Positions 1 to 64,000 of a stretch of 64,000 nucleotides of DNA are shown in pieces (positions within the stretch are counted from its first letter, which is position 1; each line of letters starts with the position of its first letter). The notes beneath the pieces were generated by a model. That model did no database searches. It had not been told where the DNA came from and saw only the letters and a program-made list of their open reading frames with translations. A program made the translations under genes and the position numbers. Origin of the DNA: Acidithiobacillus caldus ATCC 51756 (GTDB lineage Bacteria; Pseudomonadota; Gammaproteobacteria; Acidithiobacillales; Acidithiobacillaceae); assembly GCF_000175575.2 (NCBI RefSeq), contig NZ_CP005986.1, positions 1,746,714-1,810,713 on the forward strand, given 5' to 3'.

Positions 1-42
1 CTGCGAACGCAGGCGGGTGCACACTGGATGGTTCGATTTCAT
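1..42 (-). CDS. N-terminus of an unidentified protein (cut by the window edge)
   Basis: An ATG at 42 on the minus strand is preceded by an AGGAG ribosome binding site (52-48) with five bases between them, and the frame stays open to the window edge. Only 14 residues are visible, starting MKSNHPVCTR. They have no recognisable domain. It lies downstream of the Met/Cys-rich membrane protein on the same strand and could belong to the same transcript. The product cannot be named. Confidence 0.4.
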   Translation of the reverse strand, partial: MKSNHPVCTRLRSQ

Positions 43-110
43 GGAATGCTCCTGAAAATAACGCGAGGAAGCCCGTCCAGCGGACGGGAGGCGCTAGTTT
101 TCAGAGCAAC

Positions 111-596
111 TCAAATCAGAAGACGGACCCGCGAAAGTGGTGGAGGGTGTGCCCAAACCACCAGTAGATTCCAACAAGGCACACAGACAAAGCCCTGCAG
201 TAGCAGGGCGAACCAAGCCAGTACCAAGGTGAGGATGGCTGGCAAGAACAACTGCCCGAAAGTAGTACCCTTGGGAGCGTGCGCCAAGGCGCAAAGCGCC
301 GAACAAGAATGGGCGCTCATACCGGCCATCGGGCAGTGGCTACCCATACCCATCATAGAGCACCCATCTCGCATCATCCCACTCATCGAGCGCATAGGCA
401 TTCCTGCCATCATGGGGCAGCGGCACCAATCGGGGAAAATCGCATTGGAGAGGAGCAGGAACACCAGGAGTCCACTCACGAACAGGCGTAGCGAACCACG
501 AAGCCCACGAGCCAACGGGACACGTTTGCGTGGCAATATCGCGATTTCCCTGGCGGCATCCGGGAACACGGCGAGGATGGGCCTCCTATTCGGCAA
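111..596 (-). CDS. Met/Cys-rich small membrane protein near copper genes
   Basis: Up to 161 residues if the TTG at 596 is used. An AGGAGG lies inside codons 4-5 (587-582), so the true start may be the GTG at 569. There are two hydrophobic segments, one near residues 38-52 and one near 115-135. Between them is a stretch rich in Met, Cys and His (CRCPMMAGMPMRSM, CSMMGMGSHCPMAGM), the composition of soft-metal-binding loops. It follows the copper genes on the same strand and has its own promoter-like sequence upstream, so a role in copper or silver tolerance is inferred. I do not recognise a named family. Confidence 0.5.
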   Translation of the reverse strand: MPNRRPILAVFPDAAREIAILPRKRVPLARGLRGSLRLFVSGLLVFLLLSNAIFPDWCRCPMMAGMPMRSMSGMMRDGCSMMGMGSHCPMAGMSAHSCSALCALAHAPKGTTFGQLFLPAILTLVLAWFALLLQGFVCVPCWNLLVVWAHPPPLSRVRLLI

Positions 597-622
597 CCTT
601 TAGCGAAAGCTAATATACTGCC

Positions 623-653
623 AGTTTAGCACTGCAGTTGGTTTTAATGTCAA
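623..653 (-). promoter_or_regulatory. Promoter with 19-bp spacer upstream of the Met/Cys-rich protein
   Basis: On the minus strand TTGACA (653-648) is separated from TAAACT (628-623) by 19 bases. This over-long spacer is typical of promoters controlled by MerR-family regulators such as CueR. An 8-bp palindrome ACTGCAGT lies in the spacer but is off-centre, so the assignment is tentative. Confidence 0.4.
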
Positions 654-664
654 GCAACAGACTC

Positions 665-905
665 TTAACCGTCAAGGACAGCATCGAGTCGCGATTTCTG
701 GTCGGCAAAGGTGCCATACAGCACGTTGCCGTCGATCACGGTGATCGCGCGCAACGCGCACGCCGTAGTGGGACTTGGCTTCCTCGGCCACACCTGGGGC
801 CGTGACATCGCGTTCTTCATAGGCGATGCCGCGGGTCTGAAGATACTGCTTGACCGCCGCACAATCTGGACATCCAGGGCTGGTATACAGCAATACCTTT
901 GCCAT
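665..905 (-). pseudogene. Glutaredoxin-like protein, frameshifted
   Basis: Starting at ATG 905 the frame reads a glutaredoxin fold: a beta strand, then CPDC (residues 12-15) as the redox site, then YGVRVA. One extra base in the GC-alternating run at about 745-751 then shifts the frame. The expected continuation ITVIDGNVLYGTF, with the glutaredoxin TVxDG signature, is in the next frame and ends at 665. Rejoined, the product is about 79 residues, normal for a bacterial glutaredoxin. It lies 3 bases from copZ, so it belongs to the cop operon and would reduce disulfides or glutathione adducts under copper stress. The shift may be a real mutation or a sequencing error. Confidence 0.75.
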
Positions 906-908
906 GCT

Positions 909-1115
909 TCAGCCCTGCACCTTGGCGTCGTATCCTTCTTCGTTGAGCGCGGCGATCAGTTCGTCAGCATGAACCTGACCATACACCACCGCCATACCCG
1001 ATTCCAGGTCCACCTCTGCTTTGTCCACTCCCGGGATGCGCTCCAGGGCCGTGGTGACGGCGCGGACACAATGTTGGCAGGTCATTCCGGTAACTTCGAG
1101 CTTGATTTCACGCAC
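909..1115 (-). CDS. copZ: CopZ-like copper chaperone (HMA domain)
   Basis: A 68-residue heavy-metal-associated domain protein. Residues 1-10 form the first strand, followed by the Cu(I)-binding loop GMTCQHC, and the end NEEGYDAKV is the normal HMA closing strand. The GTG at 1115 is chosen because AGGAG lies 7 bases upstream, and the frame ahead of it (to 1196) is not HMA-like. It lies in the cop cluster with copA, whose two N-terminal HMA domains are the expected recipients of Cu(I) from this soluble carrier. The downstream glutaredoxin is 3 bases away, indicating co-transcription. Confidence 0.88.
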   Translation of the reverse strand: MREIKLEVTGMTCQHCVRAVTTALERIPGVDKAEVDLESGMAVVYGQVHADELIAALNEEGYDAKVQG

Positions 1116-1170
1116 CTTCGATCTCCTGAAAAAAGGTTGTTTGGAATAGCGCTCTCCCGCAGGAGAGCCA

Positions 1171-1566
1171 TCACTTCCCCACCATCCTGGCCACACGATG
1201 CAGCTTTTCAGCTACTTCCCGTCCGACCTGCTCCACCCTGGGATCAGCAATCAGTCCGAGAACCGATTCGGGATCCATGAACACTACGCTGACACGGCCG
1301 TCTTCCTCCTCCCGAACCACCACGTTACAGGGCAGTAGGGCGCCGATGTCCGATACCGCTTGCAGAGCCTGATGGGCATAATGCGGATTGCAGGCACCAA
1401 GGATGATGTATGGCTTATGCTCCACCCCGAGCTTGGCTTTGAGCGTGGCTGCGACGTCAATGGTGGTCAGAACGCCGAAACCCTCGTGTTTGAGCGCTTC
1501 GGTTACAAGCTTGACGGTGGTGGGATAGTCGCTTGGGCTCGTGACGGAAAAGACGATTTGACTCAT
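1171..1566 (-). CDS. DUF302 family protein
   Basis: A 131-residue protein matching the DUF302 family along its length: SPSDYPTTVKLVTEAL at the N-terminus, then GFGVLTTIDV, then the conserved KPYIILGACNPHYAHQAL, then LLPCNVVV. The fold is a small alpha/beta sandwich of unknown biochemical role, common in sulfur- and metal-rich niches. It has no signal peptide. It sits between copA (32 bases upstream) and copZ (56 bases downstream) on the same strand, so co-expression with copper efflux is likely. A second DUF302 protein lies behind narI at 41791. ATG 1566 has a GGAGC-like ribosome site. Confidence 0.85.
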   Translation of the reverse strand: MSQIVFSVTSPSDYPTTVKLVTEALKHEGFGVLTTIDVAATLKAKLGVEHKPYIILGACNPHYAHQALQAVSDIGALLPCNVVVREEEDGRVSVVFMDPESVLGLIADPRVEQVGREVAEKLHRVARMVGK

Positions 1567-1597
1567 GGTAATTGCTCCTTTTCGTTGGGATGGATAC

Positions 1598-4060
1598 TCA
1601 GGCGGCAGTGGGCTGCCAGGCGTGGAGATGCTTCAGGCGCAAGCTATTCCCCAGCACGAAAATTGACGATAGGCCCATAGCGACACCTGCCAGCATGGGG
1701 TTGAGATGGATGCCGAGCGGCGCGGCCACGCCGGCGGCGATCGGGATCAGCAGAATGTTGTAGAAGAACGCCCAGAACAGGTTGCCGTGGATGTTGCCCA
1801 GCGTCTTGCGCGCCGCCGTCAATGCGGTGACCACCTCGCCGAGCTGGCCACGGGTCAGGGTCACGTCGGCTGCTTCAATGGCGATGTCGGTGCCGCTGGC
1901 CAGCGCGATGCCCACATCAGCCTGCGCCAGCGCCGGGGCGTCGTTGATGCCGTCGCCGACGAAAGCCACGCGCCGCCCCGCCTGCTGCAGTTCGGTGACC
2001 ACGCGCGCCTTATCCTGCGGCAGCACCTCGGCATGCACTTCCTCTATGCCCAGCCGGGCGGCCACCGCCTCGGCGGTGCGCCGTGCGTCGCCGGTGACCA
2101 TGGCCACGCGCAGGCCATGACCGGCCAGCGCCTGCACCACCGCCCGCGCCTCCGGCTTGACACGGTCGGCGATGGCAAGCAGCCCCAGCGGCTGGTCATC
2201 GGCGGCCACGAACACCACGGTGCCGCCTTCGGCTTCCAGGGCCGCCGCGCGGTCCGCCAGCGCGGCGAGGTCCACGCCTTCGCGTTCCATGAAGCGCCGC
2301 GCGCCGACGATCACCGGCTGCCCCTCGACGCGCCCTTCGATGCCGTAGCCGGCCACCGCCTTGAAGTCTTCGACGCCGGGCAGTTCAAGCCCGCGTTCCC
2401 GGGCCGCCGCGACGATGGCCCGCGCCAGCGGATGTTCGGAGGCCGCCTCCAGCGCCGCGGCCAGGCGCAGCGCTTCCTCGGCCTGCGGTCCTTCCGCCGC
2501 CGTCAGCGCAGGCTTGCCTTCGGTCAGGGTGCCGGTCTTGTCGAACAGCACGGTATCCACATGCGAAAGCGTCTCCAGCGCCTCGCCCTTGCGGAACAGC
2601 ACGCCGAGTTCGGCGGCGCGTCCGGTGCCGACCATGATCGCTGCCGGCGTCGCCAGCCCCATGGCGCAGGGGCAGGCCACCACCAGCACCGCCACCGCCG
2701 TCACCAGCGCGACGCTGATGTTCGCGCCCAGCCCCAGCCACACCGCGAAGGCGGTCACGGCGATGGCGATCACCGCCGGCGAGAAGATGCGCACCACGCG
2801 GTCGGCTACGCCCTGGATGGGCAGCTTGCCGGTCTGCGCGCTTTCCACCAGCCGCACGATCTGCGCCAGCACCGTGTCGCGGCCGACCGAGGTCGCCTCC
2901 ACCACCAGCCGCCCGTCCACAGCCACGGTGGCGCCGACCACGCTGTCGCCCGCCTGCTTGAGCACCGGCAGCGGCTCGCCGCTGAGCATGGACTCGTCCA
3001 CGTGGGCGCGGCCCTCGACCACTTTTCCATCCACCGGAATGCGCCCGCCGGGGCGCACCGCCACACGGTCGCCGACCCGAAGCTGGGCCGCCGGCACTTC
3101 CTTTTCTGTGCCGTCGTCCTGCAGCTTGCGCGCAGTCTTGGCCTGCAAGCCGACGAGCTTGCGGATGGCCGAGGAGGTTCGGCCCTTGGCTAGCTCTTCC
3201 AGGTATTTGCCGAACAGCACCGCCGCGATCACCACCGCCGCCGAGTCGAAGTACACATGCCGCGCCTCGGGCGGGAACAGGCCCGGCGCGATCAGCACCA
3301 GCGTGCTGTAGGCCCAGGCCGCACCGGTGCCAGTGGCGACCAGCGAATTCATGTCCGGCGACAGGTGCCGGTAGGCAATCCAGCCGGGGCGGAAGAAGCG
3401 CAGCCCCGGCCCAAACAGCACCACGCTGGAGAGCAGCCATTGCACCCAGTCCCAGAAATGTGGAAACGGGCTGGCCGCCGGCAGGGCATGATCGAAAGCG
3501 GGAATGAAGGTACCCCCCATGGACAGCACCAGCACGATCACGGCCAGCGCCGCAGCGATGGCGACGTCCCGCCCCATGGCGCGCAGCGAAGCGCGCCGCT
3601 GATCCGCCGTGTCAGCGCCGGCCTCACTCACCGGCTGCGCCGCGTAACCGGCCTCGGTCACCACCGCCGCCAGCGTTTCCGGATCGGTCATGGCGGGCAG
3701 ATAGCGCACATGCGCCCGTTCGGTGGCGAGGTTCACGGAAGCCTCCAGTACGCCGGGCGCGCGCTTGAGGGCGCGCTCGACCCGGCCCACGCAGGAGGCG
3801 CAGGTCATACCTTCGATCGCAAGATCGATCTCGCGCGTCACCGGTGTGTAGCCGGTGTCGCGGATCGCCCCCAGGATCTTCCCGGTTTCGAGCAAGGCCG
3901 GGTCGAAGCGCAGTTCGGCTCGTTCGGTGGCCAGGTTCACCGTGGCCTCGGCCACGCCCGGCAGTTTTTGCAGGCCGCGCTCGACGCGCGCGCTACAGGA
4001 AGCACAGGTCATGCCGCCAACGTCAATTTGCAGTTCTTGCAATTTCGTAGATGAATTCAT
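1598..4060 (-). CDS. copA: Copper-translocating P1B-type ATPase
   Basis: Exports Cu(I) from the cytoplasm at the cost of ATP. From ATG 4060 (GGAGG four bases upstream) the protein has 820 residues. It carries two N-terminal HMA domains with GMTCASC loops (Cys19/22 and Cys88/91). The transmembrane part contains the ion-binding CPC (464-466). The phosphorylation site DKTGTLT has Asp508, followed by the nucleotide-binding motif SEHPLA and the hinge GDGIND. Length and order are normal for bacterial CopA. An in-frame ATG at 4090 would add 10 residues. It heads the cop cluster with the DUF302 gene, copZ and glutaredoxin downstream, and has a MerR-type promoter upstream. Confidence 0.95.
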
Positions 4061-4162
4061 CAAACCTCCGAGTTTGCTGTTCTGCGCCAATTGCTGATGC
4101 TCGTGCGTAGCGAAACCCTCGACTCAGAAATGCGGATTTTTACCCGTGAAACACGTGATCTC

Positions 4163-4193
4163 AGCCTAAGCCTATGGTGCATTGTAATGTCAA
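4163..4193 (-). promoter_or_regulatory. Probable MerR/CueR-type promoter of copA
   Basis: On the minus strand TTGACA (4193-4188) and TAGGCT (4168-4163) are 19 bases apart, the long spacer of MerR-family activated promoters. It lies about 100 bases ahead of copA. The dyad inside the spacer is weak, and no merR/cueR gene is present in the window, so the regulator would be encoded elsewhere. Confidence 0.5.
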
Positions 4194-4255
4194 GCGCAGC
4201 TGCGGTCGGCTGCCTCCGGGTTCGTTCTCGGGTAGTGTCCGGGATCCGCGACTGA

Positions 4256-4366
4256 TCTCGAGCCGTTCAGCTTTTGCTGGGACGCACCAAGCTGGAGAGT
4301 ACCGTCCGGCACTTGGGCATGGAGGTGGACGACGCCCTGGAGATCGCGGAACAAATGGAGGTGTAG
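4256..4366 (+). pseudogene. C-terminal remnant of a tyrosine recombinase (integrase)
   Basis: The frame from 4256 to the TAG at 4364 reads RAVQLLLGRTKLESTVRHLG, then a short acidic tail. This matches the end of phage-integrase-family recombinases: the LGHTKxxxTxRYL block with Arg in place of the usual His and His in place of the usual catalytic Tyr. A stop lies immediately upstream and no N-terminal part exists. It is a scar of an old integrative element next to the toxin-antitoxin-like pair. Confidence 0.6.
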
Positions 4367-4368
4367 AC

Positions 4369-4432
4369 AGGACCATTCCTTGAGATAGTGCAATATATGC
4401 AGGACCATTCCTTGAGATAGTGCAATATATGC
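4369..4432 (+). repeat. Two perfect tandem copies of a 32-bp sequence
   Basis: Copies at 4369-4400 and 4401-4432 are identical over 32 bp, beginning AGGACCATTCCTTGAGATAG. Each ends in an AT-rich GCAATATATGC stretch that could hold a promoter or operator. The array ends 15 bases before the ATG of the broken DUF4160 frame, so it may be the control region of that gene pair. Confidence 0.85.
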
Positions 4433-4479
4433 TCTACTCTAACCCTATGACGACCTATCCCCGGGTGGACGACTAGCGC

Positions 4480-4683
4480 GTGCGCATCAACGGTCGAGAG
4501 CCTCATGCATTGCCGCACGTCCACGTCCAATTTCGGGATGGGTCGAGGGTGTCCCTGGCCATCGAAACCGGGCAGTTACTCTCGGGCTTTGTGACACCCC
4601 ATAAACGATTGGTACCTGTGCACGCCTGGGTAGAAGCGCGTCGGGAGACGTTGCTGGCGGAATATCGGAGGCTGAACCCATGA
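4480..4683 (+). CDS. DUF4160 family protein, probably N-terminally truncated by an amber codon
   Basis: Residues 6-20 include the DUF4160 signature PHVHVQFRDG, followed by a short alpha/beta body ending in a helical tail. An in-frame ATG at 4447 would give the usual longer N-terminus, but a TAG at 4474 interrupts it (DD-stop-RVRING), where a single change from TGG is likely. The remaining start is GTG 4480, with no good ribosome site. The stop overlaps the ATG of the next gene (ATGA). DUF4160 and DUF2442 genes commonly occur as such a pair and are suspected toxin-antitoxin modules. Function of this copy is unproven. Confidence 0.6.
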   Translation: MRINGREPHALPHVHVQFRDGSRVSLAIETGQLLSGFVTPHKRLVPVHAWVEARRETLLAEYRRLNP

Positions 4684-5129
4684 ACCATGCACCGCAGATT
4701 CGCAAGGCCGAGATCACCGGGCCATTCCAGACTACCATCGAATGGTCCACCGGAGAGACCTTTGTGACGGATTTGCGCAGTACCATCGGTCCAAAACGGG
4801 AGGGAGACCCCTTTGTCGCCCTCCACGACCCGGCGATTTTCGCGCAGGCGCAGAGCGATGATTGGGGAGATGGACTGAGTTGGCCCGGCGGCCTGGACCT
4901 GGGAGCAGATCTCCTCTACAGCCTGGGACGTCAGCAGGCAGGCTTGCCCACGCGCGAGGACTTCGCCGCCTGGATGGAGCGCAACCAACTCAGCTTGAGT
5001 CTGGCCGCTCAGGCGATTGGCATGACCCGGCGCATGATTGCCTACTACAAAAGTGGCGCCCGACCCATACCGAAGACAGTTTGGCTGGCCTGCATCGGCT
5101 ACGAATCCTTGCAGCACGAGGCCGCATGA
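4680..5129 (+). CDS. DUF2442 domain protein with C-terminal HTH
   Basis: 149 residues in two parts. Residues 1-75 resemble DUF2442 (the fold that also appears in NE0471-like proteins). Residues 90-145 form a helix-turn-helix of Cro/XRE type, LSLAAQAIGMTRRMIAYYKSG. It overlaps the DUF4160 gene by four bases, so the two are translated together. By analogy with other such pairs this would be the DNA-binding antitoxin and autoregulator, acting on a site upstream such as the 32-bp tandem repeat. That role is inferred from architecture and arrangement only. Confidence 0.72.
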   Translation: MNHAPQIRKAEITGPFQTTIEWSTGETFVTDLRSTIGPKREGDPFVALHDPAIFAQAQSDDWGDGLSWPGGLDLGADLLYSLGRQQAGLPTREDFAAWMERNQLSLSLAAQAIGMTRRMIAYYKSGARPIPKTVWLACIGYESLQHEAA

Positions 5130-5255
5130 TCCAACGCGAAATGGGCGGTGATGCAGCGTAAGCAGTCGTTCGCGAGATCCATATTATCGACCCAGGAGTG
5201 CTCACATTATATCAGGAAGATAAATCAGAGTGTCCTTTATTTATTCGCTTTTAAA

Positions 5256-6209
5256 CTACAGAAAGAGATTCCACAATATCCCCAATAGAAGCGCCAGGGT
5301 CATGACACAGCAGGCGTACAGAATGGCAACGCGGGTTCCCATTTCGCGATAAATTGGGCCGAGCGTGGCGATATTTGAGCCCACACCGGCAATGAGCAAA
5401 ATCATGCCATTCCCAGGCCCCAATCCTTTTTGCAACAGCGCGTTGACCAGCGGTAACGACCCCAGGCTATCTGCATAAAGTAGCGTCGCGAAGCTCAGAG
5501 CCAGTACAGGAGTCAGCCAGTCACGGGCCTCCAGGGCACTGATCCACGCAGTGGGTAGCCAGGTCTTGACCGTAGCGCCAATCAATATTCCGGCAACAAT
5601 CCAGGGTAAAAGCTCCCGTGCCAAAGCCCAGGCGTTAGTCCCGGCCATCTGTAGTTTTTTCCACGGGTGAGAGAAGTCGAAGAACTTTCCACTCCCAACA
5701 ACATCCACGGTAGAACAACAGGCAGAACCACTTTTGACGGAACAAGACGTTGTCGTACAGACCGTTTCTGGCACCTCTGTTGCCAGCGATCGAGCGGTGC
5801 ATCTGTCGGTAGACTGCCAATCGATGATCATCCCCGTGAGAAAGGCGATTAATACACCCGAGCCGGCGACAACCAATGCCATTTGCCAGCCCAGAAATAT
5901 CCACAGGGCTACCAGCCCATACCAGTTGAACCAGGGCGTCGCAATTAAAAAGGCGCAGGCAGGCCCGGGTCGACTACCTCCACGCCAAAGTGCCAGCGCG
6001 GTAGGAATCGCAGTGCAACAACACAAGGGGGTAAAAAATCCAACCGTAGCGCCGATCGCGTTGGCGCGCCACAAAGAGTATCCCGATAAATACCTGGCCA
6101 CCACCGTAGGTCTTGCCACAGCCTGCAAAAAACCTGCAAACAAGAATCCAAAAACCGCGACTTCTCCGAACTCTTTGGAATAATCGAGTACTGTACCCAA
6201 CCAATCCAT
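5256..6209 (-). CDS. YraQ/ArsP-type permease (PF03773 family)
   Basis: 317 residues with about eight hydrophobic helices in two halves. The N-terminal half contains the family's conserved cysteine-rich motif FFTPLCCCTAIP, and the C-terminal half carries a matching LLYADSLGSLPLVNALL. Members export organoarsenicals or other metal species. Between the halves is a cytoplasmic Cys-containing loop (CTTTSCSVKSGSACC) that may bind metal. It starts 8 bases after an ArsR regulator with CadC-like cysteines and so should be induced by the same metal. The substrate cannot be fixed from sequence. Confidence 0.82.
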   Translation of the reverse strand: MDWLGTVLDYSKEFGEVAVFGFLFAGFLQAVARPTVVARYLSGYSLWRANAIGATVGFFTPLCCCTAIPTALALWRGGSRPGPACAFLIATPWFNWYGLVALWIFLGWQMALVVAGSGVLIAFLTGMIIDWQSTDRCTARSLATEVPETVCTTTSCSVKSGSACCSTVDVVGSGKFFDFSHPWKKLQMAGTNAWALARELLPWIVAGILIGATVKTWLPTAWISALEARDWLTPVLALSFATLLYADSLGSLPLVNALLQKGLGPGNGMILLIAGVGSNIATLGPIYREMGTRVAILYACCVMTLALLLGILWNLFL

Positions 6210-6217
6210 GCAGCCCC

Positions 6218-6607
6218 CTATCCTGCTTTCTGCTGCGCAATCCGGGCTTCTAGGAAGGCGTTTGTCATGCTGAGAAGTTGTTTTACTTTCTGAGGATCGG
6301 TGCGGTAGTAGACCATCTTTCCATCATTACGCATACGCAACCAGTCCCGGTCGTGTAATGCACGTAATTGATGAGAAGCTGCACTGATACTGAGGTTGAG
6401 CGCGTGCGCAATGTCACAGACGCAAAGCTCTTCGGACGCCAAAGCAAGCAGGATGCGCAGACGCGTTCGATTTCCCAGCACATCAAATATGCGCACAACC
6501 GCTTTGATATCGGATTCATCTTGTTCCAGACGCATGCGCGCGGCAGCGACTTTGCCGGGTTCAAAGCAGTTGACGAGACAACGCGGATCAGTATCTTCTA
6601 TTCTCAT
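6218..6607 (-). CDS. ArsR/SmtB-family metal sensor, CadC/CmtR-like
   Basis: 129 residues from ATG 6607. A winged helix-turn-helix occupies residues 35-110, with recognition helix LSISAASHQLRAL. Cys10 and Cys14 in the N-terminal arm together with the alpha-3 motif ELCVC (Cys62, Cys64) reproduce the thiolate site of CadC, which senses Cd, Pb or Zn. Its promoter is -35 TTGACA, 17 bases, -10 TATATT, and the -10 ends only seven bases before the ATG, so the mRNA should be leaderless. A TTG at 6643 would instead place the start on the -35 box. It heads the operon with the permease. Confidence 0.88.
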   Translation of the reverse strand: MRIEDTDPRCLVNCFEPGKVAAARMRLEQDESDIKAVVRIFDVLGNRTRLRILLALASEELCVCDIAHALNLSISAASHQLRALHDRDWLRMRNDGKMVYYRTDPQKVKQLLSMTNAFLEARIAQQKAG

Positions 6608-6643
6608 TTGAACAAATATAGTAATGATCGGGTCACCTGTCAA
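6602..6643 (-). promoter_or_regulatory. Promoter and operator of the CadC-like regulator
   Basis: Minus strand: TTGACA at 6643-6638, a 17-bp spacer, TATATT at 6620-6615. A palindrome ATTTGTTCAAAT (6617-6606) covers the expected transcription start and the first base pairs of the ATG, the normal place for an ArsR repressor. No Shine-Dalgarno sequence fits between the -10 box and the start codon. Confidence 0.7.
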
Positions 6644-6739
6644 CAGGAGCGCACGCGCAGTTTCTCCCTTACTTACCGGCCGTCCGCGGGCCGCTTTGAC
6701 GACTACCGATGATTCACGAACAAAGCCAAGCCGTCTTTG

Positions 6740-7405
6740 CTATCCCCGGGTGGGCAGAAGCGTGGTCTGGGCAGCAGCTTCCACGCGTGCGAAGTATGTG
6801 GTCAGTTCGGGTGGCAACTGGATGTCCTCCAGTAGGCGTAAGCCGGTCAAATCGCCGGTAATAAGCGTGTCGGCCACAGAAAACATGGGAGTATAGAAGC
6901 CGTGGACGGCGACGCGCGCGGCAACGTCCTGGAGATCGGCCTCCATTGCGGCATACCACTCTTTACGACGCTCCTGCAGCCCCTCCAGCGTATCTCCCAG
7001 CCAACTCTCCATACGGTTCCGGTAATAGGTCATTGCGCGGGGATCCTGTCCGAGACTCGCATATTGCGGCAATGTGGGTGCGATCAGGCGAAATAGCATG
7101 TCACTGATGCGTGCACGCCACGCCTGCACCCCTTCCCACTCCTTGTCGCTAATGGCTCCGCGGCAGAGCGGCGGTGTCTCAGGAAAACGGCGATCCAGTT
7201 CTGCGATGATCTCCAGAGATTCGCCCTGGCGACTTCCATCGGGGTACTCGACAACAGGCAGTCGATCAAAACCGCTAATCGATTGGAAGTGTTCTGGACC
7301 ATAGAAGCGCGCTGGCTGCTCGTTAAAAACGATTCCCTTGTAACCCAGTGCCAAACGCACCCGCTGGCAGAAAGGGCAGAAGTCAAAATGAATGAGCGTC
7401 AGCAT
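6740..7405 (-). CDS. Glutathione S-transferase family protein
   Basis: 221 residues from ATG 7405 (GGGAGG six bases upstream). A thioredoxin-like N-terminal domain starts LTLIHFDFCPFCQRV, with a CPFC redox motif, and LPVVEYPDGSRQGESLEI is the cis-Pro/glutathione-binding segment. An all-helical GST C-terminal domain follows. The Cys at the active site suggests omega- or Grx2-like thiol transferase rather than classic conjugation activity. It is transcribed divergently from the ArsR gene at 7518, and the shared 112-bp region holds the promoter. Substrate unknown. Confidence 0.82.
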   Translation of the reverse strand: MLTLIHFDFCPFCQRVRLALGYKGIVFNEQPARFYGPEHFQSISGFDRLPVVEYPDGSRQGESLEIIAELDRRFPETPPLCRGAISDKEWEGVQAWRARISDMLFRLIAPTLPQYASLGQDPRAMTYYRNRMESWLGDTLEGLQERRKEWYAAMEADLQDVAARVAVHGFYTPMFSVADTLITGDLTGLRLLEDIQLPPELTTYFARVEAAAQTTLLPTRG

Positions 7406-7443
7406 GAAAATCCTCCCAGATGGCAGCACGAAAGTGGAACCTA

Positions 7444-7504
7444 TTGACAACTGCATGCGCTATCATCAATATGAGCAACTATACATGTGTGAGCGTGCTC
7501 ATAT
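7444..7504 (+). promoter_or_regulatory. Promoter with inverted repeat ahead of the second ArsR gene
   Basis: TTGACA at 7444-7449 is followed after 17 bases by CAATAT (7467-7472). An inverted repeat with arms ATATGAGC (7469-7476) and GCTCATAT (7497-7504), 20 bases apart, overlaps the start region and is a plausible operator for the downstream ArsR protein. Confidence 0.5.
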
Positions 7505-7517
7505 CAAGGAGAATGTT

Positions 7518-7883
7518 ATGCCGGAAGCGTCCTGCCCCGCTCGATTGCTCAGCCCGATTTTCAAAGTCCTGGCCGAACCAAACCGGCTGTCCATCCTTTG
7601 TGCGTTGGGGACGGAATGCCGACCAGTGACCGACATCATCCGTGCCACCAAGCAACCCCAGACCAATGTCTCCTTCCACTTGCGCATTCTGCGGGAAGCT
7701 GGACTGGTGCGCGCCGAACGGCGCGGGAGCTTCGTGTACTACTGCCTTCCCGACCCAGACTTGTTAGGGATTCTGGAGTCGTTGCAGGCTTGGATAGGGG
7801 CTCATACTCCGTTGCTCAGCCCCGATGAGGATGTTGACGGCAGTACTTCCCCATTAGACCGGAGGACAAGGTCATGTGGATGA
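7518..7883 (+). CDS. ArsR-family transcriptional regulator
   Basis: 121 residues from ATG 7518, with AAGGAG six bases upstream. The winged helix covers residues 10-85: FKVLAEPNRLSILCAL, then recognition helix TNVSFHLRILREAGLV and wing RRGSFVYYCLPDP. Cysteines occur at residue 6, in the LCALGTEC stretch and in the wing YYC, which could bind metal but do not match a well-known site. It starts a plus-strand group with the SHOCT protein (overlapping by 10 bases), a methyltransferase and a Met-rich protein, and probably represses that group and perhaps the divergent GST. Confidence 0.82.
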   Translation: MPEASCPARLLSPIFKVLAEPNRLSILCALGTECRPVTDIIRATKQPQTNVSFHLRILREAGLVRAERRGSFVYYCLPDPDLLGILESLQAWIGAHTPLLSPDEDVDGSTSPLDRRTRSCG

Positions 7884-8122
7884 ATGGAGGGTGGGGCTGG
7901 ATGCCATGGGGGTGGATCTTCCCGCTGATTTTTTTGGTGCTGATGGTGGTTTTTATGGTTTTCATGATGCGCGGTGGCATGGGAGGCGGTCCCATGTGCG
8001 GTGGTTCCCACAAAACGTCCGGATCCGCAGAAACGCCGCGAGAAACTCTGGACCGGCGCTATGCCCGGGGGGAGATCACTCGAGAAGAGTACCAGCAAAT
8101 GCGCAAGGATCTGGAAGGGTAA
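7874..8122 (+). CDS. Small membrane protein with SHOCT domain
   Basis: 82 residues. A Trp-rich N-terminus (MWMNGGWGWMPWGW) leads into one transmembrane helix at about 15-33, then a Gly/Met/Cys linker (MRGGMGGGPMCGG). Residues 58-82 are a SHOCT motif, LDRRYARGEITREEYQQM, a short helical oligomerisation element. GGAGG lies eight bases before the ATG. The start is inside the 3' end of the ArsR gene, so translation is coupled. Met and Cys near the membrane suggest contact with soft metals, but the function is unknown. Confidence 0.8.
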   Translation: MWMNGGWGWMPWGWIFPLIFLVLMVVFMVFMMRGGMGGGPMCGGSHKTSGSAETPRETLDRRYARGEITREEYQQMRKDLEG

Positions 8123-8135
8123 GAAGGAAGATTAC

Positions 8136-8744
8136 ATGAACGTTGATAAGCAAGAGGCTTTATTCCCAGCGACAATCATGCCTGACCCAGACTGGTGGCA
8201 AGCGCTGTGGCCCGATCCCTTGAGGGTCGTTCAGGATCTTGGCGTGACAACAGGAATGTCGGTCTTGGACCTTTGCTGCGGCGATGGTTATTTCACTGCT
8301 GCCCTCGCCAAACAGGTGGAAAACGGTGAAGTCTTCGGTCTTGATCTCGACACGCAAATGCTTGCTGCCGCTGAATCGGCGTGCGCCGGGTTGAGGAACT
8401 GTTCTTTTTTGCAAGGCGACGCCATGGATCTGCATCAACTGCTCCCGAAGCCGGTAGATTATTGCCTCATGGCCAATACCTTTCACGGCGTGCCCGAGCA
8501 GACAGCGCTGGCCCGGGAGATCGCCCGCGTCCTCAAGCCCGGCGGGCTTTTTGCCGTCGTCAACTGGCATGCCCGCCCGCGGGAAGAAACTCCGGTCCTG
8601 GGACAGGCACGCGGACCGCGCACGGAACTGCGCATGACGCCGGAGCGGGTGCGAACTGTGGTAGAACCCGCTGGCTTCCAACAGGTAGACGTGATTACGT
8701 TGCCCCCCTATCACTACGGTAGCCTTTTTCGACTTCGTGGATAA
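8136..8744 (+). CDS. Class I SAM-dependent methyltransferase
   Basis: 202 residues from ATG 8136 (AAGGA seven bases upstream). The motif I loop VLDLCCGDGYFTAAL binds S-adenosylmethionine, GLDLD is the acidic motif II position, and ARVLKPGGLFAVVNWH is the conserved post-motif strand. Upstream in-frame codons reach back to 7974 but run through the SHOCT gene and lack domain similarity. It lies 13 bases after the SHOCT gene in the ArsR-led group. The substrate is not evident. There is no trio of conserved Cys as in ArsM, so arsenite methylation is not supported. Confidence 0.8.
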   Translation: MNVDKQEALFPATIMPDPDWWQALWPDPLRVVQDLGVTTGMSVLDLCCGDGYFTAALAKQVENGEVFGLDLDTQMLAAAESACAGLRNCSFLQGDAMDLHQLLPKPVDYCLMANTFHGVPEQTALAREIARVLKPGGLFAVVNWHARPREETPVLGQARGPRTELRMTPERVRTVVEPAGFQQVDVITLPPYHYGSLFRLRG

Positions 8745-8812
8745 CGGAGAACCCGGAACTGCCCAGGAATTCTGTTGGCAGTGACAAATCTGAGTAATTT
8801 AGGAGAGTGGTC

Positions 8813-9304
8813 ATGGAATCAGCAAAACCCGATGAACCGGAAAAAAGTGGCAACGAAAAAGGCGATTCTGCAAAGTCCGGGAGTGGAAACCCCATGGAGA
8901 TGGGCATGGGAATGATGAAAAAAATGATGGGGCAAGGCGGTGGGGGTCCTATGGCGATGATGCAGAAGATGATGAACCAGCACGGGGAAGGCGCGGAAGG
9001 GGGCAATCCCATGCAACAAATGATGGGATCGTGCATGGCGATGTGTTCGGAAATGTTGGAAACCATGCAGCGCACCACCGCGCTCGCGGCCTATGCCCAG
9101 CCGGAGCTGTACCAACTTTTTGAAGAATGGCTCGCGGCCCGAGAGGATGAAGTTTTCCATCGGATTGAACAAGCCGGCAGCCAGGATCCAGACGCCCTGG
9201 CGGAGATGCTTTCCCTGAGTTCGGCAAGTGTGACGGTATTGCTAGCTCGCCTACAAAATCAGGGAAAGATTCATCTCAAAGCGGAGAGTATCAAGGCATC
9301 TTGA
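8813..9304 (+). CDS. Met/Gly-rich hypothetical protein
   Basis: 163 residues from ATG 8813 with AGGAG seven bases upstream. Residues 25-80 are extraordinarily rich in Met and Gly (MEMGMGMMKKMMGQGGGG, then PMAMMQKMMNQHG), with MGSCMAMCSEM adding two Cys. Such Met clusters bind Cu(I) or Ag(I). Residues 85-160 are helical, ending in a winged-helix-like segment LSSASVTVLLARLQNQGKI. No signal peptide is seen. I do not recognise the family. The setting (ArsR group on one side, ScsD-like thioredoxin on the other) suggests a cytoplasmic metal-binding or sensing role. Confidence 0.7.
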   Translation: MESAKPDEPEKSGNEKGDSAKSGSGNPMEMGMGMMKKMMGQGGGGPMAMMQKMMNQHGEGAEGGNPMQQMMGSCMAMCSEMLETMQRTTALAAYAQPELYQLFEEWLAAREDEVFHRIEQAGSQDPDALAEMLSLSSASVTVLLARLQNQGKIHLKAESIKAS

Positions 9305-9416
9305 TTTCCCAAGTGGACGTAGTGTGTCGGTTCAACCACTTGGTGGATATCCCGGGGAAATGGGTGCTGACTCTTGATATTTGCCCAAGCGCCTCTTGGC
9401 GAGGATATCCACCATC

Positions 9417-9950
9417 ATGCTTTCTTTTCTGAAAAAAAGACGGTTTTGGATAGAGTTTGTTATCTGGATCGGGTTGCTGATTGGAGTCTATGCGTTTACG
9501 CAATGGCGAGGCAGCCCTATGGCGGCAAATATCCCCCATCAACTACCGAGTTTAGTCGTCCGAAGCCTGAGTGGTCGGCTTATTGACCTGCCAGCGGTAC
9601 CGAAGAGGATGATCCTTATCAACTTCTGGGCCCCAGACTGTCCGGCTTGCTTGGCCGAGACCCCAGCGTTGGTGCAACTGCAGCAGTGGTTCGGCGGGAA
9701 GTCCTTTAGCATTATTGGAATTGGCGTAAATGGAAGTACAGCGAAAGCCGTACGTGCGAGGATGCGCGAGTTGGGCATCAACTATCCGGAGTATCTGGCC
9801 GCCGGCCAGGGTGTCAGCCAGGCGCTAGGCGGCGTTATCCTGACTCCGACCAGTATACTCGTCAATGGGAAGGGGCGAATTGTTGGACGCTATGTCGGGG
9901 CCATAGCGCTACCCGTGATTGTTTGGAAGTTGTTGTGGACATGGGTTTAG
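9417..9950 (+). CDS. Membrane-anchored thioredoxin-like protein, ScsD/TlpA type
   Basis: 177 residues from ATG 9417. One N-terminal transmembrane helix (about 11-28) exports a thioredoxin domain to the periplasm. The redox site is CPAC within FWAPDCPACLAETP, and the cis-Pro segment is GVILTPTSILVNGKG. Both fit ScsD, a TlpA-like reductase of the suppressor-of-copper-sensitivity system. Other Scs-type partners (DsbD/ScsB, DsbC/G-like proteins) are encoded from 13778 onwards. The ribosome site is poor (GAGG 12 bases upstream), and a TTG at 9381 is an alternative start. Confidence 0.78.
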   Translation: MLSFLKKRRFWIEFVIWIGLLIGVYAFTQWRGSPMAANIPHQLPSLVVRSLSGRLIDLPAVPKRMILINFWAPDCPACLAETPALVQLQQWFGGKSFSIIGIGVNGSTAKAVRARMRELGINYPEYLAAGQGVSQALGGVILTPTSILVNGKGRIVGRYVGAIALPVIVWKLLWTWV

Positions 9951-10122
9951 GAAGTATCCATCGAGCAACGTGCGCATATTCCTGATAGGGATGTCTGGCG
10001 CCACGGCGTTGTCGATTGCACCCTACCGTTCGCTGCCCTGCAGTCCTCACCGGGACAGCGCTCCATCTCTGTTTGGATATCGGCGGCCACCTATAGCACC
10101 ACTGGCAGCATAGGGCGCGAGC

Positions 10123-10151
10123 TTGACAGGGCTGAAGATTTTACCTACCTT
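10123..10151 (+). promoter_or_regulatory. Promoter of the persulfide dioxygenase operon
   Basis: TTGACA (10123-10128), 17 bases, TACCTT (10146-10151), 43 bases before the ATG at 10195. The following stretch is AT-rich (TTATTTGCATTATTTCTTAA) and could hold the operator for the ArsR-family protein encoded by the second gene, as in BigR-type circuits. Confidence 0.5.
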
Positions 10152-10194
10152 TTATTTGCATTATTTCTTAACTTCGGAATGCTGGAGGTGAACC

Positions 10195-10932
10195 ATGTTC
10201 TTCAAACAACGCGCAAGCGCCGACGGTACCTTGTCCTACTTCTACGGGTGCGGAGGCAAGGGCTTCGCGGTAGCCGTGGATGTGGTAGCGGGCGACGAGG
10301 ACTGGTTCCTCGAAGAGGCACAGAAGGCTGCAGTTGCCATTAGCTTCGTCATCGACACCCACATTCACGCCGATCACCTATCTGGCGGGCGGGCCCTGGC
10401 GGAACGGGTTGGCGCACCGTACTGCATGCACGAAAGCGATGTAGACTTGGTGCAGTTTGCGATTCGCGGCCTTCACGACGGCGAAGTCCTGGAAACCGGA
10501 AATGTCGTAACGCAAGTGCTCTACACCCCCGGTCATACCCTGGACAGCCTCTGTCTTCTGGTCAGCGATCGGCGAAGAAGTGCCGATCCCTGGTTTGCCC
10601 TAACCGGTGACACGCTCTTTGTTGGCGGAGTGGGACGCCCAGATCTGGGTGGAACGCCGGAGGAAATGGCGGGAAAACTCTTCGACAGCCTCCACCAAAA
10701 ACTGCTCACCCTGCCCGATGACTTGGAGATTTTCCCAGGGCACGCGGCCGGGAGCGTCTGCGGTGCAGGCTTGTCCGGGAAGCCTTCTTCGACTCTGGGT
10801 TTTGAAAAACGTTGGGACCCTTACCTCACCATGGAGCGCGAGGCTTTCGTTCGTTCGCTTACCACGGACGTTCCCGAAAAGCCCGCCGATATGGCGCGCA
10901 TGGTTGCCATCAATCTGGGGAAAGCAGCATGA
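10195..10932 (+). CDS. Persulfide dioxygenase-like metallo-beta-lactamase-fold protein (ETHE1/Blh type)
   Basis: 245 residues. The metal-binding motif THIHADHLSG (His56, His58, Asp60, His61), GHTLDSLC, TGDTLFVGGVGRPDL and FPGH reproduce the mononuclear iron site and GRxD signature of ETHE1-type persulfide dioxygenases, which oxidise glutathione persulfide to sulfite. GGAGG lies before the ATG. The stop overlaps the next ATG (ATGA), linking it to an ArsR regulator, the arrangement of Blh-BigR pairs. With DsrE and OsmC proteins downstream it forms a reactive-sulfur detoxification unit. No rhodanese domain is fused. Confidence 0.88.
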   Translation: MFFKQRASADGTLSYFYGCGGKGFAVAVDVVAGDEDWFLEEAQKAAVAISFVIDTHIHADHLSGGRALAERVGAPYCMHESDVDLVQFAIRGLHDGEVLETGNVVTQVLYTPGHTLDSLCLLVSDRRRSADPWFALTGDTLFVGGVGRPDLGGTPEEMAGKLFDSLHQKLLTLPDDLEIFPGHAAGSVCGAGLSGKPSSTLGFEKRWDPYLTMEREAFVRSLTTDVPEKPADMARMVAINLGKAA

Positions 10933-11288
10933 AGAATGATACCGTTCGGTATGCGCTTTTTTCTGAGGTATTTTCTGCCCTTGCGCACCCCAAACGCCTG
11001 GAGATCATCCATTATCTGGGCGAGGGACAGAAAAATGCCGGTGAATTGGCAGAACTCATCAGCCTCTCCAAAGCCAACCTTTCCCAGCACCTGAGCGTGC
11101 TGAAAGCTCGGGGCTTGGTGCATTGCGAAAAGTGCGGGACCTTCTGTCACTATCGTCTGACCAGCCCCAAGGTTCTGGAAACGTGCGAGATCGTCCGCGA
11201 TCTCATCCTGGACCAAATGCAGACCACTACCCAGCTTCAAGAGGCATTAGCGACGGTGGTGCCTCTACGCAAGGGCCATCAGGGATGA
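10929..11288 (+). CDS. ArsR-family regulator, BigR/SqrR-like position
   Basis: 119 residues. Winged helix with FSALAHPKRLEIIHYL and recognition helix SKANLSQHLSVLKARGLV. Its wing carries HCEKCGTFCHYR, giving three closely spaced Cys, and a fourth Cys lies in LETCEIVRDL. BigR/SqrR sense persulfides through one Cys in alpha-2 and one in alpha-5. Here the alpha-2 position (GEGQKNAGELAEL) lacks Cys, so the sensing pair must differ. It overlaps both neighbours by four bases and is the likely repressor of the operon. Confidence 0.85.
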   Translation: MKNDTVRYALFSEVFSALAHPKRLEIIHYLGEGQKNAGELAELISLSKANLSQHLSVLKARGLVHCEKCGTFCHYRLTSPKVLETCEIVRDLILDQMQTTTQLQEALATVVPLRKGHQG

Positions 11289-12574
11289 GCTCCGAGGAGA
11301 CCACGACCTATACTCGAGGAATTGGCGTCAATCGAGGTCAGTTCCTCCTGCAAACGGTTCAGGTCTTTTTCGTAGGCTTGATCATCGGCATGGAGAGAAA
11401 TGTCCTTCCTGCCATGAGCCACCGTTTTGGCGTAGATAGCCACGCCTTCCTTTTTCTCGCCTCCTTTGTGATTTCCTTTGGTCTAGTAAAAGGGGCTCTC
11501 AACTTTGTCGCCGGCGGGCTATCCGATCGAATCGGTCGCAGGCGGGTGTTATTCCTGGGCTGGTTGGCGGGGATTCCTATTCCGCTAATGATCTTTTTTG
11601 CTCCCAACTGGTGGTGGATCATCGGCGCCAATGTTTTTTTGGGGGTAAATCAGGCCTTCACCTGGACCATGACCGTCACGAGCCAAATCGATCTGGCCGA
11701 TAACCACCAGCGCGGTCTGGCTGTTGGCATCAATGAGGCAGTGGGCTACATCGCGGTGGGTTTGGCGGGCCTCGCAACGGGCTATCTTGCCGTCGTCTAC
11801 GGTCCCCGTTGGACACTGTTGGCTTTCGGACTCGTGGTCATTGCGCTTGCACTACTCCTACTATTGGGGATCCAGGATACTATCCATTGGGTTCGCGCAG
11901 AGCATGCACAGCGTCAGCCATCGGCAGAAACCACAAAGACGGCTTCTCAGGTCAGCACCTGGGCGACTTTCCTGCACGTTTCTTTTCGGGACGCCACCTA
12001 TCGGGCCCTCTGCCAGGGGGGGGTCGCCAACAAGATTGCCGATACCCTGGTTTGGGTCCTCTTCCCGGTCTTTTTCCGGTTTCACGGCTTGAGCGTCGTG
12101 CAAATCGGCTGGATCACCGGTGTCTATGCGATGGTCTGGGGGCTCGGTCAATTTGGGACCGGACATCTCGCCGATCGCATCGGTCGCAGACCGCCCATCC
12201 TGGCAGGCTTCGCCCTGCTGGCTGCGGGGCTTGCAGGCACTGCGCTGGTCGGCCACTTCACCGCGTGGATTGCTACGGCCGCGGTCATGGGCCTGGGCAT
12301 GGCCCTTCTCTATCCCAACCTGATCGCCGCCATGTCCGATGTGGCGCCCCCACTGGAGCGTGGACGCATCCTGGGCACCTATCGATACTGGCGAGATACG
12401 GGTTATGCCATTGGTGGCCTGGTGCTCGGCGTGGTCGCACAATGGAGCGACAAGATTCTTCCCGCCATCTGGTTCACCGCCGGCATCGTCGCGTTTTCTG
12501 GCTTGTGGATCGCGCTTTCCGTACAAGAAACCCACCCGCGAACCCACGCCGCTTCTACAGGAGTATCTGGATGA
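11285..12574 (+). CDS. MFS transporter in the persulfide operon
   Basis: 429 residues, twelve predicted transmembrane helices. Each half carries the MFS loop 2-3/8-9 signature: GGLSDRIGRRRVLFLGW near residue 75 and GHLADRIGRRPPILAGF near 300. Translation is coupled to the ArsR gene (ATGA) and to the DsrE gene (its ATG overlaps this stop). The substrate is not known. The context favours export of a sulfur species such as sulfite or thiosulfate, but that is inference only. Confidence 0.85.
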   Translation: MSSEETTTYTRGIGVNRGQFLLQTVQVFFVGLIIGMERNVLPAMSHRFGVDSHAFLFLASFVISFGLVKGALNFVAGGLSDRIGRRRVLFLGWLAGIPIPLMIFFAPNWWWIIGANVFLGVNQAFTWTMTVTSQIDLADNHQRGLAVGINEAVGYIAVGLAGLATGYLAVVYGPRWTLLAFGLVVIALALLLLLGIQDTIHWVRAEHAQRQPSAETTKTASQVSTWATFLHVSFRDATYRALCQGGVANKIADTLVWVLFPVFFRFHGLSVVQIGWITGVYAMVWGLGQFGTGHLADRIGRRPPILAGFALLAAGLAGTALVGHFTAWIATAAVMGLGMALLYPNLIAAMSDVAPPLERGRILGTYRYWRDTGYAIGGLVLGVVAQWSDKILPAIWFTAGIVAFSGLWIALSVQETHPRTHAASTGVSG

Positions 12575-12909
12575 CTACTGCTCTCATAATTTTGCATGCC
12601 GCTCCGGAACGGGCAAACCCCAGGGCCGACACCGCTGTCCGACTCGCTGGGGCCATGCTGGCTGACGGAAAGGACGTGCGCCTGTTTCTTGCGGGAGAGG
12701 GAGTTCTCTTGCTGAAAGGTACCGAGACTGCAGGGGATAGCACGCATGCCTTGCTGAACGAACTGCTGGAGTTGGGACTGAAGGTCCAGTGTTGCGGAAG
12801 CTCCTTGCAAGCCCAGGGGATCGACGCCCTCCCAAAGGGTGTCGCTAAGAGCTCCATGAAAGGCCTCTCGGCTTGGATCAGTGCCGTGGATGAGGTGGTC
12901 TGCTTTTGA
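12571..12909 (+). CDS. DsrE-family protein
   Basis: 112 residues with the DsrE/F fold: ALIILHAAPERANPRADTAV at the N-terminus, then a GKDVRLFLAGEGVLLLK strand-loop, and a Cys-containing segment LKVQCCGSSLQAQGID. DsrE proteins carry or transfer sulfane sulfur on Cys, and the Cys pair at about residues 71-72 is in the right place. AGGAG lies seven bases before the ATG, and the start overlaps the MFS stop. It is the fourth gene of the reactive-sulfur operon. Confidence 0.85.
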   Translation: MTTALIILHAAPERANPRADTAVRLAGAMLADGKDVRLFLAGEGVLLLKGTETAGDSTHALLNELLELGLKVQCCGSSLQAQGIDALPKGVAKSSMKGLSAWISAVDEVVCF

Positions 12910-12985
12910 TGGGAACAAATGGTGCGCTCTCTTTGTCTCACGGTTTAGCAATTTCTGAATCTACTGATTACCCGGAGGAAAACGC

Positions 12986-13549
12986 ATGGACTCAACCCCA
13001 GTGAACGGTGTGGACGTTGCGCAACTGATGGCAACCATTGATGCCGTGAAAGGAGACCCCGAACTTGCGAAGTTTGTCTTCCGCGCCCACACCGAATGGC
13101 AAACCGGGGCCCACGTGCGGACGCAGATTCAAGGATTCAGCGGGGTCAAACAGGAAGATTCGTCGCGTACACAACCCTTTGTGCTCGAAGGAGATGAGCC
13201 GCCTGTGCTGCTGGGAAGCAATCGGGGGCCCAACGCTGTGGAATTGTTGCTTGCGGGACTGACGGCTTGCCTTTCGGTGGGGATTTCCTACAACGCCGCC
13301 GCGCGTGGAATCACCATTGAGACAATGACCCTGGACGTCACGGGGGATATCGATCTGCAGGGGTTTTTGGGAATCTCGGAATCGGTGCGACCTGGGTGTC
13401 AGGAGATCCATATTGCCTGCCGGATCAAAAGCCCTGCATCGGACCAGGAAATCGCCGATCTCCTGGATCACGTGCAACAGACATCCCCCGTCACCGATAT
13501 GGTGCGCTATCCCACTCCGGTGCAGGTGCGATTTATTCGGGATTCCTGA
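12986..13549 (+). CDS. OsmC-family protein
   Basis: 187 residues matching OsmC/Ohr-like proteins: the central helix VELLLAGLTACLSVGISYNA contains one redox Cys, and a second in PGCQEIHIACRIK follows the beta sheet. The N-terminal extension (about 30 residues) is typical of the YhfA-like branch. OsmC proteins reduce peroxides or react with sulfane sulfur at these thiols. GGAGG lies upstream of ATG 12986. A gap of 76 bases separates it from the DsrE gene, and it is probably the last gene of that transcript. Confidence 0.85.
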   Translation: MDSTPVNGVDVAQLMATIDAVKGDPELAKFVFRAHTEWQTGAHVRTQIQGFSGVKQEDSSRTQPFVLEGDEPPVLLGSNRGPNAVELLLAGLTACLSVGISYNAAARGITIETMTLDVTGDIDLQGFLGISESVRPGCQEIHIACRIKSPASDQEIADLLDHVQQTSPVTDMVRYPTPVQVRFIRDS

Positions 13550-13777
13550 CGATCCAGACGGAATCGTAGCCCTGGTTGGGACCGTAATGGTCGCGACGCG
13601 TTCTGGAAGATGGGTGACCTGAGGGCCTCGCACCCAATGGATAGTAAAACGCAGGAAAGAGGGTCCGTGGTAACCAGAGAAGGATCCAGCCTCTTCAGGA
13701 GGTGGTTCTTTCTGATTACCCAGATTTCCTGACCGGACATAGTTTCCCTGTTTCTTGAAAGATTGGGAGTGGAGAGG

Positions 13778-15682
13778 GTGGCAAAGTGCGCAGTTAAACA
13801 ATTTACTAGGGGAGTTTTGATCCTCCTGATCACTTTGCTGTGTCTGCCCCCCGTTGCTCTGGCGGGCGAAGTCTTCTCCCCCCTGATGGGGAGTTCCTCT
13901 TCGTTTCTGGCTCCAGCCAAAGCCTTTCAATTCCGCGCGCACATGGCACCACAGAACGAACTGGTGCTGCAGTGGGTGGCAGCCAAACACTATCACCTAT
14001 ATCGCAACCGGATTCAGGTGCACGTGACACCTGGCACCGTACGGCTGGGACCCTACACCCTGCCACCAGGAAAACCCATGCACATTCCTGGGGTGGGCAC
14101 CCTGGCCGTCTACGAGGGAGACACCACCACCGTTCGCGTGCCGCTCCATTTCCAGGGTCAGCCCCCGAAACAGATTCAGGTGACCAGCAGCTTTCAGGGT
14201 TGTGCCAATGCTGGCGTCTGTTATCCGGTAGAAACCAAGACCTATACGCTTGTGCCTAGCATAGCAACACCCAGTACAGCGGCCGTGGCCACGGTGTCAC
14301 CTCCGGAGAAGCCACCACTGGTCAAACCCGTAGCGCCCCAGCAGTCGCATGCGGCTTCCGGTAGGTATCGCCAGTTCGCTGCAGGGCTACTCGGTAGCCA
14401 TGCTTTTTGGACATTACTGCTCTTCTTTGTCGCTGGCCTGGGGTTGGCTTTTACCCCCTGCATTTTCCCCATGATCCCGATTTTGTCCTCCCTGGTGGTC
14501 GGGCACGTAGAGGACCAGATGACGGCAAGACAGGCCAGACGGCATGCCTTCTGGATTTCCTTGGCATACGTGCTGGGGATGTCCCTAACGTACGCCATTG
14601 CCGGGGTACTGGCTGCGGTTACGGGATCCTATCTGCAGGCATTCTTTGAAAGCCCATGGGTACTCGGGAGCTTCAGCGCCCTATTCGTCTTGCTGGCATT
14701 GTCCATGTTCGGCTTTTACGAACTGCAGATGCCGACTGCCATCCAATCCCGTCTCTCCCGCTATGGAAAGGGTGGGCATTTTACCGGCGCTTGGCTAATG
14801 GGGGTCCTCTCCGCGCTGATCGTCGGCCCCTGCGTTGCCGCACCGTTGGCCGGCGCCCTCCTGTTTATTGCCCATACTGGCAATGTGTTACTGGGAGGCT
14901 TGGCACTGTTTCTTCTTGCCTTGGGGATGGGGGTTCCCTTGCTGGTCATCGGGACTTCGGCCGGGCATTTCCTACCCAAGGCCGGTGCCTGGATGAATGG
15001 AGTCAAGGCCATTTTTGGGGTCGTTTTGCTCGGGGTGGCGATCTGGTTTCTCACGCGCATTGTGCCCGGTAATGTCGCTCTTGCCCTGTGGGCAGCACTG
15101 GCGATCGTTTCCAGCGTCTATCTGGGTGTATTTGGTTCTCACTCCGCACCTACCGGATGGCAACAGTTCCGCCGAGGACTCGGATTGCTGGCCTTGGTGT
15201 TCGGGGTTGCCCTGTTCATAGGTGCTTTGGGGGGAGGTTCTCAGGTGCTCCAGCCGCTCGCACCGTTCGTACAGCATGACTTGCCACTCCCGGGGGAGCA
15301 ACAAACCAGTACGCCGCACTTCACTTTGGTTCGCAGCTTGTCGCAATTGCGATCGGCGCTGGCCGCAGACAAGGGCCATCCCGTCCTGGTGGACTTCTGG
15401 GCAAAATGGTGCGTGGAGTGTCAGCGGATGGATGTGGAAACCTATGACAATCCCCGAGTGGAGAGCGCGTTGCGGCCTTTGTCCCTGATTCGTGTGGATG
15501 TAACGGCGAATGACAGCCAGTCATCCGCACTCCTGCACCATTTCCAACTCTTCGGCCCACCAGCGGTTTTGCTGGTAAACCCAGACGGTCATCTCGTCGG
15601 GCAATATGAGGGCTATGAGGGTCCTAACACGTTGCTACGCCATTTGCAGGAAAAGTTGGGGACAACGGGGAATGACCGTTGA
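13778..15682 (+). CDS. DsbD/ScsB-type thiol:disulfide interchange protein
   Basis: 634 residues from GTG 13778 (purine-rich GGGAGTGGAGAGG directly upstream; TTG 13763 is also possible). It transfers electrons from cytoplasmic thioredoxin to periplasmic thiol proteins. A signal peptide is followed by an N-terminal immunoglobulin-like domain with the Cys pair in FQGCANAGVCYP. Eight transmembrane helices follow, with conserved Cys in LAFTPCIFPMIP and IVGPCVAAPLAG. The C-terminal thioredoxin domain carries CVEC in DFWAKWCVECQRM. All three domains of classic DsbD are present. Two DsbC/G-like proteins follow at once and are its likely clients, as in the Scs copper-tolerance system. Confidence 0.9.
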   Translation: MAKCAVKQFTRGVLILLITLLCLPPVALAGEVFSPLMGSSSSFLAPAKAFQFRAHMAPQNELVLQWVAAKHYHLYRNRIQVHVTPGTVRLGPYTLPPGKPMHIPGVGTLAVYEGDTTTVRVPLHFQGQPPKQIQVTSSFQGCANAGVCYPVETKTYTLVPSIATPSTAAVATVSPPEKPPLVKPVAPQQSHAASGRYRQFAAGLLGSHAFWTLLLFFVAGLGLAFTPCIFPMIPILSSLVVGHVEDQMTARQARRHAFWISLAYVLGMSLTYAIAGVLAAVTGSYLQAFFESPWVLGSFSALFVLLALSMFGFYELQMPTAIQSRLSRYGKGGHFTGAWLMGVLSALIVGPCVAAPLAGALLFIAHTGNVLLGGLALFLLALGMGVPLLVIGTSAGHFLPKAGAWMNGVKAIFGVVLLGVAIWFLTRIVPGNVALALWAALAIVSSVYLGVFGSHSAPTGWQQFRRGLGLLALVFGVALFIGALGGGSQVLQPLAPFVQHDLPLPGEQQTSTPHFTLVRSLSQLRSALAADKGHPVLVDFWAKWCVECQRMDVETYDNPRVESALRPLSLIRVDVTANDSQSSALLHHFQLFGPPAVLLVNPDGHLVGQYEGYEGPNTLLRHLQEKLGTTGNDR

Positions 15683-15710
15683 TTTTTATGTATGCACAAG
15701 GAGCACAACC

Positions 15711-16319
15711 ATGCGCAAACACTCAGTGATAACAGCCGTCGTAGGCACGATGCTGGCGGCAGCTTTTTCTTCTCCGGTGGCACTGGCAGCGACCGTTTCC
15801 AGCTCCCTGCCACCCATGGCCCAAGCCAGCTATTGGGCAACGATCGGACAGCGTCTCACCTACATTCAGGAAGGGCACAGAGGGCCCATCATTTACGATT
15901 TCTTTGACCCGAACTGCCCTTATTGCCATGGCATGTACAACGAGGAGCAGCCCCTGATTCGCTCCGGGAAGCTCACGGTACGCTATGTTCCGGTGGCCTA
16001 TTTGATGCCCAGCAGTACACCGGAGGCGGCCGCGATTCTGCAGTCTTCGCATCGATTGTCTGCGCTCCGGCATTTCGAAGTGCTGGCGGGTAAAAGTTTT
16101 GCGGCTCCCTTGGCAGCGAGCGGGCCAGTTGGTCTTCCCACAGCCAAACCGACTCCTCAGACCATTCACGCGCTGCAAGTCAACATGGCCGTGCTGCAAA
16201 GCACCCATTCCATGGGGGTCCCAGCCATTCTCTATCAGCGCAAGAGCGGTGCCACGGGCTTACTGCCCGGCATGGTTTCCCGCGGGGAACTGCTGACCCT
16301 ACTTCCTAATCTCAAATAG
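15711..16319 (+). CDS. Periplasmic DsbC/DsbG/ScsC-like thiol protein (copy 1)
   Basis: 202 residues from ATG 15711 (AAGGAG seven bases upstream). A signal peptide ends at about SPVALAA. The mature protein has a thioredoxin fold with FFDPNCPYCHGMY (CPYC), and the cis-Pro segment is GVPAILYQ. The sequence between is helical, and the N-terminal dimerisation domain of true DsbC is reduced to about 35 residues, so it may work as a monomer. It follows DsbD by 28 bases and resembles the next gene (QEGHRGPIIYDF against QDGHAGPIIYDF), indicating duplication. Confidence 0.86.
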   Translation: MRKHSVITAVVGTMLAAAFSSPVALAATVSSSLPPMAQASYWATIGQRLTYIQEGHRGPIIYDFFDPNCPYCHGMYNEEQPLIRSGKLTVRYVPVAYLMPSSTPEAAAILQSSHRLSALRHFEVLAGKSFAAPLAASGPVGLPTAKPTPQTIHALQVNMAVLQSTHSMGVPAILYQRKSGATGLLPGMVSRGELLTLLPNLK

Positions 16320-16337
16320 AACTTCCGGGAGACGTGA

Positions 16338-16970
16338 ATGCGAATGAATCGATGGATGAACAATCAGCGGGCGCAATGGATCTTGGGAGGGGTGCTCATC
16401 TTCGGCTTCTTCCTCCTTACCCCAAACCTCGCCTTTGCGAAGACTTCGGGTACTGCTCCCAAAATGACAGCCAGTTCTTTTTGGAATCAGTTTTTACCGC
16501 ACCACGTCACCTATATTCAGGACGGCCATGCAGGTCCGATAATTTACGATTTTCAGGATCCCAATTGCCCTTATTGCCATGTGATGTATGAACACGAGGC
16601 ACCCTTGATTCGGGCTGGACAATTGACGGTACGATATGTACCGGTCGCCTTCCTCACCCCCCAAAGTCCCGCCGAAGCGGCGGCCTGGCTGCAGTCACCG
16701 CACCCGTTGCAGGCCCTCAAACACTTTGAAACCATTGTTGGTCCAGCGTTACGCAGCGGGAGTTATCGTTCCTTGCCGAAGGTAACCCCAACCGCTGCAA
16801 CCCGGAAGAACCTGCGGCAGAATCTGGATATTATGGGCGAGACGGGCTTCGAAGGTACTCCCGCGATCTTGTTTCGTGCCAAAGATGGAGCTATCGGACG
16901 CATCCCAGGGGCCATTTCTGAAGCCAGCTTGAAAAAACTGTTACCACATTTATGGCACGGGCACGATTAA
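16338..16970 (+). CDS. Periplasmic DsbC/DsbG/ScsC-like thiol protein (copy 2)
   Basis: 210 residues with a hydrophobic export signal (about 14-34). It carries FQDPNCPYCHVMYEHE (CPYC) and the cis-Pro segment EGTPAILFRA. It is a close paralogue of the preceding protein, sharing the DPNCPYCH and LTVRYVPVA blocks. A GGGAG-type ribosome site precedes ATG 16338. It ends 47 bases before the small RiPP precursor gene, so the thiol proteins and RiPP cassette probably share a transcript. A role in keeping periplasmic or precursor Cys reduced is plausible but inferred. Confidence 0.86.
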   Translation: MRMNRWMNNQRAQWILGGVLIFGFFLLTPNLAFAKTSGTAPKMTASSFWNQFLPHHVTYIQDGHAGPIIYDFQDPNCPYCHVMYEHEAPLIRAGQLTVRYVPVAFLTPQSPAEAAAWLQSPHPLQALKHFETIVGPALRSGSYRSLPKVTPTAATRKNLRQNLDIMGETGFEGTPAILFRAKDGAIGRIPGAISEASLKKLLPHLWHGHD

Positions 16971-17017
16971 CCCAATCTACCCCGTTATATCGACAACACG
17001 CAAGAAGGAGTAATACC

Positions 17018-17266
17018 ATGGAACACAGCAAAGTAGCCAAGACAATCGCCAGTACGTTTCTCGCCAGTTGCTTGGCCGGTGGCACCATAACCACATTGGC
17101 TAACGCCGACACCATGGCCCCGCCCATGGGCAAAACGCAGTCCGCAGCAAAATCCCAGGGAGGTATGATGCGCCATGGCTGCAGCGGTAAACGCAAAGCC
17201 TATGAGAACAAAGGGGGAATGATGCGTCATGGTTGTAGTGGCGTAAAAAAGAAATCCACCATGTAA
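17018..17266 (+). CDS. Candidate MNIO-modified RiPP precursor with two GGMMRHGCSG repeats (bufferin-like)
   Basis: 82 residues from ATG 17018 (AAGGAG seven bases upstream). Residues 1-30 are a Sec signal peptide ending in ANA. After a short spacer come two identical ten-residue blocks, GGMMRHGCSG at 48-57 and 66-75, each with one Cys, followed by basic residues. At DNA level the two blocks differ at seven third-codon positions and at no other, so the peptide sequence is under selection. The next genes encode a DUF692/MNIO enzyme and its partner, the bufferin layout in which Cys of a secreted precursor are modified and bind copper. Known bufferins use EGKCG-like cores; this core differs. Its modification is inferred. 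Confidence 0.78.
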   Translation: MEHSKVAKTIASTFLASCLAGGTITTLANADTMAPPMGKTQSAAKSQGGMMRHGCSGKRKAYENKGGMMRHGCSGVKKKSTM

Positions 17267-17325
17267 GGTACTTTGCCGGATTCCGGTTCTCGCAGAAATC
17301 CGGCGACGAACTGGTTTAGAGTACC

Positions 17326-18138
17326 ATGCACGCTTCCACAGGAATCGGGCTTCGGGCTCCTCACGTCGAGGGGATTCTGCTCACGCAGCCCGACGTTAGT
17401 GTCCTGGAGGTCTACAGCGAGGATTATCTGGGGGCCGATCGAACCTGGCTGGCAGAGCTGGAGGCGGTGCGCTCGCGTTATCCGATCACCCTGCACGGAG
17501 TAGGACTTTCCATCGGCTCCAGCGACCCATTGAATACGAGCTATCTAAAGAGACTACGTACTCTAATCCATCAGATAGATCCTCTTCGGGTCTCGGACCA
17601 TCTTGCTTGGTCTTCACTGGATGGCCAGTATTTCAGTGATCAGTATCCCCTTCCTCGACAATCCGTTGTGTTGCGGCACCTGGTGTCTCGCATAGGAATG
17701 GTACAGGATTTTCTGCAATGTCCTTTGCTCCTGGAGAATATTGCTTATTATCTCCCGCCGAATGGACGAGACGACTACTCAGAGGCGGATTTTTTGCGGG
17801 AGTTGGTATCGCAGTCCGGCTGCCAACTGCTGCTGGACGTCGAGAACCTGCGAATCAATTGTGACAACCATGGAGGGGATCCATGGGCTTTGCTGGGTGG
17901 TTTGCCCATACCAGCAGTTACCGAAATTCATGTTGCCGGCGGTGAGCAAGTGCAGGGGGATGGAACGGTTCTCTCCGTCGACACCCACAGTCGTGACCCC
18001 GGAAAACAGGCCCGGACTCTCTTTGCATTCGCATGCGCGCGCTTTCCCGATGCCATTCGCATTCTGGAATGGGATGCCGACCTGCCCTCGTTGTCCGAGT
18101 TGGTAAGGACAGCACAATCTCTGGAATCCGCAGTATGA
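17326..18138 (+). CDS. MNIO (DUF692) RiPP-modifying enzyme, BufB/HvfB-like
   Basis: 270 residues forming the TIM-barrel of multinuclear non-haem iron oxidative enzymes. Metal-ligand segments in order are TLHGVGLSIG, RVSDHLAW, LLLENIAYY, LLLDVENLRIN, EIHVAGG, VDTHS and LEWDAD. Relatives (MbnB, TglH, BufB) use two or three iron ions and O2 to rearrange Cys in precursor peptides. The gene follows the 82-residue precursor by 59 bases and overlaps the partner gene (ATGA). Its substrate is therefore expected to be the Cys of the GGMMRHGCSG repeats. Confidence 0.88.
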   Translation: MHASTGIGLRAPHVEGILLTQPDVSVLEVYSEDYLGADRTWLAELEAVRSRYPITLHGVGLSIGSSDPLNTSYLKRLRTLIHQIDPLRVSDHLAWSSLDGQYFSDQYPLPRQSVVLRHLVSRIGMVQDFLQCPLLLENIAYYLPPNGRDDYSEADFLRELVSQSGCQLLLDVENLRINCDNHGGDPWALLGGLPIPAVTEIHVAGGEQVQGDGTVLSVDTHSRDPGKQARTLFAFACARFPDAIRILEWDADLPSLSELVRTAQSLESAV

Positions 18139-18875
18139 ATGGTAATAGGGAAGCATTACTTCGCTGGCAGCGAGATTGGGCTAACCGAATTCTGCAGTCG
18201 GTAGACGATGAACCCTCTGCTCCGGCGTTGTCTTTCTACCGACAAAGTATGCAGAACCGATTGGCGGATTCCTTGGCCAACATTTACCCAGCGGTTGCCG
18301 ACATGGCCGGCGTCGGCCCATTCAACCAGTTAGCAGACAGCTATCGAGGACTCTATTTACCCAGTGATCCGGACCTGATGCTCTACGGGGAACACTTGGG
18401 TCCTTTTCTGATTTCTCGTGGGAAAAGTCTGCAACATCTTGGGGAGATTGCGCGTCTGGAATGGTTTCTTCATCGATGCAATCTGGAATGTTGCCACCCA
18501 TTGGTTCCGCGAGAACGAGAACCCGCGCTGTTCCTGGGACGTGCATCTGGTCACGCCATTTACCTGGATCGCCTCCCACGCCTGTTTCGCTCCCACTGGG
18601 TAACCTACGAAGAGGTGACTCGTTATCATGATCTCCCGGATTGGACTCAAGGAGATTTACACAGACATGCTTGGTTGGGTATCGGCATGATTCCCACAGA
18701 TCAGGGACCAATCTATTGGATTTTGCCTGCCGGGTCCTATGTTTTTCTAAACCAGCTTTGTACCGGGAAATCACTCGAAGACGCTCTGCAGTGGGGACTC
18801 TATGCTGATCCCGGTGGACAGTACCAACAAATTCTCGAGTCTTGCCAACGTGCTGGACTCATTCGAGTCGGTTGA
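18135..18875 (+). CDS. RiPP partner protein, BufC/HvfC-like (DUF2063 family)
   Basis: 246 residues. The N-terminal 90 residues match the DUF2063 putative DNA-binding domain that is found next to DUF692 enzymes (ALSFYRQSMQNRLADSLANI, then YPAVADM). In characterised systems this protein binds the precursor and presents it to the MNIO enzyme. The C-terminal part (about 130-246) is a second helical/winged region, ending in a helix like those that close RiPP recognition folds. It overlaps the MNIO stop by four bases. Role by analogy. Confidence 0.84.
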   Translation: MNGNREALLRWQRDWANRILQSVDDEPSAPALSFYRQSMQNRLADSLANIYPAVADMAGVGPFNQLADSYRGLYLPSDPDLMLYGEHLGPFLISRGKSLQHLGEIARLEWFLHRCNLECCHPLVPREREPALFLGRASGHAIYLDRLPRLFRSHWVTYEEVTRYHDLPDWTQGDLHRHAWLGIGMIPTDQGPIYWILPAGSYVFLNQLCTGKSLEDALQWGLYADPGGQYQQILESCQRAGLIRVG

Positions 18876-18916
18876 TACCGAAACGCTCTGCCACGATCCG
18901 TAATCTTGGAGGACAA

Positions 18917-19547
18917 ATGAACAAGGCCTGGTTTTTTTAACATTTCCGGGTGGATATCAATTGTTTCTCTTGGTCTGACGTTCTTTCTGTCGTCATCAGC
19001 AATTGCAGCTACGCCTCAAAGCGCTTTTGACCACATCGAACACTCCTTCGATCTCCCGCCGAAAGCCCTGCCCATTCAGACTATCGTCCAAAAATTGCGC
19101 CATGCGGATACCTTTCTCGTGGGCAACCGTGGTCCAGAGCTGACCGCTTTCATGGATCCGAACTGCATCTGGTGTCACCGGTTCTACGAAAAGGCCATGC
19201 CCCTGGTACGCTCTGGGAAACTCCATCTGCGGGTGGCTCTCGTTGGCTATCTGAAGCCCACCAGCGCTGCCAAAGCGGCGGCTATTTTAGCTGCCGAAAA
19301 CCCAGCGCAGGCGCTAGCTTTCGATGAATCGCATTTCAACGTTATTACCGAGGAAGGGGGCATTCGTCCTGACTACCAAGCACCCTTGGCGATCCGTCGA
19401 GCGGTGTCGGACAACACACAGCTGCTTGCCGAAACCGGCGAGGAGGCGACCCCAACGCTGCTCTATTATACCAAGGCGAAACGATGGCACCTCCAACATG
19501 GGCTCGGGCTGCTCGGACTGCATAACATTCTGGCAACGATCGCATGA
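18917..19547 (+). pseudogene. Third DsbC-like thiol protein, frameshifted in a T7 run
   Basis: A GGAGG-preceded ATG at 18917 begins MNKAWFF and then hits TAA because seven T occur at 18932-18938. With six T the frame would continue NISGWISIVSLGLTFFLSSS and AIAA, a perfect signal peptide, and run on to 19547. The mature part carries MDPNCIWCHRFYEKAMPLV (CIWC) and resembles the DPNCPYC proteins upstream (LVRSGKLHLRV). The stop overlaps the lnt start. It may be a real knock-out, a sequencing error in a homopolymer, or a slippery site restored by transcriptional slippage. Confidence 0.8.
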
Positions 19548-21064
19548 AGAAGGGCCTCCGCCTGCGATGGCGTTGGGGACTTGCTGTGGCATTGGGTGCT
19601 TGTTGGCCATTAGCCTTCGCACCCTTTGATCTCTCCTTCCTGACCATTGCCCTCCTGCTGGCCCTATTTTGGCTCATTGATGGGGTCACACCAAGCGCTG
19701 CCGCAACGATAGGATTTGCGTTTGGCTTCGGGGCCTTTGCAGCCGGGATCTATTGGTTAGCTATACCGCTTCATAATTATGCGCACATGAGTTGGTTGTT
19801 GTCTGCGGCCGCCGTTGCTCTGCTGGCACTCTACTGCGCTATTTATCCAGCCCTTTCCCTGTGGGTAGCCGCGAAGTGGTGGGCGCATAGCAGACTCTTC
19901 GCGCTTCCCTTTCTGTGGATAGGAGCGGAGTGGCTTCAAGCCCATCTCTTCACCGGGTTTCCCTGGCTTGCCACCGGATACAGTCAGACCTGGAGTCTCC
20001 TGGGGGGATGGGCTCCGCTCCTGGGCCAATACGGCGTGGGCCTGGCAACTGCCGGCGTGGCTGCTTTGCTTCTTTTCCTTATCCGCCATCGGGCTAACCG
20101 CAGGAAGGCCGTCGCCGCAATCGGTGGAATTGTCCTGCTCTATACCGGAGCGGCGTTTAGTCAAGACATTCAACGGACTGCACGGATGCATAAGCAGCTT
20201 ACGGTACGACTCATCCAGGGCGATGTTCCAGTAACAGAAAAATGGAATGTAGCAAAACTCAGCGCGGTGCTTGATACCTACGTCAAGCTCATTCTTGCCA
20301 CGCCAAAAGGCACGAATCTGGTCGTCTTGCCGGAAACCGCCTTCCCAGTTTTTCAGACGCAGGTTCCTGGCTTGCTCCGCAATCTACAAAGATGGTCTGC
20401 AGAACATCACACAAACATCATTCTCGGAATTGTCGAGTACGCAAAACACCACTACTATAATGCGGCGTTGGATATCGATGGATTGGCTCCATGGCATTGG
20501 TACCGAAAACAACACCTGGTTCCCTTTGGCGAATACATTCCATTTCCGCAATTGCTTGCGCCTTTGGTGCACCATTTCTTGCCGGGATTGGGCAGCTTTA
20601 CTCCAGGCGACGGGCCTTCCACGCTGAACGTTAAGGGCTTAAAAGCAGGAATGACGATATGTTACGAAGAGTCCTTTTCTCGGGACGTGCGCAAGGGGGT
20701 TACACAGGGAGCTTCTTTTCTGACGAACATCAGTGATTACTCCTGGTTCGGACATAGCACGGCATTACCGCAGAGTTTGCAAATGGCCGCCATGCAGGCA
20801 CGCGAAGAGGAAAAACCCGATATTCGATCCACAAATACTGGGGTGACTGCGATTATTTCTCCTGGCGGAAAGATACAAGACAAACTTCCTGCATATTTTA
20901 GAGGGGCTTTAAATGGAAAAATATCTCCAAGGAAAGGAAAGACTCCTTTTGGAGACTACGGTGACTGGCCATTTTTAATTGGCAGTTTTCTTGTGCTCAC
21001 AATTCTGCGGGTCGGATGGAAAGATCATCAATTACTGCATCTACGTAGAAAAGAGAGTAAGTAA
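19544..21064 (+). CDS. lnt: Apolipoprotein N-acyltransferase
   Basis: 506 residues. About six N-terminal membrane helices (residues 10-205) are followed by a periplasmic nitrilase domain (220-475) and a last helix. The catalytic triad is visible as Glu264 in VLPETAFP, Lys322 in WYRKQHLVPFGEY and Cys373 in MTICYEESF. The enzyme adds the third acyl chain to lipoproteins. It overlaps the third Dsb gene (ATGA), so it is translated with the Scs/RiPP cluster rather than near ybeX or leuS as usual; it may be an accessory copy. Nothing marks it as inactive. Confidence 0.9.
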   Translation: MKKGLRLRWRWGLAVALGACWPLAFAPFDLSFLTIALLLALFWLIDGVTPSAAATIGFAFGFGAFAAGIYWLAIPLHNYAHMSWLLSAAAVALLALYCAIYPALSLWVAAKWWAHSRLFALPFLWIGAEWLQAHLFTGFPWLATGYSQTWSLLGGWAPLLGQYGVGLATAGVAALLLFLIRHRANRRKAVAAIGGIVLLYTGAAFSQDIQRTARMHKQLTVRLIQGDVPVTEKWNVAKLSAVLDTYVKLILATPKGTNLVVLPETAFPVFQTQVPGLLRNLQRWSAEHHTNIILGIVEYAKHHYYNAALDIDGLAPWHWYRKQHLVPFGEYIPFPQLLAPLVHHFLPGLGSFTPGDGPSTLNVKGLKAGMTICYEESFSRDVRKGVTQGASFLTNISDYSWFGHSTALPQSLQMAAMQAREEEKPDIRSTNTGVTAIISPGGKIQDKLPAYFRGALNGKISPRKGKTPFGDYGDWPFLIGSFLVLTILRVGWKDHQLLHLRRKESK

Positions 21065-21287
21065 TATGCCGCACGCGAAATACAATAGCTATTTGAAGTC
21101 TGTTTCTAACGTCCGCTTACAGTCTCTTCCCGCCCATGGCGCAGCATCTTGGTTGAATTTACCGCTTTCCCTTGACGGAAGGCAAGCATAGACGTCCTAT
21201 GGCCGTCAGTCCGAGATCCTTGGTCTATAGCCGCCCTCGTTACACGCCATCTGATAGACTCTCCAGATCAAACGAGGAGGTTATCGA

Positions 21288-21303
21288 TTGCCCAGCCCAC
21301 TAG
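21288..21303 (+). pseudogene. dinB: Detached 5' end of dinB (start codon side of the IS5 insertion)
   Basis: GAGGAGG (21274-21280) stands seven bases before TTG 21288, which begins TTG CCC AGC CCA C and runs into the CTAG target site of the insertion sequence. Removing the element joins this to the CTA GAA CAC codons at 22488 in the same frame as the polymerase. The preceding 220 bases after lnt hold only a 41-codon open frame without support. Confidence 0.75.
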
Positions 21304-22491
21304 GGAACCTCTGCACTGGTGTAAAATTCTCGTGATTTGGGGCGAGTTTGTCTCGCCAAATCGATTTGGCGACGAAAATTCTCATTTTCCCTCCCCAGAG
21401 ACGCCCAAGAGCGCATGGTGAGCACGGAAATCGCCCGCTTTCCGTCTTGGTGACGGATTATGCCCGTAACCAACAGAGCTCCTTACGAACCAGATAGAGG
21501 TTCACCAGGGCAAACAAGGTGGTCAGTTGCGCACCGTTTTTGGTCAGGCCTCGATAGCGGGTCTTGTGGTAGCCAAACTGACACTTCAGGACGCGGAAGG
21601 CATGTTCACCACGCGCACGGATGCTTGCCACACAGCGGTTGAAACGCTTGAGTGCCTGTAGCCCCGTCCTCTGGCCGGGATAGCGACGTCGGGCCACGGC
21701 ATCCTGAATCCCCTGCTTGCGCAAAAATTCATGGACCTGCGGGTAATCGTAGCCACGATCGGCGAGCACCGTCTTCTCGTCTCCGGTCAGCAGCTCTTCC
21801 AGCACCCGATGGTCCGGGACATGGGCCGCGGTGAACTCGACAGCCTGAACCAGGCCTTGCGTGTCCGTCGCGACATGGGCCTTCATGCCGAAATACCATT
21901 GGTTCCCCTTCTTGGTTTGACGCATTTCGGGGTCCCGTTTGCGGTCTCGATTCTTGGTCGAGCTGGGGGCGTGAATCAAGGTGGCATCCACCATCTTGCC
22001 TTCCTGCAGAATCAAGTGGGAGGCGTCCAGCAGCTCCTGTACTTGGGCAAATATCTGTTGCGCCAAGCCGTGCTGCTCGAGCAGGCGACGAAAGCGCAGG
22101 ATAGTGGACTCGTCGGGGATCAGGTCGCGGCCCAAGTCGATACCGGCAAAGGCCCGTAGCAAGGGAATTTCATACAGGGCCTCTTCCATGCCCGGGTCCG
22201 AGTAGGCATACCATTGCTGCAGGAAGTGAATACGCAGCATTTGCTCTATCGGCATGGGCTTGCGACCGCCACGCGGTCCAGCTTTGGGGTAGTAGGGAGC
22301 GATGCACTCAATCAAAGCCTGCCAAGGCACCACCTGGTCCATCTCCCGCAGGAAACGCTCCCGCTTGGTCTCCTTGTGTCGGCGCGACAGCCCCATTGTC
22401 TCTGCAAACGTCATCTGGCCCGTCATGATCGCCTCCTGCCTTGCGCGTACCGCCTCATTCTATCAACTCAGGCTGTGCAGAGCTTCCCTAG
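21300..22491. mobile_element. IS5-family insertion sequence with CTAG target duplication
   Basis: Element 21304-22487 (1184 bp), ends GGAACCTCTGCACTGG and, reversed from the right, GGAAGCTCTGCACAGC: inverted repeats matching 13 of 16 positions. CTAG flanks both sides (21300-21303 and 22488-22491), the YTAR-type duplication of IS5 elements. It carries one intact transposase gene on the minus strand and splits dinB after its fourth codon. Confidence 0.9.
21458..22426 (-). CDS. IS5-family transposase (DDE)
   Basis: 322 residues, intact. An N-terminal IS5 domain (KPMPIEQMLRIHFLQQWY) is followed by the DDE catalytic core: Asp in MVDATLI, Asp in TVLADRGYDYP and the Glu in the helix RARGEHAFRVLK with its Y-2-R-3-E-6-K-like spacing. 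It catalyses cut-and-paste movement of the surrounding 1184-bp element. Length and order are normal for the IS5 subgroup, and no internal stop is present, so the element may still be active. Confidence 0.93.
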   Translation of the reverse strand: MTGQMTFAETMGLSRRHKETKRERFLREMDQVVPWQALIECIAPYYPKAGPRGGRKPMPIEQMLRIHFLQQWYAYSDPGMEEALYEIPLLRAFAGIDLGRDLIPDESTILRFRRLLEQHGLAQQIFAQVQELLDASHLILQEGKMVDATLIHAPSSTKNRDRKRDPEMRQTKKGNQWYFGMKAHVATDTQGLVQAVEFTAAHVPDHRVLEELLTGDEKTVLADRGYDYPQVHEFLRKQGIQDAVARRRYPGQRTGLQALKRFNRCVASIRARGEHAFRVLKCQFGYHKTRYRGLTKNGAQLTTLFALVNLYLVRKELCWLRA

Positions 22492-23597
22492 AACACAGCC
22501 TCGCTATCCGCAAAATTATCCACGTGGACATGGACGCCTTCTTTGCAGCGGTCGAGCAACGCGATCGGCCAGAGCTCCGTGGTCTGCCGGTGATTGTCGG
22601 TGGCGACCCCAATGTCCGGGGCGTCGTTGCGACGTGCAGCTATGAGGCACGACGATTTGGTATCCGCTCGGCCATGTCAGCAGCTAGGGCACGTTCTCTT
22701 TGCCCCCAGGCCATCTTTGTCCGCCCCCGCATGGATGCTTATCGAGAGGTTTCCCGCCAAGTGATGACCATCCTGCGCAGTTACACTGCGTTGGTCGAAC
22801 CCCTATCGCTAGATGAGGCTTTTCTGGACGTGACTGCCGCCACGACCGACGGAACCCTGGCAGTCGAGATTGCTCGGGAGATCTTGGATCGCATCCATCG
22901 CGAAACGGGGCTGACGGCTTCAGCCGGGGTCTCCTACAACAAGCTGCTGGCCAAGCTGGCTTCCGACTGGCGTAAGCCCCACGGGCTTTTTGTCATTCCA
23001 CCTGAGCGCGGCCTCGCTTTCTTGGCGCCGCTGCCCGTTGGCAAGCTACATGGCGTGGGTCCGGCCACCGTCAAAAAGCTCTCGGCGATGGGCGTGGAAA
23101 CGGTCTTGGATCTACGGAACCTCTCGCTGGAGTTTCTTGTGACCCATTTCGGCAAGTCGGGAGGCTGGTTTTACGACGTGGCGCGGGCGATTGACGAGCG
23201 GCCGGTACAGCCGTCCCGCCAGCGGAAGTCGGTGGGGACCGAACGCACCTTTTCCAAAAACTTGGCGGATCGAAGCGTCATGCTTACTACGCTACAGGAA
23301 ATGGCAGCGCAAGTTGCGGCCCGTCTCCAGGTCTTGCACCTAGCGGGCCATACCGTGCATATCAAAGCGCGCTTTCCCGATTTTACCACGGTCACCCGAG
23401 CATATACGGCGACCGAGGGCATCGGAAGCGCGGATGCTATCGCGGCATGGCTACCAGAGTTACTCGACCGAGCCGTTCCCAAGAGCACGTCCGTCCGCCT
23501 GCTGGGGATCACCATGAGCGGCTTGGTCAACGTACTAGCAGCGAGTCGGGTAGCACACCAGATGAACTTGCTCGACGGGATCCTCATCCAAGGGTAA
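22488..23597 (+). CDS. dinB: DNA polymerase IV (Y-family), separated from its start by an IS
   Basis: 369 residues of Y-family polymerase: HVDMDAFFAAVEQRD (first catalytic Asp and steric-gate Phe), YEARRFGIRSAMS, the catalytic SLDEAFLDV, and ASAGVSYNKLLAKLASD. The helix-hairpin-helix thumb region and little-finger domain follow. Translesion synthesis at low fidelity is the family's role. The original TTG start and ribosome site are at 21274-21290, beyond the IS. Expression now needs an outward IS promoter and an internal or fused start; the frame is in fact open back into the IS to 22302. The C-terminal end lacks a clear beta-clamp motif. Confidence 0.88.
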   Translation, partial: LEHSLAIRKIIHVDMDAFFAAVEQRDRPELRGLPVIVGGDPNVRGVVATCSYEARRFGIRSAMSAARARSLCPQAIFVRPRMDAYREVSRQVMTILRSYTALVEPLSLDEAFLDVTAATTDGTLAVEIAREILDRIHRETGLTASAGVSYNKLLAKLASDWRKPHGLFVIPPERGLAFLAPLPVGKLHGVGPATVKKLSAMGVETVLDLRNLSLEFLVTHFGKSGGWFYDVARAIDERPVQPSRQRKSVGTERTFSKNLADRSVMLTTLQEMAAQVAARLQVLHLAGHTVHIKARFPDFTTVTRAYTATEGIGSADAIAAWLPELLDRAVPKSTSVRLLGITMSGLVNVLAASRVAHQMNLLDGILIQG

Positions 23598-23677
23598 GAA
23601 TATGGCCAGGGAATGGGCGGTGATGCAGCGGGAGGGGCTATGGTCAAGATTGGTGCATGAGCATTTGCTAACACGAT

Positions 23678-24991
23678 TCAGGCGGCGTCCTGTTGAGGAT
23701 CCAGCCGGGTTTCGTTGGCAGGCATCCCATCGACAAATATCACCCCGGCAAAGAGCTCGCGCAGTCTTTCCGGATGCCGAATCCCGCGCCAGTGTCTCTC
23801 TGCCTGCTGGATGAGCTTGAAGCTCAGGCCGAGGAAAGTGGCTCGAGAGACACAGTTTTTGGTGCGGCTGCTGCGATGCCGCACGGTGGCGAAAGTCGAT
23901 TCGATGGCGTTGCTACTGCGGATATGCCGCCAGTGCTCCGCCGGGAAGTCGAAGAAGGTCAGCAGCACGTCCCGGTCCTTCTCAAGCTTTGCGACCGCTC
24001 TGGGATATTTGGCCTGGTAGTCCCGCACGAAGGCTTGCCAGGCTTTCTCCGCCGCTTCTCGGGTATCGGCCATCCAGATGGCCTGCAACGCGGCCTTGGC
24101 CTTCCCCTGGAGCCGCTTTGGTAGCTCTTTGAGGATATTGGCCATCTTATGCACCCAACAGCGTTGGTGGCGGGTTTGCGGGTAGATCTCGTCCAGGGCG
24201 GCCCAGAAACCCATCGCCCCATCTCCTATGGCCAGTAGTGGCGCCTCCTGCAGCCCGCGGTCGCGCAAGTCCCGCAGGATCTCTAGCCAGGAGGCTTTGG
24301 ACTCCCGTAAACCGTCGGTGACCGCCACGATCTCCTTCTTGCCCTCGGCCGTCACGCCAATAATGACCAAGAGACACATCCGGGGATCGTCCTCCGCCCG
24401 CAGCTGGGCATAGACCCCGTCGGCGCACCAATAGGCGTAGCGTTTCTCCTGCAGAGACCGGCGCTGCTACTGGGCATGCTCCTGTGCCCATTCAGCCTTC
24501 AGACGCCCTAAAACGGCCGGAGAAAGCCCCTTGGCCTCCTCGCCCAGGAGGACGGACAGCGCCTCTTGCATCCGTCCCGACGATACCCCATGCAGATACC
24601 GCCAGGATAGCGCTGCGGCCACGCTCCGCGACTTGCGCACGTAGGGCGGTACCAGGGAAGAACGGAAGACCACGCCCGAACCGGAGCGATCGCGCACCTT
24701 GGGGATCGGTACGGGCACGGGACCGACCACCGTCAGGATCTCCCGCTCCGGCAGATATCCATTCCGCACGACGGCCCGTCGACCATCGACCATTCGTACC
24801 GCGGCATATTCCTCCAGCAGCGCCCGCACCTCGCCCTCGATGGCCTGTTGGATCAGCTGGCGCGCGGACCGCCGCAACAAGCCCTCGATGTTCAGGCCCA
24901 ACTCTCCCATTCCTTCGTCAAAACCGGTACTCTCTTTCACGGCGCACTCCTCATTCGTTGCGAATCGGATCCAGAAACCCTTTTCTAGCAA
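23678..24991 (-). pseudogene. IS256-family (Mutator-type) transposase with an internal amber codon
   Basis: Two open frames in the same phase (24991-24467 and on to 23678) are divided only by a TAG at 24469-24467. Across it the reading is EHAQ-stop-QRRSLQEKRYAYWCADGVY, where IS256 transposases usually have Trp, so TGG changed to TAG. The rest is complete: the IS256 N-terminal domain, Asp in YWCADGVY, Asp in LAIGDGAMGFW, RCWVHKMANIL, and the C-terminal RSSNAIESTFATVRHR with the catalytic Glu. About 437 residues in all. The terminal inverted repeats could not be placed with confidence. Confidence 0.85.
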
Positions 24992-25299
24992 CAGTGCGCC
25001 ACCCTCCTCAAGCTAGCTGTAGATCTCGCGTACACCATGTATGAACGTCTCCGGCTTTACAAGATGTCGTAGATATTGGATGAGATCGACTGCAAACATG
25101 TATTCGGCCTGTTTATGGGCGTGCCGCCCTGGCCCCGATGGACTATCCGCGCACCGACTCCTCATCAGATTCACGGCTTCAAACAGCCTCTGGTGTATTC
25201 AGGTTCAGTTGGTGCCGGTCCGACCTATCCGCCATCATTCGTCATCAAGCAAATCGAGAAACTGTTGACCTCCTCTTTCCTGCAATCACTTGTTCTCTA
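24992..25299. other. Inter-transposon stretch without a recognisable gene
   Basis: About 308 bases between the IS256 and IS110 transposase genes. It must include the 5' end of the IS256 element and the 3' end of the IS110 element. Open frames of 75-82 codons on the plus strand show no domain or ribosome site, and nothing else stands out. Confidence 0.5.
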
Positions 25300-26316
25300 T
25301 TACACGGCTACGGCCATTCGATAGCTCTCTCCACGAGCCATCAGCACCCAGGCCGTGCGTACCGTTTTTGCTGCGAGGGCGACAGCCGCCTTTTGGATGC
25401 CGCGTCGTGCCACCAACGCTCGAATCCATTCAAAGCGTGGACCCCCTTTGTCACCCATATGGTGGATGACAGCCATCGCTCCCTGTACAAACAGGGTACG
25501 AAGATAGCTATCTCCATTTTTGGTGATCCTTCCCAACCGGGTCTTCCCCCCAGAACTCGATTGTCGGGGTACCAACCCCACCCAAGCAGCGAGTTCTCGG
25601 CCATTGCGAAAGAGCCTGGCATCCCCGACAGTTGCTACTATCGCGGTGGCGGTAACAGGTCCTACCCCAGGAATAGTGACTAGGCGCTGGGCCGTCTCTT
25701 CTCTAGCCAAGCGCGCGATCCTTTGGTCGCACTCCGCTAGTCGCTCGTTCAACCGCATCAAGTCCCCACGCAAGGCGGCGAAGATGCCAATGGCATCCAA
25801 AGGCATGTCAGCATCAGTAATCGCTTCCAGCAATCTTTGCGGGAATCTTGCCGCCCCTTGGGGGAGAACGATGCCGAACTCTTGTAAGAGACCTCGAATT
25901 CGGTTGATCAGCGCAGTGCGGTCCGCCTTGATGGACTCCCGCACTCGGTGCAGAGTCAGCACTGCCTGTTGTTCGGGTGTTTTGATGGCTACGAAACGCA
26001 TATTGGGGCGAGTCACGGCCTCACAGATGGCTTCGGCATCATTGGCATCGTTTTTTCCGCTCTTGCGGTAGGGTGCCACGAATTGGGGGGCGATCAGGCG
26101 CACAATGTGTCCCATCTCCGTAATCTTGCGAGCCCAATGGTGTGCGCCTCCGCACGCTTCCATCCCCACGAGGCAGGGTGACAAATTGACGAGCGTCTCC
26201 AAGAGTTTTCCCCGGGTAACCGTCTTCCTGAGCACAGTCCTGCCCTGCATATCCACACCGTGGATCTGAAATACGTTCTTTGCTAGATCAATACCGATGG
26301 TCGCAATCTCTTTCAT
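25300..26316 (-). CDS. IS110-family transposase (DEDD)
   Basis: 338 residues from ATG 26316 (AAGGAG nine bases upstream). The N-terminal RuvC-like domain starts TIGIDLAKNVFQIHGVD and contains the acidic residues of the DEDD site, with KNDANDAEAICEA as the conserved third motif. The C-terminal transposase_20 domain reads TIPGVGPVTATAIVATVGD, followed by GLVPRQSSSGG with the conserved Ser. Intact length for the family. IS110 elements use RNA-guided recombination through a bridge RNA encoded in a non-coding end; here the flanks (26317-26500 and 25041-25299) would be where to look. Confidence 0.92.
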   Translation of the reverse strand: MKEIATIGIDLAKNVFQIHGVDMQGRTVLRKTVTRGKLLETLVNLSPCLVGMEACGGAHHWARKITEMGHIVRLIAPQFVAPYRKSGKNDANDAEAICEAVTRPNMRFVAIKTPEQQAVLTLHRVRESIKADRTALINRIRGLLQEFGIVLPQGAARFPQRLLEAITDADMPLDAIGIFAALRGDLMRLNERLAECDQRIARLAREETAQRLVTIPGVGPVTATAIVATVGDARLFRNGRELAAWVGLVPRQSSSGGKTRLGRITKNGDSYLRTLFVQGAMAVIHHMGDKGGPRFEWIRALVARRGIQKAAVALAAKTVRTAWVLMARGESYRMAVAV

Positions 26317-26500
26317 GGAATGAAACTCCTTGTTCAATAGGCCCCCCCATCGTGGCATCTGACCACGGCTGGGGGAAGGAGACGTTCATCCCATTAGATT
26401 CGAGCATAGCTCCAGCGGGAGCGGACGTTCACACCTCCTCGTTCTTTGAATTTATATTGCGCAATACTTGTTCATACCCGAAGAGTCCAATACGACCATG

Positions 26501-27184
26501 TCAACCACAAGCACGTTGTTTCAGAATATCCATATCCAGAATGCGTAGGTGTCGGCCTTCAATGGCAATGATCCCCGCCTCCCGTAGTCGTCGCAGTACC
26601 CGGGACAGGGTTTCGGGCGTGATCCCGATGCGTCCGGCAATGGTTGCCTTCTTGGCCGGCAAGGTGACCCACCCCGGTCTGGCCTCCGCAGTCTGCCCCA
26701 ACTCCAGCAAATAATTGGCCACCCGGGCGTCTGCGGACTGGACACTGAACTGGCGCAACTCCTTTACCAAAAAGTGTAAACGCATGCTGAGCTGGGCAAG
26801 GATGCGGCGCATGAGTTGGGGATTGGCGTCCAGGGTGGCCACCACCGGCGCAAAAGGGATCCGCAATACCCGTACTGCCCCGCTGCAGCGCGCGCTGACT
26901 GGGTAGCGACCGCCCATGAAGGCCACCCCTTCGGCAAAGAGATCCCCAGCCTGCATGATTTCGACGACTTTTTCCTTGCCCTCGGCACTGCTGCTGACGA
27001 GTTCCACCACGCCCGATTCGAGCCAGAAAAAGTCCGCCGCAGGGCTCTGCTCCACAAAAAGCAGCGCTCCATCCTCCCAATTCTCCATGTGGGTAGATGG
27101 CAAAAGCGCATTGAGTAACGCGGGCGGCCAGGCACTGAAAATCGGCTGTTGACGCAACCGTGCGGCCAAGTCGGAAAGTTCCAC
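26501..27184 (-). CDS. Crp/Fnr-family regulator (Dnr/NnrR-like)
   Basis: 227 residues from GTG 27184 (GGAG five bases upstream; the frame is open further to 27313). A cyclic-nucleotide-binding-like beta barrel (30-130), a dimer helix, then a helix-turn-helix with TIAGRIGITPETLSRVLRRL. The E-x-x-S-R pattern (ETLSR) is the Fnr recognition helix that reads TTGAT half-sites. No Fnr-type N-terminal Cys cluster is present, which suggests a NO- or haem-responsive Dnr type. It is divergent from the globin gene, with a matching box between them, and could also control the nar region. Confidence 0.85.
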   Translation of the reverse strand: MELSDLAARLRQQPIFSAWPPALLNALLPSTHMENWEDGALLFVEQSPAADFFWLESGVVELVSSSAEGKEKVVEIMQAGDLFAEGVAFMGGRYPVSARCSGAVRVLRIPFAPVVATLDANPQLMRRILAQLSMRLHFLVKELRQFSVQSADARVANYLLELGQTAEARPGWVTLPAKKATIAGRIGITPETLSRVLRRLREAGIIAIEGRHLRILDMDILKQRACG

Positions 27185-27250
27185 GCGGGCTCCGGAAGGT
27201 TTGCTGGATTCCGGGCCGCATTCTACACGCGCAAGGGCTGCCCCAAAAAC

Positions 27251-27264
27251 TTGACACAGATCAA
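27251..27264. promoter_or_regulatory. Fnr/Dnr box between the regulator and globin genes
   Basis: TTGACACAGATCAA fits the consensus TTGAT-N4-ATCAA with one mismatch. It lies 67 bases before the regulator start and 77 before the globin start, suitable for control of both divergent genes. Confidence 0.75.
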
Positions 27265-27340
27265 GGACGCCACCATGCCAGCGGCGCAGACTCGTTCCTG
27301 CCGTTTGCGGCAAGGCTAGGCAGCATTACAGGAGCGAACT

Positions 27341-27805
27341 ATGACCATCGACATCGATTTGATCAAAAGCAGCGGTAAGGCCGTACAGGATCTGGGGGTG
27401 CAGGTCGCCCAGCACTTTTACGACACCATGTTCAGCCACTACCCGGAAGTCCGCAAGATGTTCCCCGGCGACATGAGCGAACAACGGGTTCGTTTGTTCC
27501 ATTCCGTCATTCTCATCGCCAGCAACATCGACAATACCGATATGCTGGTTCCCTACCTCAAGGAGTTGGGGGTGGGACACATCCGCTACGATACCCGTCC
27601 TGAGCACTATCCCATCGTCGGCAAAAGTCTGCTGCTGACCCTCAAGCACTTCTTGGGACCGGCTTGGACGACGGCCATGGCGGAATCCTGGATCGAAGCC
27701 TATAACCTTGCCTCGACCATCTGCATCCAGGCGGCCGCCGAGGCCATGGCCCCGGAGCGTTACGTGCCCCTGGTCCTGGACGATGTTCCCCCGGTCACGC
27801 AGTGA
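27341..27805 (+). CDS. Single-domain bacterial haemoglobin (Vgb-like)
   Basis: 154 residues of globin fold. Phe in FYDTMFSHYPEVRKMFP (CD region) and the proximal His89 in PEHYPIVGKSLL are conserved as in Vitreoscilla haemoglobin. It would bind O2 or NO and, with a reductase, oxidise NO to nitrate. An Fnr/Dnr box is 77 bases upstream, and AGGAGCG precedes the ATG. The next gene on the strand encodes a ferredoxin-FAD-NAD(P)H reductase, the natural electron donor. No fused reductase domain, unlike Hmp. Confidence 0.9.
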   Translation: MTIDIDLIKSSGKAVQDLGVQVAQHFYDTMFSHYPEVRKMFPGDMSEQRVRLFHSVILIASNIDNTDMLVPYLKELGVGHIRYDTRPEHYPIVGKSLLLTLKHFLGPAWTTAMAESWIEAYNLASTICIQAAAEAMAPERYVPLVLDDVPPVTQ

Positions 27806-27874
27806 GCCCTCCCGCGTAAATCGGATGCGCTGGGTCCAGCCACGGGCCCAGCCCTAAAAACCCAGGAGTTTTTC

Positions 27875-28861
27875 ATGGAACATGAGGTCATTCTGGAGCC
27901 GTCCGGGCACCGTCTGCAGGTGCGGGAAGATCAATGCATCGTCGAGGCCGCCCTGGAGCAGGGCGTGGCCATCCACCACGGCTGCGGCAACGGCTCCTGC
28001 GGCGACTGCAAAGGACGGATCCTCAGCGGCGAGGGTGTGCAACTCCCGTTCATGCCGCTTCTGCTCACGCCGGAAGAGCGCGTCCATAAGCAGGCCATCC
28101 TTTGTAAACTCCAACCCCGCAGCGCCATGCGCATCGAAGCACAGGTGGATGGTGCTACCGAGCTGTGGACCGGGACGGTGATTTCCCTCCAGCGTCTGGC
28201 CAACACGGTAATGGAACTACGTTTGCGCTGCGATCGCCCCTATCCCTTTCGCGCCGGCCAATACGCACGGATCGCGGTCCCTGGTCAGGCAGGGCAATGG
28301 CGCTCCTACTCCATGGCCAGCCTCCCCGACGAAGGCGAATTGGTCTTCCACATCCGTGCCGTGCCCAATGGGGCTTTCTCCGGATGGCTTTTCGAGCAGG
28401 CGCGGGTGGGGGATAGTCTCCAACTGGGTCCTGCTCAAGGGGAATTCATGCTCCAGAGGGATACGGAGCGGCCCTTGCTGTTGGTGGCCGCAGGCACGGG
28501 CCTGGCCCCCATCGAGGCTATCCTCAGGGAACGACGGCAACGGTCGTGGACGGCTCCCGTCTTCCTCTATTTCGGTACCCGACGCGTGGAAGATCTTTAT
28601 CACCTGGACTATCTTCAGGAGCTGGCCATTTCCTGGCCCGATCTCCATCTGGAGGTCTGCTGCTCCGATCCCGCTTTTTCTGGTTTCGCCGGACCCCGGC
28701 GTCTTTTGCCCAGCGTAGCTGAGCGTGGTCCATGGTCCGAACACGAGGTCTATCTCTGCGGCAGCCCCGGCATGATCGAAGCCGCAGTGGACCTTCTGCT
28801 CTCCCACGGCGTTTCCCATGAGCACATCCATTTTGACAGTTTTGCCCCCAGTGCCGGCTGA
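27875..28861 (+). CDS. [2Fe-2S]-FAD-NAD(P)H oxidoreductase
   Basis: 328 residues. A plant-type ferredoxin domain (1-90) has cluster Cys37, Cys42, Cys45 and Cys77 in HHGCGNGSCGDCKGRI and AILCKLQ. The FAD-binding barrel (100-200) contains RSYSMAS, the RxYS motif, and the NAD domain begins LLLVAAGTGLAPIEAIL. This is the layout of phenol hydroxylase P5 or CDP-glucoseen reductase-type proteins. It lies 69 bases after the globin gene and probably keeps it reduced for NO dioxygenation. AGGAG precedes the ATG. Confidence 0.86.
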   Translation: MEHEVILEPSGHRLQVREDQCIVEAALEQGVAIHHGCGNGSCGDCKGRILSGEGVQLPFMPLLLTPEERVHKQAILCKLQPRSAMRIEAQVDGATELWTGTVISLQRLANTVMELRLRCDRPYPFRAGQYARIAVPGQAGQWRSYSMASLPDEGELVFHIRAVPNGAFSGWLFEQARVGDSLQLGPAQGEFMLQRDTERPLLLVAAGTGLAPIEAILRERRQRSWTAPVFLYFGTRRVEDLYHLDYLQELAISWPDLHLEVCCSDPAFSGFAGPRRLLPSVAERGPWSEHEVYLCGSPGMIEAAVDLLLSHGVSHEHIHFDSFAPSAG

Positions 28862-28888
28862 AGTTTCGAGCGATCTGTGCCAGCGGCT

Positions 28889-29131
28889 TCAGGTATCCAG
28901 CAACTGCAGGACCTGGGAGAGCGGCTGCACGCCCACGGCTTTCAGGGCGCCGTCGATGACCACGGCCGGCACGGTTTTGATCCGTAGCCGGCTCACCACT
29001 TCCCGCCCGGCCTTATCGGCGACATCGAGAATTTCGAGATCCATAGGCCGTTTTTCGGCGGCCTCTTTCCAGATGATTTCCGCCTGGGGGCAACTCGGAC
29101 ACCACTTGGAAACGAGCAATTGTACTTTCAT
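28889..29131 (-). CDS. Small thioredoxin-like protein
   Basis: 80 residues from ATG 29131. CPSC at residues 11-14 in LVSKWCPSCPQAE, then the cis-Pro segment RIKTVPAVVIDGALK, a glutaredoxin/thioredoxin_3-type fold. Such proteins reduce small disulfides or pass electrons to other redox enzymes. It is convergent with the reductase gene and divergent from the hemerythrin gene, with 92 bases between. The ribosome site is weak (CAGGACG), and the in-frame extension to 29188 overlaps the hemerythrin side and has no similarity. Confidence 0.8.
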   Translation of the reverse strand: MKVQLLVSKWCPSCPQAEIIWKEAAEKRPMDLEILDVADKAGREVVSRLRIKTVPAVVIDGALKAVGVQPLSQVLQLLDT

Positions 29132-29223
29132 GGGGTTCGTCCTGTTCACACAAGAGCCGTCGTCTAGTCTAGACTTCTTGGATGTCATCTACCAACAACG
29201 CTGAGCAGCAAGGAGCAGCCACC

Positions 29224-29682
29224 ATGGCGCACGATATCGCCAACATTCTGCAGCAGGACCACGAACGTCTCGATCGCATGTTGGAAGACGCAGCCCAGGC
29301 CGTGCAAGACGCGCGCTGGGAAGAGGCGACAAAAACGCTGGAAAGCTTCCGCCGTGGCATCGTCGAGGGACACATGGCGGTGGAAGAAAGTCTGCTGTTT
29401 CCGGCCTTCGAGGCTTGGGAAGGCGGTGAGGATCATGCCCTGACGGCATTGTTGCGCAAAGGGCATCGCGATCTACAGGTGTTTTTCAGTGAGATGGCCG
29501 ACGCCATTACCGCCCACGACGCGGAAGAATTCGGCGATCTGCTGAGCACCGTGCAGACCATTCTCAAACAACACGATGCCAAGGAGGAGAGCGAGGTCTA
29601 TCCCCATCTGGCTGAGGCGGTAGCCGATGGCGGCGAATTGGCGGCAAAACGGTTGCTTGCGGGGCAGGAGCAAGGGTCATGA
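29224..29682 (+). CDS. Hemerythrin HHE-domain protein
   Basis: 152 residues from ATG 29224 (AAGGAG eight bases upstream). The di-iron ligands of the four-helix bundle are visible: DHERLDRML, EGHMAVEESLLFP, KGHRDLQVFF and KQHDAKEESEVYP. Hemerythrins bind O2 or NO, or repair iron clusters. The stop overlaps the ATG of a lipoyl-carrier gene (ATGA), an unusual pairing. The gene stands beside the globin and thioredoxin-like genes, in keeping with nitrosative or oxygen stress. Confidence 0.88.
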   Translation: MAHDIANILQQDHERLDRMLEDAAQAVQDARWEEATKTLESFRRGIVEGHMAVEESLLFPAFEAWEGGEDHALTALLRKGHRDLQVFFSEMADAITAHDAEEFGDLLSTVQTILKQHDAKEESEVYPHLAEAVADGGELAAKRLLAGQEQGS

Positions 29683-30125
29683 GCGAATTTCGTGGCTGCG
29701 AGCTGCCGGAGGAACTGTTCTATGATCTGGATTATGTCTGGGTACGCCCCGAGGGCGAGGGGATCTTCACCCTTGGCGTGACCGATCCCGCCCAAACGAT
29801 GTCCGGACGCCTGCAAAAGGCGCGCATCAAAAAGCTTGGCACCAAAATCGACGCGGGCAGACACGTCGCGACCCTGGAGAGCGGCAAGTGGGCCGGTGGC
29901 GTTCCTGTTCCCTTCGCCGGCGAAGTCGTCGATCGCAACGATGCCCTCATCACCGATCCCCACCTCATCAACATCGACCCCTATGGCGATGCCTGGATCG
30001 CGCGTGTCCGTGCCGACGACCCGGAGCATGCCCTGGATACGCTCCACACCGGCGTCGAGGCCATCGAAGCGCTCAAGGCCTGGATTCAGCGCTACGACGT
30101 TCAGTGTATGCGCTGTTCCGACTGA
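29679..30125 (+). CDS. GcvH-like lipoyl carrier protein (LbpA-like)
   Basis: 148 residues. The biotinyl/lipoyl hammerhead fold ends strand four with ATLESGKWAGG, where Lys70 would carry lipoate, and VPVPFAGEVVDRNDALI is the following sheet. The N-terminal FYDLDYVWVRPEGEG and the LINIDPYGDAWIARV segment are shared with GcvH. No glycine cleavage genes are nearby. Sulfur oxidisers with an sHdr pathway use separate GcvH-like LbpA proteins as sulfur carriers, which would suit this organism. That assignment is inferred. It overlaps the hemerythrin gene by four bases. Confidence 0.8.
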   Translation: MSEFRGCELPEELFYDLDYVWVRPEGEGIFTLGVTDPAQTMSGRLQKARIKKLGTKIDAGRHVATLESGKWAGGVPVPFAGEVVDRNDALITDPHLINIDPYGDAWIARVRADDPEHALDTLHTGVEAIEALKAWIQRYDVQCMRCSD

Positions 30126-30127
30126 TC

Positions 30128-31045
30128 GTGGGCTATTTCTCTCTCCATCCCAGCCCACCCTTCCGCCTGGACCTCACGGTTTGGGGATTGCGCCGTCAGG
30201 CCCACAATGCGATGGACGTCTGGGAGCAGGACGCCTACCTACGTACCTGGAACTATGGAGAGACACGGCTGGCCCTGCGCTTGTGGCAAACCCGAGGTGT
30301 GGAGGAGCCCATGCTCGAGGGAGAAATTTACGCAGGCCCCGATGACGACCGTGCCATCGCCTGGGTGTGCGAACGCCTGCAGTGGATTCTCGGCCTCGAT
30401 CGTGACCTGACCCCCTGGTATGTCTTCGCGGCCGAGGACCCGCGCCTGGCGAGCCTCCGCGAGCGTTACCGAGGATTTCGCCCGCCGCGCTTTGACTCCC
30501 TCTATGAGGGACTCATCAATGCCGTCGCCTGCCAACAGGTGAGCCTGCAGGTAGGCATCCTCTTGCTCAATCGCTTGTGTCGGGTCTGCGAAGGGGATAG
30601 TGGGGGCCTAAATCAAACCCTTCTTTTTCCAACCCCCCAGCAACTTTTGGAGCAAGAGCCGGAGTTATTGCGAAGCCTGGGCTTCAGCCGGCAAAAAGTG
30701 CGGGGCTTACGCGCCGTGGCGGAGGCCGCCCGCGCTGGCGATTTGGACGAAAGGGCGTGGCAAGGAATGCCCGCAGAAGCGATCCGGGAACGATTGACGC
30801 AGATCCCCGGAATCGGACGCTGGTCGGCGGAATATGTGCTTCTGCGGGCCTTGGGCCGCCTCGATATATTTCCCGGCGACGATGTAGGCGGACGCAAGGG
30901 TCTCCTGCGCTGGCTCGGCGCTGAGGCAAGGGCTGTCGGCTACGAAGACACCCTGGCCCATCTGAAAGCCTGGGCACCCTTTGCGGGTATGGTATATTTT
31001 TTCATGCTGTTACGCCGCTTGGAGGAAGCGGGCTACATCGCTTGA
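30128..31045 (+). CDS. DNA-3-methyladenine glycosylase II (AlkA-like)
   Basis: 305 residues from GTG 30128, two bases after the lipoyl-carrier stop. An N-terminal AlkA-like beta domain (1-110) is followed by the HhH-GPD domain: the hairpin LTQIPGIGRWSAEYVLLRAL and catalytic Asp in DIFPGDDVGG. It removes alkylated bases in base excision repair. There is no fused Ada domain and no iron-sulfur loop at the C-terminus. No Shine-Dalgarno sequence is seen ahead of the GTG; translation probably depends on the upstream gene. Confidence 0.85.
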   Translation: MGYFSLHPSPPFRLDLTVWGLRRQAHNAMDVWEQDAYLRTWNYGETRLALRLWQTRGVEEPMLEGEIYAGPDDDRAIAWVCERLQWILGLDRDLTPWYVFAAEDPRLASLRERYRGFRPPRFDSLYEGLINAVACQQVSLQVGILLLNRLCRVCEGDSGGLNQTLLFPTPQQLLEQEPELLRSLGFSRQKVRGLRAVAEAARAGDLDERAWQGMPAEAIRERLTQIPGIGRWSAEYVLLRALGRLDIFPGDDVGGRKGLLRWLGAEARAVGYEDTLAHLKAWAPFAGMVYFFMLLRRLEEAGYIA

Positions 31046-31144
31046 AACTCAGAAGCATGCTACGATCATACCACGCTCGTATGGCGCGTAACTTGCGACG
31101 AAGCGCGCGGGTAGTGAACAGAGAGAACTGCAGAGGGATCCCTG

Positions 31145-31384
31145 GTGGCAAGCAACCCACGATTCCACATTGGTGATCGTGTGATCTGGAACTCAGAGGC
31201 CGGCTGGGTGACCGGAAAAATCATCGCGATTCACGAAAACGATTTCCCCGTTCATGGATATATCCATCATGCCACGCCCGACGCACCCCAGTATGCCATA
31301 CGTAGCGATAAAACTGAGCACGTGGCATATCATAAAGGGAGCGCCCTGCAGCGGTTGGAAGCCGGCGAATGTCCGTCTACCTGA
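31145..31384 (+). CDS. DUF2945 (HVA1/Tudor-like) small protein
   Basis: 79 residues from GTG 31145. FHIGDRVIWNSEAGWVTGKI and QYAIRSDKTEHVAYHKGSAL match the DUF2945 family, a single SH3/Tudor-like barrel of unknown role often induced by stress. GGATCC-rich sequence lies upstream and the ribosome site is poor. The 3' end overlaps the transporter gene by 16 bases, so the two are likely co-translated. Confidence 0.82.
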   Translation: MASNPRFHIGDRVIWNSEAGWVTGKIIAIHENDFPVHGYIHHATPDAPQYAIRSDKTEHVAYHKGSALQRLEAGECPST

Positions 31385-32430
31385 AGGCGTTTTCCTTTCG
31401 GCTCGATCTGGCTGCACAGGATTTGGCGCCAGCCTATTTTGCCTTGGTCATGGCCACCGGCGTGCTGTCTCTGACCAGTAACACCTTCGGTTTTCATCTT
31501 CTTGCCCGCTATCTTTTCATACTCAACATCTTCTTCTATAGCATCCTATGGATTCTTACCTTATGGAGATTCTTGTATTTTTCCAAGCGCTTGTGGAATG
31601 ACGTTCTCGACTATCAACGCGGCCCTGGATTTTTTTCTATGGTGGCCGCCTCCAGCGTGCTTGGCAGTCAATTTATTTCATTGGATGGATTTCATAGCGT
31701 CGCCCAGGGACTCTGGCTTTTTGGTGTTGTGCTGTGGTTGCTTTTGAATTACGGAATTTTTACGCTCTACACAATACGGGTGGACAAGCCCAAACTAGAA
31801 CACGGTATCAGTGGGATTTGGTTGCTTGCGGTGGTCGCAGTACAGTCCTTGGCCGTACTGGCGTTACAGCTGGATAGCCCGTGGAGCGCGTTGCATCGTC
31901 TGGAATACAACTTTATTGCGCTATCCTTATGGCTATGGGGAGGCATGCTATATATCTGGATTATGGTATTAATTTTTTATAGATACAACTTCTTCCGATT
32001 TTATGCAGAAGATCTGGTTCCACCCTACTGGATCAATATGGGTGCCATGGCTATTTCTACCTTGGCTGGCTCCTTGCTCATAGAACACGGGGGAAGTGCA
32101 TCTTACCTCCATTCCTTGCTTCCGTTTGTCAGAGGATTTACTGTTTTCTATTGGGCTGCAGGCAGTTGGTGGATACCGCTGCTGATTGCTCTAGAAGTCT
32201 GGCGTCACGGTCACCATGGCCTGCCCTTCCGGTACGATCCCCAGTATTGGGGCATGGTCTTTCCCTTGGGCATGTACAGTCTGGCCACGCATGACATGGC
32301 AAAGAGCATGACGCTGCCGTTCTTGCAGCCGATTTCCAGCTTCTTCTTTATCTTGGCCTGGTGTGCCTGGATATTTGTTGTCATCAGTATGCTACGACGC
32401 TATAGCGTGTCCATTGCCTCAAACTGGTAG
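31369..32430 (+). CDS. TDT/SLAC1-family transporter
   Basis: 353 residues with ten predicted membrane helices. The family signature begins LAPAYFALVMATGVLSLTS, and later helices contain WINMGAMAISTLAGS and PLGMYSLATHDMAKSM, matching the tellurite-resistance/dicarboxylate transporter superfamily (TehA, Mae1, sulfite exporter Ssu1). The substrate might be sulfite, nitrate or a C4 acid. In this setting sulfite is attractive but unproven. ATG 31369 overlaps the upstream small gene. Confidence 0.85.
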   Translation: MSVYLKAFSFRLDLAAQDLAPAYFALVMATGVLSLTSNTFGFHLLARYLFILNIFFYSILWILTLWRFLYFSKRLWNDVLDYQRGPGFFSMVAASSVLGSQFISLDGFHSVAQGLWLFGVVLWLLLNYGIFTLYTIRVDKPKLEHGISGIWLLAVVAVQSLAVLALQLDSPWSALHRLEYNFIALSLWLWGGMLYIWIMVLIFYRYNFFRFYAEDLVPPYWINMGAMAISTLAGSLLIEHGGSASYLHSLLPFVRGFTVFYWAAGSWWIPLLIALEVWRHGHHGLPFRYDPQYWGMVFPLGMYSLATHDMAKSMTLPFLQPISSFFFILAWCAWIFVVISMLRRYSVSIASNW

Positions 32431-32524
32431 ATTGCCAAGGCCCCAGAGTGGTAAGCGACCTGACGTGTAATCGTACCGCAAACCTGCGTGAACGACTGGG
32501 CAGCCATTCTTGTGGCATATGGGT

Positions 32525-33175
32525 CTAGTAATGTATGCCGGTCTCGCTGGAACGCGGATGCAAGCTCGCGTTTGCCGAAGGGCGTTGCGAGACCTCCACC
32601 AACCAATGCTGAAGCGCACAGAGATCCTCCGGAATCCCCAGCCCAACGCCATTACCGAAATCTACTGCGGCATAAAGCACGATATCTGCCACGGTAAAAC
32701 GCTGAGGCACGATGGTGGCGCGTTCGGACAACAGAGAATTCAACCAGTACATACCGTCGCGCATCAGCGTCGTGAGGCCAGGCACACATTCTGGGAGAAC
32801 AACCATGCGTTCTTGATACATGGTCAAGCCTTTTCCATAGTGAAAAGCGGCATAGAGGGGTTCGGTGATACGTCGCTCCACTCGCCGCTGCCACATTCGT
32901 GTTTCGGCTCGCTCTTGCGCGGTATTGCCAATGAGTGCGGGTTCCGGATGAATATCCTCCAGGTATTGAAAGATGGCACCGCTTTCTGCGAGCCAGAAGC
33001 CGTCATCTAGTTCCAACACCGGAACCTGGCCAGAAGGATTACGAGCCACGAACTCTGGCTTGCGATTCTCGCCCTTGTCGATATCTAGATCACGCATGGG
33101 AATAGTTATCCCCTTTTCGAGCAGAAACATACGTACTGCGCGTGGATTGGGGCGTGCGCCATGGTATAACAGCAT
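32525..33175 (-). CDS. Glutathione S-transferase
   Basis: 216 residues from ATG 33175 (GGAGG six bases upstream). The N-terminal thioredoxin-like domain reads MLLYHGARPNPRAVRMFLLE and NPSGQVPVLELDDG, and SGAIFQYLED binds the glutathione gamma-glutamyl group. The helical domain ends QRPSANASLHPR. Ser/Asn rather than Cys lies in the first loop (theta/beta-like). It ends a minus-strand group, 38 bases after the ferredoxin-cupin gene, and may use the same transcript from the hemerythrin promoter. Substrate unknown. Confidence 0.87.
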   Translation of the reverse strand: MLLYHGARPNPRAVRMFLLEKGITIPMRDLDIDKGENRKPEFVARNPSGQVPVLELDDGFWLAESGAIFQYLEDIHPEPALIGNTAQERAETRMWQRRVERRITEPLYAAFHYGKGLTMYQERMVVLPECVPGLTTLMRDGMYWLNSLLSERATIVPQRFTVADIVLYAAVDFGNGVGLGIPEDLCALQHWLVEVSQRPSANASLHPRSSETGIHY

Positions 33176-33213
33176 AGATAGCCTCCAGAATGTCGCTTTC
33201 GAAATGCCGAATC

Positions 33214-33834
33214 CTAGTGCCAAAAACTCAGATAGAAGCGCGTCGGCCCCATGAACTCTACGCGGTGGGGCACATCCGGTGGGATCCAGACCGAATCATC
33301 GGCTCGGAGAACCCAGTGGCGTCCGCTTCCGTCTTCCAGGCAGTAACGCAACGCCCCCTCCAATACGGTGAGCCTCCCCCAGACCCCCGCCTTGACGCGG
33401 TGGTTGTGTTGCAATCCCTTAGGAGCGGTAGCCTCTGTGAATTCCGGCGTGCGCTCCTGTTCGTGCATGGGCGTCTGGGGTTTTAGAAGTGGATCCATAT
33501 CGTCGTTTGCGCCCATATCCAAAAACTCCCTTTTTGGCATTACGTGTCGCCAGCGTTCAGCCTCTGGCAGAGCCGCTTTCTTTTGAATGATCACCGGCCA
33601 TATTTGGGCCAATTGCGCATTCAGTTCCAGATATCCTTCACTCCCGTCCGGCATATCGACATCGCGAAAGATAGCATCGACCGGACACTCTGCAACACAA
33701 AGCGTACAATCGATGCATTCGCAAGGGTCGATCACCAAAAAATTAGGCCCCTCATGAAAACAATCGACCGGACAAACCGTAACGCAATCCGTATATTTGC
33801 ACTGGATGCACGATTCCGTAACGACATGGGTCAT
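33214..33834 (-). CDS. Ferredoxin-cupin fusion protein
   Basis: 206 residues. Residues 1-105 are a 7Fe ferredoxin of FdxA type: [17 protein letters not shown] and [13 protein letters not shown] supply the 3Fe-4S and 4Fe-4S ligands, followed by the usual helical tail ([11 protein letters not shown]). Residues 125-206 are a DUF1971/TehB-like cupin ([20 protein letters not shown], then [18 protein letters not shown]). The two normally occur as separate proteins. There is no frameshift between them; the linker is about 20 residues. It overlaps the membrane protein gene by four bases. Confidence 0.85.
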
Positions 33835-34346
33835 GATGTCCTCCTGGGTTTATTCGAACGACTCGGCCAATGGTCCCAAACACTGAGCGCCAGGTGGACT
33901 AGCCAGAGCAAGGCCAAGATCCAGGCCAGTATGCGATGTGCCATGAGGCATATGCCGCAGCCGCGCCAAAGCGCAATCCCAAAAATGACCGTGACCGTGG
34001 CGGCTACCAGGAACCAACCCTCGAGCGCGGCATTGAGTCCGTCGCGCAGGGGAGCGTCATCGCTTCCCTGCAATTGACGGCGGAAGCTGTCACGATATGC
34101 TTCCGTGAGCAGGAAAATACGACGCAGATGTACCCGCCCGAGTTTTGTACCCAAAAGCCATGTCCACTCCCCCAGCAAAAAAAGGCTGGCAGCCAGGCCG
34201 TCCGCTATGTGCCAGGACAACGCGGCCGTCACACCCATCGCAAAAGCAAACCCGGAGATCAACTGGAAGGTAACGGTCAAGACCATACCCAACAGGAAAA
34301 GCCATGCCCAGAGAGGGCGTTGACTAACCCACGTACCGCCGTTCAT
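33831..34346 (-). CDS. Four-helix membrane protein of unknown family
   Basis: 171 residues with membrane helices at about 10-35, 43-63, 110-130 and 137-158. Arg-rich loops ([17 protein letters not shown]) lie between helices 2 and 3. Single His residues in helices 2 and 4 ([26 protein letters not shown]) could bind haem b as in cytochrome b561-like proteins. It is translationally coupled to a hemerythrin gene before it and the ferredoxin-cupin gene after it. A membrane electron-transfer partner for that ferredoxin is a reasonable guess. Confidence 0.7.
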
Positions 34347-34873
34347 GCACCGTTGTCCTCGGCACGCCGCCTTAGTGTCATGGCTGCACCCAGGGTTTTG
34401 GCCGACTTCGGGTTCAGGAGTTGCCGGGCGAGGGGGAAAATCTCGCCATCCTCCAGGGCAATGTGGGCGCGGTTCATCGTGATGAAGGGCTCAAGTCGCA
34501 GTGTACGCAGCTTTTCGGCAGAGATAAGGTCGCGCAGATCCTCCGCAAGATTCTGCCAGGCCGCTTCCAACTGGCGGTGTTGATCCGTTAAGTTGCGTAG
34601 GGGGGCGCGCAAGGCCCCTGGGAAGTCGGGCTGCGCTAAAAGCCAGGGAAAGAGCCCGAACTCCTCATCGGCATGGTGGGCTGGGCCGGCAAGATCAAAA
34701 TAGCGCAGGATGCGCGCAGCGGCTGTCCGAAGTTCACTGTCCACCCCGTACCGTTCCAGATGCTCGGGAAACCGCTCCAGGATGTCGCAGTGCTTCTCTA
34801 TGCGCCGGTGGCAGGCCAACAAGAGCCCTACCGGATCGTCAAAGGAAGGTGCGGGTGTATCCATCAAATCCAT
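34343..34873 (-). CDS. Hemerythrin-domain protein (ScdA/YtfE-like region)
   Basis: 176 residues from ATG 34873 (GGAG seven bases upstream). Di-iron ligands lie in CHRRIEKHCDIL, HHADEEFGLFPWL, DQHRQLEAAW and NRAHIALEDGEIFP, the pattern of hemerythrin domains in iron-cluster repair proteins. It leads a four-gene minus-strand unit (membrane protein, ferredoxin-cupin, GST) with four-base overlaps. The operon diverges from narGHJI, and one Fnr/Dnr box lies between, so it should be induced with nitrate respiration and help against NO. Confidence 0.87.
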   Translation of the reverse strand: MDLMDTPAPSFDDPVGLLLACHRRIEKHCDILERFPEHLERYGVDSELRTAAARILRYFDLAGPAHHADEEFGLFPWLLAQPDFPGALRAPLRNLTDQHRQLEAAWQNLAEDLRDLISAEKLRTLRLEPFITMNRAHIALEDGEIFPLARQLLNPKSAKTLGAAMTLRRRAEDNGA

Positions 34874-35029
34874 AGCATGACTCCCATCGAGCACACCGAG
34901 ATCCTCTAATCATCGCGCGCTGTCGTTGGCGTTCAGCAAACGCGACGCTCCGACCCCCTGGCCTGCCGCCGAACCCGGCAATCAGTCGCCCCGTTCCCGC
35001 CACGATGAGGCAACACCTCGATCCTTGCC

Positions 35030-35043
35030 TTGATTTTGGTCAA
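35030..35043. promoter_or_regulatory. Fnr/Dnr box between the hemerythrin and nar operons
   Basis: TTGATTTTGGTCAA matches TTGAT-N4-ATCAA with one mismatch. The site is exactly 157 bases from each divergent start codon (34873 and 35200), so one dimer could control both operons. The Crp/Fnr protein encoded at 26501 is a candidate. Confidence 0.75.
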
Positions 35044-35199
35044 GAATCATCGCTCACCGCAGTTGCCCGCCAGCAACATCGCCACCCCTGTCTCATCGTA
35101 GTCTACACTCAATGGAGATGCGAGACGTCGGGGGGTGTCCTCGCGTGGGTGAAGCCTCGCGAGTATGAGTTTTTGATCTCGTGGAATTGGAGGAGGACT

Positions 35200-38100
35200 A
35201 TGAGTCATCTATTGGATCGGTTGAAATTTTTGGTGCGAGATCAAGAAACCTTCGCCGATGGCCACGGTGTAAAATTGCGCGACGACCGTCAGTGGGAAGA
35301 CGCCTACCGTCATCGTTGGCGCTACGACAAGGTCGTGCGCACGACCCATGGGGTCAATTGCACCGGTGGATGCAGCTGGAACGTGCACGTCAAAAATGGC
35401 CTCGTGGTGTTTGAGATGCAGGCCCACGACTATCCCGAAACCCGCCCAGACCTTCCCAATCACGAGCCTCGCGGGTGTCAAAGAGGTGCCAGCTTCTCCT
35501 GGTACCTCTACAGCCCACATCGCATCAAATACCCCATGGTGCGCGGACGATTGCTGGAGCTCTACCGCGCTGAGAAAGCGCTGGGTAAGGATCCGGTAGA
35601 GGCTTGGCGGGCGATTCAGGAGGATCCTCGCAAGCGGAGCAGCTACGTTGCCGTACGCGGCTTGGGTGGCTTCGTTCGCAGCTCTTGGGACGAAGTCAAT
35701 GAGATCATCGCCGCTGCCAATGTATATACCATATTGCAATATGGACCCGATCGCATTGCCGGATTTTCCGTTATCCCGGCCATGTCCATGATCAGTTATG
35801 CTTCAGGCGCCCGTTACCTCTCCCTCATCGGTGGTGTACCGTTGAGCTTTTACGACTGGTATTGTGACCTCCCGCCTTCTTCCCCCCAGGTCTGGGGAGA
35901 GCAAACCGATGTGCCAGAATCGGCCGACTGGTTCAACTCCAGCTATATCATCGTCGCGGGTACCAATATCCCCGCAACTCGAACACCGGACGCCCACTTT
36001 TATTCCGAGGTACGCTACAAAGGGACCAAGGTGGTCGCGATGGCACCGGACTACGCTGAATACGTCAAGTTTGCTGATGAATGGCTCCCCGTTCGCGCCG
36101 GGACCGATGCGGCATTCTTTTTGGCTATGGGGCATGTCGTGTTGCAGGAGTTCTATATCCAAAAAGAAGTACCCTACTTCATGGACTACGCTCGCCGTTT
36201 CACGGATCTACCCATGCAGGTAATGCTTCGGGCTCTGCCGGATGGACGCTATGCAAGTGACCGGTTTCTGCGTGCGAGTGATTTCGCGGACCAGCTGGGA
36301 CAGTACTCCAATCCAGACTGGAAAACCGTTATTTTCGACGAGCTAAGCCATACTTACCGTTGTCCAAAAGGATCGATAGGATTCCGGTGGGATGAAGCTG
36401 AAGGCAACTGGAACCTGCTGCAAGAGGACGCCAGCAGTCATACATCCATTGTTGCCGAACTCTCGGCGCTGGGAAAGCCAAATATCGAACTCGTAACTGT
36501 GGTTTTTCCGCACTACGGCAAACGCGGCGAGGACACACCTACCTTGATGGAACGCACAGTTTGCGTCCGGCGCCTGCAGACAAAAGGGGGAGAATCCCTC
36601 GTCTGTTCGGTTTTTGATTTGTTACTGGCTCAGTATGGTGTGCTCCGACCTGGTGTGGAAGTAATGGAGGAGGATGAACGGGTTGCGGACTACAGGGATC
36701 CTGACCATTGCTTTACGCCGGGTTGGCAAGAGTCCATCACCGGTATATCCCAGGACGTGTGCGTGCGTATTGCTCGAGAGTTCGCGCAAAATGCTGCGGC
36801 AACGCAAGGTCGTTCCATGGTCATAGTGGGCGCGGGTACCAATCATTGGTACCACAACGACATGAACTATCGTGCGATCATTAACCTGGTACACCTTTGC
36901 GGTTGTGTCGGGCAAAGTGGCGGTGGCTGGGCGCATTATGTCGGACAAGAGGCGCTTCGCCCCCAGGCAGGATGGCTTCCCTTGGCCTTTGCCGGCGACT
37001 GGTATCCCCATGCACGCCAGGCCGCCGGAACGAGCTATTGGTATCTTCACACGGATCAATGGCGATACGAACGTGTGCATCCAGAACAGCTCCTGCAACC
37101 GGCTGCCAAGGCCAGCTATCGAGGCCACACGCTCGCGGACTATAATGTCGTCGCCGAGCGAATGGGTTGGTTGCCCGCAGCGCCGCACTTTGATCGTAAT
37201 CCCCTGGAGATTATGGCGGACCTGGAACGGGAGGGACATTCTACGAATGCGGAAGCCACCGAGGCCGTTGTCACGGCCTTGCAAAGCGGTGAGCTACGAT
37301 TCGCGAGTGAGGATATCGACCACCCCAATAATTGGCCACGCAATCTTTTCGTGTGGCGCAACAACCTGATTGGCACCAATGCCAAGGGACACGAGTATTT
37401 CCTCAAACACTTGCTAGGTGCGGAGAATGCCGTGTTGGGACAGGACGATGCAGGCTCTGCCAGTCAAGAGATACGATGGCGTGAGCGCGCGCCCATAGGC
37501 AAGCTGGATCTCATGGTCGACATCAACTTTCGCCTAAATAGTACCGGTGCCTACTCCGATATCATCTTGCCAACCGCTACCTGGTATGAAAAAAACGATC
37601 TCAACACGACCGATATGCATCCCTTCGTCCACCCTTTGGGGGCAGCGGTCGACCCGGGATGGGAAAGTCGCAGCGATTGGCAGATTTTTCGGCATATTGC
37701 GCAGCAGTTCTCCCAACTTGCCCAAAAGCACCTGGGTACCCGAAAAGATCTTTTGGCGCTAGCTCTACTGCACGATAGCCCCGATGAACTAGGTCAGGCC
37801 ATAGGCATCGACGACTGGAAAAAGAAGGGCACACGTCCAGTACCGGGGCGGAATTGCCCTCGTTTAGAGATCGTGACGCGAGACTATACCCAAGTTTACC
37901 ATCAATACTGCAGTATCGGGCCACGACTGAAAGACTCGGGCAACGGTGCGAAAGGGGAGCATTGGGAAGCCGGACAGGAAATAGAGGAATTGCTGCATAT
38001 TAACGGTGCATTCCCAGATCACGGCAAGGCCGAGCCACCGCGTCCATCCCTCAGCGCAGATATACACGCCTGCGACATGGTCCTACACCTCTCTCCGGAA

Positions 38101-38982
38101 ACCAACGGTGAGGTGGCATACAAGGCCTGGCGTTCCCTGGAGAAGAAAACGGGTCTGGAACTGACTCAACTCGCGGCGAACCGACGCGATGAGAAATTCC
38201 ATTTTCACGATCTTCAGGTACAGCCTCGGAAAGTCATTTCCTCGCCCACGTGGAGCGGGCTGATGTCTGAGGAAGTGAGTTACAATGCAGGACACATCAA
38301 CGTGCATAATGCCGTTCCCTACCGAACGTTGACAGGGCGAGGCCAATTTTACCTGGACCATGAATGGTTTCTGGATTTTGGTGAGGGACTGTGTACTTAC
38401 CGCCCACCGCTACCCACTCTAGCGGTTCACGGCTTACCTGAACGCTTCGATACCACGAATGGCCTTGTGTTGCGGTTCCTCACCCCTCACGACAAATGGG
38501 GCATTCACAGTACCTATCACGATGATCTACGTATGCTTCACCTCTCTCGAGGCGGCCCACATATCTGGATCAGCGAAAGAGACGCGGAAAGCCTGGGGAT
38601 TGCCGATAACGACTGGCTCGAAGGGATCAACGAAAATGGTGCATTGATGGCCCGCGCGGTGGTCAGCCAAAGGATTCCCGAAGGCGTGGCCATCATGTAC
38701 CACCAGCAGGAAAACACCATCAACGTCCCGGGCTCTCCGAGCACGGGCAAACGTGGTGGTATCAACAACAGCGCCACTCGCGTCATCGTCAAACCTACCC
38801 ATATGGTTGGGGGCTATGCCCAGCTGGCCTGGACATTGAACTATTACGGCCCCGTAGGTAGTCAGCGCGATTCAGAAATTCTCATCCGCAAGGTGAGTGA
38901 CGCACAAATTCACTGGCTGGAAGCGCCCTTATCGGCACGGGACGAGGCCAATCTTAGACAGGCCGTGGAGGATTCTCAGTGA
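35200..38982 (+). CDS. narG: Respiratory nitrate reductase, alpha subunit
   Basis: 1260 residues from ATG 35200 (GGAGG six bases upstream). It reduces nitrate to nitrite at a Mo-bis-MGD centre on the cytoplasmic face. The FS0 cluster ligands are His50, Cys54, Cys58 in THGVNCTGGCSW and Cys93. The molybdopterin region includes YIIVAGTNIPATRTPDAHF. No twin-arginine signal is seen, as expected for cytoplasmic NarG. It overlaps narH by four bases. The frame is open back to 35005, but that segment is the regulatory region and includes the Fnr box. Confidence 0.95.
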   Translation: MSHLLDRLKFLVRDQETFADGHGVKLRDDRQWEDAYRHRWRYDKVVRTTHGVNCTGGCSWNVHVKNGLVVFEMQAHDYPETRPDLPNHEPRGCQRGASFSWYLYSPHRIKYPMVRGRLLELYRAEKALGKDPVEAWRAIQEDPRKRSSYVAVRGLGGFVRSSWDEVNEIIAAANVYTILQYGPDRIAGFSVIPAMSMISYASGARYLSLIGGVPLSFYDWYCDLPPSSPQVWGEQTDVPESADWFNSSYIIVAGTNIPATRTPDAHFYSEVRYKGTKVVAMAPDYAEYVKFADEWLPVRAGTDAAFFLAMGHVVLQEFYIQKEVPYFMDYARRFTDLPMQVMLRALPDGRYASDRFLRASDFADQLGQYSNPDWKTVIFDELSHTYRCPKGSIGFRWDEAEGNWNLLQEDASSHTSIVAELSALGKPNIELVTVVFPHYGKRGEDTPTLMERTVCVRRLQTKGGESLVCSVFDLLLAQYGVLRPGVEVMEEDERVADYRDPDHCFTPGWQESITGISQDVCVRIAREFAQNAAATQGRSMVIVGAGTNHWYHNDMNYRAIINLVHLCGCVGQSGGGWAHYVGQEALRPQAGWLPLAFAGDWYPHARQAAGTSYWYLHTDQWRYERVHPEQLLQPAAKASYRGHTLADYNVVAERMGWLPAAPHFDRNPLEIMADLEREGHSTNAEATEAVVTALQSGELRFASEDIDHPNNWPRNLFVWRNNLIGTNAKGHEYFLKHLLGAENAVLGQDDAGSASQEIRWRERAPIGKLDLMVDINFRLNSTGAYSDIILPTATWYEKNDLNTTDMHPFVHPLGAAVDPGWESRSDWQIFRHIAQQFSQLAQKHLGTRKDLLALALLHDSPDELGQAIGIDDWKKKGTRPVPGRNCPRLEIVTRDYTQVYHQYCSIGPRLKDSGNGAKGEHWEAGQEIEELLHINGAFPDHGKAEPPRPSLSADIHACDMVLHLSPETNGEVAYKAWRSLEKKTGLELTQLAANRRDEKFHFHDLQVQPRKVISSPTWSGLMSEEVSYNAGHINVHNAVPYRTLTGRGQFYLDHEWFLDFGEGLCTYRPPLPTLAVHGLPERFDTTNGLVLRFLTPHDKWGIHSTYHDDLRMLHLSRGGPHIWISERDAESLGIADNDWLEGINENGALMARAVVSQRIPEGVAIMYHQQENTINVPGSPSTGKRGGINNSATRVIVKPTHMVGGYAQLAWTLNYYGPVGSQRDSEILIRKVSDAQIHWLEAPLSARDEANLRQAVEDSQ

Positions 38983-40532
38983 AAGTTCGCGCGCAATTTG
39001 CTCTGGTTTTTAATCTCGACAAGTGTATCGGCTGTCATACCTGTTCCGTAACCTGCAAGAATACCTGGACCAACCGTCGCGGCACTGAATACATCTGGTT
39101 CAATAATGTCGAAACCAAACCCGGCATAGGCTACCCCAAAAACTGGGAACATCAGGATCACTGGCGCGGCGGCTGGGTGCGTAAGAACGGCAGGTTGCAG
39201 TTGAAGCAAGGCGGACGCTTTTGGGAGTTGATGACAATATTTGCCAACCCACACCTTCCAGAAATTCTCGACTACTATGAGCCGTTTTCTTTCAATTATA
39301 GCCATCTAGTCGATAGCGCACTTGTGGAAACGGCACCTGTGGCTCGACCCGTATCCCTGGTGAGTGGACGCACACTAGACAAGATCGAATGGAGCGCCAA
39401 CTGGGAAGACCAACTGGGCGGAACGTATAAAACCCGCTCAGTAGATTACAACCTGCGGGATGTGCCCGATAGCGAACTGCTTGGCGAATTCGAAAAAACC
39501 TTTTTTTTCTATCTACCGCGCATGTGCAACCATTGCCTTAATCCGGCTTGCGTAGCCGCATGCCCGTCGGGCGCGATCTATAAGCGAGGAGAAGACGGCA
39601 TTGTGCTTATTGATCAGGATCGTTGTCGGGGATGGCGTATGTGCATTTCCGCCTGCCCCTACAAGAAAGTATATTTTAATTGGGAATCTGGGAAGTCGGA
39701 AAAGTGTATTGCGTGTTATCCTCGAGTAGAGTCCGGTCTACCGACTATCTGTTCCGACACGTGCGTCGGCCGTATCCGCTATAACGGCATCATGCTGTAC
39801 GACGCGGACCGTATTGCCGAGTACGCCAACACCGAAAACCTCGAAGACCTTTATGAAGCACAGCTCAAGATCTTCCTGGATCCACACGATCCCGAAGTTA
39901 TAGCCCAGGCTCGCTTGGATGGCATTCCCGATTCATGGATCGACGCAGCTCAACGATCGCCAATTTATAAAATGGCCGTCGACTGGAAAATAGCACTTCC
40001 CCTGCACCCAGAATTTCGCACCTTGCCCATGGTTTGGTACGTTCCGCCACTGTCGCCCATGGGCCGTGAGATTCATCCCAAGCGCATACCGCAAAGCGCA
40101 GAGGAGGTGCTTCCTCGATTGGAATCGTTACGGATTCCCATCGACTATCTGGCTAGCCTCTTCACCGCAGGCAAGCATGAACCAGTAATCGCGGCGTTGA
40201 CCAAACTGATCGCGATGCGTGCCTATCAACGCAGCCTGCATGTAGACAAGCGCGCTAATTTAGAGGTTTTGGCGGGCGCGGATCTCGATGCTGCTACGGC
40301 GCACGAGATGTATCGCTACCTTGCCCTTGCCCATTACCAAGATCGTTTTGTCATCCCCACAAGCCACCAGGAAACCATGATGGACGATCCGTACGATTTC
40401 CAGGGGCAGAATGGTTTTGTCTTCGGTAACGATAGCAGCACCGGTATCAGCGGGGCTGAGATTTTCCCCAAGCGCCGCAAGGAGAGCCCCGGCGCAAACG
40501 TGCAACCCTTACACTTCCGTCCCCATCGATAG
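38979..40532 (+). CDS. narH: Respiratory nitrate reductase, beta subunit
   Basis: 517 residues from GTG 38979, overlapping the narG stop. It wires electrons from NarI haems to NarG through four iron-sulfur clusters. Ligand groups are CIGCHTCSVTCKNTW, CNHCLNPACVAACPSG, CRGWRMCISACPYKK and CIACYPRV with CSDTCVGR. The Trp in CRGWRMC marks the 3Fe-4S site typical of NarH. Length is normal. The C-terminal tail, rich in Gly and basic residues, extends past the last conserved block. Confidence 0.95.
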   Translation: MKVRAQFALVFNLDKCIGCHTCSVTCKNTWTNRRGTEYIWFNNVETKPGIGYPKNWEHQDHWRGGWVRKNGRLQLKQGGRFWELMTIFANPHLPEILDYYEPFSFNYSHLVDSALVETAPVARPVSLVSGRTLDKIEWSANWEDQLGGTYKTRSVDYNLRDVPDSELLGEFEKTFFFYLPRMCNHCLNPACVAACPSGAIYKRGEDGIVLIDQDRCRGWRMCISACPYKKVYFNWESGKSEKCIACYPRVESGLPTICSDTCVGRIRYNGIMLYDADRIAEYANTENLEDLYEAQLKIFLDPHDPEVIAQARLDGIPDSWIDAAQRSPIYKMAVDWKIALPLHPEFRTLPMVWYVPPLSPMGREIHPKRIPQSAEEVLPRLESLRIPIDYLASLFTAGKHEPVIAALTKLIAMRAYQRSLHVDKRANLEVLAGADLDAATAHEMYRYLALAHYQDRFVIPTSHQETMMDDPYDFQGQNGFVFGNDSSTGISGAEIFPKRRKESPGANVQPLHFRPHR

Positions 40533-40540
40533 AAACCAAT

Positions 40541-41086
40541 ATGATTCGCCAACCTCTGTTTCACATCCTCGCCCTGCTGTTGGACTATCCGGACAACGCG
40601 CTGCGCACCGCCCTTCCGGAACTCCGCACGGACCTGCTTGCAGAAGTCCGTCTGCTCTCATCTGAGCGAAGCGTGGTACTACAGCATATCGACTGGATGG
40701 AGATGCAAGAGCCGCTCGCACTGGAGGCGAAGTATGTCGAGACCTTCGACTGGACTCCAAGCTGCGACTTGCATTTGAGCACGCATCTTCTACCAGAAGA
40801 CGACCGCGGCCGAGGGTCTGTGCTATTACGTTTACTGGAGCACTATTCGGCCCACGGTTGGATCCCCAGTAATCACTGTCTGCCCGATTACCTACCGGTG
40901 ATTCTTGACTTTGCCGCCACACTCACCACGGAGGAGAGTCGCGTCTTTCTGGCGGGCGCGCAGGAGTCGATCTCGATCCTTGAGCGAAATCTGCGCGCCG
41001 TTCACAGTCCATATGCAGATCTGGTGGCGATAATCCTTCCGTATGCACAACTCGTTGACAAGCTTCGAGCAGGAGTGGAGTCATGA
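40541..41086 (+). CDS. narJ: Nitrate reductase assembly chaperone
   Basis: 181 residues, all helical, of the NarJ/TorD family. The start LFHILALLLDYPDNALRTAL and the later AKYVETFDWTPSCDLHLSTH block are the conserved chaperone segments. NarJ holds apo-NarGH until Mo cofactor and clusters are inserted. The gene lies nine bases after narH with only a weak ribosome site, and its stop overlaps the narI ATG. Slightly shorter than E. coli NarJ, as is common outside enterics. Confidence 0.92.
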   Translation: MIRQPLFHILALLLDYPDNALRTALPELRTDLLAEVRLLSSERSVVLQHIDWMEMQEPLALEAKYVETFDWTPSCDLHLSTHLLPEDDRGRGSVLLRLLEHYSAHGWIPSNHCLPDYLPVILDFAATLTTEESRVFLAGAQESISILERNLRAVHSPYADLVAIILPYAQLVDKLRAGVES

Positions 41087-41781
41087 TCTGGTCTTGGAAT
41101 TATTTTTTCTTTGGCGTCTATCCTTTCATTGCCGGGACGACATTCCTTGTCGGATCGGCAATCCGTTATGAGCGTGAGCAGTACGGTTGGTCAAGTTTCT
41201 CCAGCCAGATACTTGCATCAAAACGCTACATGATGTGGGCAAGTAATCTCTGGCATGTCGGTATTCTCACCCTCTTTCTTGGCCATTTTACTGGGTTTCT
41301 CACGAACATTCTCGAGTGGTTAGGGGCTGATCCTGTCGAACACCAGTGGATTGCCGCCAGTGCTGGAATCACCGCAGGTGTGCTTGCCATGATCGGGGGG
41401 CTCATGCTCCTGCTTCGGCGGCTTCTCGATCCCAAAGTCCGGTATGCTAGCCGCTTTATGGATATTTTTATTCTCGTGTGGTTGTTGATTACTCTGAGCT
41501 TTGGGCTGGGTACCCAGTTTATCAGCGTCCCGGACGCGGTATCGGGGCACGTTCAGAACATGCAGATCTTGATCCAGTATGTGCGGAGCATAGCGACATT
41601 CCAGCCGGATCCCGCTCTTATTCGCACTATTCCCATTATTTACAAGATCCATATGTTTTGTGGAATGACCGTCTTTCTGCTTTTTCCTTTTAGTAGACTG
41701 GTACATATCTGGACTGTGCCCTTGAATTACGCTATACGACCTTATCAGCTGGTGCGGGCCAAAATTCGTTCGGTCATATAG
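41083..41781 (+). CDS. narI: Respiratory nitrate reductase, gamma subunit
   Basis: 232 residues with five membrane helices. Haem b ligands are the His in NLWHVGILTLFLGHFTGF and in KIHMFCGMTVFLLFPFSRLVH. It oxidises quinol at the periplasmic side and passes electrons to NarH. GGAGTGGAGTC precedes ATG 41083, which overlaps the narJ stop. Length is close to E. coli NarI (225). Confidence 0.94.
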   Translation: MIWSWNYFFFGVYPFIAGTTFLVGSAIRYEREQYGWSSFSSQILASKRYMMWASNLWHVGILTLFLGHFTGFLTNILEWLGADPVEHQWIAASAGITAGVLAMIGGLMLLLRRLLDPKVRYASRFMDIFILVWLLITLSFGLGTQFISVPDAVSGHVQNMQILIQYVRSIATFQPDPALIRTIPIIYKIHMFCGMTVFLLFPFSRLVHIWTVPLNYAIRPYQLVRAKIRSVI

Positions 41782-41790
41782 GGATACGAA

Positions 41791-42210
41791 ATGAACGACA
41801 AGAACGTACGAGGACTCCAGCAATGGGTGAGTTCAATTGGTCCAGACGTGCTCGTTACGCGGATGGAAGCGCAACTGGAGAAATCTCGATTCACACTCTT
41901 TGGTCGTATTGATCACGCGCATGCTGCAAGGAGTGCCGGTTTGTTCCTTCCTTTTTGCACAGTGCTCATATTTGGCAGGCCAAGCGGTGGTACCGAACTC
42001 ATGCGGGTTTTTCCAACACTCGCAATCGACTTGCCGAGCAAGATCCTTGTCTACCAGCGTGAGGCCGACGTATCCGTAGTTGCGTTTACCGATTTGTCAT
42101 ATACTGTCGAGCGCCATGGACTCCAGGGTGACAGGCTCCTGGCTCAAGTGGACGCCTTCGACCGAGAGGTTCACACCATTATTTCGACTGTCCTAACCGA
42201 TTCGGGATGA
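41791..42210 (+). CDS. DUF302 family protein in the nar operon
   Basis: 139 residues. The DUF302 core is visible: LEKSRFTLFGRIDHAHAA, then FGRPSGGTELMRVFPTLAID and LPSKILVYQREADVSVVAFT. It belongs to a different branch from the DUF302 protein in the cop cluster (1171). It follows narI by nine bases and precedes the nitrate transporter, so it is almost certainly part of the nar transcript. No catalytic role is known. Confidence 0.82.
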   Translation: MNDKNVRGLQQWVSSIGPDVLVTRMEAQLEKSRFTLFGRIDHAHAARSAGLFLPFCTVLIFGRPSGGTELMRVFPTLAIDLPSKILVYQREADVSVVAFTDLSYTVERHGLQGDRLLAQVDAFDREVHTIISTVLTDSG

Positions 42211-42252
42211 ATAAATCGATACGGTAGGGTACAAACACCGGAGGAACAATTC

Positions 42253-43569
42253 ATGGCGCAGAATGACGTGAACATTCAGGGTTCACCACGTAGCGTTCTG
42301 GCTGGAGCGACTATCGGTTTCTTTATTGGTGCGGGATCGGTATCTCTCTACGGGCCAACCGCACACATCTTTGTGCAAGCCATGCATCTATCTCCCACTC
42401 AAATTGGCTGGCTCGTCGGCATGCCTATGCTAACCGGTGCTCTTCTTCGCATACCGTTTGGTGCCTCTGTTGATCATAACGGGGGACGTGTCCCTTTCTT
42501 GGTCCTGCTCGTGGCGTCTTTGGTTGGGATAGCTGGACTCTACTGGATGCTATTGACCTTGTATCCGAATCATCTTGATGCACACTCTTATCCCTACTTG
42601 CTAGCGCTCGGCGCGCTTGCGGGCAGCGGTATTGCCACATTCTCCGTAGGCGTTGGACAGGTGTCCTACTGGTATCCGAGAAAAAAGCAAGGCGAAGCTT
42701 TGGCCGTTTTTGGCGGTTTAGGAGATTCATCTCCTGGATTTGTTGCACTCATTCTGCCAAGTGTGATACTGATGACCGGACTCTGGTCTGGTTATTTATT
42801 CTCCCTGGCCATGATTATCTTGGGAATTTTGCTTTATTATTTCCTGGGCAAAAACGCACCGTATTTTCAGTATATTCACCATATGGAGAAAAATGCAGCG
42901 ATAGATCATGCTAAAGCGAATGGCGAGGAATTATTTCCTACAGGAGGTGTTTGGCATTCACTCAGTTTATCTGCGAGTCATTGGCGCACCTGGCCTCTAG
43001 TCGGGCTGTACTTTACCAATTTTGGCGGCTTTCTTGCGCTTACGGTCTGGCTTCCCACCTTTTGGGAGAGCTATTATCACACCAAGACCATGACCGCCGT
43101 CATTCTTACAGCATCCTTCTCTTTACTCGCTGCTTTCATTCGCGTCTGGGGTGGAGCGCTCGCGGATCGGGAGGGTGGTGAGAAAATTGCGATTATTTCG
43201 TTAACCATCTTACTCGGTGGTGCGGTCATCATGACCCTTTCACAAACCTTCTGGTTGACGGTAATCGGAGAATTCCTCGTGGGAGCCGGCATGGGCATAA
43301 ACAACGGTGCCGTTTTCAAGCTGGTGCCCCATTACGTACCAGATGCGGTTGGCGGTGCGTCGGGTTGGGTTGGCGGTCTCGGCTGTCTGGGCGGCTTCGC
43401 GGTGCCTCCGCTCCTGGGAGGATTCGTCGATCGCTTTGGCACTCAGGGATATCCTCTTGGGTACAGCGTATATATCGGCCTGGCAGTCGTGAGCTTACTG
43501 TTGGTCTGGATTTTGGTTAGGACGCGAGACCACGTAGCTGGAGGACACTCCATTTCTCCGATGCATTGA
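42253..43569 (+). CDS. narK: Nitrate/nitrite transporter (MFS)
   Basis: 438 residues, twelve membrane helices. The nitrate-porter signatures are present: the Gly-rich helix 5 stretch LAGSGIATFSVGVGQVSYWY with PRKKQGEALAVFGGLGDSSP, and the second NAVNNGAVFKLVP-type motif, here GMGINNGAVFKLVP with VGGASGWVGGLGCLGGF. It brings nitrate in or exchanges it for nitrite. GGAGG lies eight bases before the ATG. As the last gene of the nar group it completes a self-sufficient nitrate respiration unit. Confidence 0.92.
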   Translation: MAQNDVNIQGSPRSVLAGATIGFFIGAGSVSLYGPTAHIFVQAMHLSPTQIGWLVGMPMLTGALLRIPFGASVDHNGGRVPFLVLLVASLVGIAGLYWMLLTLYPNHLDAHSYPYLLALGALAGSGIATFSVGVGQVSYWYPRKKQGEALAVFGGLGDSSPGFVALILPSVILMTGLWSGYLFSLAMIILGILLYYFLGKNAPYFQYIHHMEKNAAIDHAKANGEELFPTGGVWHSLSLSASHWRTWPLVGLYFTNFGGFLALTVWLPTFWESYYHTKTMTAVILTASFSLLAAFIRVWGGALADREGGEKIAIISLTILLGGAVIMTLSQTFWLTVIGEFLVGAGMGINNGAVFKLVPHYVPDAVGGASGWVGGLGCLGGFAVPPLLGGFVDRFGTQGYPLGYSVYIGLAVVSLLLVWILVRTRDHVAGGHSISPMH

Positions 43570-43583
43570 TCGGATGACACGTT

Positions 43584-44045
43584 TTAGTTTCCGAGTTTGG
43601 TCGCCCGATGTTGCTGATCGTGAGATTCTTGTACGAGACCACGCAAAAAGTCAGCCAGGACCAGAGCGCCGTTGTGCTGCTGGTCGTGGGCCGCATAGAG
43701 GAGCACCAGGTCCTGACCCGCGGCGGCCGTGAGCAAGGCTTGCGCTTCCGGTACACGATCTTGCAGTTCCGCCAAGTAGCGCTGCCGGAACTCCTCCCAA
43801 AGGGCGGGATCGTGGTGGAACCACTGCCGTAGCGCGGTGCTGGGGGCAAGATTCCTGGCCCAATTGACCAGAGAGAGATCGGTTTTGCGCTGCCCCCGTG
43901 GCCATAAGCGCTCGACGAGGACGCGGTATCCGGCCGGAATGGGCTTGTCGTAAACATGCCAGATTCGAATGGCAAGAGGCCCGGACGACCCCGGATGTTC
44001 CGGTTCATGGAATGTGTTCTGGCTGCTTTCTTCGTGGTTAATCAA
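43584..44045 (-). CDS. DUF488 family protein
   Basis: 153 residues from TTG 44045, which stands seven bases after AGGAGG. The family signature IWHVYDKPIPAGYRVLVERLW and PRG, the WFHHDPALWEEFRQRYLAEL segment and the LVLLYAAHDQQHNGALVL strand are all present. DUF488 proteins (YeaO-like) are small alpha/beta proteins of unknown function. It is convergent with narK (14 bases apart). Alternative TTG at 44049. Confidence 0.8.
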   Translation of the reverse strand: MINHEESSQNTFHEPEHPGSSGPLAIRIWHVYDKPIPAGYRVLVERLWPRGQRKTDLSLVNWARNLAPSTALRQWFHHDPALWEEFRQRYLAELQDRVPEAQALLTAAAGQDLVLLYAAHDQQHNGALVLADFLRGLVQESHDQQHRATKLGN

Positions 44046-44154
44046 GGGCAACCCTCCTCATGCGACTCTCATGCCGGCAAAGCATTTTCAGCTCCTGTAG
44101 CGAATCCGCACGCCCAGCACGTTGCGCTCAGTCTGCCTTTGGGTTCGATGATCA

Positions 44155-45375
44155 TCACGTCTCCAGCGTTTCTACCCAGTGAAGATCCATGAGAGGTCGA
44201 TGAGCGGCTATCCCTTCGCGTGCAGCATCGGCTTTTCCCCAGACATTCCAGAGCAGCACACCCTCCACCCAGTCACCATCCCCATAATAGACTACCGCCT
44301 TCCCACCCCCTGGCGGGGCGGCTACGCGTAGTACTCGCTGAGAATCGCAGCGTCCCACAGCTTCGAAACCCAGTTCGAAAAGGTCACTGAAGAAGAGGGA
44401 CTGATGTCGGAAGGGTTCCGACCTACCGGCCATAGCTCGCCCCGCCGCCCTTCCGGTCGCCTCAGCATTGTCCCAATGTTCCAGACGACAAGGTTCTTGC
44501 CACACTGGGTCAGGATAGGTGGCTAGATCCCCAGCAGCCCAGATGCGGGAGTCACTGCTGCGCAACTCCGTATTGACCAGAACTCCGCCCTTGTCCAGAG
44601 TAAGGCCCGCCTGTTGGGCAAGCTCGAGATTACTCTCCATGCCCAGAGCATAGACCAGGAGATCGCAAGCTATGGGTGCCTGGGTTGTGAAGTGCGCCCG
44701 CACACTTCCATCCTCCCAGTCGAGACCTTCCAAGCGGTGTTGTGGATGGAGTTGAACTCCTGCCTTGCCGTAACGGGCAAGGACCACCTTTTGCAAAGTT
44801 GGGGGTAAAACATGGGCTAAGGGCGCGTTTCCAGCAAAAGCGTGGTGGACTTTCAGGCCCTCTTGCCGAGAGAGCGCTGCGGCCAGTTCTGCACCGAGGA
44901 AACCTCCCCCTACCACCAGCACGGTGAGGCCCGGTCGAGCAGCAGCTTGTAGCCGTTCGTAGTCCTGGAAGTTGCGCAGCGTGAAGACGCGATCCCGCAA
45001 GGTGGCGATGGCGAGCTCCGGCTGTCGCGCACGGCCCCCGGTCGCCAGAAGGAGTCGCTCGTAGCGGTAGATCCTTCCCGAGGCACTGGTGAGGGTCCGC
45101 GCTCCAGCATCCAGTTCGATCACGGCGTCTCCCAAGTGTATCTGCACCGAAAGGCCGTCCCATTCGGCGGCAGATCGTAGGGGCAACTCCTCTACGGTGT
45201 CTTTGCCCGTCCAGAGTCCTTTGGATAAGGGCGGCCGCTGATAAGGCAACTGCCTTTCAGCACCGAGCATTAGCAGCTTGCCTCTGTTGTCCAGCTCACG
45301 GATGGCCACGGCCGCCTCGGCAGCAGCTGGACCCGTGCCAACGATGACATAATCCCAACTGGAAATCTCGTCCAT
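44155..45375 (-). CDS. FAD-dependent ferredoxin-reductase-like oxidoreductase
   Basis: 406 residues from ATG 45375. FAD-binding GxGxxG in YVIVGTGPAAAEAAVAI, NAD-binding VLVVGGGFLGAELAAAL, and the second FAD motif RIWAAGDLATYPD. The C-terminal reductase domain ends in VEGVLLWNVWGKADAAR. It resembles AIF-type and rubredoxin/ferredoxin reductases. No iron-sulfur or rubredoxin domain is fused. A GTG at 45429 would add 18 residues. Electron acceptor unknown; the 7Fe ferredoxin at 33214 is one candidate. Confidence 0.84.
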   Translation of the reverse strand: MDEISSWDYVIVGTGPAAAEAAVAIRELDNRGKLLMLGAERQLPYQRPPLSKGLWTGKDTVEELPLRSAAEWDGLSVQIHLGDAVIELDAGARTLTSASGRIYRYERLLLATGGRARQPELAIATLRDRVFTLRNFQDYERLQAAARPGLTVLVVGGGFLGAELAAALSRQEGLKVHHAFAGNAPLAHVLPPTLQKVVLARYGKAGVQLHPQHRLEGLDWEDGSVRAHFTTQAPIACDLLVYALGMESNLELAQQAGLTLDKGGVLVNTELRSSDSRIWAAGDLATYPDPVWQEPCRLEHWDNAEATGRAAGRAMAGRSEPFRHQSLFFSDLFELGFEAVGRCDSQRVLRVAAPPGGGKAVVYYGDGDWVEGVLLWNVWGKADAAREGIAAHRPLMDLHWVETLET

Positions 45376-45506
45376 TACCTCGGCCTTATGAACCCTCGGT
45401 TTTTGTGTGCTGTCCCCATACCGATCCACAGCCTCACACGCTCCAGTATAGACTGCATGTTGACAACATGCCGGAGCTCCCTAGCTACTTGCCACAGTAC
45501 GGATCG

Positions 45507-46667
45507 CTAGCTATTCCTGGCGATTATCCTCTGTGCCAATCGCCGCGCTCGCTTGAGTTCTCCCGCGTAGATGCGGCTCTCATATCCGCGTGTCGGGGTA
45601 GTTGTGATGGGCTCGAGGACGTTTTTCGGGCCCTCTTGGTGGATGTCGATGTGCGCGATCATGGACAGGCCCGGGCGCAAGGGGTAGCGGCGGATCTCTG
45701 CCCGCCGCAAGCTAATTCGAATCGGCACCCGCTCAACGATATGGATGTAGTTGCCCGTCGCGTTTTCTGGAGGCAGAACGGCAAAGGCACTGCCGGCGCC
45801 GGGCAGGAGCCCCTGAACGGTGCCGTGAAAGATGACACGGTCGCCGTAGTAATAGCTCTCCAGTCGCACCGGTTGCCCTGGCCGCAGATGGGCCATCTGG
45901 GTTTCTTTGACGTTGGCAACTACCCAGAGATCATCCAAGGGCACGATGGTGAAGAGCCGCTCTCCCGGGTGAATCATCAGACCGGGGTAGGCGCTGCGCT
46001 GGACTACGAAACCACTGATGGGAGCCCGCAGATCGCGCCTGGCCCAGTCGATATAGCGGCGCTCTAGATCGGCCACCGCCGCCCGCACCTGCGGGTTATT
46101 TTGCAGGGTGGTGCCTTCCACCAGTGCTTGTGCTGCCTGGAGTTTGGCCGCCGTTGCGGCGATCTCTGCCTGCAGTGCGTTTACGTCCTGCGTAGTGTCA
46201 GCAATCTGAATGGTGGCTACGGCGCCGCTCGCCTGCGCGCCACGGTACCGCTGGAGATCATCGCGTAGCTTCGTCAATTGTGCCTGTTGGGCGCGGAGTT
46301 TTGCTTGAGTTTCCTGTACTGCGGCAAATTCCTGGCGCAGTTGTCGCACCGTGCGTCCCAAGGCGGCCTCGCTGGCTTGCAGAGCCAGCAGACTACGGTC
46401 TCCCTGGAGACTCGCGAGGATGGTGCCGGCGCGCACATATTCGGTGTTTTCCACATATACCCGCCGGATCGTCCCCGCGCTTTGCGCCTGGACGGGTGTG
46501 ACATTCCCCTCGACGTAGGCATCGTTGGTAGCAATACGCCGACTGCCTACCAGCACCCACCACGCCGCCCACCCCATCAGCAGCAAGGCGAGAATGAGGC
46601 CAAATACGAGGTAATTACGACGGGAACGAATAGGCGTTTGGGAAAGGTCTTCTGACAACTCAGCCAT
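45507..46667 (-). CDS. emrA: EmrA/HlyD-type membrane fusion protein
   Basis: 386 residues. One N-terminal membrane helix (about 18-40) is followed by the lipoyl half-motif VEGNVTPVQAQSAGTIRRVY, a long coiled-coil hairpin (90-190), and the second half-motif APISGFVVQRSAYPGLMI. The beta-barrel domain reads PLDDLWVVANVKETQMAHL, which is typical of EmrA. It connects the inner-membrane MFS pump to the outer-membrane channel. It overlaps the NodT gene by eight bases. Symbol by analogy. Confidence 0.88.
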   Translation of the reverse strand: MAELSEDLSQTPIRSRRNYLVFGLILALLLMGWAAWWVLVGSRRIATNDAYVEGNVTPVQAQSAGTIRRVYVENTEYVRAGTILASLQGDRSLLALQASEAALGRTVRQLRQEFAAVQETQAKLRAQQAQLTKLRDDLQRYRGAQASGAVATIQIADTTQDVNALQAEIAATAAKLQAAQALVEGTTLQNNPQVRAAVADLERRYIDWARRDLRAPISGFVVQRSAYPGLMIHPGERLFTIVPLDDLWVVANVKETQMAHLRPGQPVRLESYYYGDRVIFHGTVQGLLPGAGSAFAVLPPENATGNYIHIVERVPIRISLRRAEIRRYPLRPGLSMIAHIDIHQEGPKNVLEPITTTPTRGYESRIYAGELKRARRLAQRIIARNS

Positions 46668-48084
46668 CCTTTATCGTATGTCGATATCCTCCGCCCAAAG
46701 CGGACTCCAGTAGCGCCCAGTTTTGCCAACGTGCGGTGGTAATAGCCGTTCGCCGTTGGCGAACCTGAACGCAGGTGATTTCTGCCGCGATGCTGGGCAG
46801 AGCATCACTCAGGCCCTGGCGCCAGGCTTGCTGGCGCAACTCCCACTGTGACTGCGCCGCTGCCGCGGCGTGGCGCTGGGCCCGTTCTTGGCGTGCTAGC
46901 TTCTGCGCCGTGCTCAGGCGATCGGCAATTTGGCGTAACGCTGCCAAGAGGGTGCTCCGATAGCGATCCTGGGCAGCAAGAAAGACCGCATTCTGCGCCC
47001 GCAGGTGGGCACGTAGGGCTCCTCCCTCGAAAATCGGCAAGGTAATGACCGGACCGACGGCATGGGCGAAATTCCCCGGATTAAATAGATCGCCCAGGTG
47101 GATACTGTTCCAACCGGCGAGCAGACGGAGATTGATGTTTGGGTAGAAGGCAGCCCGTGCCGCCCCAACCTCTGCCGCTGCCGCTTGCACGGCCCAGCGG
47201 GCGGCGACGATGTCGGGGCGCCGAGCAAGCAATCGCAATGGGAGATTCTTCGGCAACCCCAGTGCTGGGGAGAGCGCCTGCTTCGTGATGGTAGCGGACC
47301 CTATCGTCATGGAAGGCCCTTCGCCGCAGAGTGCGGCCAGGGCATGCTTCTCGGCAGCAATGGCCGCTTGCAGCTTGGCGATGCGCTGGGCGGACTCGGC
47401 TAGGGCTAGATCTTCGGCATGGATCTGGCTGGCATTGAACAAACCTTGTTGAAAACCACCCTCTGCCACGGCCTTGGCCTGCTCTTGCAGGGTATGCAGA
47501 TGTTCTGTCTGCTGGAGCAAGCGTCGGTCACCTTCGAGAGCGAAATACTGGACGACGACCGCCGTACTGACCAATAGCCGTGCCTGGGCTGCCTCCGCCT
47601 GGTTCATGGCCAAGCGACCGCGAGCTGCCCGCACCAGATCGCGATCCTGCCCCCAAAGATCGACGTGATAGTGGATGTCGATGGGATTCAGTGCGCCAAA
47701 AGTATTGCTCGTGCCATTGGCGCTGAGATGCAGACCTTGGGCGGAAAAATATTGCTGCGTGAGTGCAAAATCGGCATCGAAATGGGGCAAGAGCCGTGAT
47801 CGCGCAGCGCCGACATCGGCTTGTGCCAGCAGTACCTTTGCCGCTGCGGCTCGTAGATCCGGATTCCGCGCGAAAGCGATCTGTACCAGACGGTTAAGTT
47901 CCGGATCGTTCGCACTCCGCCACCACTCTTGGGCGGGCCAGGGTGCCGCGGCTATCCCGGTGGGTCTGGGAATGTCTAAATCCACCTGATCTTTCGGATT
48001 GTTGGGTAGCTGCTCAGGTAGGCGCGCGCAGCCGCCCACCACGAGCGAGAGGCACAGCACAGTCGATGCAATTCGTATATTCAT
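46660..48084 (-). CDS. NodT-family outer-membrane efflux lipoprotein
   Basis: 474 residues from ATG 48084. A lipoprotein signal ends with the lipobox LVVGGC. The mature protein has two repeated outer-membrane-factor halves with the conserved PAQEWWRSANDPELNRLV near the start, LARRPDIVAARW in the middle and long helical alpha-barrel segments. It forms the TolC-like exit duct for the EmrAB pump. It overlaps the emrB stop by four bases. The frame upstream to 48168 is inside emrB and lacks similarity. Confidence 0.87.
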   Translation of the reverse strand: MNIRIASTVLCLSLVVGGCARLPEQLPNNPKDQVDLDIPRPTGIAAAPWPAQEWWRSANDPELNRLVQIAFARNPDLRAAAAKVLLAQADVGAARSRLLPHFDADFALTQQYFSAQGLHLSANGTSNTFGALNPIDIHYHVDLWGQDRDLVRAARGRLAMNQAEAAQARLLVSTAVVVQYFALEGDRRLLQQTEHLHTLQEQAKAVAEGGFQQGLFNASQIHAEDLALAESAQRIAKLQAAIAAEKHALAALCGEGPSMTIGSATITKQALSPALGLPKNLPLRLLARRPDIVAARWAVQAAAAEVGAARAAFYPNINLRLLAGWNSIHLGDLFNPGNFAHAVGPVITLPIFEGGALRAHLRAQNAVFLAAQDRYRSTLLAALRQIADRLSTAQKLARQERAQRHAAAAAQSQWELRQQAWRQGLSDALPSIAAEITCVQVRQRRTAITTARWQNWALLESALGGGYRHTIKDG

Positions 48085-49646
48085 GGTTCCACCAGCTCGG
48101 CGATGGCCGTCTGCTCCGCAATACTCTCGGAACTCTTTTCCTTTGGCACTCGTGACAGCAGGCTCCATAGGGCCAGCCCACCAAAAATCCCAGCAGCCAG
48201 GTAAAAAATCTCGTTGAAGGCGAGCATGGCAGCGTGTTGCCGCACCGACGCCGCGAGCAAGCCGGGAACATTAGCAAAATGGCGCTCGGCGGCATGCCAA
48301 AAGAGCAGATTACTGCCCTGCACCTCCACCAGAAAATGGCGATGGAGATCCAAACGCCGTTCCCACAAGGCTGCTACGAGGGGAATTCCCAGGGCCTGAC
48401 CGGTACTGCGGAGGAGATTCAACGCGACCGCAGCACGCTGTTCCGACGGGCCAGAAAGCCCCCAGAGCCCGATCCGTGCCCAGGCAGCAAACGCCCCACC
48501 AAGACCCAAGCCCACGAGCATGGGCGCCTCGACGAGGCTACTAGGCGAGACCGGAAGGTCATAACTGGAAAGCCACCACGCAGCCCCACTGAGCAAAAGC
48601 AAGGAAATTAGCGCCAGTGGGCGAGGATCGTGGCGGCCCAAATACCAGTGCGAGAAGGTAGCGCTTGCGGGTGCAAAAATGGCCAGACTGAGAAGAATTT
48701 CGCCAATGGCGCGAGCACTGTAGCCAAAACTGAGCTGATACTGAACGATGAGTAACGCCAGCGTACCCTGAAATACCAGAGCGGTGAGAAAAACGCCGAG
48801 GGCTGCAACGCGAAAATTGACATAGCGAAAACTGCGCAAATCCAACGCTGGCAGGGTCTGTCGTCGCAGCCACCAGACGGTCGCCCCCCCCAACACCAGA
48901 GTCAGCACCGCCAGCAGGCGAATCTCCGGCGAGCGCCACCAGTCGTCTTTACTCCCCAGATTGCAAAGCATTTGCAGGGTTACCAGGCTCGCCACCAAAA
49001 GGGCATAGCCCAACCAGTCCATCGATGGCCGTTCCTCTTGGCGCTCCGGCGGCTCCCACAGCCATATACCCAGAAAACTCATCAGCAGAATGGGTAGATT
49101 GAGGAGGAATAACCACCGCCACCCCCATGCATCGTCAATCCAGCCACCAATAAAAGGCCCAATGGCAAAGGGCGTGATGGCGGCGATGCCCCAAAGAAAT
49201 AAGCCGTGGTCGCGCCGGTCACTGTGGTAGTGGCGCAAGAGCAGGTTGAGGGAAAGGGGGATACTCAGCCCCCCAGCGAGGCCGGCGACAATGCGAGCGG
49301 CCAAAAACGGCACATATTCGCGCGTTGTGGCATTGACCAGCGACGCAAAAAAAATGGCTGCTAAACAAAAGAGTAGGCTATTACGATTGCCAAAACGTTG
49401 GCTGGCCCAGCGCCCCAGCGGCAGGCCCAAGCCCAAAGCCAGGAAGTACAGGTCTTGGGTCCAGTCACCATAGATCATATTGCGCCCCAAGGAGCCAATG
49501 ACCCGGGGGATCATTGGCAGGTAGGCACCACCATTGAAGAGGACCAGGAAATGCTCCAGGCCAATAGCCAAGTTGACCGCAAGAAAGCGGCTAGGAACCG
49601 AATGAGCGCTGACACTTCGTAGTTGGCGATGAAGGATCCGAAACAT
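48081..49646 (-). CDS. emrB: EmrB-like multidrug MFS transporter (DHA2 family)
   Basis: 521 residues with fourteen predicted membrane helices. The DHA2 loop signature is modified (GRWASQRFGNRNSLLFCL), and the helix 5 motif AGLAGGLSIPLSLNLLLRHY is present, as is the WGWRWLFLLNLPILL segment typical of EmrB. ATG 49646 opens the operon, followed by the NodT and EmrA genes with short overlaps. Substrates are probably hydrophobic drugs or organic acids. It diverges from the LysR regulator at 49730. Confidence 0.88.
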   Translation of the reverse strand: MFRILHRQLRSVSAHSVPSRFLAVNLAIGLEHFLVLFNGGAYLPMIPRVIGSLGRNMIYGDWTQDLYFLALGLGLPLGRWASQRFGNRNSLLFCLAAIFFASLVNATTREYVPFLAARIVAGLAGGLSIPLSLNLLLRHYHSDRRDHGLFLWGIAAITPFAIGPFIGGWIDDAWGWRWLFLLNLPILLMSFLGIWLWEPPERQEERPSMDWLGYALLVASLVTLQMLCNLGSKDDWWRSPEIRLLAVLTLVLGGATVWWLRRQTLPALDLRSFRYVNFRVAALGVFLTALVFQGTLALLIVQYQLSFGYSARAIGEILLSLAIFAPASATFSHWYLGRHDPRPLALISLLLLSGAAWWLSSYDLPVSPSSLVEAPMLVGLGLGGAFAAWARIGLWGLSGPSEQRAAVALNLLRSTGQALGIPLVAALWERRLDLHRHFLVEVQGSNLLFWHAAERHFANVPGLLAASVRQHAAMLAFNEIFYLAAGIFGGLALWSLLSRVPKEKSSESIAEQTAIAELVEP

Positions 49647-49729
49647 GGTAGCTCTGAAAAATCCAGAGCGGAGCCTAGCAATGGTGAAGCTATAGAACTA
49701 ATAGGAAGTAATGATAGAATCTATCGATC

Positions 49730-50626
49730 ATGGCGATACCTACCCCTTCTCTTGAACTACTCGAAACCTTTCTCGTCGTAGCCGAGTGCGGCAGCGTGAG
49801 CAAAGCGGCCCACATCCTCCACCGCAGTCAGCCAGCCATCAGTGAGCGTCTGCAACGACTTACAGAACTTGTGGGAGAGCCCTTGTACTATGGCGTGGGC
49901 CGCGGCGTTCGCCTAACAGCAGCGGGTGAAGCCTATCTCGCCCCTGCCCGCCGCCTCCGGGATCTCAAACGGGAATGGTCAGACATGGTCCAGCGCCGGC
50001 GGCAGTTGCAGGAAGGCGTTCTCAAGATCGCCGCCACCAATACCGTAGCCAATTACTTTCTACCGCAGTATCTCGTGCGTTTTCGGCAGGACTACCCTGA
50101 GGTGGAACTGCAATTGCGCGGAGGAATCACCGACTGGTCCCAGTACTCTCTGCTGGACTGGGATCTCTTCTTTCTCGAGGAGGGCACACCGATGACGGGG
50201 CTGCCGCCCCACTATGCGGCTAGCCCCTGGCTCGAGGACGAGATTCTCGCCATTTTCCCCAGGGGGCACGCCTTTGCGGAAAAGCCTAATCTGGATTTAG
50301 CAGATCTGGCCAGCCAACCGCTGGTCTGGCGGGAGACGCAGTCGGGCATTCGCCAGCGTATACTGCAAGAGTTCCGTAAAATTGGCATCGAACCCAGCAT
50401 TCGTATCGAAGTCAACGGTGTCGAAGCCATGGGGACGGCCGTAGCCGCAGGGTTGGGTATCGGCTTCATCACCAGTACCGCCTTGCGCCATCGCCACGAT
50501 TGGGCAGTCGAGAGTCGCCGAGTTGGCGATCCGATCCATTGGACCCTATATCTGGTCGCCCCCAAAACCCCCTATCGCTCTCACACCATTGCTCGTTTTT
50601 TAGAATGCCTAGATCCAGCCAAATAA
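49730..50626 (+). CDS. LysR-family regulator of the efflux operon
   Basis: 298 residues. The N-terminal winged helix reads LLETFLVVAECGSVSKAAH and RSQPAISERLQRLTELVGEP, followed by a linker helix and a periplasmic-binding-like effector domain (90-295). It is transcribed away from emrB, with 83 bases between the two start codons, the usual layout of a LysR activator and its target. The inducer is unknown. Confidence 0.9.
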   Translation: MAIPTPSLELLETFLVVAECGSVSKAAHILHRSQPAISERLQRLTELVGEPLYYGVGRGVRLTAAGEAYLAPARRLRDLKREWSDMVQRRRQLQEGVLKIAATNTVANYFLPQYLVRFRQDYPEVELQLRGGITDWSQYSLLDWDLFFLEEGTPMTGLPPHYAASPWLEDEILAIFPRGHAFAEKPNLDLADLASQPLVWRETQSGIRQRILQEFRKIGIEPSIRIEVNGVEAMGTAVAAGLGIGFITSTALRHRHDWAVESRRVGDPIHWTLYLVAPKTPYRSHTIARFLECLDPAK

Positions 50627-50814
50627 AAAACACCAAGGCGATGGCAGAGATTATTTTAAGTTATTAGAGGCGTTTTTAGAGGGGCACCTCGATCAACACC
50701 TAAAAATTCGATCCCGTGATGTGGCGAAGCCAACCACGGTTCAAAATGACGATTTCGAGCCGGTTTCTCCCACCATTTCAGGCTATTAGCCCGATTTTCC
50801 GATCTCTGGGCGCA

Positions 50815-51887
50815 TTACGCCCCGAGAAAGTCCAAGCGACGCATGTTGTAAACAATGACCATCATGCCCATGGGAAAGTGGCGCGGGCCCGACCGATGGT
50901 GCGGGTCTACTTCCCGTCCCACTGGGTGATGGCAGCAAAGGCATGATCTTCCCGCGCGCACCTTGGCAATGCGCCGGTTCCGCCGCTCCTGGCAGGCAGA
51001 AAGCGTCTTGCCCTTCTTCGCTTTGCGTTTATGCGGGCTATAGTCTTGCTCCCAAAGGCGTTCCTCTCGTTCGGCCCTAACATACTCTTTATCGGCATAG
51101 ATCTCGGCACTGGTATTCCTCTCGCCGAGCACTGCTTCCAAGTGCTGGGAATCATGGACTTTGGCGGTATCGGCAATCCAGGTCCGAACGAACTTGTGCT
51201 TGCGATCCAAGCTCACGGTGAATTTGTAGCCATGATGTGATTTGCCGTGCTTTTTGGTCCAGCTGGCATCTACGTCCTTCTGCCGCCTGCTCGGCGTCAA
51301 TTAGCTTGTCCGCCAGGACAAGATAATTGTCGCTAAGCAGCCGCCGCTTGGCGGGCTTCCAGTCCGCAGGGACTGCATTTTGCTCGAGCTGTTCTATATC
51401 TTCCTTCGTGAAATGCTGCTTGGGGGCGGGTACCAAGGTGGCATCGACAATTTGCCCTGCATGGGCCTCCAGGCCGTGCGCGCGGATTTGCCGGTCCAAC
51501 TCGGCGAAGAGTGCGCTAACCCCGTCCACCCCAGTTCGGTTCTCAAAGTTCCAGATCGTGGTCCGATCGGGTATGTTGCGGGAGCGATCCAGACCACTAA
51601 AGCGCCGGAAACTGCGACGATTCAGCAATTGGAACTCGGTCTGCTCGTCCGACAGACCATGCAGACGCTTCACCACCAAGACACGGATCATCGCTTCCCT
51701 TGGGTACGGCGGCCGACCACCTCTCGGCTGCTCTGGACGGGGAGCAATGCGCTCGACCGCTTGCGCCGAAGCAGAAATCGACCACCGCCTCGATCTTCTG
51801 CAGCGGATCCCCGATGACGTCCACCTTATGGACGTACCCCCCATCGGCCAGTAGGTCCTTCTTCGCCGCACTCCAGCGCGCAATCAT
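50815..51887 (-). pseudogene. Degenerate IS5-family transposase
   Basis: A transposase spread over at least four reading frames. The start MIARWSAAKKDLLADGGY and frame one end near 51770. Frame two carries GGRPPYPREAMIRVLVVKRL and the Asp of GQIVDATLVPAP. Frame three holds HHGYKFTVSLDRKHKFVR and the third-motif region. Short stretches in further frames end at VIVYNMRRLDFL. Each junction is a small indel. It belongs to an IS5 subgroup different from the intact copy at 21458. No clear terminal repeats were found. Confidence 0.8.
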
Positions 51888-51941
51888 CCCGTCTATCTCA
51901 CTGCAATTCGGCCTACCGCCATTCGACCAATACCCGCGGGC

Positions 51942-52130
51942 ATGGGGTTTTTCGAGCCGCCCCTCTCAAACAACGCTGCGATCGTGCTGTTGGTCGGCAA
52001 GCTGCTGGCCGAGCAGACGGAAGAGTGGCAAGTAATTCGCCGCCACATGAACCAAGAGTGTTTGGTGCAGGTCGTAGGCTCTGACATCCTGACGGCCCAG
52101 GTACTGATCAACGATCCGCAGACCGCGTGA
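51942..52130 (+). pseudogene. C-terminal transposase remnant, possibly IS256 family
   Basis: A 62-codon open frame reads NNAAIVLLVGKLLAEQTEEW and then QVIRRHMNQECL, resembling the last helices of Mutator-type transposases (a hydrophobic helix followed by LxEQxxEW). There is no upstream catalytic part. It lies directly behind the degenerate IS5-family gene. Short, so the assignment is tentative. Confidence 0.35.
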
Positions 52131-52213
52131 GATGACGACATTGGAGATCCACTTTTACACCTCTTGACGGGACGCAACTGAGCTCATTATGACTTTTTTT
52201 GTGTAAGGTTGTT

Positions 52214-52930
52214 CTAGTGCGTCAGCAGCTCCACCCATCGGGCATATAACTGACGAGAAATATCGGCCAAACTGGCACATTTCTGAGCTAAATCGCGTGT
52301 GATCTCATCGACCGATTGTACGCCAACCCCGGTGTTTTTCAAGTCTTCCGCCATTGCCAACGTCCACGATCGAACAATGGTCTCGGTTACCTCGGGATGA
52401 CCCTGTAGAGCCAAACAATGCTGCCCAATAGAAAATGCTTGATTGGCACAAATGGCGCTAGATAAAATAGGTATGCCACCCTCTGGTAGCATGAAGGTTT
52501 CCCCGTGCCAATGAAAAAGGAGAAATGATTCCGGTAGCCCTTTCAGCCATAAACTTCTGCGTCCCGCAACGGTTTTCTGAACCGGAAACCATCCTATCTC
52601 TGGCCCGGATGGATTTGCAATAACTTGCGCACCCATAGCCTTGGCGATAAGCTGAGCACCCAAACAATGTCCTAAGGTTGGTTTCTCAGCTTTGATGGTC
52701 GCCCTAATTAGTTGCATTTCATCTGAAAGCCATGGGTATCGATCTTCATCGTTTGCACTCATGGGGCCACCCATAATTACTAGACCGGAATAAGCATTAG
52801 AATTTTTAGGTACGGGCACTCCAAGATCAAGCCGATGGATGGTGGGATGATGATCGCTTTCCAAGAATATCTCTTCTAAAAGCCCTAATCCTTCCTCAGG
52901 ATGATGTTGTAACACAAGAATATTGCTCAC
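52214..52930 (-). CDS. Class I glutamine amidotransferase-like protein
   Basis: 238 residues, GATase1 fold. The oxyanion strand YSGLVIMGGPMSAND, the nucleophile elbow LGHCLGAQLIAKAMGA (Cys in the GxCxG-like motif), and the His-Glu pair in LALQGHPEVTE complete a catalytic triad. It is similar to stand-alone GMP-synthase-like amidotransferases that have other amide substrates. ATG 52930 has an ambiguous ribosome site. It stands alone among IS remnants. Confidence 0.85.
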   Translation of the reverse strand: MSNILVLQHHPEEGLGLLEEIFLESDHHPTIHRLDLGVPVPKNSNAYSGLVIMGGPMSANDEDRYPWLSDEMQLIRATIKAEKPTLGHCLGAQLIAKAMGAQVIANPSGPEIGWFPVQKTVAGRRSLWLKGLPESFLLFHWHGETFMLPEGGIPILSSAICANQAFSIGQHCLALQGHPEVTETIVRSWTLAMAEDLKNTGVGVQSVDEITRDLAQKCASLADISRQLYARWVELLTH

Positions 52931-53148
52931 AAGAGACCTCTACCTGATTAATCAAATTAATATCGATTCGAACGGTTACCAAAATCCGCTTCCAGTCTTT
53001 AACCTTCATCCCTCCGTGAGAGGGTATCCCTCCGAATCCTGCGTGGCAACAACGCTCTACTGTCGTCCGCGCACTGCAGCACCTTCACGGTCCAGTAGCG
53101 ACACCACGCGATTTGAGGTAATCATACATCAGGGAGCGATTCTCAACG
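52931..53148. other. Non-coding stretch between the amidotransferase and IS debris
   Basis: No supported gene. A plus-strand open frame of 122 codons (52923-53291) has low-complexity basic composition and runs antisense to the small broken gene at 53149-53424. Confidence 0.4.
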
Positions 53149-53424
53149 CTAGAGCCGCTCACTCTCCGGGAGCAAGGACTCCGCAGCGTCGATCAGGTCT
53201 CGCTCGGCCGCAAGCACATCCCCCCGAGCGCGCTCCCGTTCCACAAGTGGAGATCAAGCGCGAGATGTGCGCGGGTTTTACGTCAAGATAGTCCGCTAGA
53301 GCTTTCAGGTCGTCCTTGATCTGCGCCTGCATGGACTGAATGCCTTGCCGACGATGGTGAATGTCTTCAATGACTTCACGGGCTTTGTGGTCAAGTTCCA
53401 GCGTATTTTTCCTTGGTGTTGCAA
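53149..53424 (-). pseudogene. Small helical protein gene with one frameshift
   Basis: On the minus strand a frame beginning near TTG 53424 reads LELDHKAREVIEDIHHRR, then ALADYLDVKPAHISRLIS. One surplus base at about 53248-53252 shifts it; the continuation LVERERARGDVLAAERDLID ends at the TAG at 53151-53149. Rejoined it gives about 90 residues, helical, with a possible helix-turn-helix (LADYLDVKPAHISRLI). No named family is recognised. Its upstream end meets the truncated IS3-family gene. Confidence 0.5.
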
Positions 53425-53436
53425 CTCAAACGGTAG

Positions 53437-54024
53437 GGGCAGGTGTGGAGCACGGATATCACGTATGTTCGGCTGAAGCAGGGGTTTGTCTACCTGGTCG
53501 CCATCATGGACTGGTATAGCCGCAAGGTCTTGAGCTGGAGAATCCGCAACACGATGGACACGGCCTTTTGTGTCGATTGCCTGGAAGAAGCGTTACCGCG
53601 TTACGGAGCCCCGGAGATCTTCAATTCGGATCAAGGCAGCCAGTAGTTCACCAGCGCGGCCTTCGTCGGCGTGCTCAAGGCCCGCGATGTGCGGATCAGC
53701 ATGGATGGGCGTGGCCGAGCCTTGGACAATGTCTTTGTGGGGCGCCTGTGGCGATCCGTGAAGTACGAGGACATCTACCTGAAGGGCTACGCGGGTGTGC
53801 CGGACTTGTTGCTAGGGCTTACCGAGTACTTCGGGCGCTACAATACCCTTCGCCCCCATCAATCGCTGGGCTACGCCACCCCCGATCTCGTCTATCGGAC
53901 TGGGCAGGGCGGTGGTGCCTGTATCGTGGACAAGTATCCAAAAGCGGACCGAAAGGTCATCGAGGAGGTCGTGGGGCAGCGCCAATCCGCTGCGAATGAG
54001 GACGCCAGCACTAGCTTAAACTGA
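53437..54024 (+). pseudogene. IS3-family transposase OrfB fragment with internal amber
   Basis: The rve integrase core starts abruptly at GQVWSTDITYVRLKQGFVYL, continues through AIMDWYSRKVLSW and the second Asp in FNSDQGSQ, and is then stopped by TAG (53647-53649). In the same frame it continues FTSAAFVGVLKARDVRISMD, the Glu-containing WRSVKYEDIYLKGY and RPHQSLGYATP. The N-terminal half of OrfB and all of OrfA are missing. The probable right end of the element is near 54053. Confidence 0.82.
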
Positions 54025-54160
54025 CCTGTTTTTGGTCTTGACTAATGGGTCCACCGTAACACACCAACCGTTGCCCTCGCGGCGCGACTGGCCGGTTACG
54101 TCCTGTTTGGCGCCGGATCCACCCCAAAAGGCACCCATTTGTGTGACCAATTCGCGCACA

Positions 54161-54315
54161 AACTAGAGCCAGCACCGCCTACAAAGTTTTTTGTCATGAG
54201 TTGTCATGTGTTTTCAGAGTCGGCTTCGTGGCGCACGAACTAGAGCCAGAACTAGAGCCAGGGGGGGTCGCCCGGGGCAGGTCGTTTGGCAGAACTAGAG
54301 CCAGACTAGAGCCAG
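54161..54315 (+). repeat. Five copies of AACTAGAGCCAG
   Basis: Copies at 54161-54172, 54238-54249, 54250-54261, 54293-54304 and (without the first A) 54305-54315. Two pairs are directly adjacent. The array lies between the IS3 remnant and the tRNA-Asn fragment. No gene covers 54025-54361. Function unknown. Confidence 0.85.
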
Positions 54316-54325
54316 ATAAGCAAAA

Positions 54326-54352
54326 AGCACTTAGGGATAAATCCTAAGTGCT
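54326..54352 (-). terminator. Rho-independent terminator behind the tRNA-Asn fragment
   Basis: Perfect 10-bp stem AGCACTTAGG / CCTAAGTGCT (54326-54335 and 54343-54352) with a 7-base loop. Read on the minus strand it is followed by TTTTTG, and it lies 10 bases after the tRNA 3' end, so it is probably the original tRNA terminator. The plus strand also has a T-rich tail. Confidence 0.8.
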
Positions 54353-54361
54353 TGTTTTATT

Positions 54362-54408
54362 TGGCTCCCCGGGACGGGCTCGAACCGCCGACCTAGTGAT
54401 TAACAGTC
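54362..54408 (-). other. 3' half of a tRNA-Asn gene, probable attachment site
   Basis: On the minus strand the sequence from GACTGTTAATCAC through GGTTCGAGCCC to GGGGAGCCA matches tRNA-Asn from the GTT anticodon loop to the acceptor 3' end. The 5' half is missing: upstream DNA (54409 onward) has no D arm, and only three of five anticodon-stem pairs remain. Integrases that target tRNA genes leave exactly such a displaced 3' half. The terminator on its left marks that side as the old chromosome, so the inserted element extends to the right. Confidence 0.8.
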
Positions 54409-54568
54409 CCGGAAGCGTAACATAGGACTTAATTTTTCAATCGGTTAGCTCGTCTGCCAACAGCAAAACCGGCCTCAAAAGACCAGAAGCGGGCCTTGCA
54501 CGGCCTCACCATGGTACATATTCGTCACACCCAGCGCCCTGCCCTTCGGCTATACCTATCCAGCAGCA

Positions 54569-54589
54569 GACGAGACAATCCGTGCTTTA
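54569..54589 (+). repeat. GACGAGAC motif, copy 1
   Basis: GACGAGACAATCCGTGCTTT, 72 bases before the PLD-family gene. It shares 16-17 positions with copies at 56370, 61227 and 61953. A companion GCTATACCTATCCAG lies at 54549-54563. Possibly a promoter or regulator site of the element. Confidence 0.7.
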
Positions 54590-54660
54590 GGCAGGAAGGC
54601 ATTTTCTTGTGCCCTTCCCCTAGAATCCCAATAGGTTTCCCGGATCCCTGGAGGTAGCGC

Positions 54661-55602
54661 ATGCCTTTGTACATCGAACCGAACGCTGGCCCAGCGCCGA
54701 TTCTGAATATCATCGACTCGGCCCATCACCAACTCGATATCGGGGTGTACTACCTCGACGATCGCCGAATCCTGGCGGCGGTACGGGATGCCGTGCGTCG
54801 TGGTGTGGACGTGCGGATCATGATGGAGCCGAAGCCCTACGGGATGAAGCCTTGGCAGGTTCGCAAGGAGGTCCGCGCCATCGAGGCAACCGGGGCGCAT
54901 TTCCGTTATGTGCCCAACCGGTTTGTGAGCCACGGCGACCGCTATGCGTTCTACCACGCCAAGTACTGTGTCAACGGCCATGAGGCCGAAATCGGTACGG
55001 CAAACTTCGATTGGTCGGCTTTCCACCGGAACCGTGAGTACCTGTACGACACGACCAATATGACGATCGTGCGCGCGGTGCAGGCGGTGTTCGATGCCGA
55101 CTGGAACCGCCAGCATGCGTCGGCGTGGGCGCATCCGGTGCTGGTCCTGTCTCCTGGCACGTCCGCGGATCAGCTCTTACGGGTCATCGAGCAGCCGGGG
55201 CCGATCGATGTGGAGAGCGAGGAACTGGGGCCCTATCGTCCTATCCTCGATGCTCTGGCGGCCAAGGGGAAAGACCTGCGGATGATTTTGCCGGCCACCA
55301 TCAGCGCCGAGGATCGCCGCGATGTGGCTTTCCTGGAGCAGCACGGCTGCCAGGCGCGGCTGATGCCCAAGAAGCCTATCTACATGCACGCCAAGATGAT
55401 CGTGGGCAACCATCTGGCGTTCATTGGTTCTGAGAACTTCACACGGACGAGCCTGGAAGACAATCGAGAAATGGGGCTACTGCTGAACGGCAGTGATCTT
55501 GCCCATCTGCAAGCGCAATTTGACAGCGATTGGGCGATGGCAGGAGGACATCCCACGAGTGGCGTTTTGGGCAAGCTCAAGGGCTGGTTTTCCCGGTTTT
55601 GA
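54661..55602 (+). CDS. Phospholipase D-family protein
   Basis: 313 residues with two HKD half-sites: YHAKYCVNGHEAEIGTANFD (residues 98-117) and MHAKMIVGNHLAFIGSENFT (about 242-261). In each the Lys is three after the His and a Gly/Ser-Asn-Phe tail completes the phosphodiesterase motif. No signal peptide, so it is probably a cytoplasmic nuclease-like or lipid phosphodiesterase; Nuc-type PLD proteins occur on conjugative elements. GGAGG lies before ATG 54661. The metallophosphoesterase gene starts two bases after its stop. First gene of the element. Confidence 0.87.
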   Translation: MPLYIEPNAGPAPILNIIDSAHHQLDIGVYYLDDRRILAAVRDAVRRGVDVRIMMEPKPYGMKPWQVRKEVRAIEATGAHFRYVPNRFVSHGDRYAFYHAKYCVNGHEAEIGTANFDWSAFHRNREYLYDTTNMTIVRAVQAVFDADWNRQHASAWAHPVLVLSPGTSADQLLRVIEQPGPIDVESEELGPYRPILDALAAKGKDLRMILPATISAEDRRDVAFLEQHGCQARLMPKKPIYMHAKMIVGNHLAFIGSENFTRTSLEDNREMGLLLNGSDLAHLQAQFDSDWAMAGGHPTSGVLGKLKGWFSRF

Positions 55603-55603
55603 G

Positions 55604-56371
55604 ATGCGCATTGCCTTTGCCTCCGATATCCATACTGAGATAGTCGCTCTCGACTATTACCGGCAGACTGTCTTCACCAAGATTCTGCAGACGGCGGACG
55701 TGGTGATCCTGGCCGGCGACATCGCGACCACGCCGGATGGACTGAGGGCCGTTGCTATGTGGCTGCGAGCCAAAACGCGCGCCCCGATCCTCTTTGTGCT
55801 GGGCAACCACGAGTATTACCAGCAGGTCTTTCCGTCGGCCCTGCGCGACTACCACGCCGCGCTGTCCGATGTTCCGGCAGCCTATCTTCTGGAGAAATCC
55901 AAGATTCGGATAGGAGGCGTGCGCTTTCTGGGGTGTACGCTTTGGACGGACTTTGCGGGCGGGAGACACCTCGCTACCTGCGAAGCGGGGATGAACGACT
56001 TTGCCTTGATTGTTGACGTGGAGACCAACAAGCCGATCCGAGCCGCCCGTATCGCCATGGAGCACGCCGCATCGGTTGATTGGCTTGACACCCGGTTTCC
56101 CGATCCGATGCCGACGGTAGTCGTCACCCACCACGCGCCGATCTTCCTGAGCAATCATCCCCGATTTGCTGGCTCGTCTATTGCCGGAGGGTTTTGCGCC
56201 AATCTGGACGACCGGATCTTGTCTTGGCGACCCAAACTCTGGATCCATGGCCACCTGCACGATGCGGTGGAGTACACCATCGGCGAAACGACGGTCGTCT
56301 CGCATCCGTGGGGATATCCCAACGAGCGCGGCCGCATTCCTTGGTTCCGAATCCTCGATCTCGAAATCTGA
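55604..56371 (+). CDS. Calcineurin-like metallophosphoesterase
   Basis: 255 residues with the full metal set: FASDIHTE, VVILAGDIATT, FVLGNHEYY, VVVTHHAP and WIHGHLHD. These place two metal ions for phosphoester hydrolysis. It is adjacent to the PLD gene, so both probably act on phosphodiesters of the same kind (nucleic acid or cyclic nucleotide). A paralogue at 59778 on the same element is broken by a stop codon. Confidence 0.88.
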   Translation: MRIAFASDIHTEIVALDYYRQTVFTKILQTADVVILAGDIATTPDGLRAVAMWLRAKTRAPILFVLGNHEYYQQVFPSALRDYHAALSDVPAAYLLEKSKIRIGGVRFLGCTLWTDFAGGRHLATCEAGMNDFALIVDVETNKPIRAARIAMEHAASVDWLDTRFPDPMPTVVVTHHAPIFLSNHPRFAGSSIAGGFCANLDDRILSWRPKLWIHGHLHDAVEYTIGETTVVSHPWGYPNERGRIPWFRILDLEI

Positions 56372-56390
56372 CGAGACTATCTGTGCTATG
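56370..56390 (+). repeat. GACGAGAC motif, copy 2
   Basis: GACGAGACTATCTGTGCTAT, beginning at the stop of the metallophosphoesterase gene and ending 27 bases before the small gene at 56417. Confidence 0.7.
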
Positions 56391-56416
56391 GGTAAGAACG
56401 GGATTTGGGGGATCTT

Positions 56417-56584
56417 ATGAAGCGCAAGACGATGTATCAAATCCGCGAGTATCCTTCGGATGTTGCCTATTCCAAGCCTTTGGGCTTCAAGCTGCGCTCG
56501 CGCCAGCGTGCTGACAAGCTTCGGATAAGGCTTTCCAATCGGGGGCGTGACTGTTTTTTGGTGAAGTTTATTGTCCACTGTTAG
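56417..56584 (+). CDS. Small basic protein (55 residues)
   Basis: ATG 56417 preceded by GGGGGATCTT. The product starts MKRKTMYQIREYPSDVAYS and contains 14 Arg/Lys, with Cys in RDCFLVKF and at the C-terminus. No known family. It sits between copy 2 of the GACGAGAC motif and the zinc-finger gene, whose TTG start is nine bases after its stop and shares its AGGAGG. The tight spacing supports it as a real gene. Confidence 0.55.
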   Translation: MKRKTMYQIREYPSDVAYSKPLGFKLRSRQRADKLRIRLSNRGRDCFLVKFIVHC

Positions 56585-56593
56585 GAGGATCCA

Positions 56594-56938
56594 TTGTTGC
56601 AAGGTGACGAGGGCGACATCGCCTCTCAGTTTAAAGAAGCAGAGCGTGTCGCGGCCATATCGCGTTTACGTCTGGAGCCACAGGAAGAACCCGACGAAGA
56701 CGACCAAGGCAATCGGTATTGCCTGGACTGCGGGGAAATGATCCCGCAGGCGAGGGTTCAAGCGGTGCAGGCCGTCCGTTGTGTGGACTGTGCAAGCCGG
56801 TTGGAGCGAGGAAAACCGCGTGTCGGTGTCGGCGGCATTTCCAGATACCTGCGTGTGGAGAACGATGGCCAGCAGACTGGTTCATCGGCTTTGGATGACG
56901 ATCTGCACGTCGAGGATATCGGCATCGCCAAGCTGTAA
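56594..56938 (+). CDS. DksA/TraR-like C4 zinc-finger protein
   Basis: 114 residues from TTG 56594 (GGAGG five bases upstream; TTG 56597 also possible). The finger is YCLDCGEMIPQARVQAVQAV followed by RCVDC, the spacing of DksA/TraR zinc fingers. The N-terminal part (1-38) is acidic and helical. TraR-like proteins bind RNA polymerase and alter transcription of host and element promoters. The tail after the finger (about 45 residues) is longer than in TraR. Confidence 0.7.
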   Translation: MLQGDEGDIASQFKEAERVAAISRLRLEPQEEPDEDDQGNRYCLDCGEMIPQARVQAVQAVRCVDCASRLERGKPRVGVGGISRYLRVENDGQQTGSSALDDDLHVEDIGIAKL

Positions 56939-56983
56939 GGCTATACCAGAGAGAGCCAATTTTGGCCATCAAGGAGATTTGTC

Positions 56984-57490
56984 ATGAGTGGTTTGAACAA
57001 GGTGATTTTGTTGGGGTACCTGGGCGCTGACCCGGAAATGCGGTACATGCCCGATGGTACGGCAGTGGCCAATCTTTCCATTGCCACATCGGAGTCCTAC
57101 AAGGACAAGGAGGGGAATCGGCAGGAGCGCACGGAATGGCATCGTGTATCTCTGTACCGTCGTCAGGCTGAGGTTGCCGGAGAGTATCTCAAGAAGGGCA
57201 GCATGGCCTACGTCGAGGGCCGTCTCCGTACCCGGAAATGGACCGACAAAGAGGGCCAGGAGCGCTATACTACCGAGATTGTCGGCGATCGTTTGCAGTT
57301 GATAGGCGGACGCCGGGATGGTGATGGTCAGGAATCTGTGAACGGCGGTTCCAAGACTGGTCGTACGGCTCCCAAGGGTTCTGGTGGTGGTGCCAACATG
57401 GATGTACCGCCGGACGATTTTGACGACAAAATTCCGTTCGCGGTCGCCGCGGATATCGCGCGTCGGGGATTGCGGCGGGTTCGTTTCTGA
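56984..57490 (+). CDS. ssb: Single-stranded DNA-binding protein (element-borne)
   Basis: 168 residues. An OB fold with [40 protein letters not shown] and [15 protein letters not shown]. The acidic C-terminal tip that recruits replication proteins is present as DDFDDKIPF at about 143-151 but is not terminal; a further 17 residues ([16 protein letters not shown]) follow. AAGGAG precedes ATG 56984. Plasmids and ICEs often carry their own SSB to protect transferred strands. Confidence 0.9.
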
Positions 57491-57571
57491 GCAGCCTGAG
57501 TCTCCGCCCCATCGGGCGGGGATCTATCGAGGGATTGGCCGTTGTCCCAGTGTAGCGAAACAACGGCCTTT

Positions 57572-57643
57572 GCACGGTTGGCTGAGCGGCAAGGCAACGG
57601 TCTGCAAAACCGTTCCAGACCGGTTCGACTCCGGTACCGTGCT
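57572..57643 (+). tRNA. tRNA-Cys (GCA)
   Basis: 72 bases folding as a full cloverleaf. Acceptor GCACGGT / ACCGTGC, D stem GCT / GGC, anticodon stem ACGGT / ACCGT around CTGCAAA, T stem ACCGG / CCGGT around TTCGACT. All stems pair. Discriminator U, and no CCA is encoded (TTCA follows). It lies between ssb and a small gene within the element, so it is an element-borne tRNA. Confidence 0.9.
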
Positions 57644-57665
57644 TCAATATATCGGAGGGTTTGGT

Positions 57666-57881
57666 ATGCGAAAGGAAAAAATCGTTGGAAGGTTGGAGCG
57701 ATTCAAGCCACGCTTCGGCGTGCTCCAGACTCGTGTGGAGCGCGATCGGACCAAGTACACGCGCAAGGTCAAGCATCGTAACCAAGAAATTTCTGGAGAT
57801 CCGCGAGGAAAGCTTTGGGTTTTCCTCGCGGATTTCGCAAGCATGCAAGCACACGTTCGTCTTCGAGATTGGAAGCATTGA
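57666..57881 (+). CDS. Small basic hypothetical protein
   Basis: 71 residues from ATG 57666, with GGAGG seven bases upstream. It begins MRKEKIVGRLERFKPRFGVL and is strongly basic until residue 48, then hydrophobic (KLWVFLADFASM). No known domain. It follows the tRNA-Cys by 22 bases and its TGA overlaps the ATG of the glycosylase-like gene by one base, so translation is coupled. Confidence 0.6.
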   Translation: MRKEKIVGRLERFKPRFGVLQTRVERDRTKYTRKVKHRNQEISGDPRGKLWVFLADFASMQAHVRLRDWKH

Positions 57882-58489
57882 TGTTTTTCTGCGCCCGCTG
57901 CCCCGCGCTGTGCGCCTCGCGTAAGCAAATCGTTTTGCCGGACGTGTCGGACACGATGCGCCATCTGCCTTTGCTGGTCATTGGAGAGGCTCCGGGTGCG
58001 GACGAGGATGTGCAAGGTCGTGGATTCGTCGGGCGAGCCGGGCGCACCTTACATCGGCTACTGGAGTCTTTTGGTCTGGTTCGGTGGTATCAATACGGGT
58101 GCGCCAACATCGTCCGCTGCCGACCGGAAGGGAATCGCCGACCCACAGCGGAAGAAATCTGGAATTGCGGTGATTATCTCCTGGAAACGCTGGAGCGATC
58201 CGAGCCAGAGGCTATCCTTCTGGTCGGCGGTACGGCAACATCGGTCTTCTGTGGCAGCGGTCCACTCCACACGCACATAGTGGATCTGCGACGTGGTGAT
58301 CATCAACTGAATCTCGATTTGTGCCACCCACGGCTCAAGCCCTTTTTCGAGCAAAGGGCTGTTCGAGTGTTTGCCATACCGCACACCTCCCCCCTTTCAT
58401 GGAACCGAAACGCTCCGGATGGGCGGAAATGGTCGGAGTGGGCCAAGGAAGAAGTTCGTGTGCTTTCTGCGGTTTTTGCAAAGCGATAA
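57881..58489 (+). CDS. Uracil-DNA glycosylase family protein (family 4/5-like)
   Basis: 202 residues. N-terminal Cys in MFFCARCPALCASRKQIV fits iron-sulfur ligands of family 4 enzymes. Motif A is VIGEAPGADEDVQGRGFVGR, and NIVRCRPEGNRRPTAEE is the conserved ligand and substrate segment. Motif B is modified to AIPHTSPLSWNRN in place of HPSP. It would remove uracil from DNA, useful for single strands in transfer. A terminal Cys ligand is less clear, so activity is not certain. Confidence 0.82.
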   Translation: MFFCARCPALCASRKQIVLPDVSDTMRHLPLLVIGEAPGADEDVQGRGFVGRAGRTLHRLLESFGLVRWYQYGCANIVRCRPEGNRRPTAEEIWNCGDYLLETLERSEPEAILLVGGTATSVFCGSGPLHTHIVDLRRGDHQLNLDLCHPRLKPFFEQRAVRVFAIPHTSPLSWNRNAPDGRKWSEWAKEEVRVLSAVFAKR

Positions 58490-58508
58490 CTTTTCGGCTA
58501 TCTTCGTC

Positions 58509-58529
58509 TATATCCTGGTAAGGGATATA
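58509..58529 (+). promoter_or_regulatory. Inverted repeat upstream of the coiled-coil gene
   Basis: TATATCC (58509-58515) and GGATATA (58523-58529) are separated by TGGTAAG. The pair lies 27 bases before ATG 58556 and overlaps an AT-rich, promoter-like stretch; it may be an operator. Confidence 0.5.
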
Positions 58530-58555
58530 TAGAAACACTTTTTTGGGAGAAAGAT

Positions 58556-58915
58556 ATGGCAGAAGTTCAGGTGAAGCGCCGTCGTCGGACGGCGGAAGAG
58601 CGGTTGGCGGATCTTGAGGCCAAGCGTCAGCAGATGGAAGCCAAGTTGCGCGAGCAGCTGGCCAAGATCGACGAGGAAAAGCGGCGGCTCGCGGGAAGTC
58701 CCTCGCTGCGCAAGGCGCAGATGGAGAACCAGAAGCGATTCGAGCGTGCCGTACAGGAGATCGCTCCGGATCTCGATCATCGGCATTTCATCGCCATTAT
58801 CGCCGATGCGGTAGAGAGTGGTTTTGACACCGATGCCATGGCGGATCGTGGTGAGTCGCTCCTGCAAGAGCATGGCAAGGCCCGTCGTGGCCGGCGGCCA
58901 CGCTCGGCGGCGTAA
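58556..58915 (+). CDS. Coiled-coil hypothetical protein, possibly accessory mobilisation factor
   Basis: 119 residues from ATG 58556 (GGGAG upstream). It starts with a basic run, KRRRRTAEERLADLEAKRQQ, followed by a heptad-rich coiled coil to about residue 45. The second half (FERAVQEIAPDLDHRHFIAI) is helical, and the C-terminus is Arg-rich. The N-terminal layout resembles small TraD/MobC-type accessory proteins of relaxosomes. That similarity is general and I do not claim the family. Confidence 0.6.
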   Translation: MAEVQVKRRRRTAEERLADLEAKRQQMEAKLREQLAKIDEEKRRLAGSPSLRKAQMENQKRFERAVQEIAPDLDHRHFIAIIADAVESGFDTDAMADRGESLLQEHGKARRGRRPRSAA

Positions 58916-59063
58916 ACGTAGCGTAGTTTTTGGGAACCCGGGCGTAAGCACGATATGCCTCTTTCTGGGGAGAGCTAGGCCGGATCGAGTGTAGACGTCA
59001 TGCCAGACCGATCCATGCGGGTTCCCCCTTATTTTTGGCTTTCTGATATTGGGAGAGGCAATC

Positions 59064-59480
59064 ATGGATATTCAGACGGTCGATCAGCAGTACCAGCAGT
59101 TGCAGCAAGAGGCCCAAGGCGTCATGCAGAGCTTGCAGACGCTGGCGGGCAAACTCAAGACGGCGGCGGATGGCGGAAATCAGGACGCCAGGGAATGGCT
59201 TCTGGATCTCAAGGAATTGGCCCTCAACATCCAGCAGGAGCAGCAGCAGGTGATGGCCGTTATGCAGGCGCTGCACCAGGCCATGCAGAACCAATCGCAG
59301 CCTCAGTGGCAGCCGGGTTACCCGCAGACGCCTCAGCAGCAGGGCTATGGCCAGCCCGCCATGCAGCAGGGCCAAGGCGGTGGGTTCCTGTCGAGCTTCC
59401 TGAACTCCGGCTTTGGCCGTGCCATCGAGCTGGGGGCAGGCTTCGGTATCGGGGATGACCTGATCAACAGCATTTTCTAG
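59064..59480 (+). CDS. Gln-rich coiled-coil hypothetical protein
   Basis: 138 residues from ATG 59064 (GGAGAGG upstream). Residues 1-80 are helical and Gln-rich (QTVDQQYQQLQQEAQGVM, ELALNIQQEQQQVMAVM). Residues 85-115 are Pro/Gln/Gly-rich and probably disordered, and the Gly-rich C-terminus contains FLSSFLNSGFGRAIELGAGF. No signal peptide. A good terminator follows 26 bases downstream. Function unknown. Confidence 0.65.
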   Translation: MDIQTVDQQYQQLQQEAQGVMQSLQTLAGKLKTAADGGNQDAREWLLDLKELALNIQQEQQQVMAVMQALHQAMQNQSQPQWQPGYPQTPQQQGYGQPAMQQGQGGGFLSSFLNSGFGRAIELGAGFGIGDDLINSIF

Positions 59481-59505
59481 CGGATCTCCAGCCACCCTCA
59501 CTGAG

Positions 59506-59526
59506 CCGGCCTTGGGCCGGTTTTTT
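59506..59526 (+). terminator. Rho-independent terminator
   Basis: Stem CCGGCC / GGCCGG (59506-59511, 59515-59520) with a 3-base loop, followed directly by six T. It ends the transcript of the Gln-rich protein gene. Confidence 0.9.
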
Positions 59527-59777
59527 GTGTCTGCAATTCCATGGGATAGGGCCGTTTCGCCCATGTGATCCGATCACATGGGCAGGAATGCCCTAACTAT
59601 AACTGAATAGAATGAACGCAAGATAAAGGGGGTTATCCCTGGTATAGCGTGCGTATCCATTGGTTTCTCTAGGTGGATGGCATCTTATGGTCTGCTTCTT
59701 GGCCCTGTCCTGTGGCCTCTCACCCGATGCACCCTGCCCTTTGTCTATACCCAATGGTGTGAACTATCATCCGTCTC
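59527..59777. other. Leader region before the second metallophosphoesterase
   Basis: No gene. It contains a short palindrome GGCCGTTTCGCCCATGTGATC/GATCACATGGGC-like hairpin at 59555-59584 (CCCATGTGATCCGATCACATGGG) and a GCCCTTTGTCTATACCC segment (59735-59751) related to sequences at 54541 and 61612. Confidence 0.5.
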
Positions 59778-60575
59778 ATGATCCATCCCTATCTGCGCGT
59801 TCTCTCCGATCTGCATGTGGACGTCAATCCGCCGCATCTGGTGCGTCTGGCTCCTTTGACCACGGACGCCGAGAGCATTCTCGTGCTTGCCGGCGACTAC
59901 GGATCTCCCAAGAAGTTGGCCGACTGGCTGAAGCTGGCTGCCGGTTCTTTCCTGCACACGGTGGTCATTCTGGGGAACCACGATTACTGGGGAATGTCGG
60001 TCGAGAGGGCGCCGGAAAAATGGCGGGAATCCCTGGCCAACCATCTGCCCGAATCCATCTTTTCTCGTGTGACCCTGCTGGAGCGAGATACGGTGGACGT
60101 TGCTGGCATCCGTTTCATTGGGACGACTTTGTGGTCGGATTTTGATGAAGGGGATCCCTGGGCTTTGCGTGCGGCGCAGGAGACAATGCAGGACCACAAG
60201 CGTATCCGCGCCCGTGGTGGCACGAAAAGATTCCTGCCCCAGGATGCGTTGCGCTGGCATCGGGACTCGCTGCGCTGGTTAGAGAGGTCCATGGCAGAGC
60301 CTTGGGATGGCCCCAAAGTCGTTCTCACGCACCACGCGCCCTAATGGGCGTCCCTGCATCCGCATTTTCGCGCGGACGATCTGGCGGGTGCCTATGTGAG
60401 CCGGTTGGACGAGACCATCCGGACTGCTGCACAGCGTGGAGTCCGTCTCTGGGTGCATGGGCACACGCACCACGCGGTCGATTACGTCCAGGATGGGGTT
60501 CGTATCCTATCCAACCCCTTTGGCTACCCGTCGGAAGGGACTGGGGTAAAACTGGACATTGCAGTTGCGACATAA
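59778..60575 (+). pseudogene. Second calcineurin-like metallophosphoesterase, interrupted by a stop
   Basis: From ATG 59778 the frame carries VLSDLHVD, ILVLAGDYGS, VILGNHDYW and VVLTHHAP, and then TAA (60342-60344). In the same frame it continues WASLHPHFRADDL and LWVHGHTHHAVDYVQDG, with the last metal-binding motif GHTHH, to a TAA at 60575. Without the stop it has 264 residues and aligns with the protein at 55604. A single C/T-to-A change in a Tyr codon would explain it. The truncated product lacks the final His ligands and should be inactive. Confidence 0.85.
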
Positions 60576-60693
60576 CGTGGCATTTTTGCTGCGGATGCTC
60601 TGCTAGTCCGACTTTCCCACGGATTCCCTCCGGGAGCCGCCCACAAACGGCGAGTATGGGCTGGAAGTTTACCCGCGTTGTGGGTTGAGAGCG

Positions 60694-61104
60694 TCACTCC
60701 AGGCTCAGCACCAGCCGCTTGCCCAGCGCCGCAGCGGCCCGCTCCAGCTGCTTGAGGGTTGGGTTGCCCGGTTTCATCAGCCGCTGCACGGCGGGCCAGC
60801 TCGTGCCCATGGCGCGGGCTAGCTCCGAGAGGGTATGCCCCTGCCGGGCGAAGTGCAGCAGCAGCGCGGCCTGCACCGGCGCATCTGGCACGGCGACGGG
60901 CCGTCCCTGCGCCTCCTGTGGCAGTGGGATGGCGTCGCCGTCTTCGATCCGCTGCGCCAGCACGGCGGTCAGAACCTCGGCGGCATTGAAGGCCGCCTGT
61001 TCTTCGGTTTCACCTTCGGTGAAGGCTTCTTCCAGATCGGCGAATTGCACCAGAAATCCGCCTTCGGGCTGAGGTTCGATGGTGTAGGGGTAGGCGATAT
61101 TCAA
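60694..61104 (-). CDS. HicB-like antitoxin with C-terminal HTH
   Basis: 136 residues from TTG 61104 (GGAG ten bases upstream; the frame reaches 61164). The N-terminal half is the HicB partial RNase H fold: YPYTIEPQPEGGFLVQFADL and EAFTEGETEEQAAFNAAEVL. The C-terminal half has a Cro-like helix-turn-helix, HTLSELARAMGTSWPAVQRL. HicB neutralises the HicA RNase and represses its own operon. No hicA is seen on either side, so it is an orphan copy or the toxin has been lost. A palindrome lies about 40 bases upstream. Confidence 0.78.
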   Translation of the reverse strand: MNIAYPYTIEPQPEGGFLVQFADLEEAFTEGETEEQAAFNAAEVLTAVLAQRIEDGDAIPLPQEAQGRPVAVPDAPVQAALLLHFARQGHTLSELARAMGTSWPAVQRLMKPGNPTLKQLERAAAALGKRLVLSLE

Positions 61105-61143
61105 TTGATCTTGACTCCGATTTGCCGTTCGATGGCCTTGGTA

Positions 61144-61157
61144 TATCATATATGATA
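61144..61157. promoter_or_regulatory. 14-bp perfect palindrome, probable HicB operator
   Basis: TATCATATATGATA is self-complementary. It lies 40-53 bases ahead of the TTG 61104 start, within an AT-rich region suited to a promoter, and is the natural site for the protein's helix-turn-helix domain. Confidence 0.6.
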
Positions 61158-61226
61158 GATACACAAGTGCCCACTCCCATCCTTTACCAGCCCGACTTCC
61201 TCATGTGCCTGTGCTTTTCCGCCTCT

Positions 61227-61246
61227 GACGAGACCATCTGTGCTTA
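61227..61246 (+). repeat. GACGAGAC motif, copy 3
   Basis: GACGAGACCATCTGTGCTTA, ending 29 bases before ATG 61276 of a hypothetical gene. Confidence 0.7.
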
Positions 61247-61275
61247 GGTTGGGATCGAATGCACGGAGGTGACCC

Positions 61276-61587
61276 ATGAGCGTGAAGCAGGAGAATCGGT
61301 ATCGCCGTTCGGTGATTGAATCCGGTCGGCTTCGGGAGGATCGGATTCGCGAGATGGAGGCTTTGCATTGGCCGAGAGGTAAACGGCCAGCGCGTCGCGA
61401 TGTGGAGGTGCAGACCGCCAGTCGCCTCGAGGTGCGTCGATGGATGCGCGCGGTGGCCCGGGATTACGATACCGCCACGGAATTGGCGGAGGCTGCCGGC
61501 GCTGCATTCCGGCTGCCCGGGAGAGGGCTCGACGACGAGACGCACTGGGTGTGGGACGAGGCCCTGGTAGCGGTGCACGGATTCTGA
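61276..61587 (+). CDS. Hypothetical protein
   Basis: 103 residues from ATG 61276, with GGAGG six bases upstream. Mostly helical and Arg-rich in the first half (RYRRSVIESGRLREDRIREM), then acidic and Trp-containing (DDETHWVWDEALVAV). No recognised domain. Copy 3 of the GACGAGAC motif is just upstream, linking it to the same control as other element genes. Confidence 0.6.
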   Translation: MSVKQENRYRRSVIESGRLREDRIREMEALHWPRGKRPARRDVEVQTASRLEVRRWMRAVARDYDTATELAEAAGAAFRLPGRGLDDETHWVWDEALVAVHGF

Positions 61588-61738
61588 AAAGCTGCAGATC
61601 GGTTGTGCTTTACCCCTTTGCCCTCCCACGTCGCTATACCTGTCCAGGACTTCTGGATAGGTAGGCGTCCTTGCGTTATTTCTCTTTGTTTTCCGGCATC
61701 GAGGCGGCTTCCGCAGTCTGCGATGTGATCTTGAGGAT

Positions 61739-61954
61739 TTGCAGGAGGTAACTCCAGCCTGGTTGGATTCTGGAAAGTGGGCCAAAAGAAAGTGGAATGC
61801 TGCTATTGCCTGGGATGGTGCCAAGCCCAATTTCTGCGCGGTGCGTGAGCAGGGCCGTGGTATAACGCGCAAAGAGGTCTACCTTCTTGTGGAGGAGGCG
61901 GAGCGCGCGAAGATGGAGGATCTGATTTCCAGGGCATACGAGCACTGCATGTGA
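61739..61954 (+). CDS. Small hypothetical protein, start uncertain
   Basis: 71 residues if TTG 61739 is used; a better-placed start might be TTG 61763, which follows AGGAGG by 14 bases. The body reads WLDSGKWAKRKWNAAIAWDG, then GITRKEVYLLVEEAERAKME. No family recognised. Its stop is directly followed by copy 4 of the GACGAGAC motif. A GCTATACCTGTCCAG segment related to 54549 lies 90 bases upstream. Confidence 0.45.
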   Translation: MQEVTPAWLDSGKWAKRKWNAAIAWDGAKPNFCAVREQGRGITRKEVYLLVEEAERAKMEDLISRAYEHCM

Positions 61955-61973
61955 CGAGACAATCTGCGCAATT
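61953..61973 (+). repeat. GACGAGAC motif, copy 4
   Basis: GACGAGACAATCTGCGCAAT, 50 bases before ATG 62023. It overlaps the TGA of the preceding small gene. Confidence 0.7.
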
Positions 61974-62022
61974 CGTGTCGGAACGGGTTGTCCGTTTCCC
62001 TAGGCCAGCAAGGAGACAGAAG

Positions 62023-62232
62023 ATGATTTTTCACGTATGGAGCCATGGAGACCCAAGTGTAGGTATTCCTGGAAACAATGCAGAGGTGGATATATCTTCT
62101 GTAGAAGATTTTGATCCCGAAGACCGGAAAGAATACATAGACACCATAAAGAAATGCCTGAGCGCCGCCTTTTCTGAAATATGGGACGAACCTGTACATA
62201 TTGCGAGCGATGAAGAAGTTCGAGATATATGA
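62023..62232 (+). CDS. Small acidic hypothetical protein
   Basis: 69 residues from ATG 62023 with AAGGAG seven bases upstream. It starts MIFHVWSHGDPSVGIPGNN and then reads DFDPEDRKEYIDTIKKCL. Acidic, single domain, no family recognised. Lower GC than its neighbours. The next gene begins ten bases after its stop. Confidence 0.6.
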   Translation: MIFHVWSHGDPSVGIPGNNAEVDISSVEDFDPEDRKEYIDTIKKCLSAAFSEIWDEPVHIASDEEVRDI

Positions 62233-62242
62233 GAGGTCTGAA

Positions 62243-62587
62243 ATGAAACTGCAACGCTATGACGTATTTGATGATAATTATCGCCCGAACGATGATGGCG
62301 ACTGGTGCGCTGCTGAAGCGGTTGAAGAACTGGAGGCTGAGAACGAAACCCTTCTCGCCGAAATAGAACGGCTAAAATACTGCTTTGGCGTTCTGTTCAT
62401 TGACTCTCTTGGGGCCAAACGTAAATCGGTTGATGAGTGCCGAGGAAAAGTGGAATATGTTGAAATTGGTGGCACTATCTATTGGCCTCTGTCAGAACGA
62501 GACAAAGAGCGCCTTATTGCTGCCTCCTGTGGAAACGGAATTTTTGATGGACCATCGAAAGCGCCGCCACAAGAAGTTGATCGCTGA
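62243..62587 (+). CDS. Hypothetical protein with short coiled coil
   Basis: 114 residues from ATG 62243 (GAGAGG six bases upstream). DWCAAEAVEELEAENETLL is the start of a coiled-coil helix, a layout common in phage and plasmid proteins of unknown role. A strand-rich part follows (YVEIGGTIYWPLSERDKERL). It is probably translated with the preceding small gene. Confidence 0.6.
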   Translation: MKLQRYDVFDDNYRPNDDGDWCAAEAVEELEAENETLLAEIERLKYCFGVLFIDSLGAKRKSVDECRGKVEYVEIGGTIYWPLSERDKERLIAASCGNGIFDGPSKAPPQEVDR

Positions 62588-62651
62588 GGAAGCGACATGG
62601 CTGGGGTTTTAGGAAAATACATCGGCCACTTGGCGTATTCGGAGGTGTGAC

Positions 62652-63056
62652 ATGGGCCTATCCTGCGAATGTGCTTGTGATTACGGCAACTGTGGATGGT
62701 GGTACGAGGTCCACACCATAGCGAAGCCGTTGGCAACCAAGCGGACCAGAAAGTGCGTCTCATGCCGTAGGCGAATTTCGGTAGGCGATCCGGCGTACCG
62801 GATCCGTCGTTGGCGCACGGCCTCTGGTATGGTTGAAGAACGCATTCACGGCGAGGGTGGCGAGGTCCAACTAGCCGATTGGTATTTTTGCCCTGAGTGC
62901 GGCGTTCTCTACCATGCTCTGGAAAAGGTCAACATGTGTTTTGATTTGGGAACCGATGATCTGCGGGACGTTTTGCGTGAGTTCAATGCCGAGTATGCCC
63001 CGAAGGGCTTGCCTGGTTTCGCACTGAAATTGCCACCGCTGGCTATGGGTCGATAG
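62652..63056 (+). CDS. Cys-rich, probably zinc-binding hypothetical protein
   Basis: 134 residues from ATG 62652 (GGAGG five bases upstream). Cys pairs occur in CECACDYGNC, KCVSCRRRISVG and FCPECGVLY, enough for two zinc sites. The remaining sequence is alpha/beta (DDLRDVLREFNAEYAP). No named family recognised. It overlaps an open frame of a second Cys-containing peptide at its 3' end. Confidence 0.65.
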   Translation: MGLSCECACDYGNCGWWYEVHTIAKPLATKRTRKCVSCRRRISVGDPAYRIRRWRTASGMVEERIHGEGGEVQLADWYFCPECGVLYHALEKVNMCFDLGTDDLRDVLREFNAEYAPKGLPGFALKLPPLAMGR

Positions 63057-63088
63057 ACGGACGTGAGTGCGCGATATGCAAAAAACTG

Positions 63089-63253
63089 GTGCGCGAACCC
63101 TTCAAGCACGTCGCTGTCGTGCTAGACGGTGGCGAGCGGTGGGCCACGCAGAAAGACATGGACGACCCAAATATGTTTAGGGATCCAGGGTATATGGGAG
63201 AGTTTCCCATTGGGCCGGATTGCCACAAGCGGTATCTCTTGCCGGATGAGTGA
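63089..63253 (+). CDS. Short protein in an open frame lacking a good start
   Basis: The frame is open from 62981 to TGA 63253. It reads SIDGRECAICKKLVREPFKH, then GGERWATQKDMDDPNMF and FPIGPDCHKRYLLPDE, with a Cys-x2-Cys and a Cys-His that look like a zinc knuckle. The only standard start is GTG 63089, which would remove the first Cys pair. An ATT at 63029, or a frameshift from the preceding gene, would retain it. Its stop overlaps the RtcB-like fragment. Confidence 0.4.
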   Translation: MREPFKHVAVVLDGGERWATQKDMDDPNMFRDPGYMGEFPIGPDCHKRYLLPDE

Positions 63254-63380
63254 GGATCGCGTTGCGGCGGTCGGGGTCGACATTGGCTGCGGCATGTGCG
63301 CCGTCCAGACCAGTTTGTCGGCGGAGGATTTGCCCGATGTTGTGCACACCCTGAAGCAGGTGTTGTGCGTCAAGGGGTGA
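63246..63380 (+). CDS. Isolated RtcB fragment (44 residues)
   Basis: ATG 63246 begins MSEDRVAAVGVDIGCGMCAV, then QTSLSAEDLPDVV, and stops at 63380. This is the metal-binding N-terminal segment of RtcB RNA ligases, where VGVDIGCGM provides Asp and Cys for Mn2+. The other 90% of RtcB is absent. It may be a decayed remnant or a minimal peptide on the element. It overlaps the preceding open frame by eight bases and precedes the exonuclease gene by 28. Confidence 0.6.
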   Translation: MSEDRVAAVGVDIGCGMCAVQTSLSAEDLPDVVHTLKQVLCVKG

Positions 63381-63408
63381 AAAGCACGTAAACTGCTTTG
63401 GAGGTCTC

Positions 63409-64000
63409 GTGGTTCAGATATTAGCCATTGATGGCAATAACATTGGCTACGCCAGCATGTACACGCCCGCTCTGTCACGGCTTTCTCACGATGGCCAGCC
63501 GACGGGCGGCATCCTGGGGCTGGTGCAGTCGGTTATCCGCATTGCCAAACGCTATCCCGAAGCGGTGCCGATCGTGCTCTGGGACGGCCACGCGGCCTGG
63601 CGCAAGGAGCTCTGTCCCGAATACAAGGAAAACCGTCGCGACCGCCCCGACAAGGTGGCCGTAGCCGAATCCTGGAAACGGCAACAGCCCTGGGCCAATC
63701 TCTTTCTCCTGCAAATGGGTGTACTCCAGATGCGGGCACCCGATGCCGAAGCCGATGACCTCGCCGGCCGCCTTGCCTTCGCGCACGAGCGCTTCGCCGA
63801 TTTCGGTATCGATGGTATGACGCTGGTTTCGGGCGATACCGACTGGTGGCAGGCCCTGTCGCGTCACGTGACGTGGTTTACCCCCATCACGGATGGGGAA
63901 ATGACCCTTGCCGATCTCCAGACCGACAAGGCCAAGGACGGTCCCTTCTCGGGTATCGAGGAATACCTGCTGGCCAAGGCCATGGCGGGAGACCCATCCG
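63409..64000 (+). CDS. 5'-3' exonuclease (PIN/FEN-type), cut by the window edge
   Basis: 197 residues visible from GTG 63409 (GGAGG four bases upstream). Acidic metal-binding motifs are AIDGNNIGYAS, LWDGHAAWRKELCPEYKENR, EADDLAGRLA and VSGDTDWWQAL, as in T4 RNase H and the 5' nuclease domain of DNA polymerase I. It would remove primers or process flaps in element replication. The C-terminal helix-hairpin-helix lies beyond 64000. Confidence 0.85.
   Translation, partial: MVQILAIDGNNIGYASMYTPALSRLSHDGQPTGGILGLVQSVIRIAKRYPEAVPIVLWDGHAAWRKELCPEYKENRRDRPDKVAVAESWKRQQPWANLFLLQMGVLQMRAPDAEADDLAGRLAFAHERFADFGIDGMTLVSGDTDWWQALSRHVTWFTPITDGEMTLADLQTDKAKDGPFSGIEEYLLAKAMAGDPS

Follow-up and report, generated by a model that had tools for sequence, protein, structure and literature searches.

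A displaced tRNA-Asn 3' half in Acidithiobacillus caldus ATCC 51756 as the probable seam of two islands in one tRNA gene

A displaced 3' half of tRNA-Asn(GTT) in the genome of Acidithiobacillus caldus ATCC 51756 (also Fervidacidithiobacillus caldus) is very likely the seam of two islands in one tRNA-Asn gene. The first to arrive would be an island here termed E1, and the second ICEAcaTY.2, which would have entered the tRNA regenerated by E1. On our reading, the fragment serves both islands, as the att repeat on the right of E1 and as the repeat on the left of ICEAcaTY.2. It is very probably the internal junction of a 262.5-kb tandem array, the outer left boundary of which lies 80 kb away. The window, that is, the whole 64,000-nucleotide stretch of DNA analysed, corresponds to G000:C1:1746714-1810713. 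Features are collected in Table 1; positions in the text are those of G000:C1 unless the window is named.

Table 1. Features of the window (window positions), followed by the two other islands with ACTAGAGCCAG ends (genome positions)
Feature	Position	Strand	Evidence
att core, 3' 47 nt of tRNA-Asn(GTT) (nucleotides 30-76)	54362-54408	minus	own-genome sequence match
50-bp block identical to the intact tRNA-Asn region G000:C1:1983243-1983292	54359-54408		own-genome match
Terminator-like hairpin, directly 3' of the tRNA fragment	54325-54353	both strands	hairpin inspection
Five copies of the 11-bp ACTAGAGCCAG (starts 54162, 54239, 54251, 54294, 54305)	54162-54315	+	exact motif search
Island E1, right two thirds (whole: G000:C1:1720714-1801121, 80.4 kb)	1-54361		repeats, synteny, family scans
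Copper-type P-type ATPase, E1	1598-4090	-	TIGR01511, 592 bits, cut-off 397
narGHJI and narK-like gene, E1	35005-43569	+	TIGR01580 narG 1795.6 bits; TIGR01660 narH and TIGR00351 narI over cut-off
Transposase fragments (rve_3 domain), E1, where an integrase might be expected	53443-54024	+	family scan
Distal (left) end of ICEAcaTY.2: PLD-family, metallophosphoesterase, SSB, UDG, HicB-like (below cut-off)	54409-64000		family scan
tRNA-Cys(GCA) within ICEAcaTY.2	57572-57643	+	ARAGORN
GIAcaTY.3, tRNA-Lys(CTT) island	997.5-1042.7 kb		ACTAGAGCCAG ends, tRNA halves
tRNA-Thr(CGT) island, 57 kb	G000:C1 ~1345.09-1402.17 kb		ACTAGAGCCAG ends, tRNA 3' copies

The fragment includes the CCA end. Its 5' half is absent and is replaced by unrelated DNA, as the first-pass annotation had read from the letters. 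ARAGORN calls no tRNA at this site, and the tRNA-Cys is the sole tRNA called in the window. A search of the own genome with the fragment region returned five matches, the query itself included. One is the intact tRNA-Asn (1983246-1983321, ARAGORN), which shares 50 bp with the fragment at 100% identity, far beyond chance. It lies 182,171 bp to the right of the fragment (1801075), and so the intact tRNA-Asn that had been predicted beyond the right edge of the window does exist, with the same 3' sequence and with a tyrosine-integrase gene 13 bp off. Another match is a third copy of the tRNA-Asn 3' end at 1720714. This copy is 80,361 bp to the left of the fragment and is 96% identical over 54 bp. 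The three tRNA-Asn 3'-end copies share one orientation. The two weaker matches, at 76% and 75%, are tRNA-Lys(CTT) at 1042.6 kb and its displaced half at 997.5 kb.

The fragment is the already published att repeat of ICEAcaTY.2, and therefore adds little by itself. Table 2 of PMC3826726 gives this element a length of 183,318 bp, an Asn-GTT attB, repeats of 77 and 47, and Int, Xis and Trb, and the same source gives its full conjugation gene set. The expectation that the fragment is the left end of an element integrated in tRNA-Asn agrees with this entry in target, 47-nt repeat and approximate size. Excision of the ICE-2 type is documented there by PCR and sequencing, with a gel for ICE-2 in strain F and real-time PCR for the type strain. 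The attL, attR, attB and attI products of A. caldus elements were also amplified and sequenced (PMC3826726).

The integrase gene at the far end of ICEAcaTY.2 occupies 1982120-1983232 (a 370-aa ORF with a GTG start and a PF00589 match) and is preceded by a small HTH_17 gene of excisionase type. The genes to the right of the fragment had been described as being of conjugative type. This is loose for the part inside the window, where the families are those given for the left end of ICEAcaTY.2 in Table 1. PF03135 (TrbE/CagE), the sole T4SS family used in the profile search, has one match, 82 kb to the right at G000:C1:1883619, in an 830-codon open frame inside ICEAcaTY.2. The tRNA-Cys(GCA) near the left end is the only tRNA before tRNA-Asn in the ICE stretches scanned with ARAGORN. 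Shared 10-mers were considered as arm-type repeats of ICEAcaTY.2; they gave only one inverted 12-mer, which was judged uninformative.

The hairpin beside the fragment had been taken as the terminator of the tRNA itself. It does stand directly 3' of the fragment, but it is no sign of the original site: hairpins of this type also occur at both ends of the tRNA-Lys island (GIAcaTY.3), at the right end of the tRNA-Thr island and, by eye, after tRNA-Asn in G023. Being this common, it cannot tell which side of the fragment is native, and its use as proof of the native side was rejected.

What the first-pass annotation missed is that the left side of the fragment is very probably the right end of a second tRNA-Asn island, and not native chromosome. 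This island, E1, is bounded on both sides by att repeats, with a 45-nucleotide tRNA block at 1720714 and at 1801075. It carries metal and nitrate cargo. The nar cluster of Table 1 includes a narK-type transporter that scores below its cut-off and a narJ assigned by position only. A CusA/CzcA pump and an ammonium transporter are also present in E1 (ORFs, family scans). Near its right end are the transposase fragments, which we take to be IS3-like; their DNA is a 95% match to an insertion sequence copy in the tRNA-Thr island. A profile search of the whole of E1 (1720714-1801121) at E<=0.001 gave no PF00589 or PF00239 match, a search that a short fragment could escape. PF03135, the sole transfer family searched, is likewise without a match in E1.

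Mean G+C is 57.9% in E1, 57.4% in the left flank and 63.0% in the right flank. The value of E1 equals that of its left flank, so composition gives no mark of the left edge of E1, and G+C was set aside as an uninformative boundary marker. Glutamine-amidotransferase-like genes are found near both ends of E1, at 1722073-1722828 and 1798927-1799643 (window 52214-52930), the right one assigned by Pfam and the left one only from the resemblance of its start. A 1.42-kb repeat is 99.9-100% identical between E1 (1733955-1735376) and ICEAcaTY.2 (copies ending at 1817282, 1835493 and 1963784). It is an insertion sequence, judging by its transposase-like ORF. Since the copies are near-identical, E1 and ICEAcaTY.2 share recent insertions and possible points of homologous recombination.

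Outside E1, 12 kb to its left, is a 447-codon open frame (1707005-1708189) with PF13356 and PF00589 matches. This is presumably a P4-type integrase, a label of our own, and perhaps belongs to another element. The profile of the arm-binding domain PF13356 has one match, at 1707914, outside the islands. No tRNA was called by ARAGORN around this frame, between 1700000 and 1734999.

The right end of E1 is further characterized by the ACTAGAGCCAG motif. The genome contains 20 forward and 0 reverse copies, compared with 2+2 for a reversed-pattern control. All of the 20 exact copies are located at the ends of three islands, namely E1, GIAcaTY.3 and the tRNA-Thr island. The copies lie ~55-365 bp from the tRNA 3'-end copies (core positions are approximate). 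Clusters are present at both ends of E1 and match those at the ends of the other two islands. At the right ends, the start-to-start spacing is 77/54/11 for the Lys island, 77/54/11 for the Thr island, and 77/55/11 with one extra copy for E1. From this placement and spacing, the copies at the right end of E1 are candidate arm-type sites of an integrase.

The right ends of the three islands, with their tRNA parts, can be aligned over 265-282 bp at 73-91%. In each island, whether at tRNA-Asn (E1), tRNA-Lys (GIAcaTY.3) or tRNA-Thr, the two ends share an identical tRNA block of 45 nucleotides (positions 32-76). Insertion sequences abut the shared right end or sit within ~100 bp of it in 3/3 islands. 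In profile searches, neither the tRNA-Thr island nor GIAcaTY.3 matched PF00589 or PF00239. For GIAcaTY.3, a truncated integrase is listed in Table 2 of PMC3826726; the PF00589 search missed it, and a fragment in E1 could therefore be missed too. Beyond this genome, exact double-motif scans of genome_contigs and viral_contigs found 0 stretches each (the own genome may be left out of these sets). With <=2 mismatches allowed, the double motif has matches in 1 of the 31 genomes of the order, the own genome. The three islands might form a non-autonomous family with one arm-site architecture and att cores for Asn, Lys and Thr, possibly moved in trans by an unlinked recombinase tolerant of core swaps, although this is rather unlikely.

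Comparison with the sister genome G001 places the chromosomal flanks. Positions 2834-5571 of its contig C19 match G000 1717803-1720523, ending just left of the third tRNA copy, and C19 19972-27459 matches G000 1983236-1990714, starting at the intact tRNA-Asn. Both blocks have the same order and strand as in G000, and neither island lies between them. The flanks are 14.4 kb apart in G001 as opposed to ~262.7 kb in G000. This locates the native left flank most likely at 1720.5 kb rather than at the fragment. The 28 kb of G001 searched contain no second tRNA half; the 14.4 kb between the flanks is G001's own and is not a clean empty site. None of the genomes compared comes from a strain that carries E1 alone or has a clean empty site.

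G021 and G022, which belong to another genus, contain a colinear counterpart of part of E1 (1773247-1797357) at 73-92% identity, whereas only ~68% DNA identity with the same genomes is reached in the right chromosomal flank. This difference favours horizontal transfer, and E1 has likely moved horizontally. The nitrate-reductase part of E1 also has matches at ~72% in six further members of the family (G006, G011, G012, G014, G017, and G018) and at 79% in G025. In G001, a 17.7-kb part of E1 has only partial matches among those listed for the 10 of 39 candidate places that were scored. Given the wide occurrence of nar genes in the family, G001 may have lost them. A search for an intact E1 integrase near the E1-homologous block of G021 and G022 found no motif clusters and, in the nearest parts, no tRNA. 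The only tRNAs in these stretches are three in G021, at least 58 kb from the block, and the nearest PF00589 match in G021 is marginal (27.0 bits, at 1815858).

The flanking genes differ in their distribution. The left-flank protein is matched in 25 of the 31 genomes of the order and, the own genome aside, is close only in G001 (76%); the best remaining match is 57% over about half the length. The right-flank protein is matched in 30/31 genomes. Beside its homologue, at 30 loci (ARAGORN), there is tRNA-Asn at 4 (G000, G001, G023, G024), tRNA-Ala(GGC) at 16, tRNA-Ser at 1 and none at 9. Seven of these 30 loci were compared with the region by tblastx, and many short scattered pieces were set aside as meaningless. 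In G024:C10, from another genus, the tRNA-Asn (2371-2446) is followed after its 3' end by a 367-aa ORF that weakly resembles the ICE integrase in tblastx, which suggests that integration at this tRNA may be recurrent. Part of the same stretch matches G000:C1:1708663-1708788, the site of a PF00589 match.

When a tyrosine recombinase inserts an element at the 3' end of a tRNA gene, the tRNA is reconstituted on one side of the element and its original 3' half is displaced to the other side. With all three tRNA-Asn copies in one orientation, the simplest history is E1 followed by ICEAcaTY.2. E1 would have integrated by site-specific recombination in the anticodon-loop/3' half of tRNA-Asn, leaving the displaced half at 1720714, while its right end would have received a regenerated, intact tRNA. 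The 182-kb ICEAcaTY.2 would then have entered this tRNA. Its entry would have left the fragment between E1 and the ICE, and the present functional tRNA-Asn would have been rebuilt beside the ICE integrase. E1 would have lost its integrase, and insertion sequences are now close to the place where this gene would be expected. Since an integrase of its own was not found, the past autonomy of E1 is presumed. E1 would now be a decayed, potentially cis-mobilizable element (CIME), which could exit only with the ICE or by the action of the ICE integrase on the repeats.

A variant of this explanation differs in history only. E1 and ICEAcaTY.2 may have been joined elsewhere and have arrived as a 262-kb unit, in which case the inner repeat was never a separate event here. 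This is a minority possibility, though one to be kept in mind, because CIME-ICE tandem transfer is reported in other bacteria (PMC5704250) and the core is common to the inner and outer repeats. The IS-interrupted right end of E1 hints, weakly, at a long residence instead. The seam is identical in both cases, and the data do not separate the orders.

Under a single insertion, the fragment would be the outer boundary of ICEAcaTY.2 against native chromosome on the left, and the tRNA half 80 kb away would be an unrelated relic. The published account reads this way, with ICEAcaTY.2 as one element with repeats of 77/47 and with the terms "tandem", "remnant" and "Thr-CGT" absent from the main text of PMC3826726. 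Such an account is nevertheless improbable. It draws on the likeness in G+C between E1 and the left flank and on the wide occurrence of nar genes in the family, but the motif clusters that E1 shares, at both ends, with GIAcaTY.3 and the Thr island tell against it. The G001 synteny puts the native left flank at 1720.5 kb, and the excess in identity of the E1 part over the right flank in another genus also speaks against it. An origin of the displaced half by ordinary tRNA-Asn duplication or rearrangement, or by assembly error, and with no site-specific integration, is scarcely credible, since an intact tRNA and an integrase stand at the predicted place, identity stops inside the anticodon arm in each case, att products of A. 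caldus elements are published (PMC3826726), and no point in its favour was found.

With the two-island seam as the preferred explanation, the type strain would carry its genes for nitrate respiration and copper on a bounded island, one that could travel with a conjugative element, and the carrier ICE is of a type already shown to excise. The ACTAGAGCCAG end motif provides a simple sequence test for islands that lack an integrase, the tRNA-Thr island included. E1 and the tRNA-Thr island are apparently unlisted, being absent from Table 2 of PMC3826726 and from the literature searched, although they may appear by a different name among the IS-rich regions of Table S4b.

To the right of the fragment stands the ICEAcaTY.2 of PMC3826726, recognized by its tRNA-Asn(GTT) target, 47-nt displaced half, size of ~183 kb, Trb-type ATPase inside, and the genes for an integrase and an excisionase-type protein next to the intact tRNA. 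The length found here (182,171 bp) is 1.1 kb under the published 183,318 bp, which refers to a draft assembly. The parts of PMC3826726 compared make no mention of a second tRNA-Asn island directly to the left. Among the published islands, GIAcaTY.3 is similar to E1 in its ACTAGAGCCAG end clusters, near-identical right-end spacing, 45-nt tRNA block and absent integrase match. It differs in having a tRNA-Lys target and a length of 45 kb, whereas E1 uses tRNA-Asn and carries nar and copper genes.

The arrangement of E1 and ICEAcaTY.2 resembles a CIME-ICE tandem, which is a known kind. The CIME is defined in PMC5704250, in the part that also treats the transfer of CIME-ICE tandems in other bacteria. 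E1 fits this definition in having att sites at both ends and no integrase match, with cis-mobilization remaining putative. In contrast to CIME-ICE accretion of the ICESt1-related elements, the ACTAGAGCCAG motif of the E1 ends is absent from the neighbouring ICE, and E1 thus does not look like a decayed copy of ICEAcaTY.2. Like the ICESt1-related tandems of Streptococcus thermophilus, as these are presented in the same part of PMC5704250, the arrangement consists of an integrase-less, att-bounded element beside a functional ICE in one target gene.
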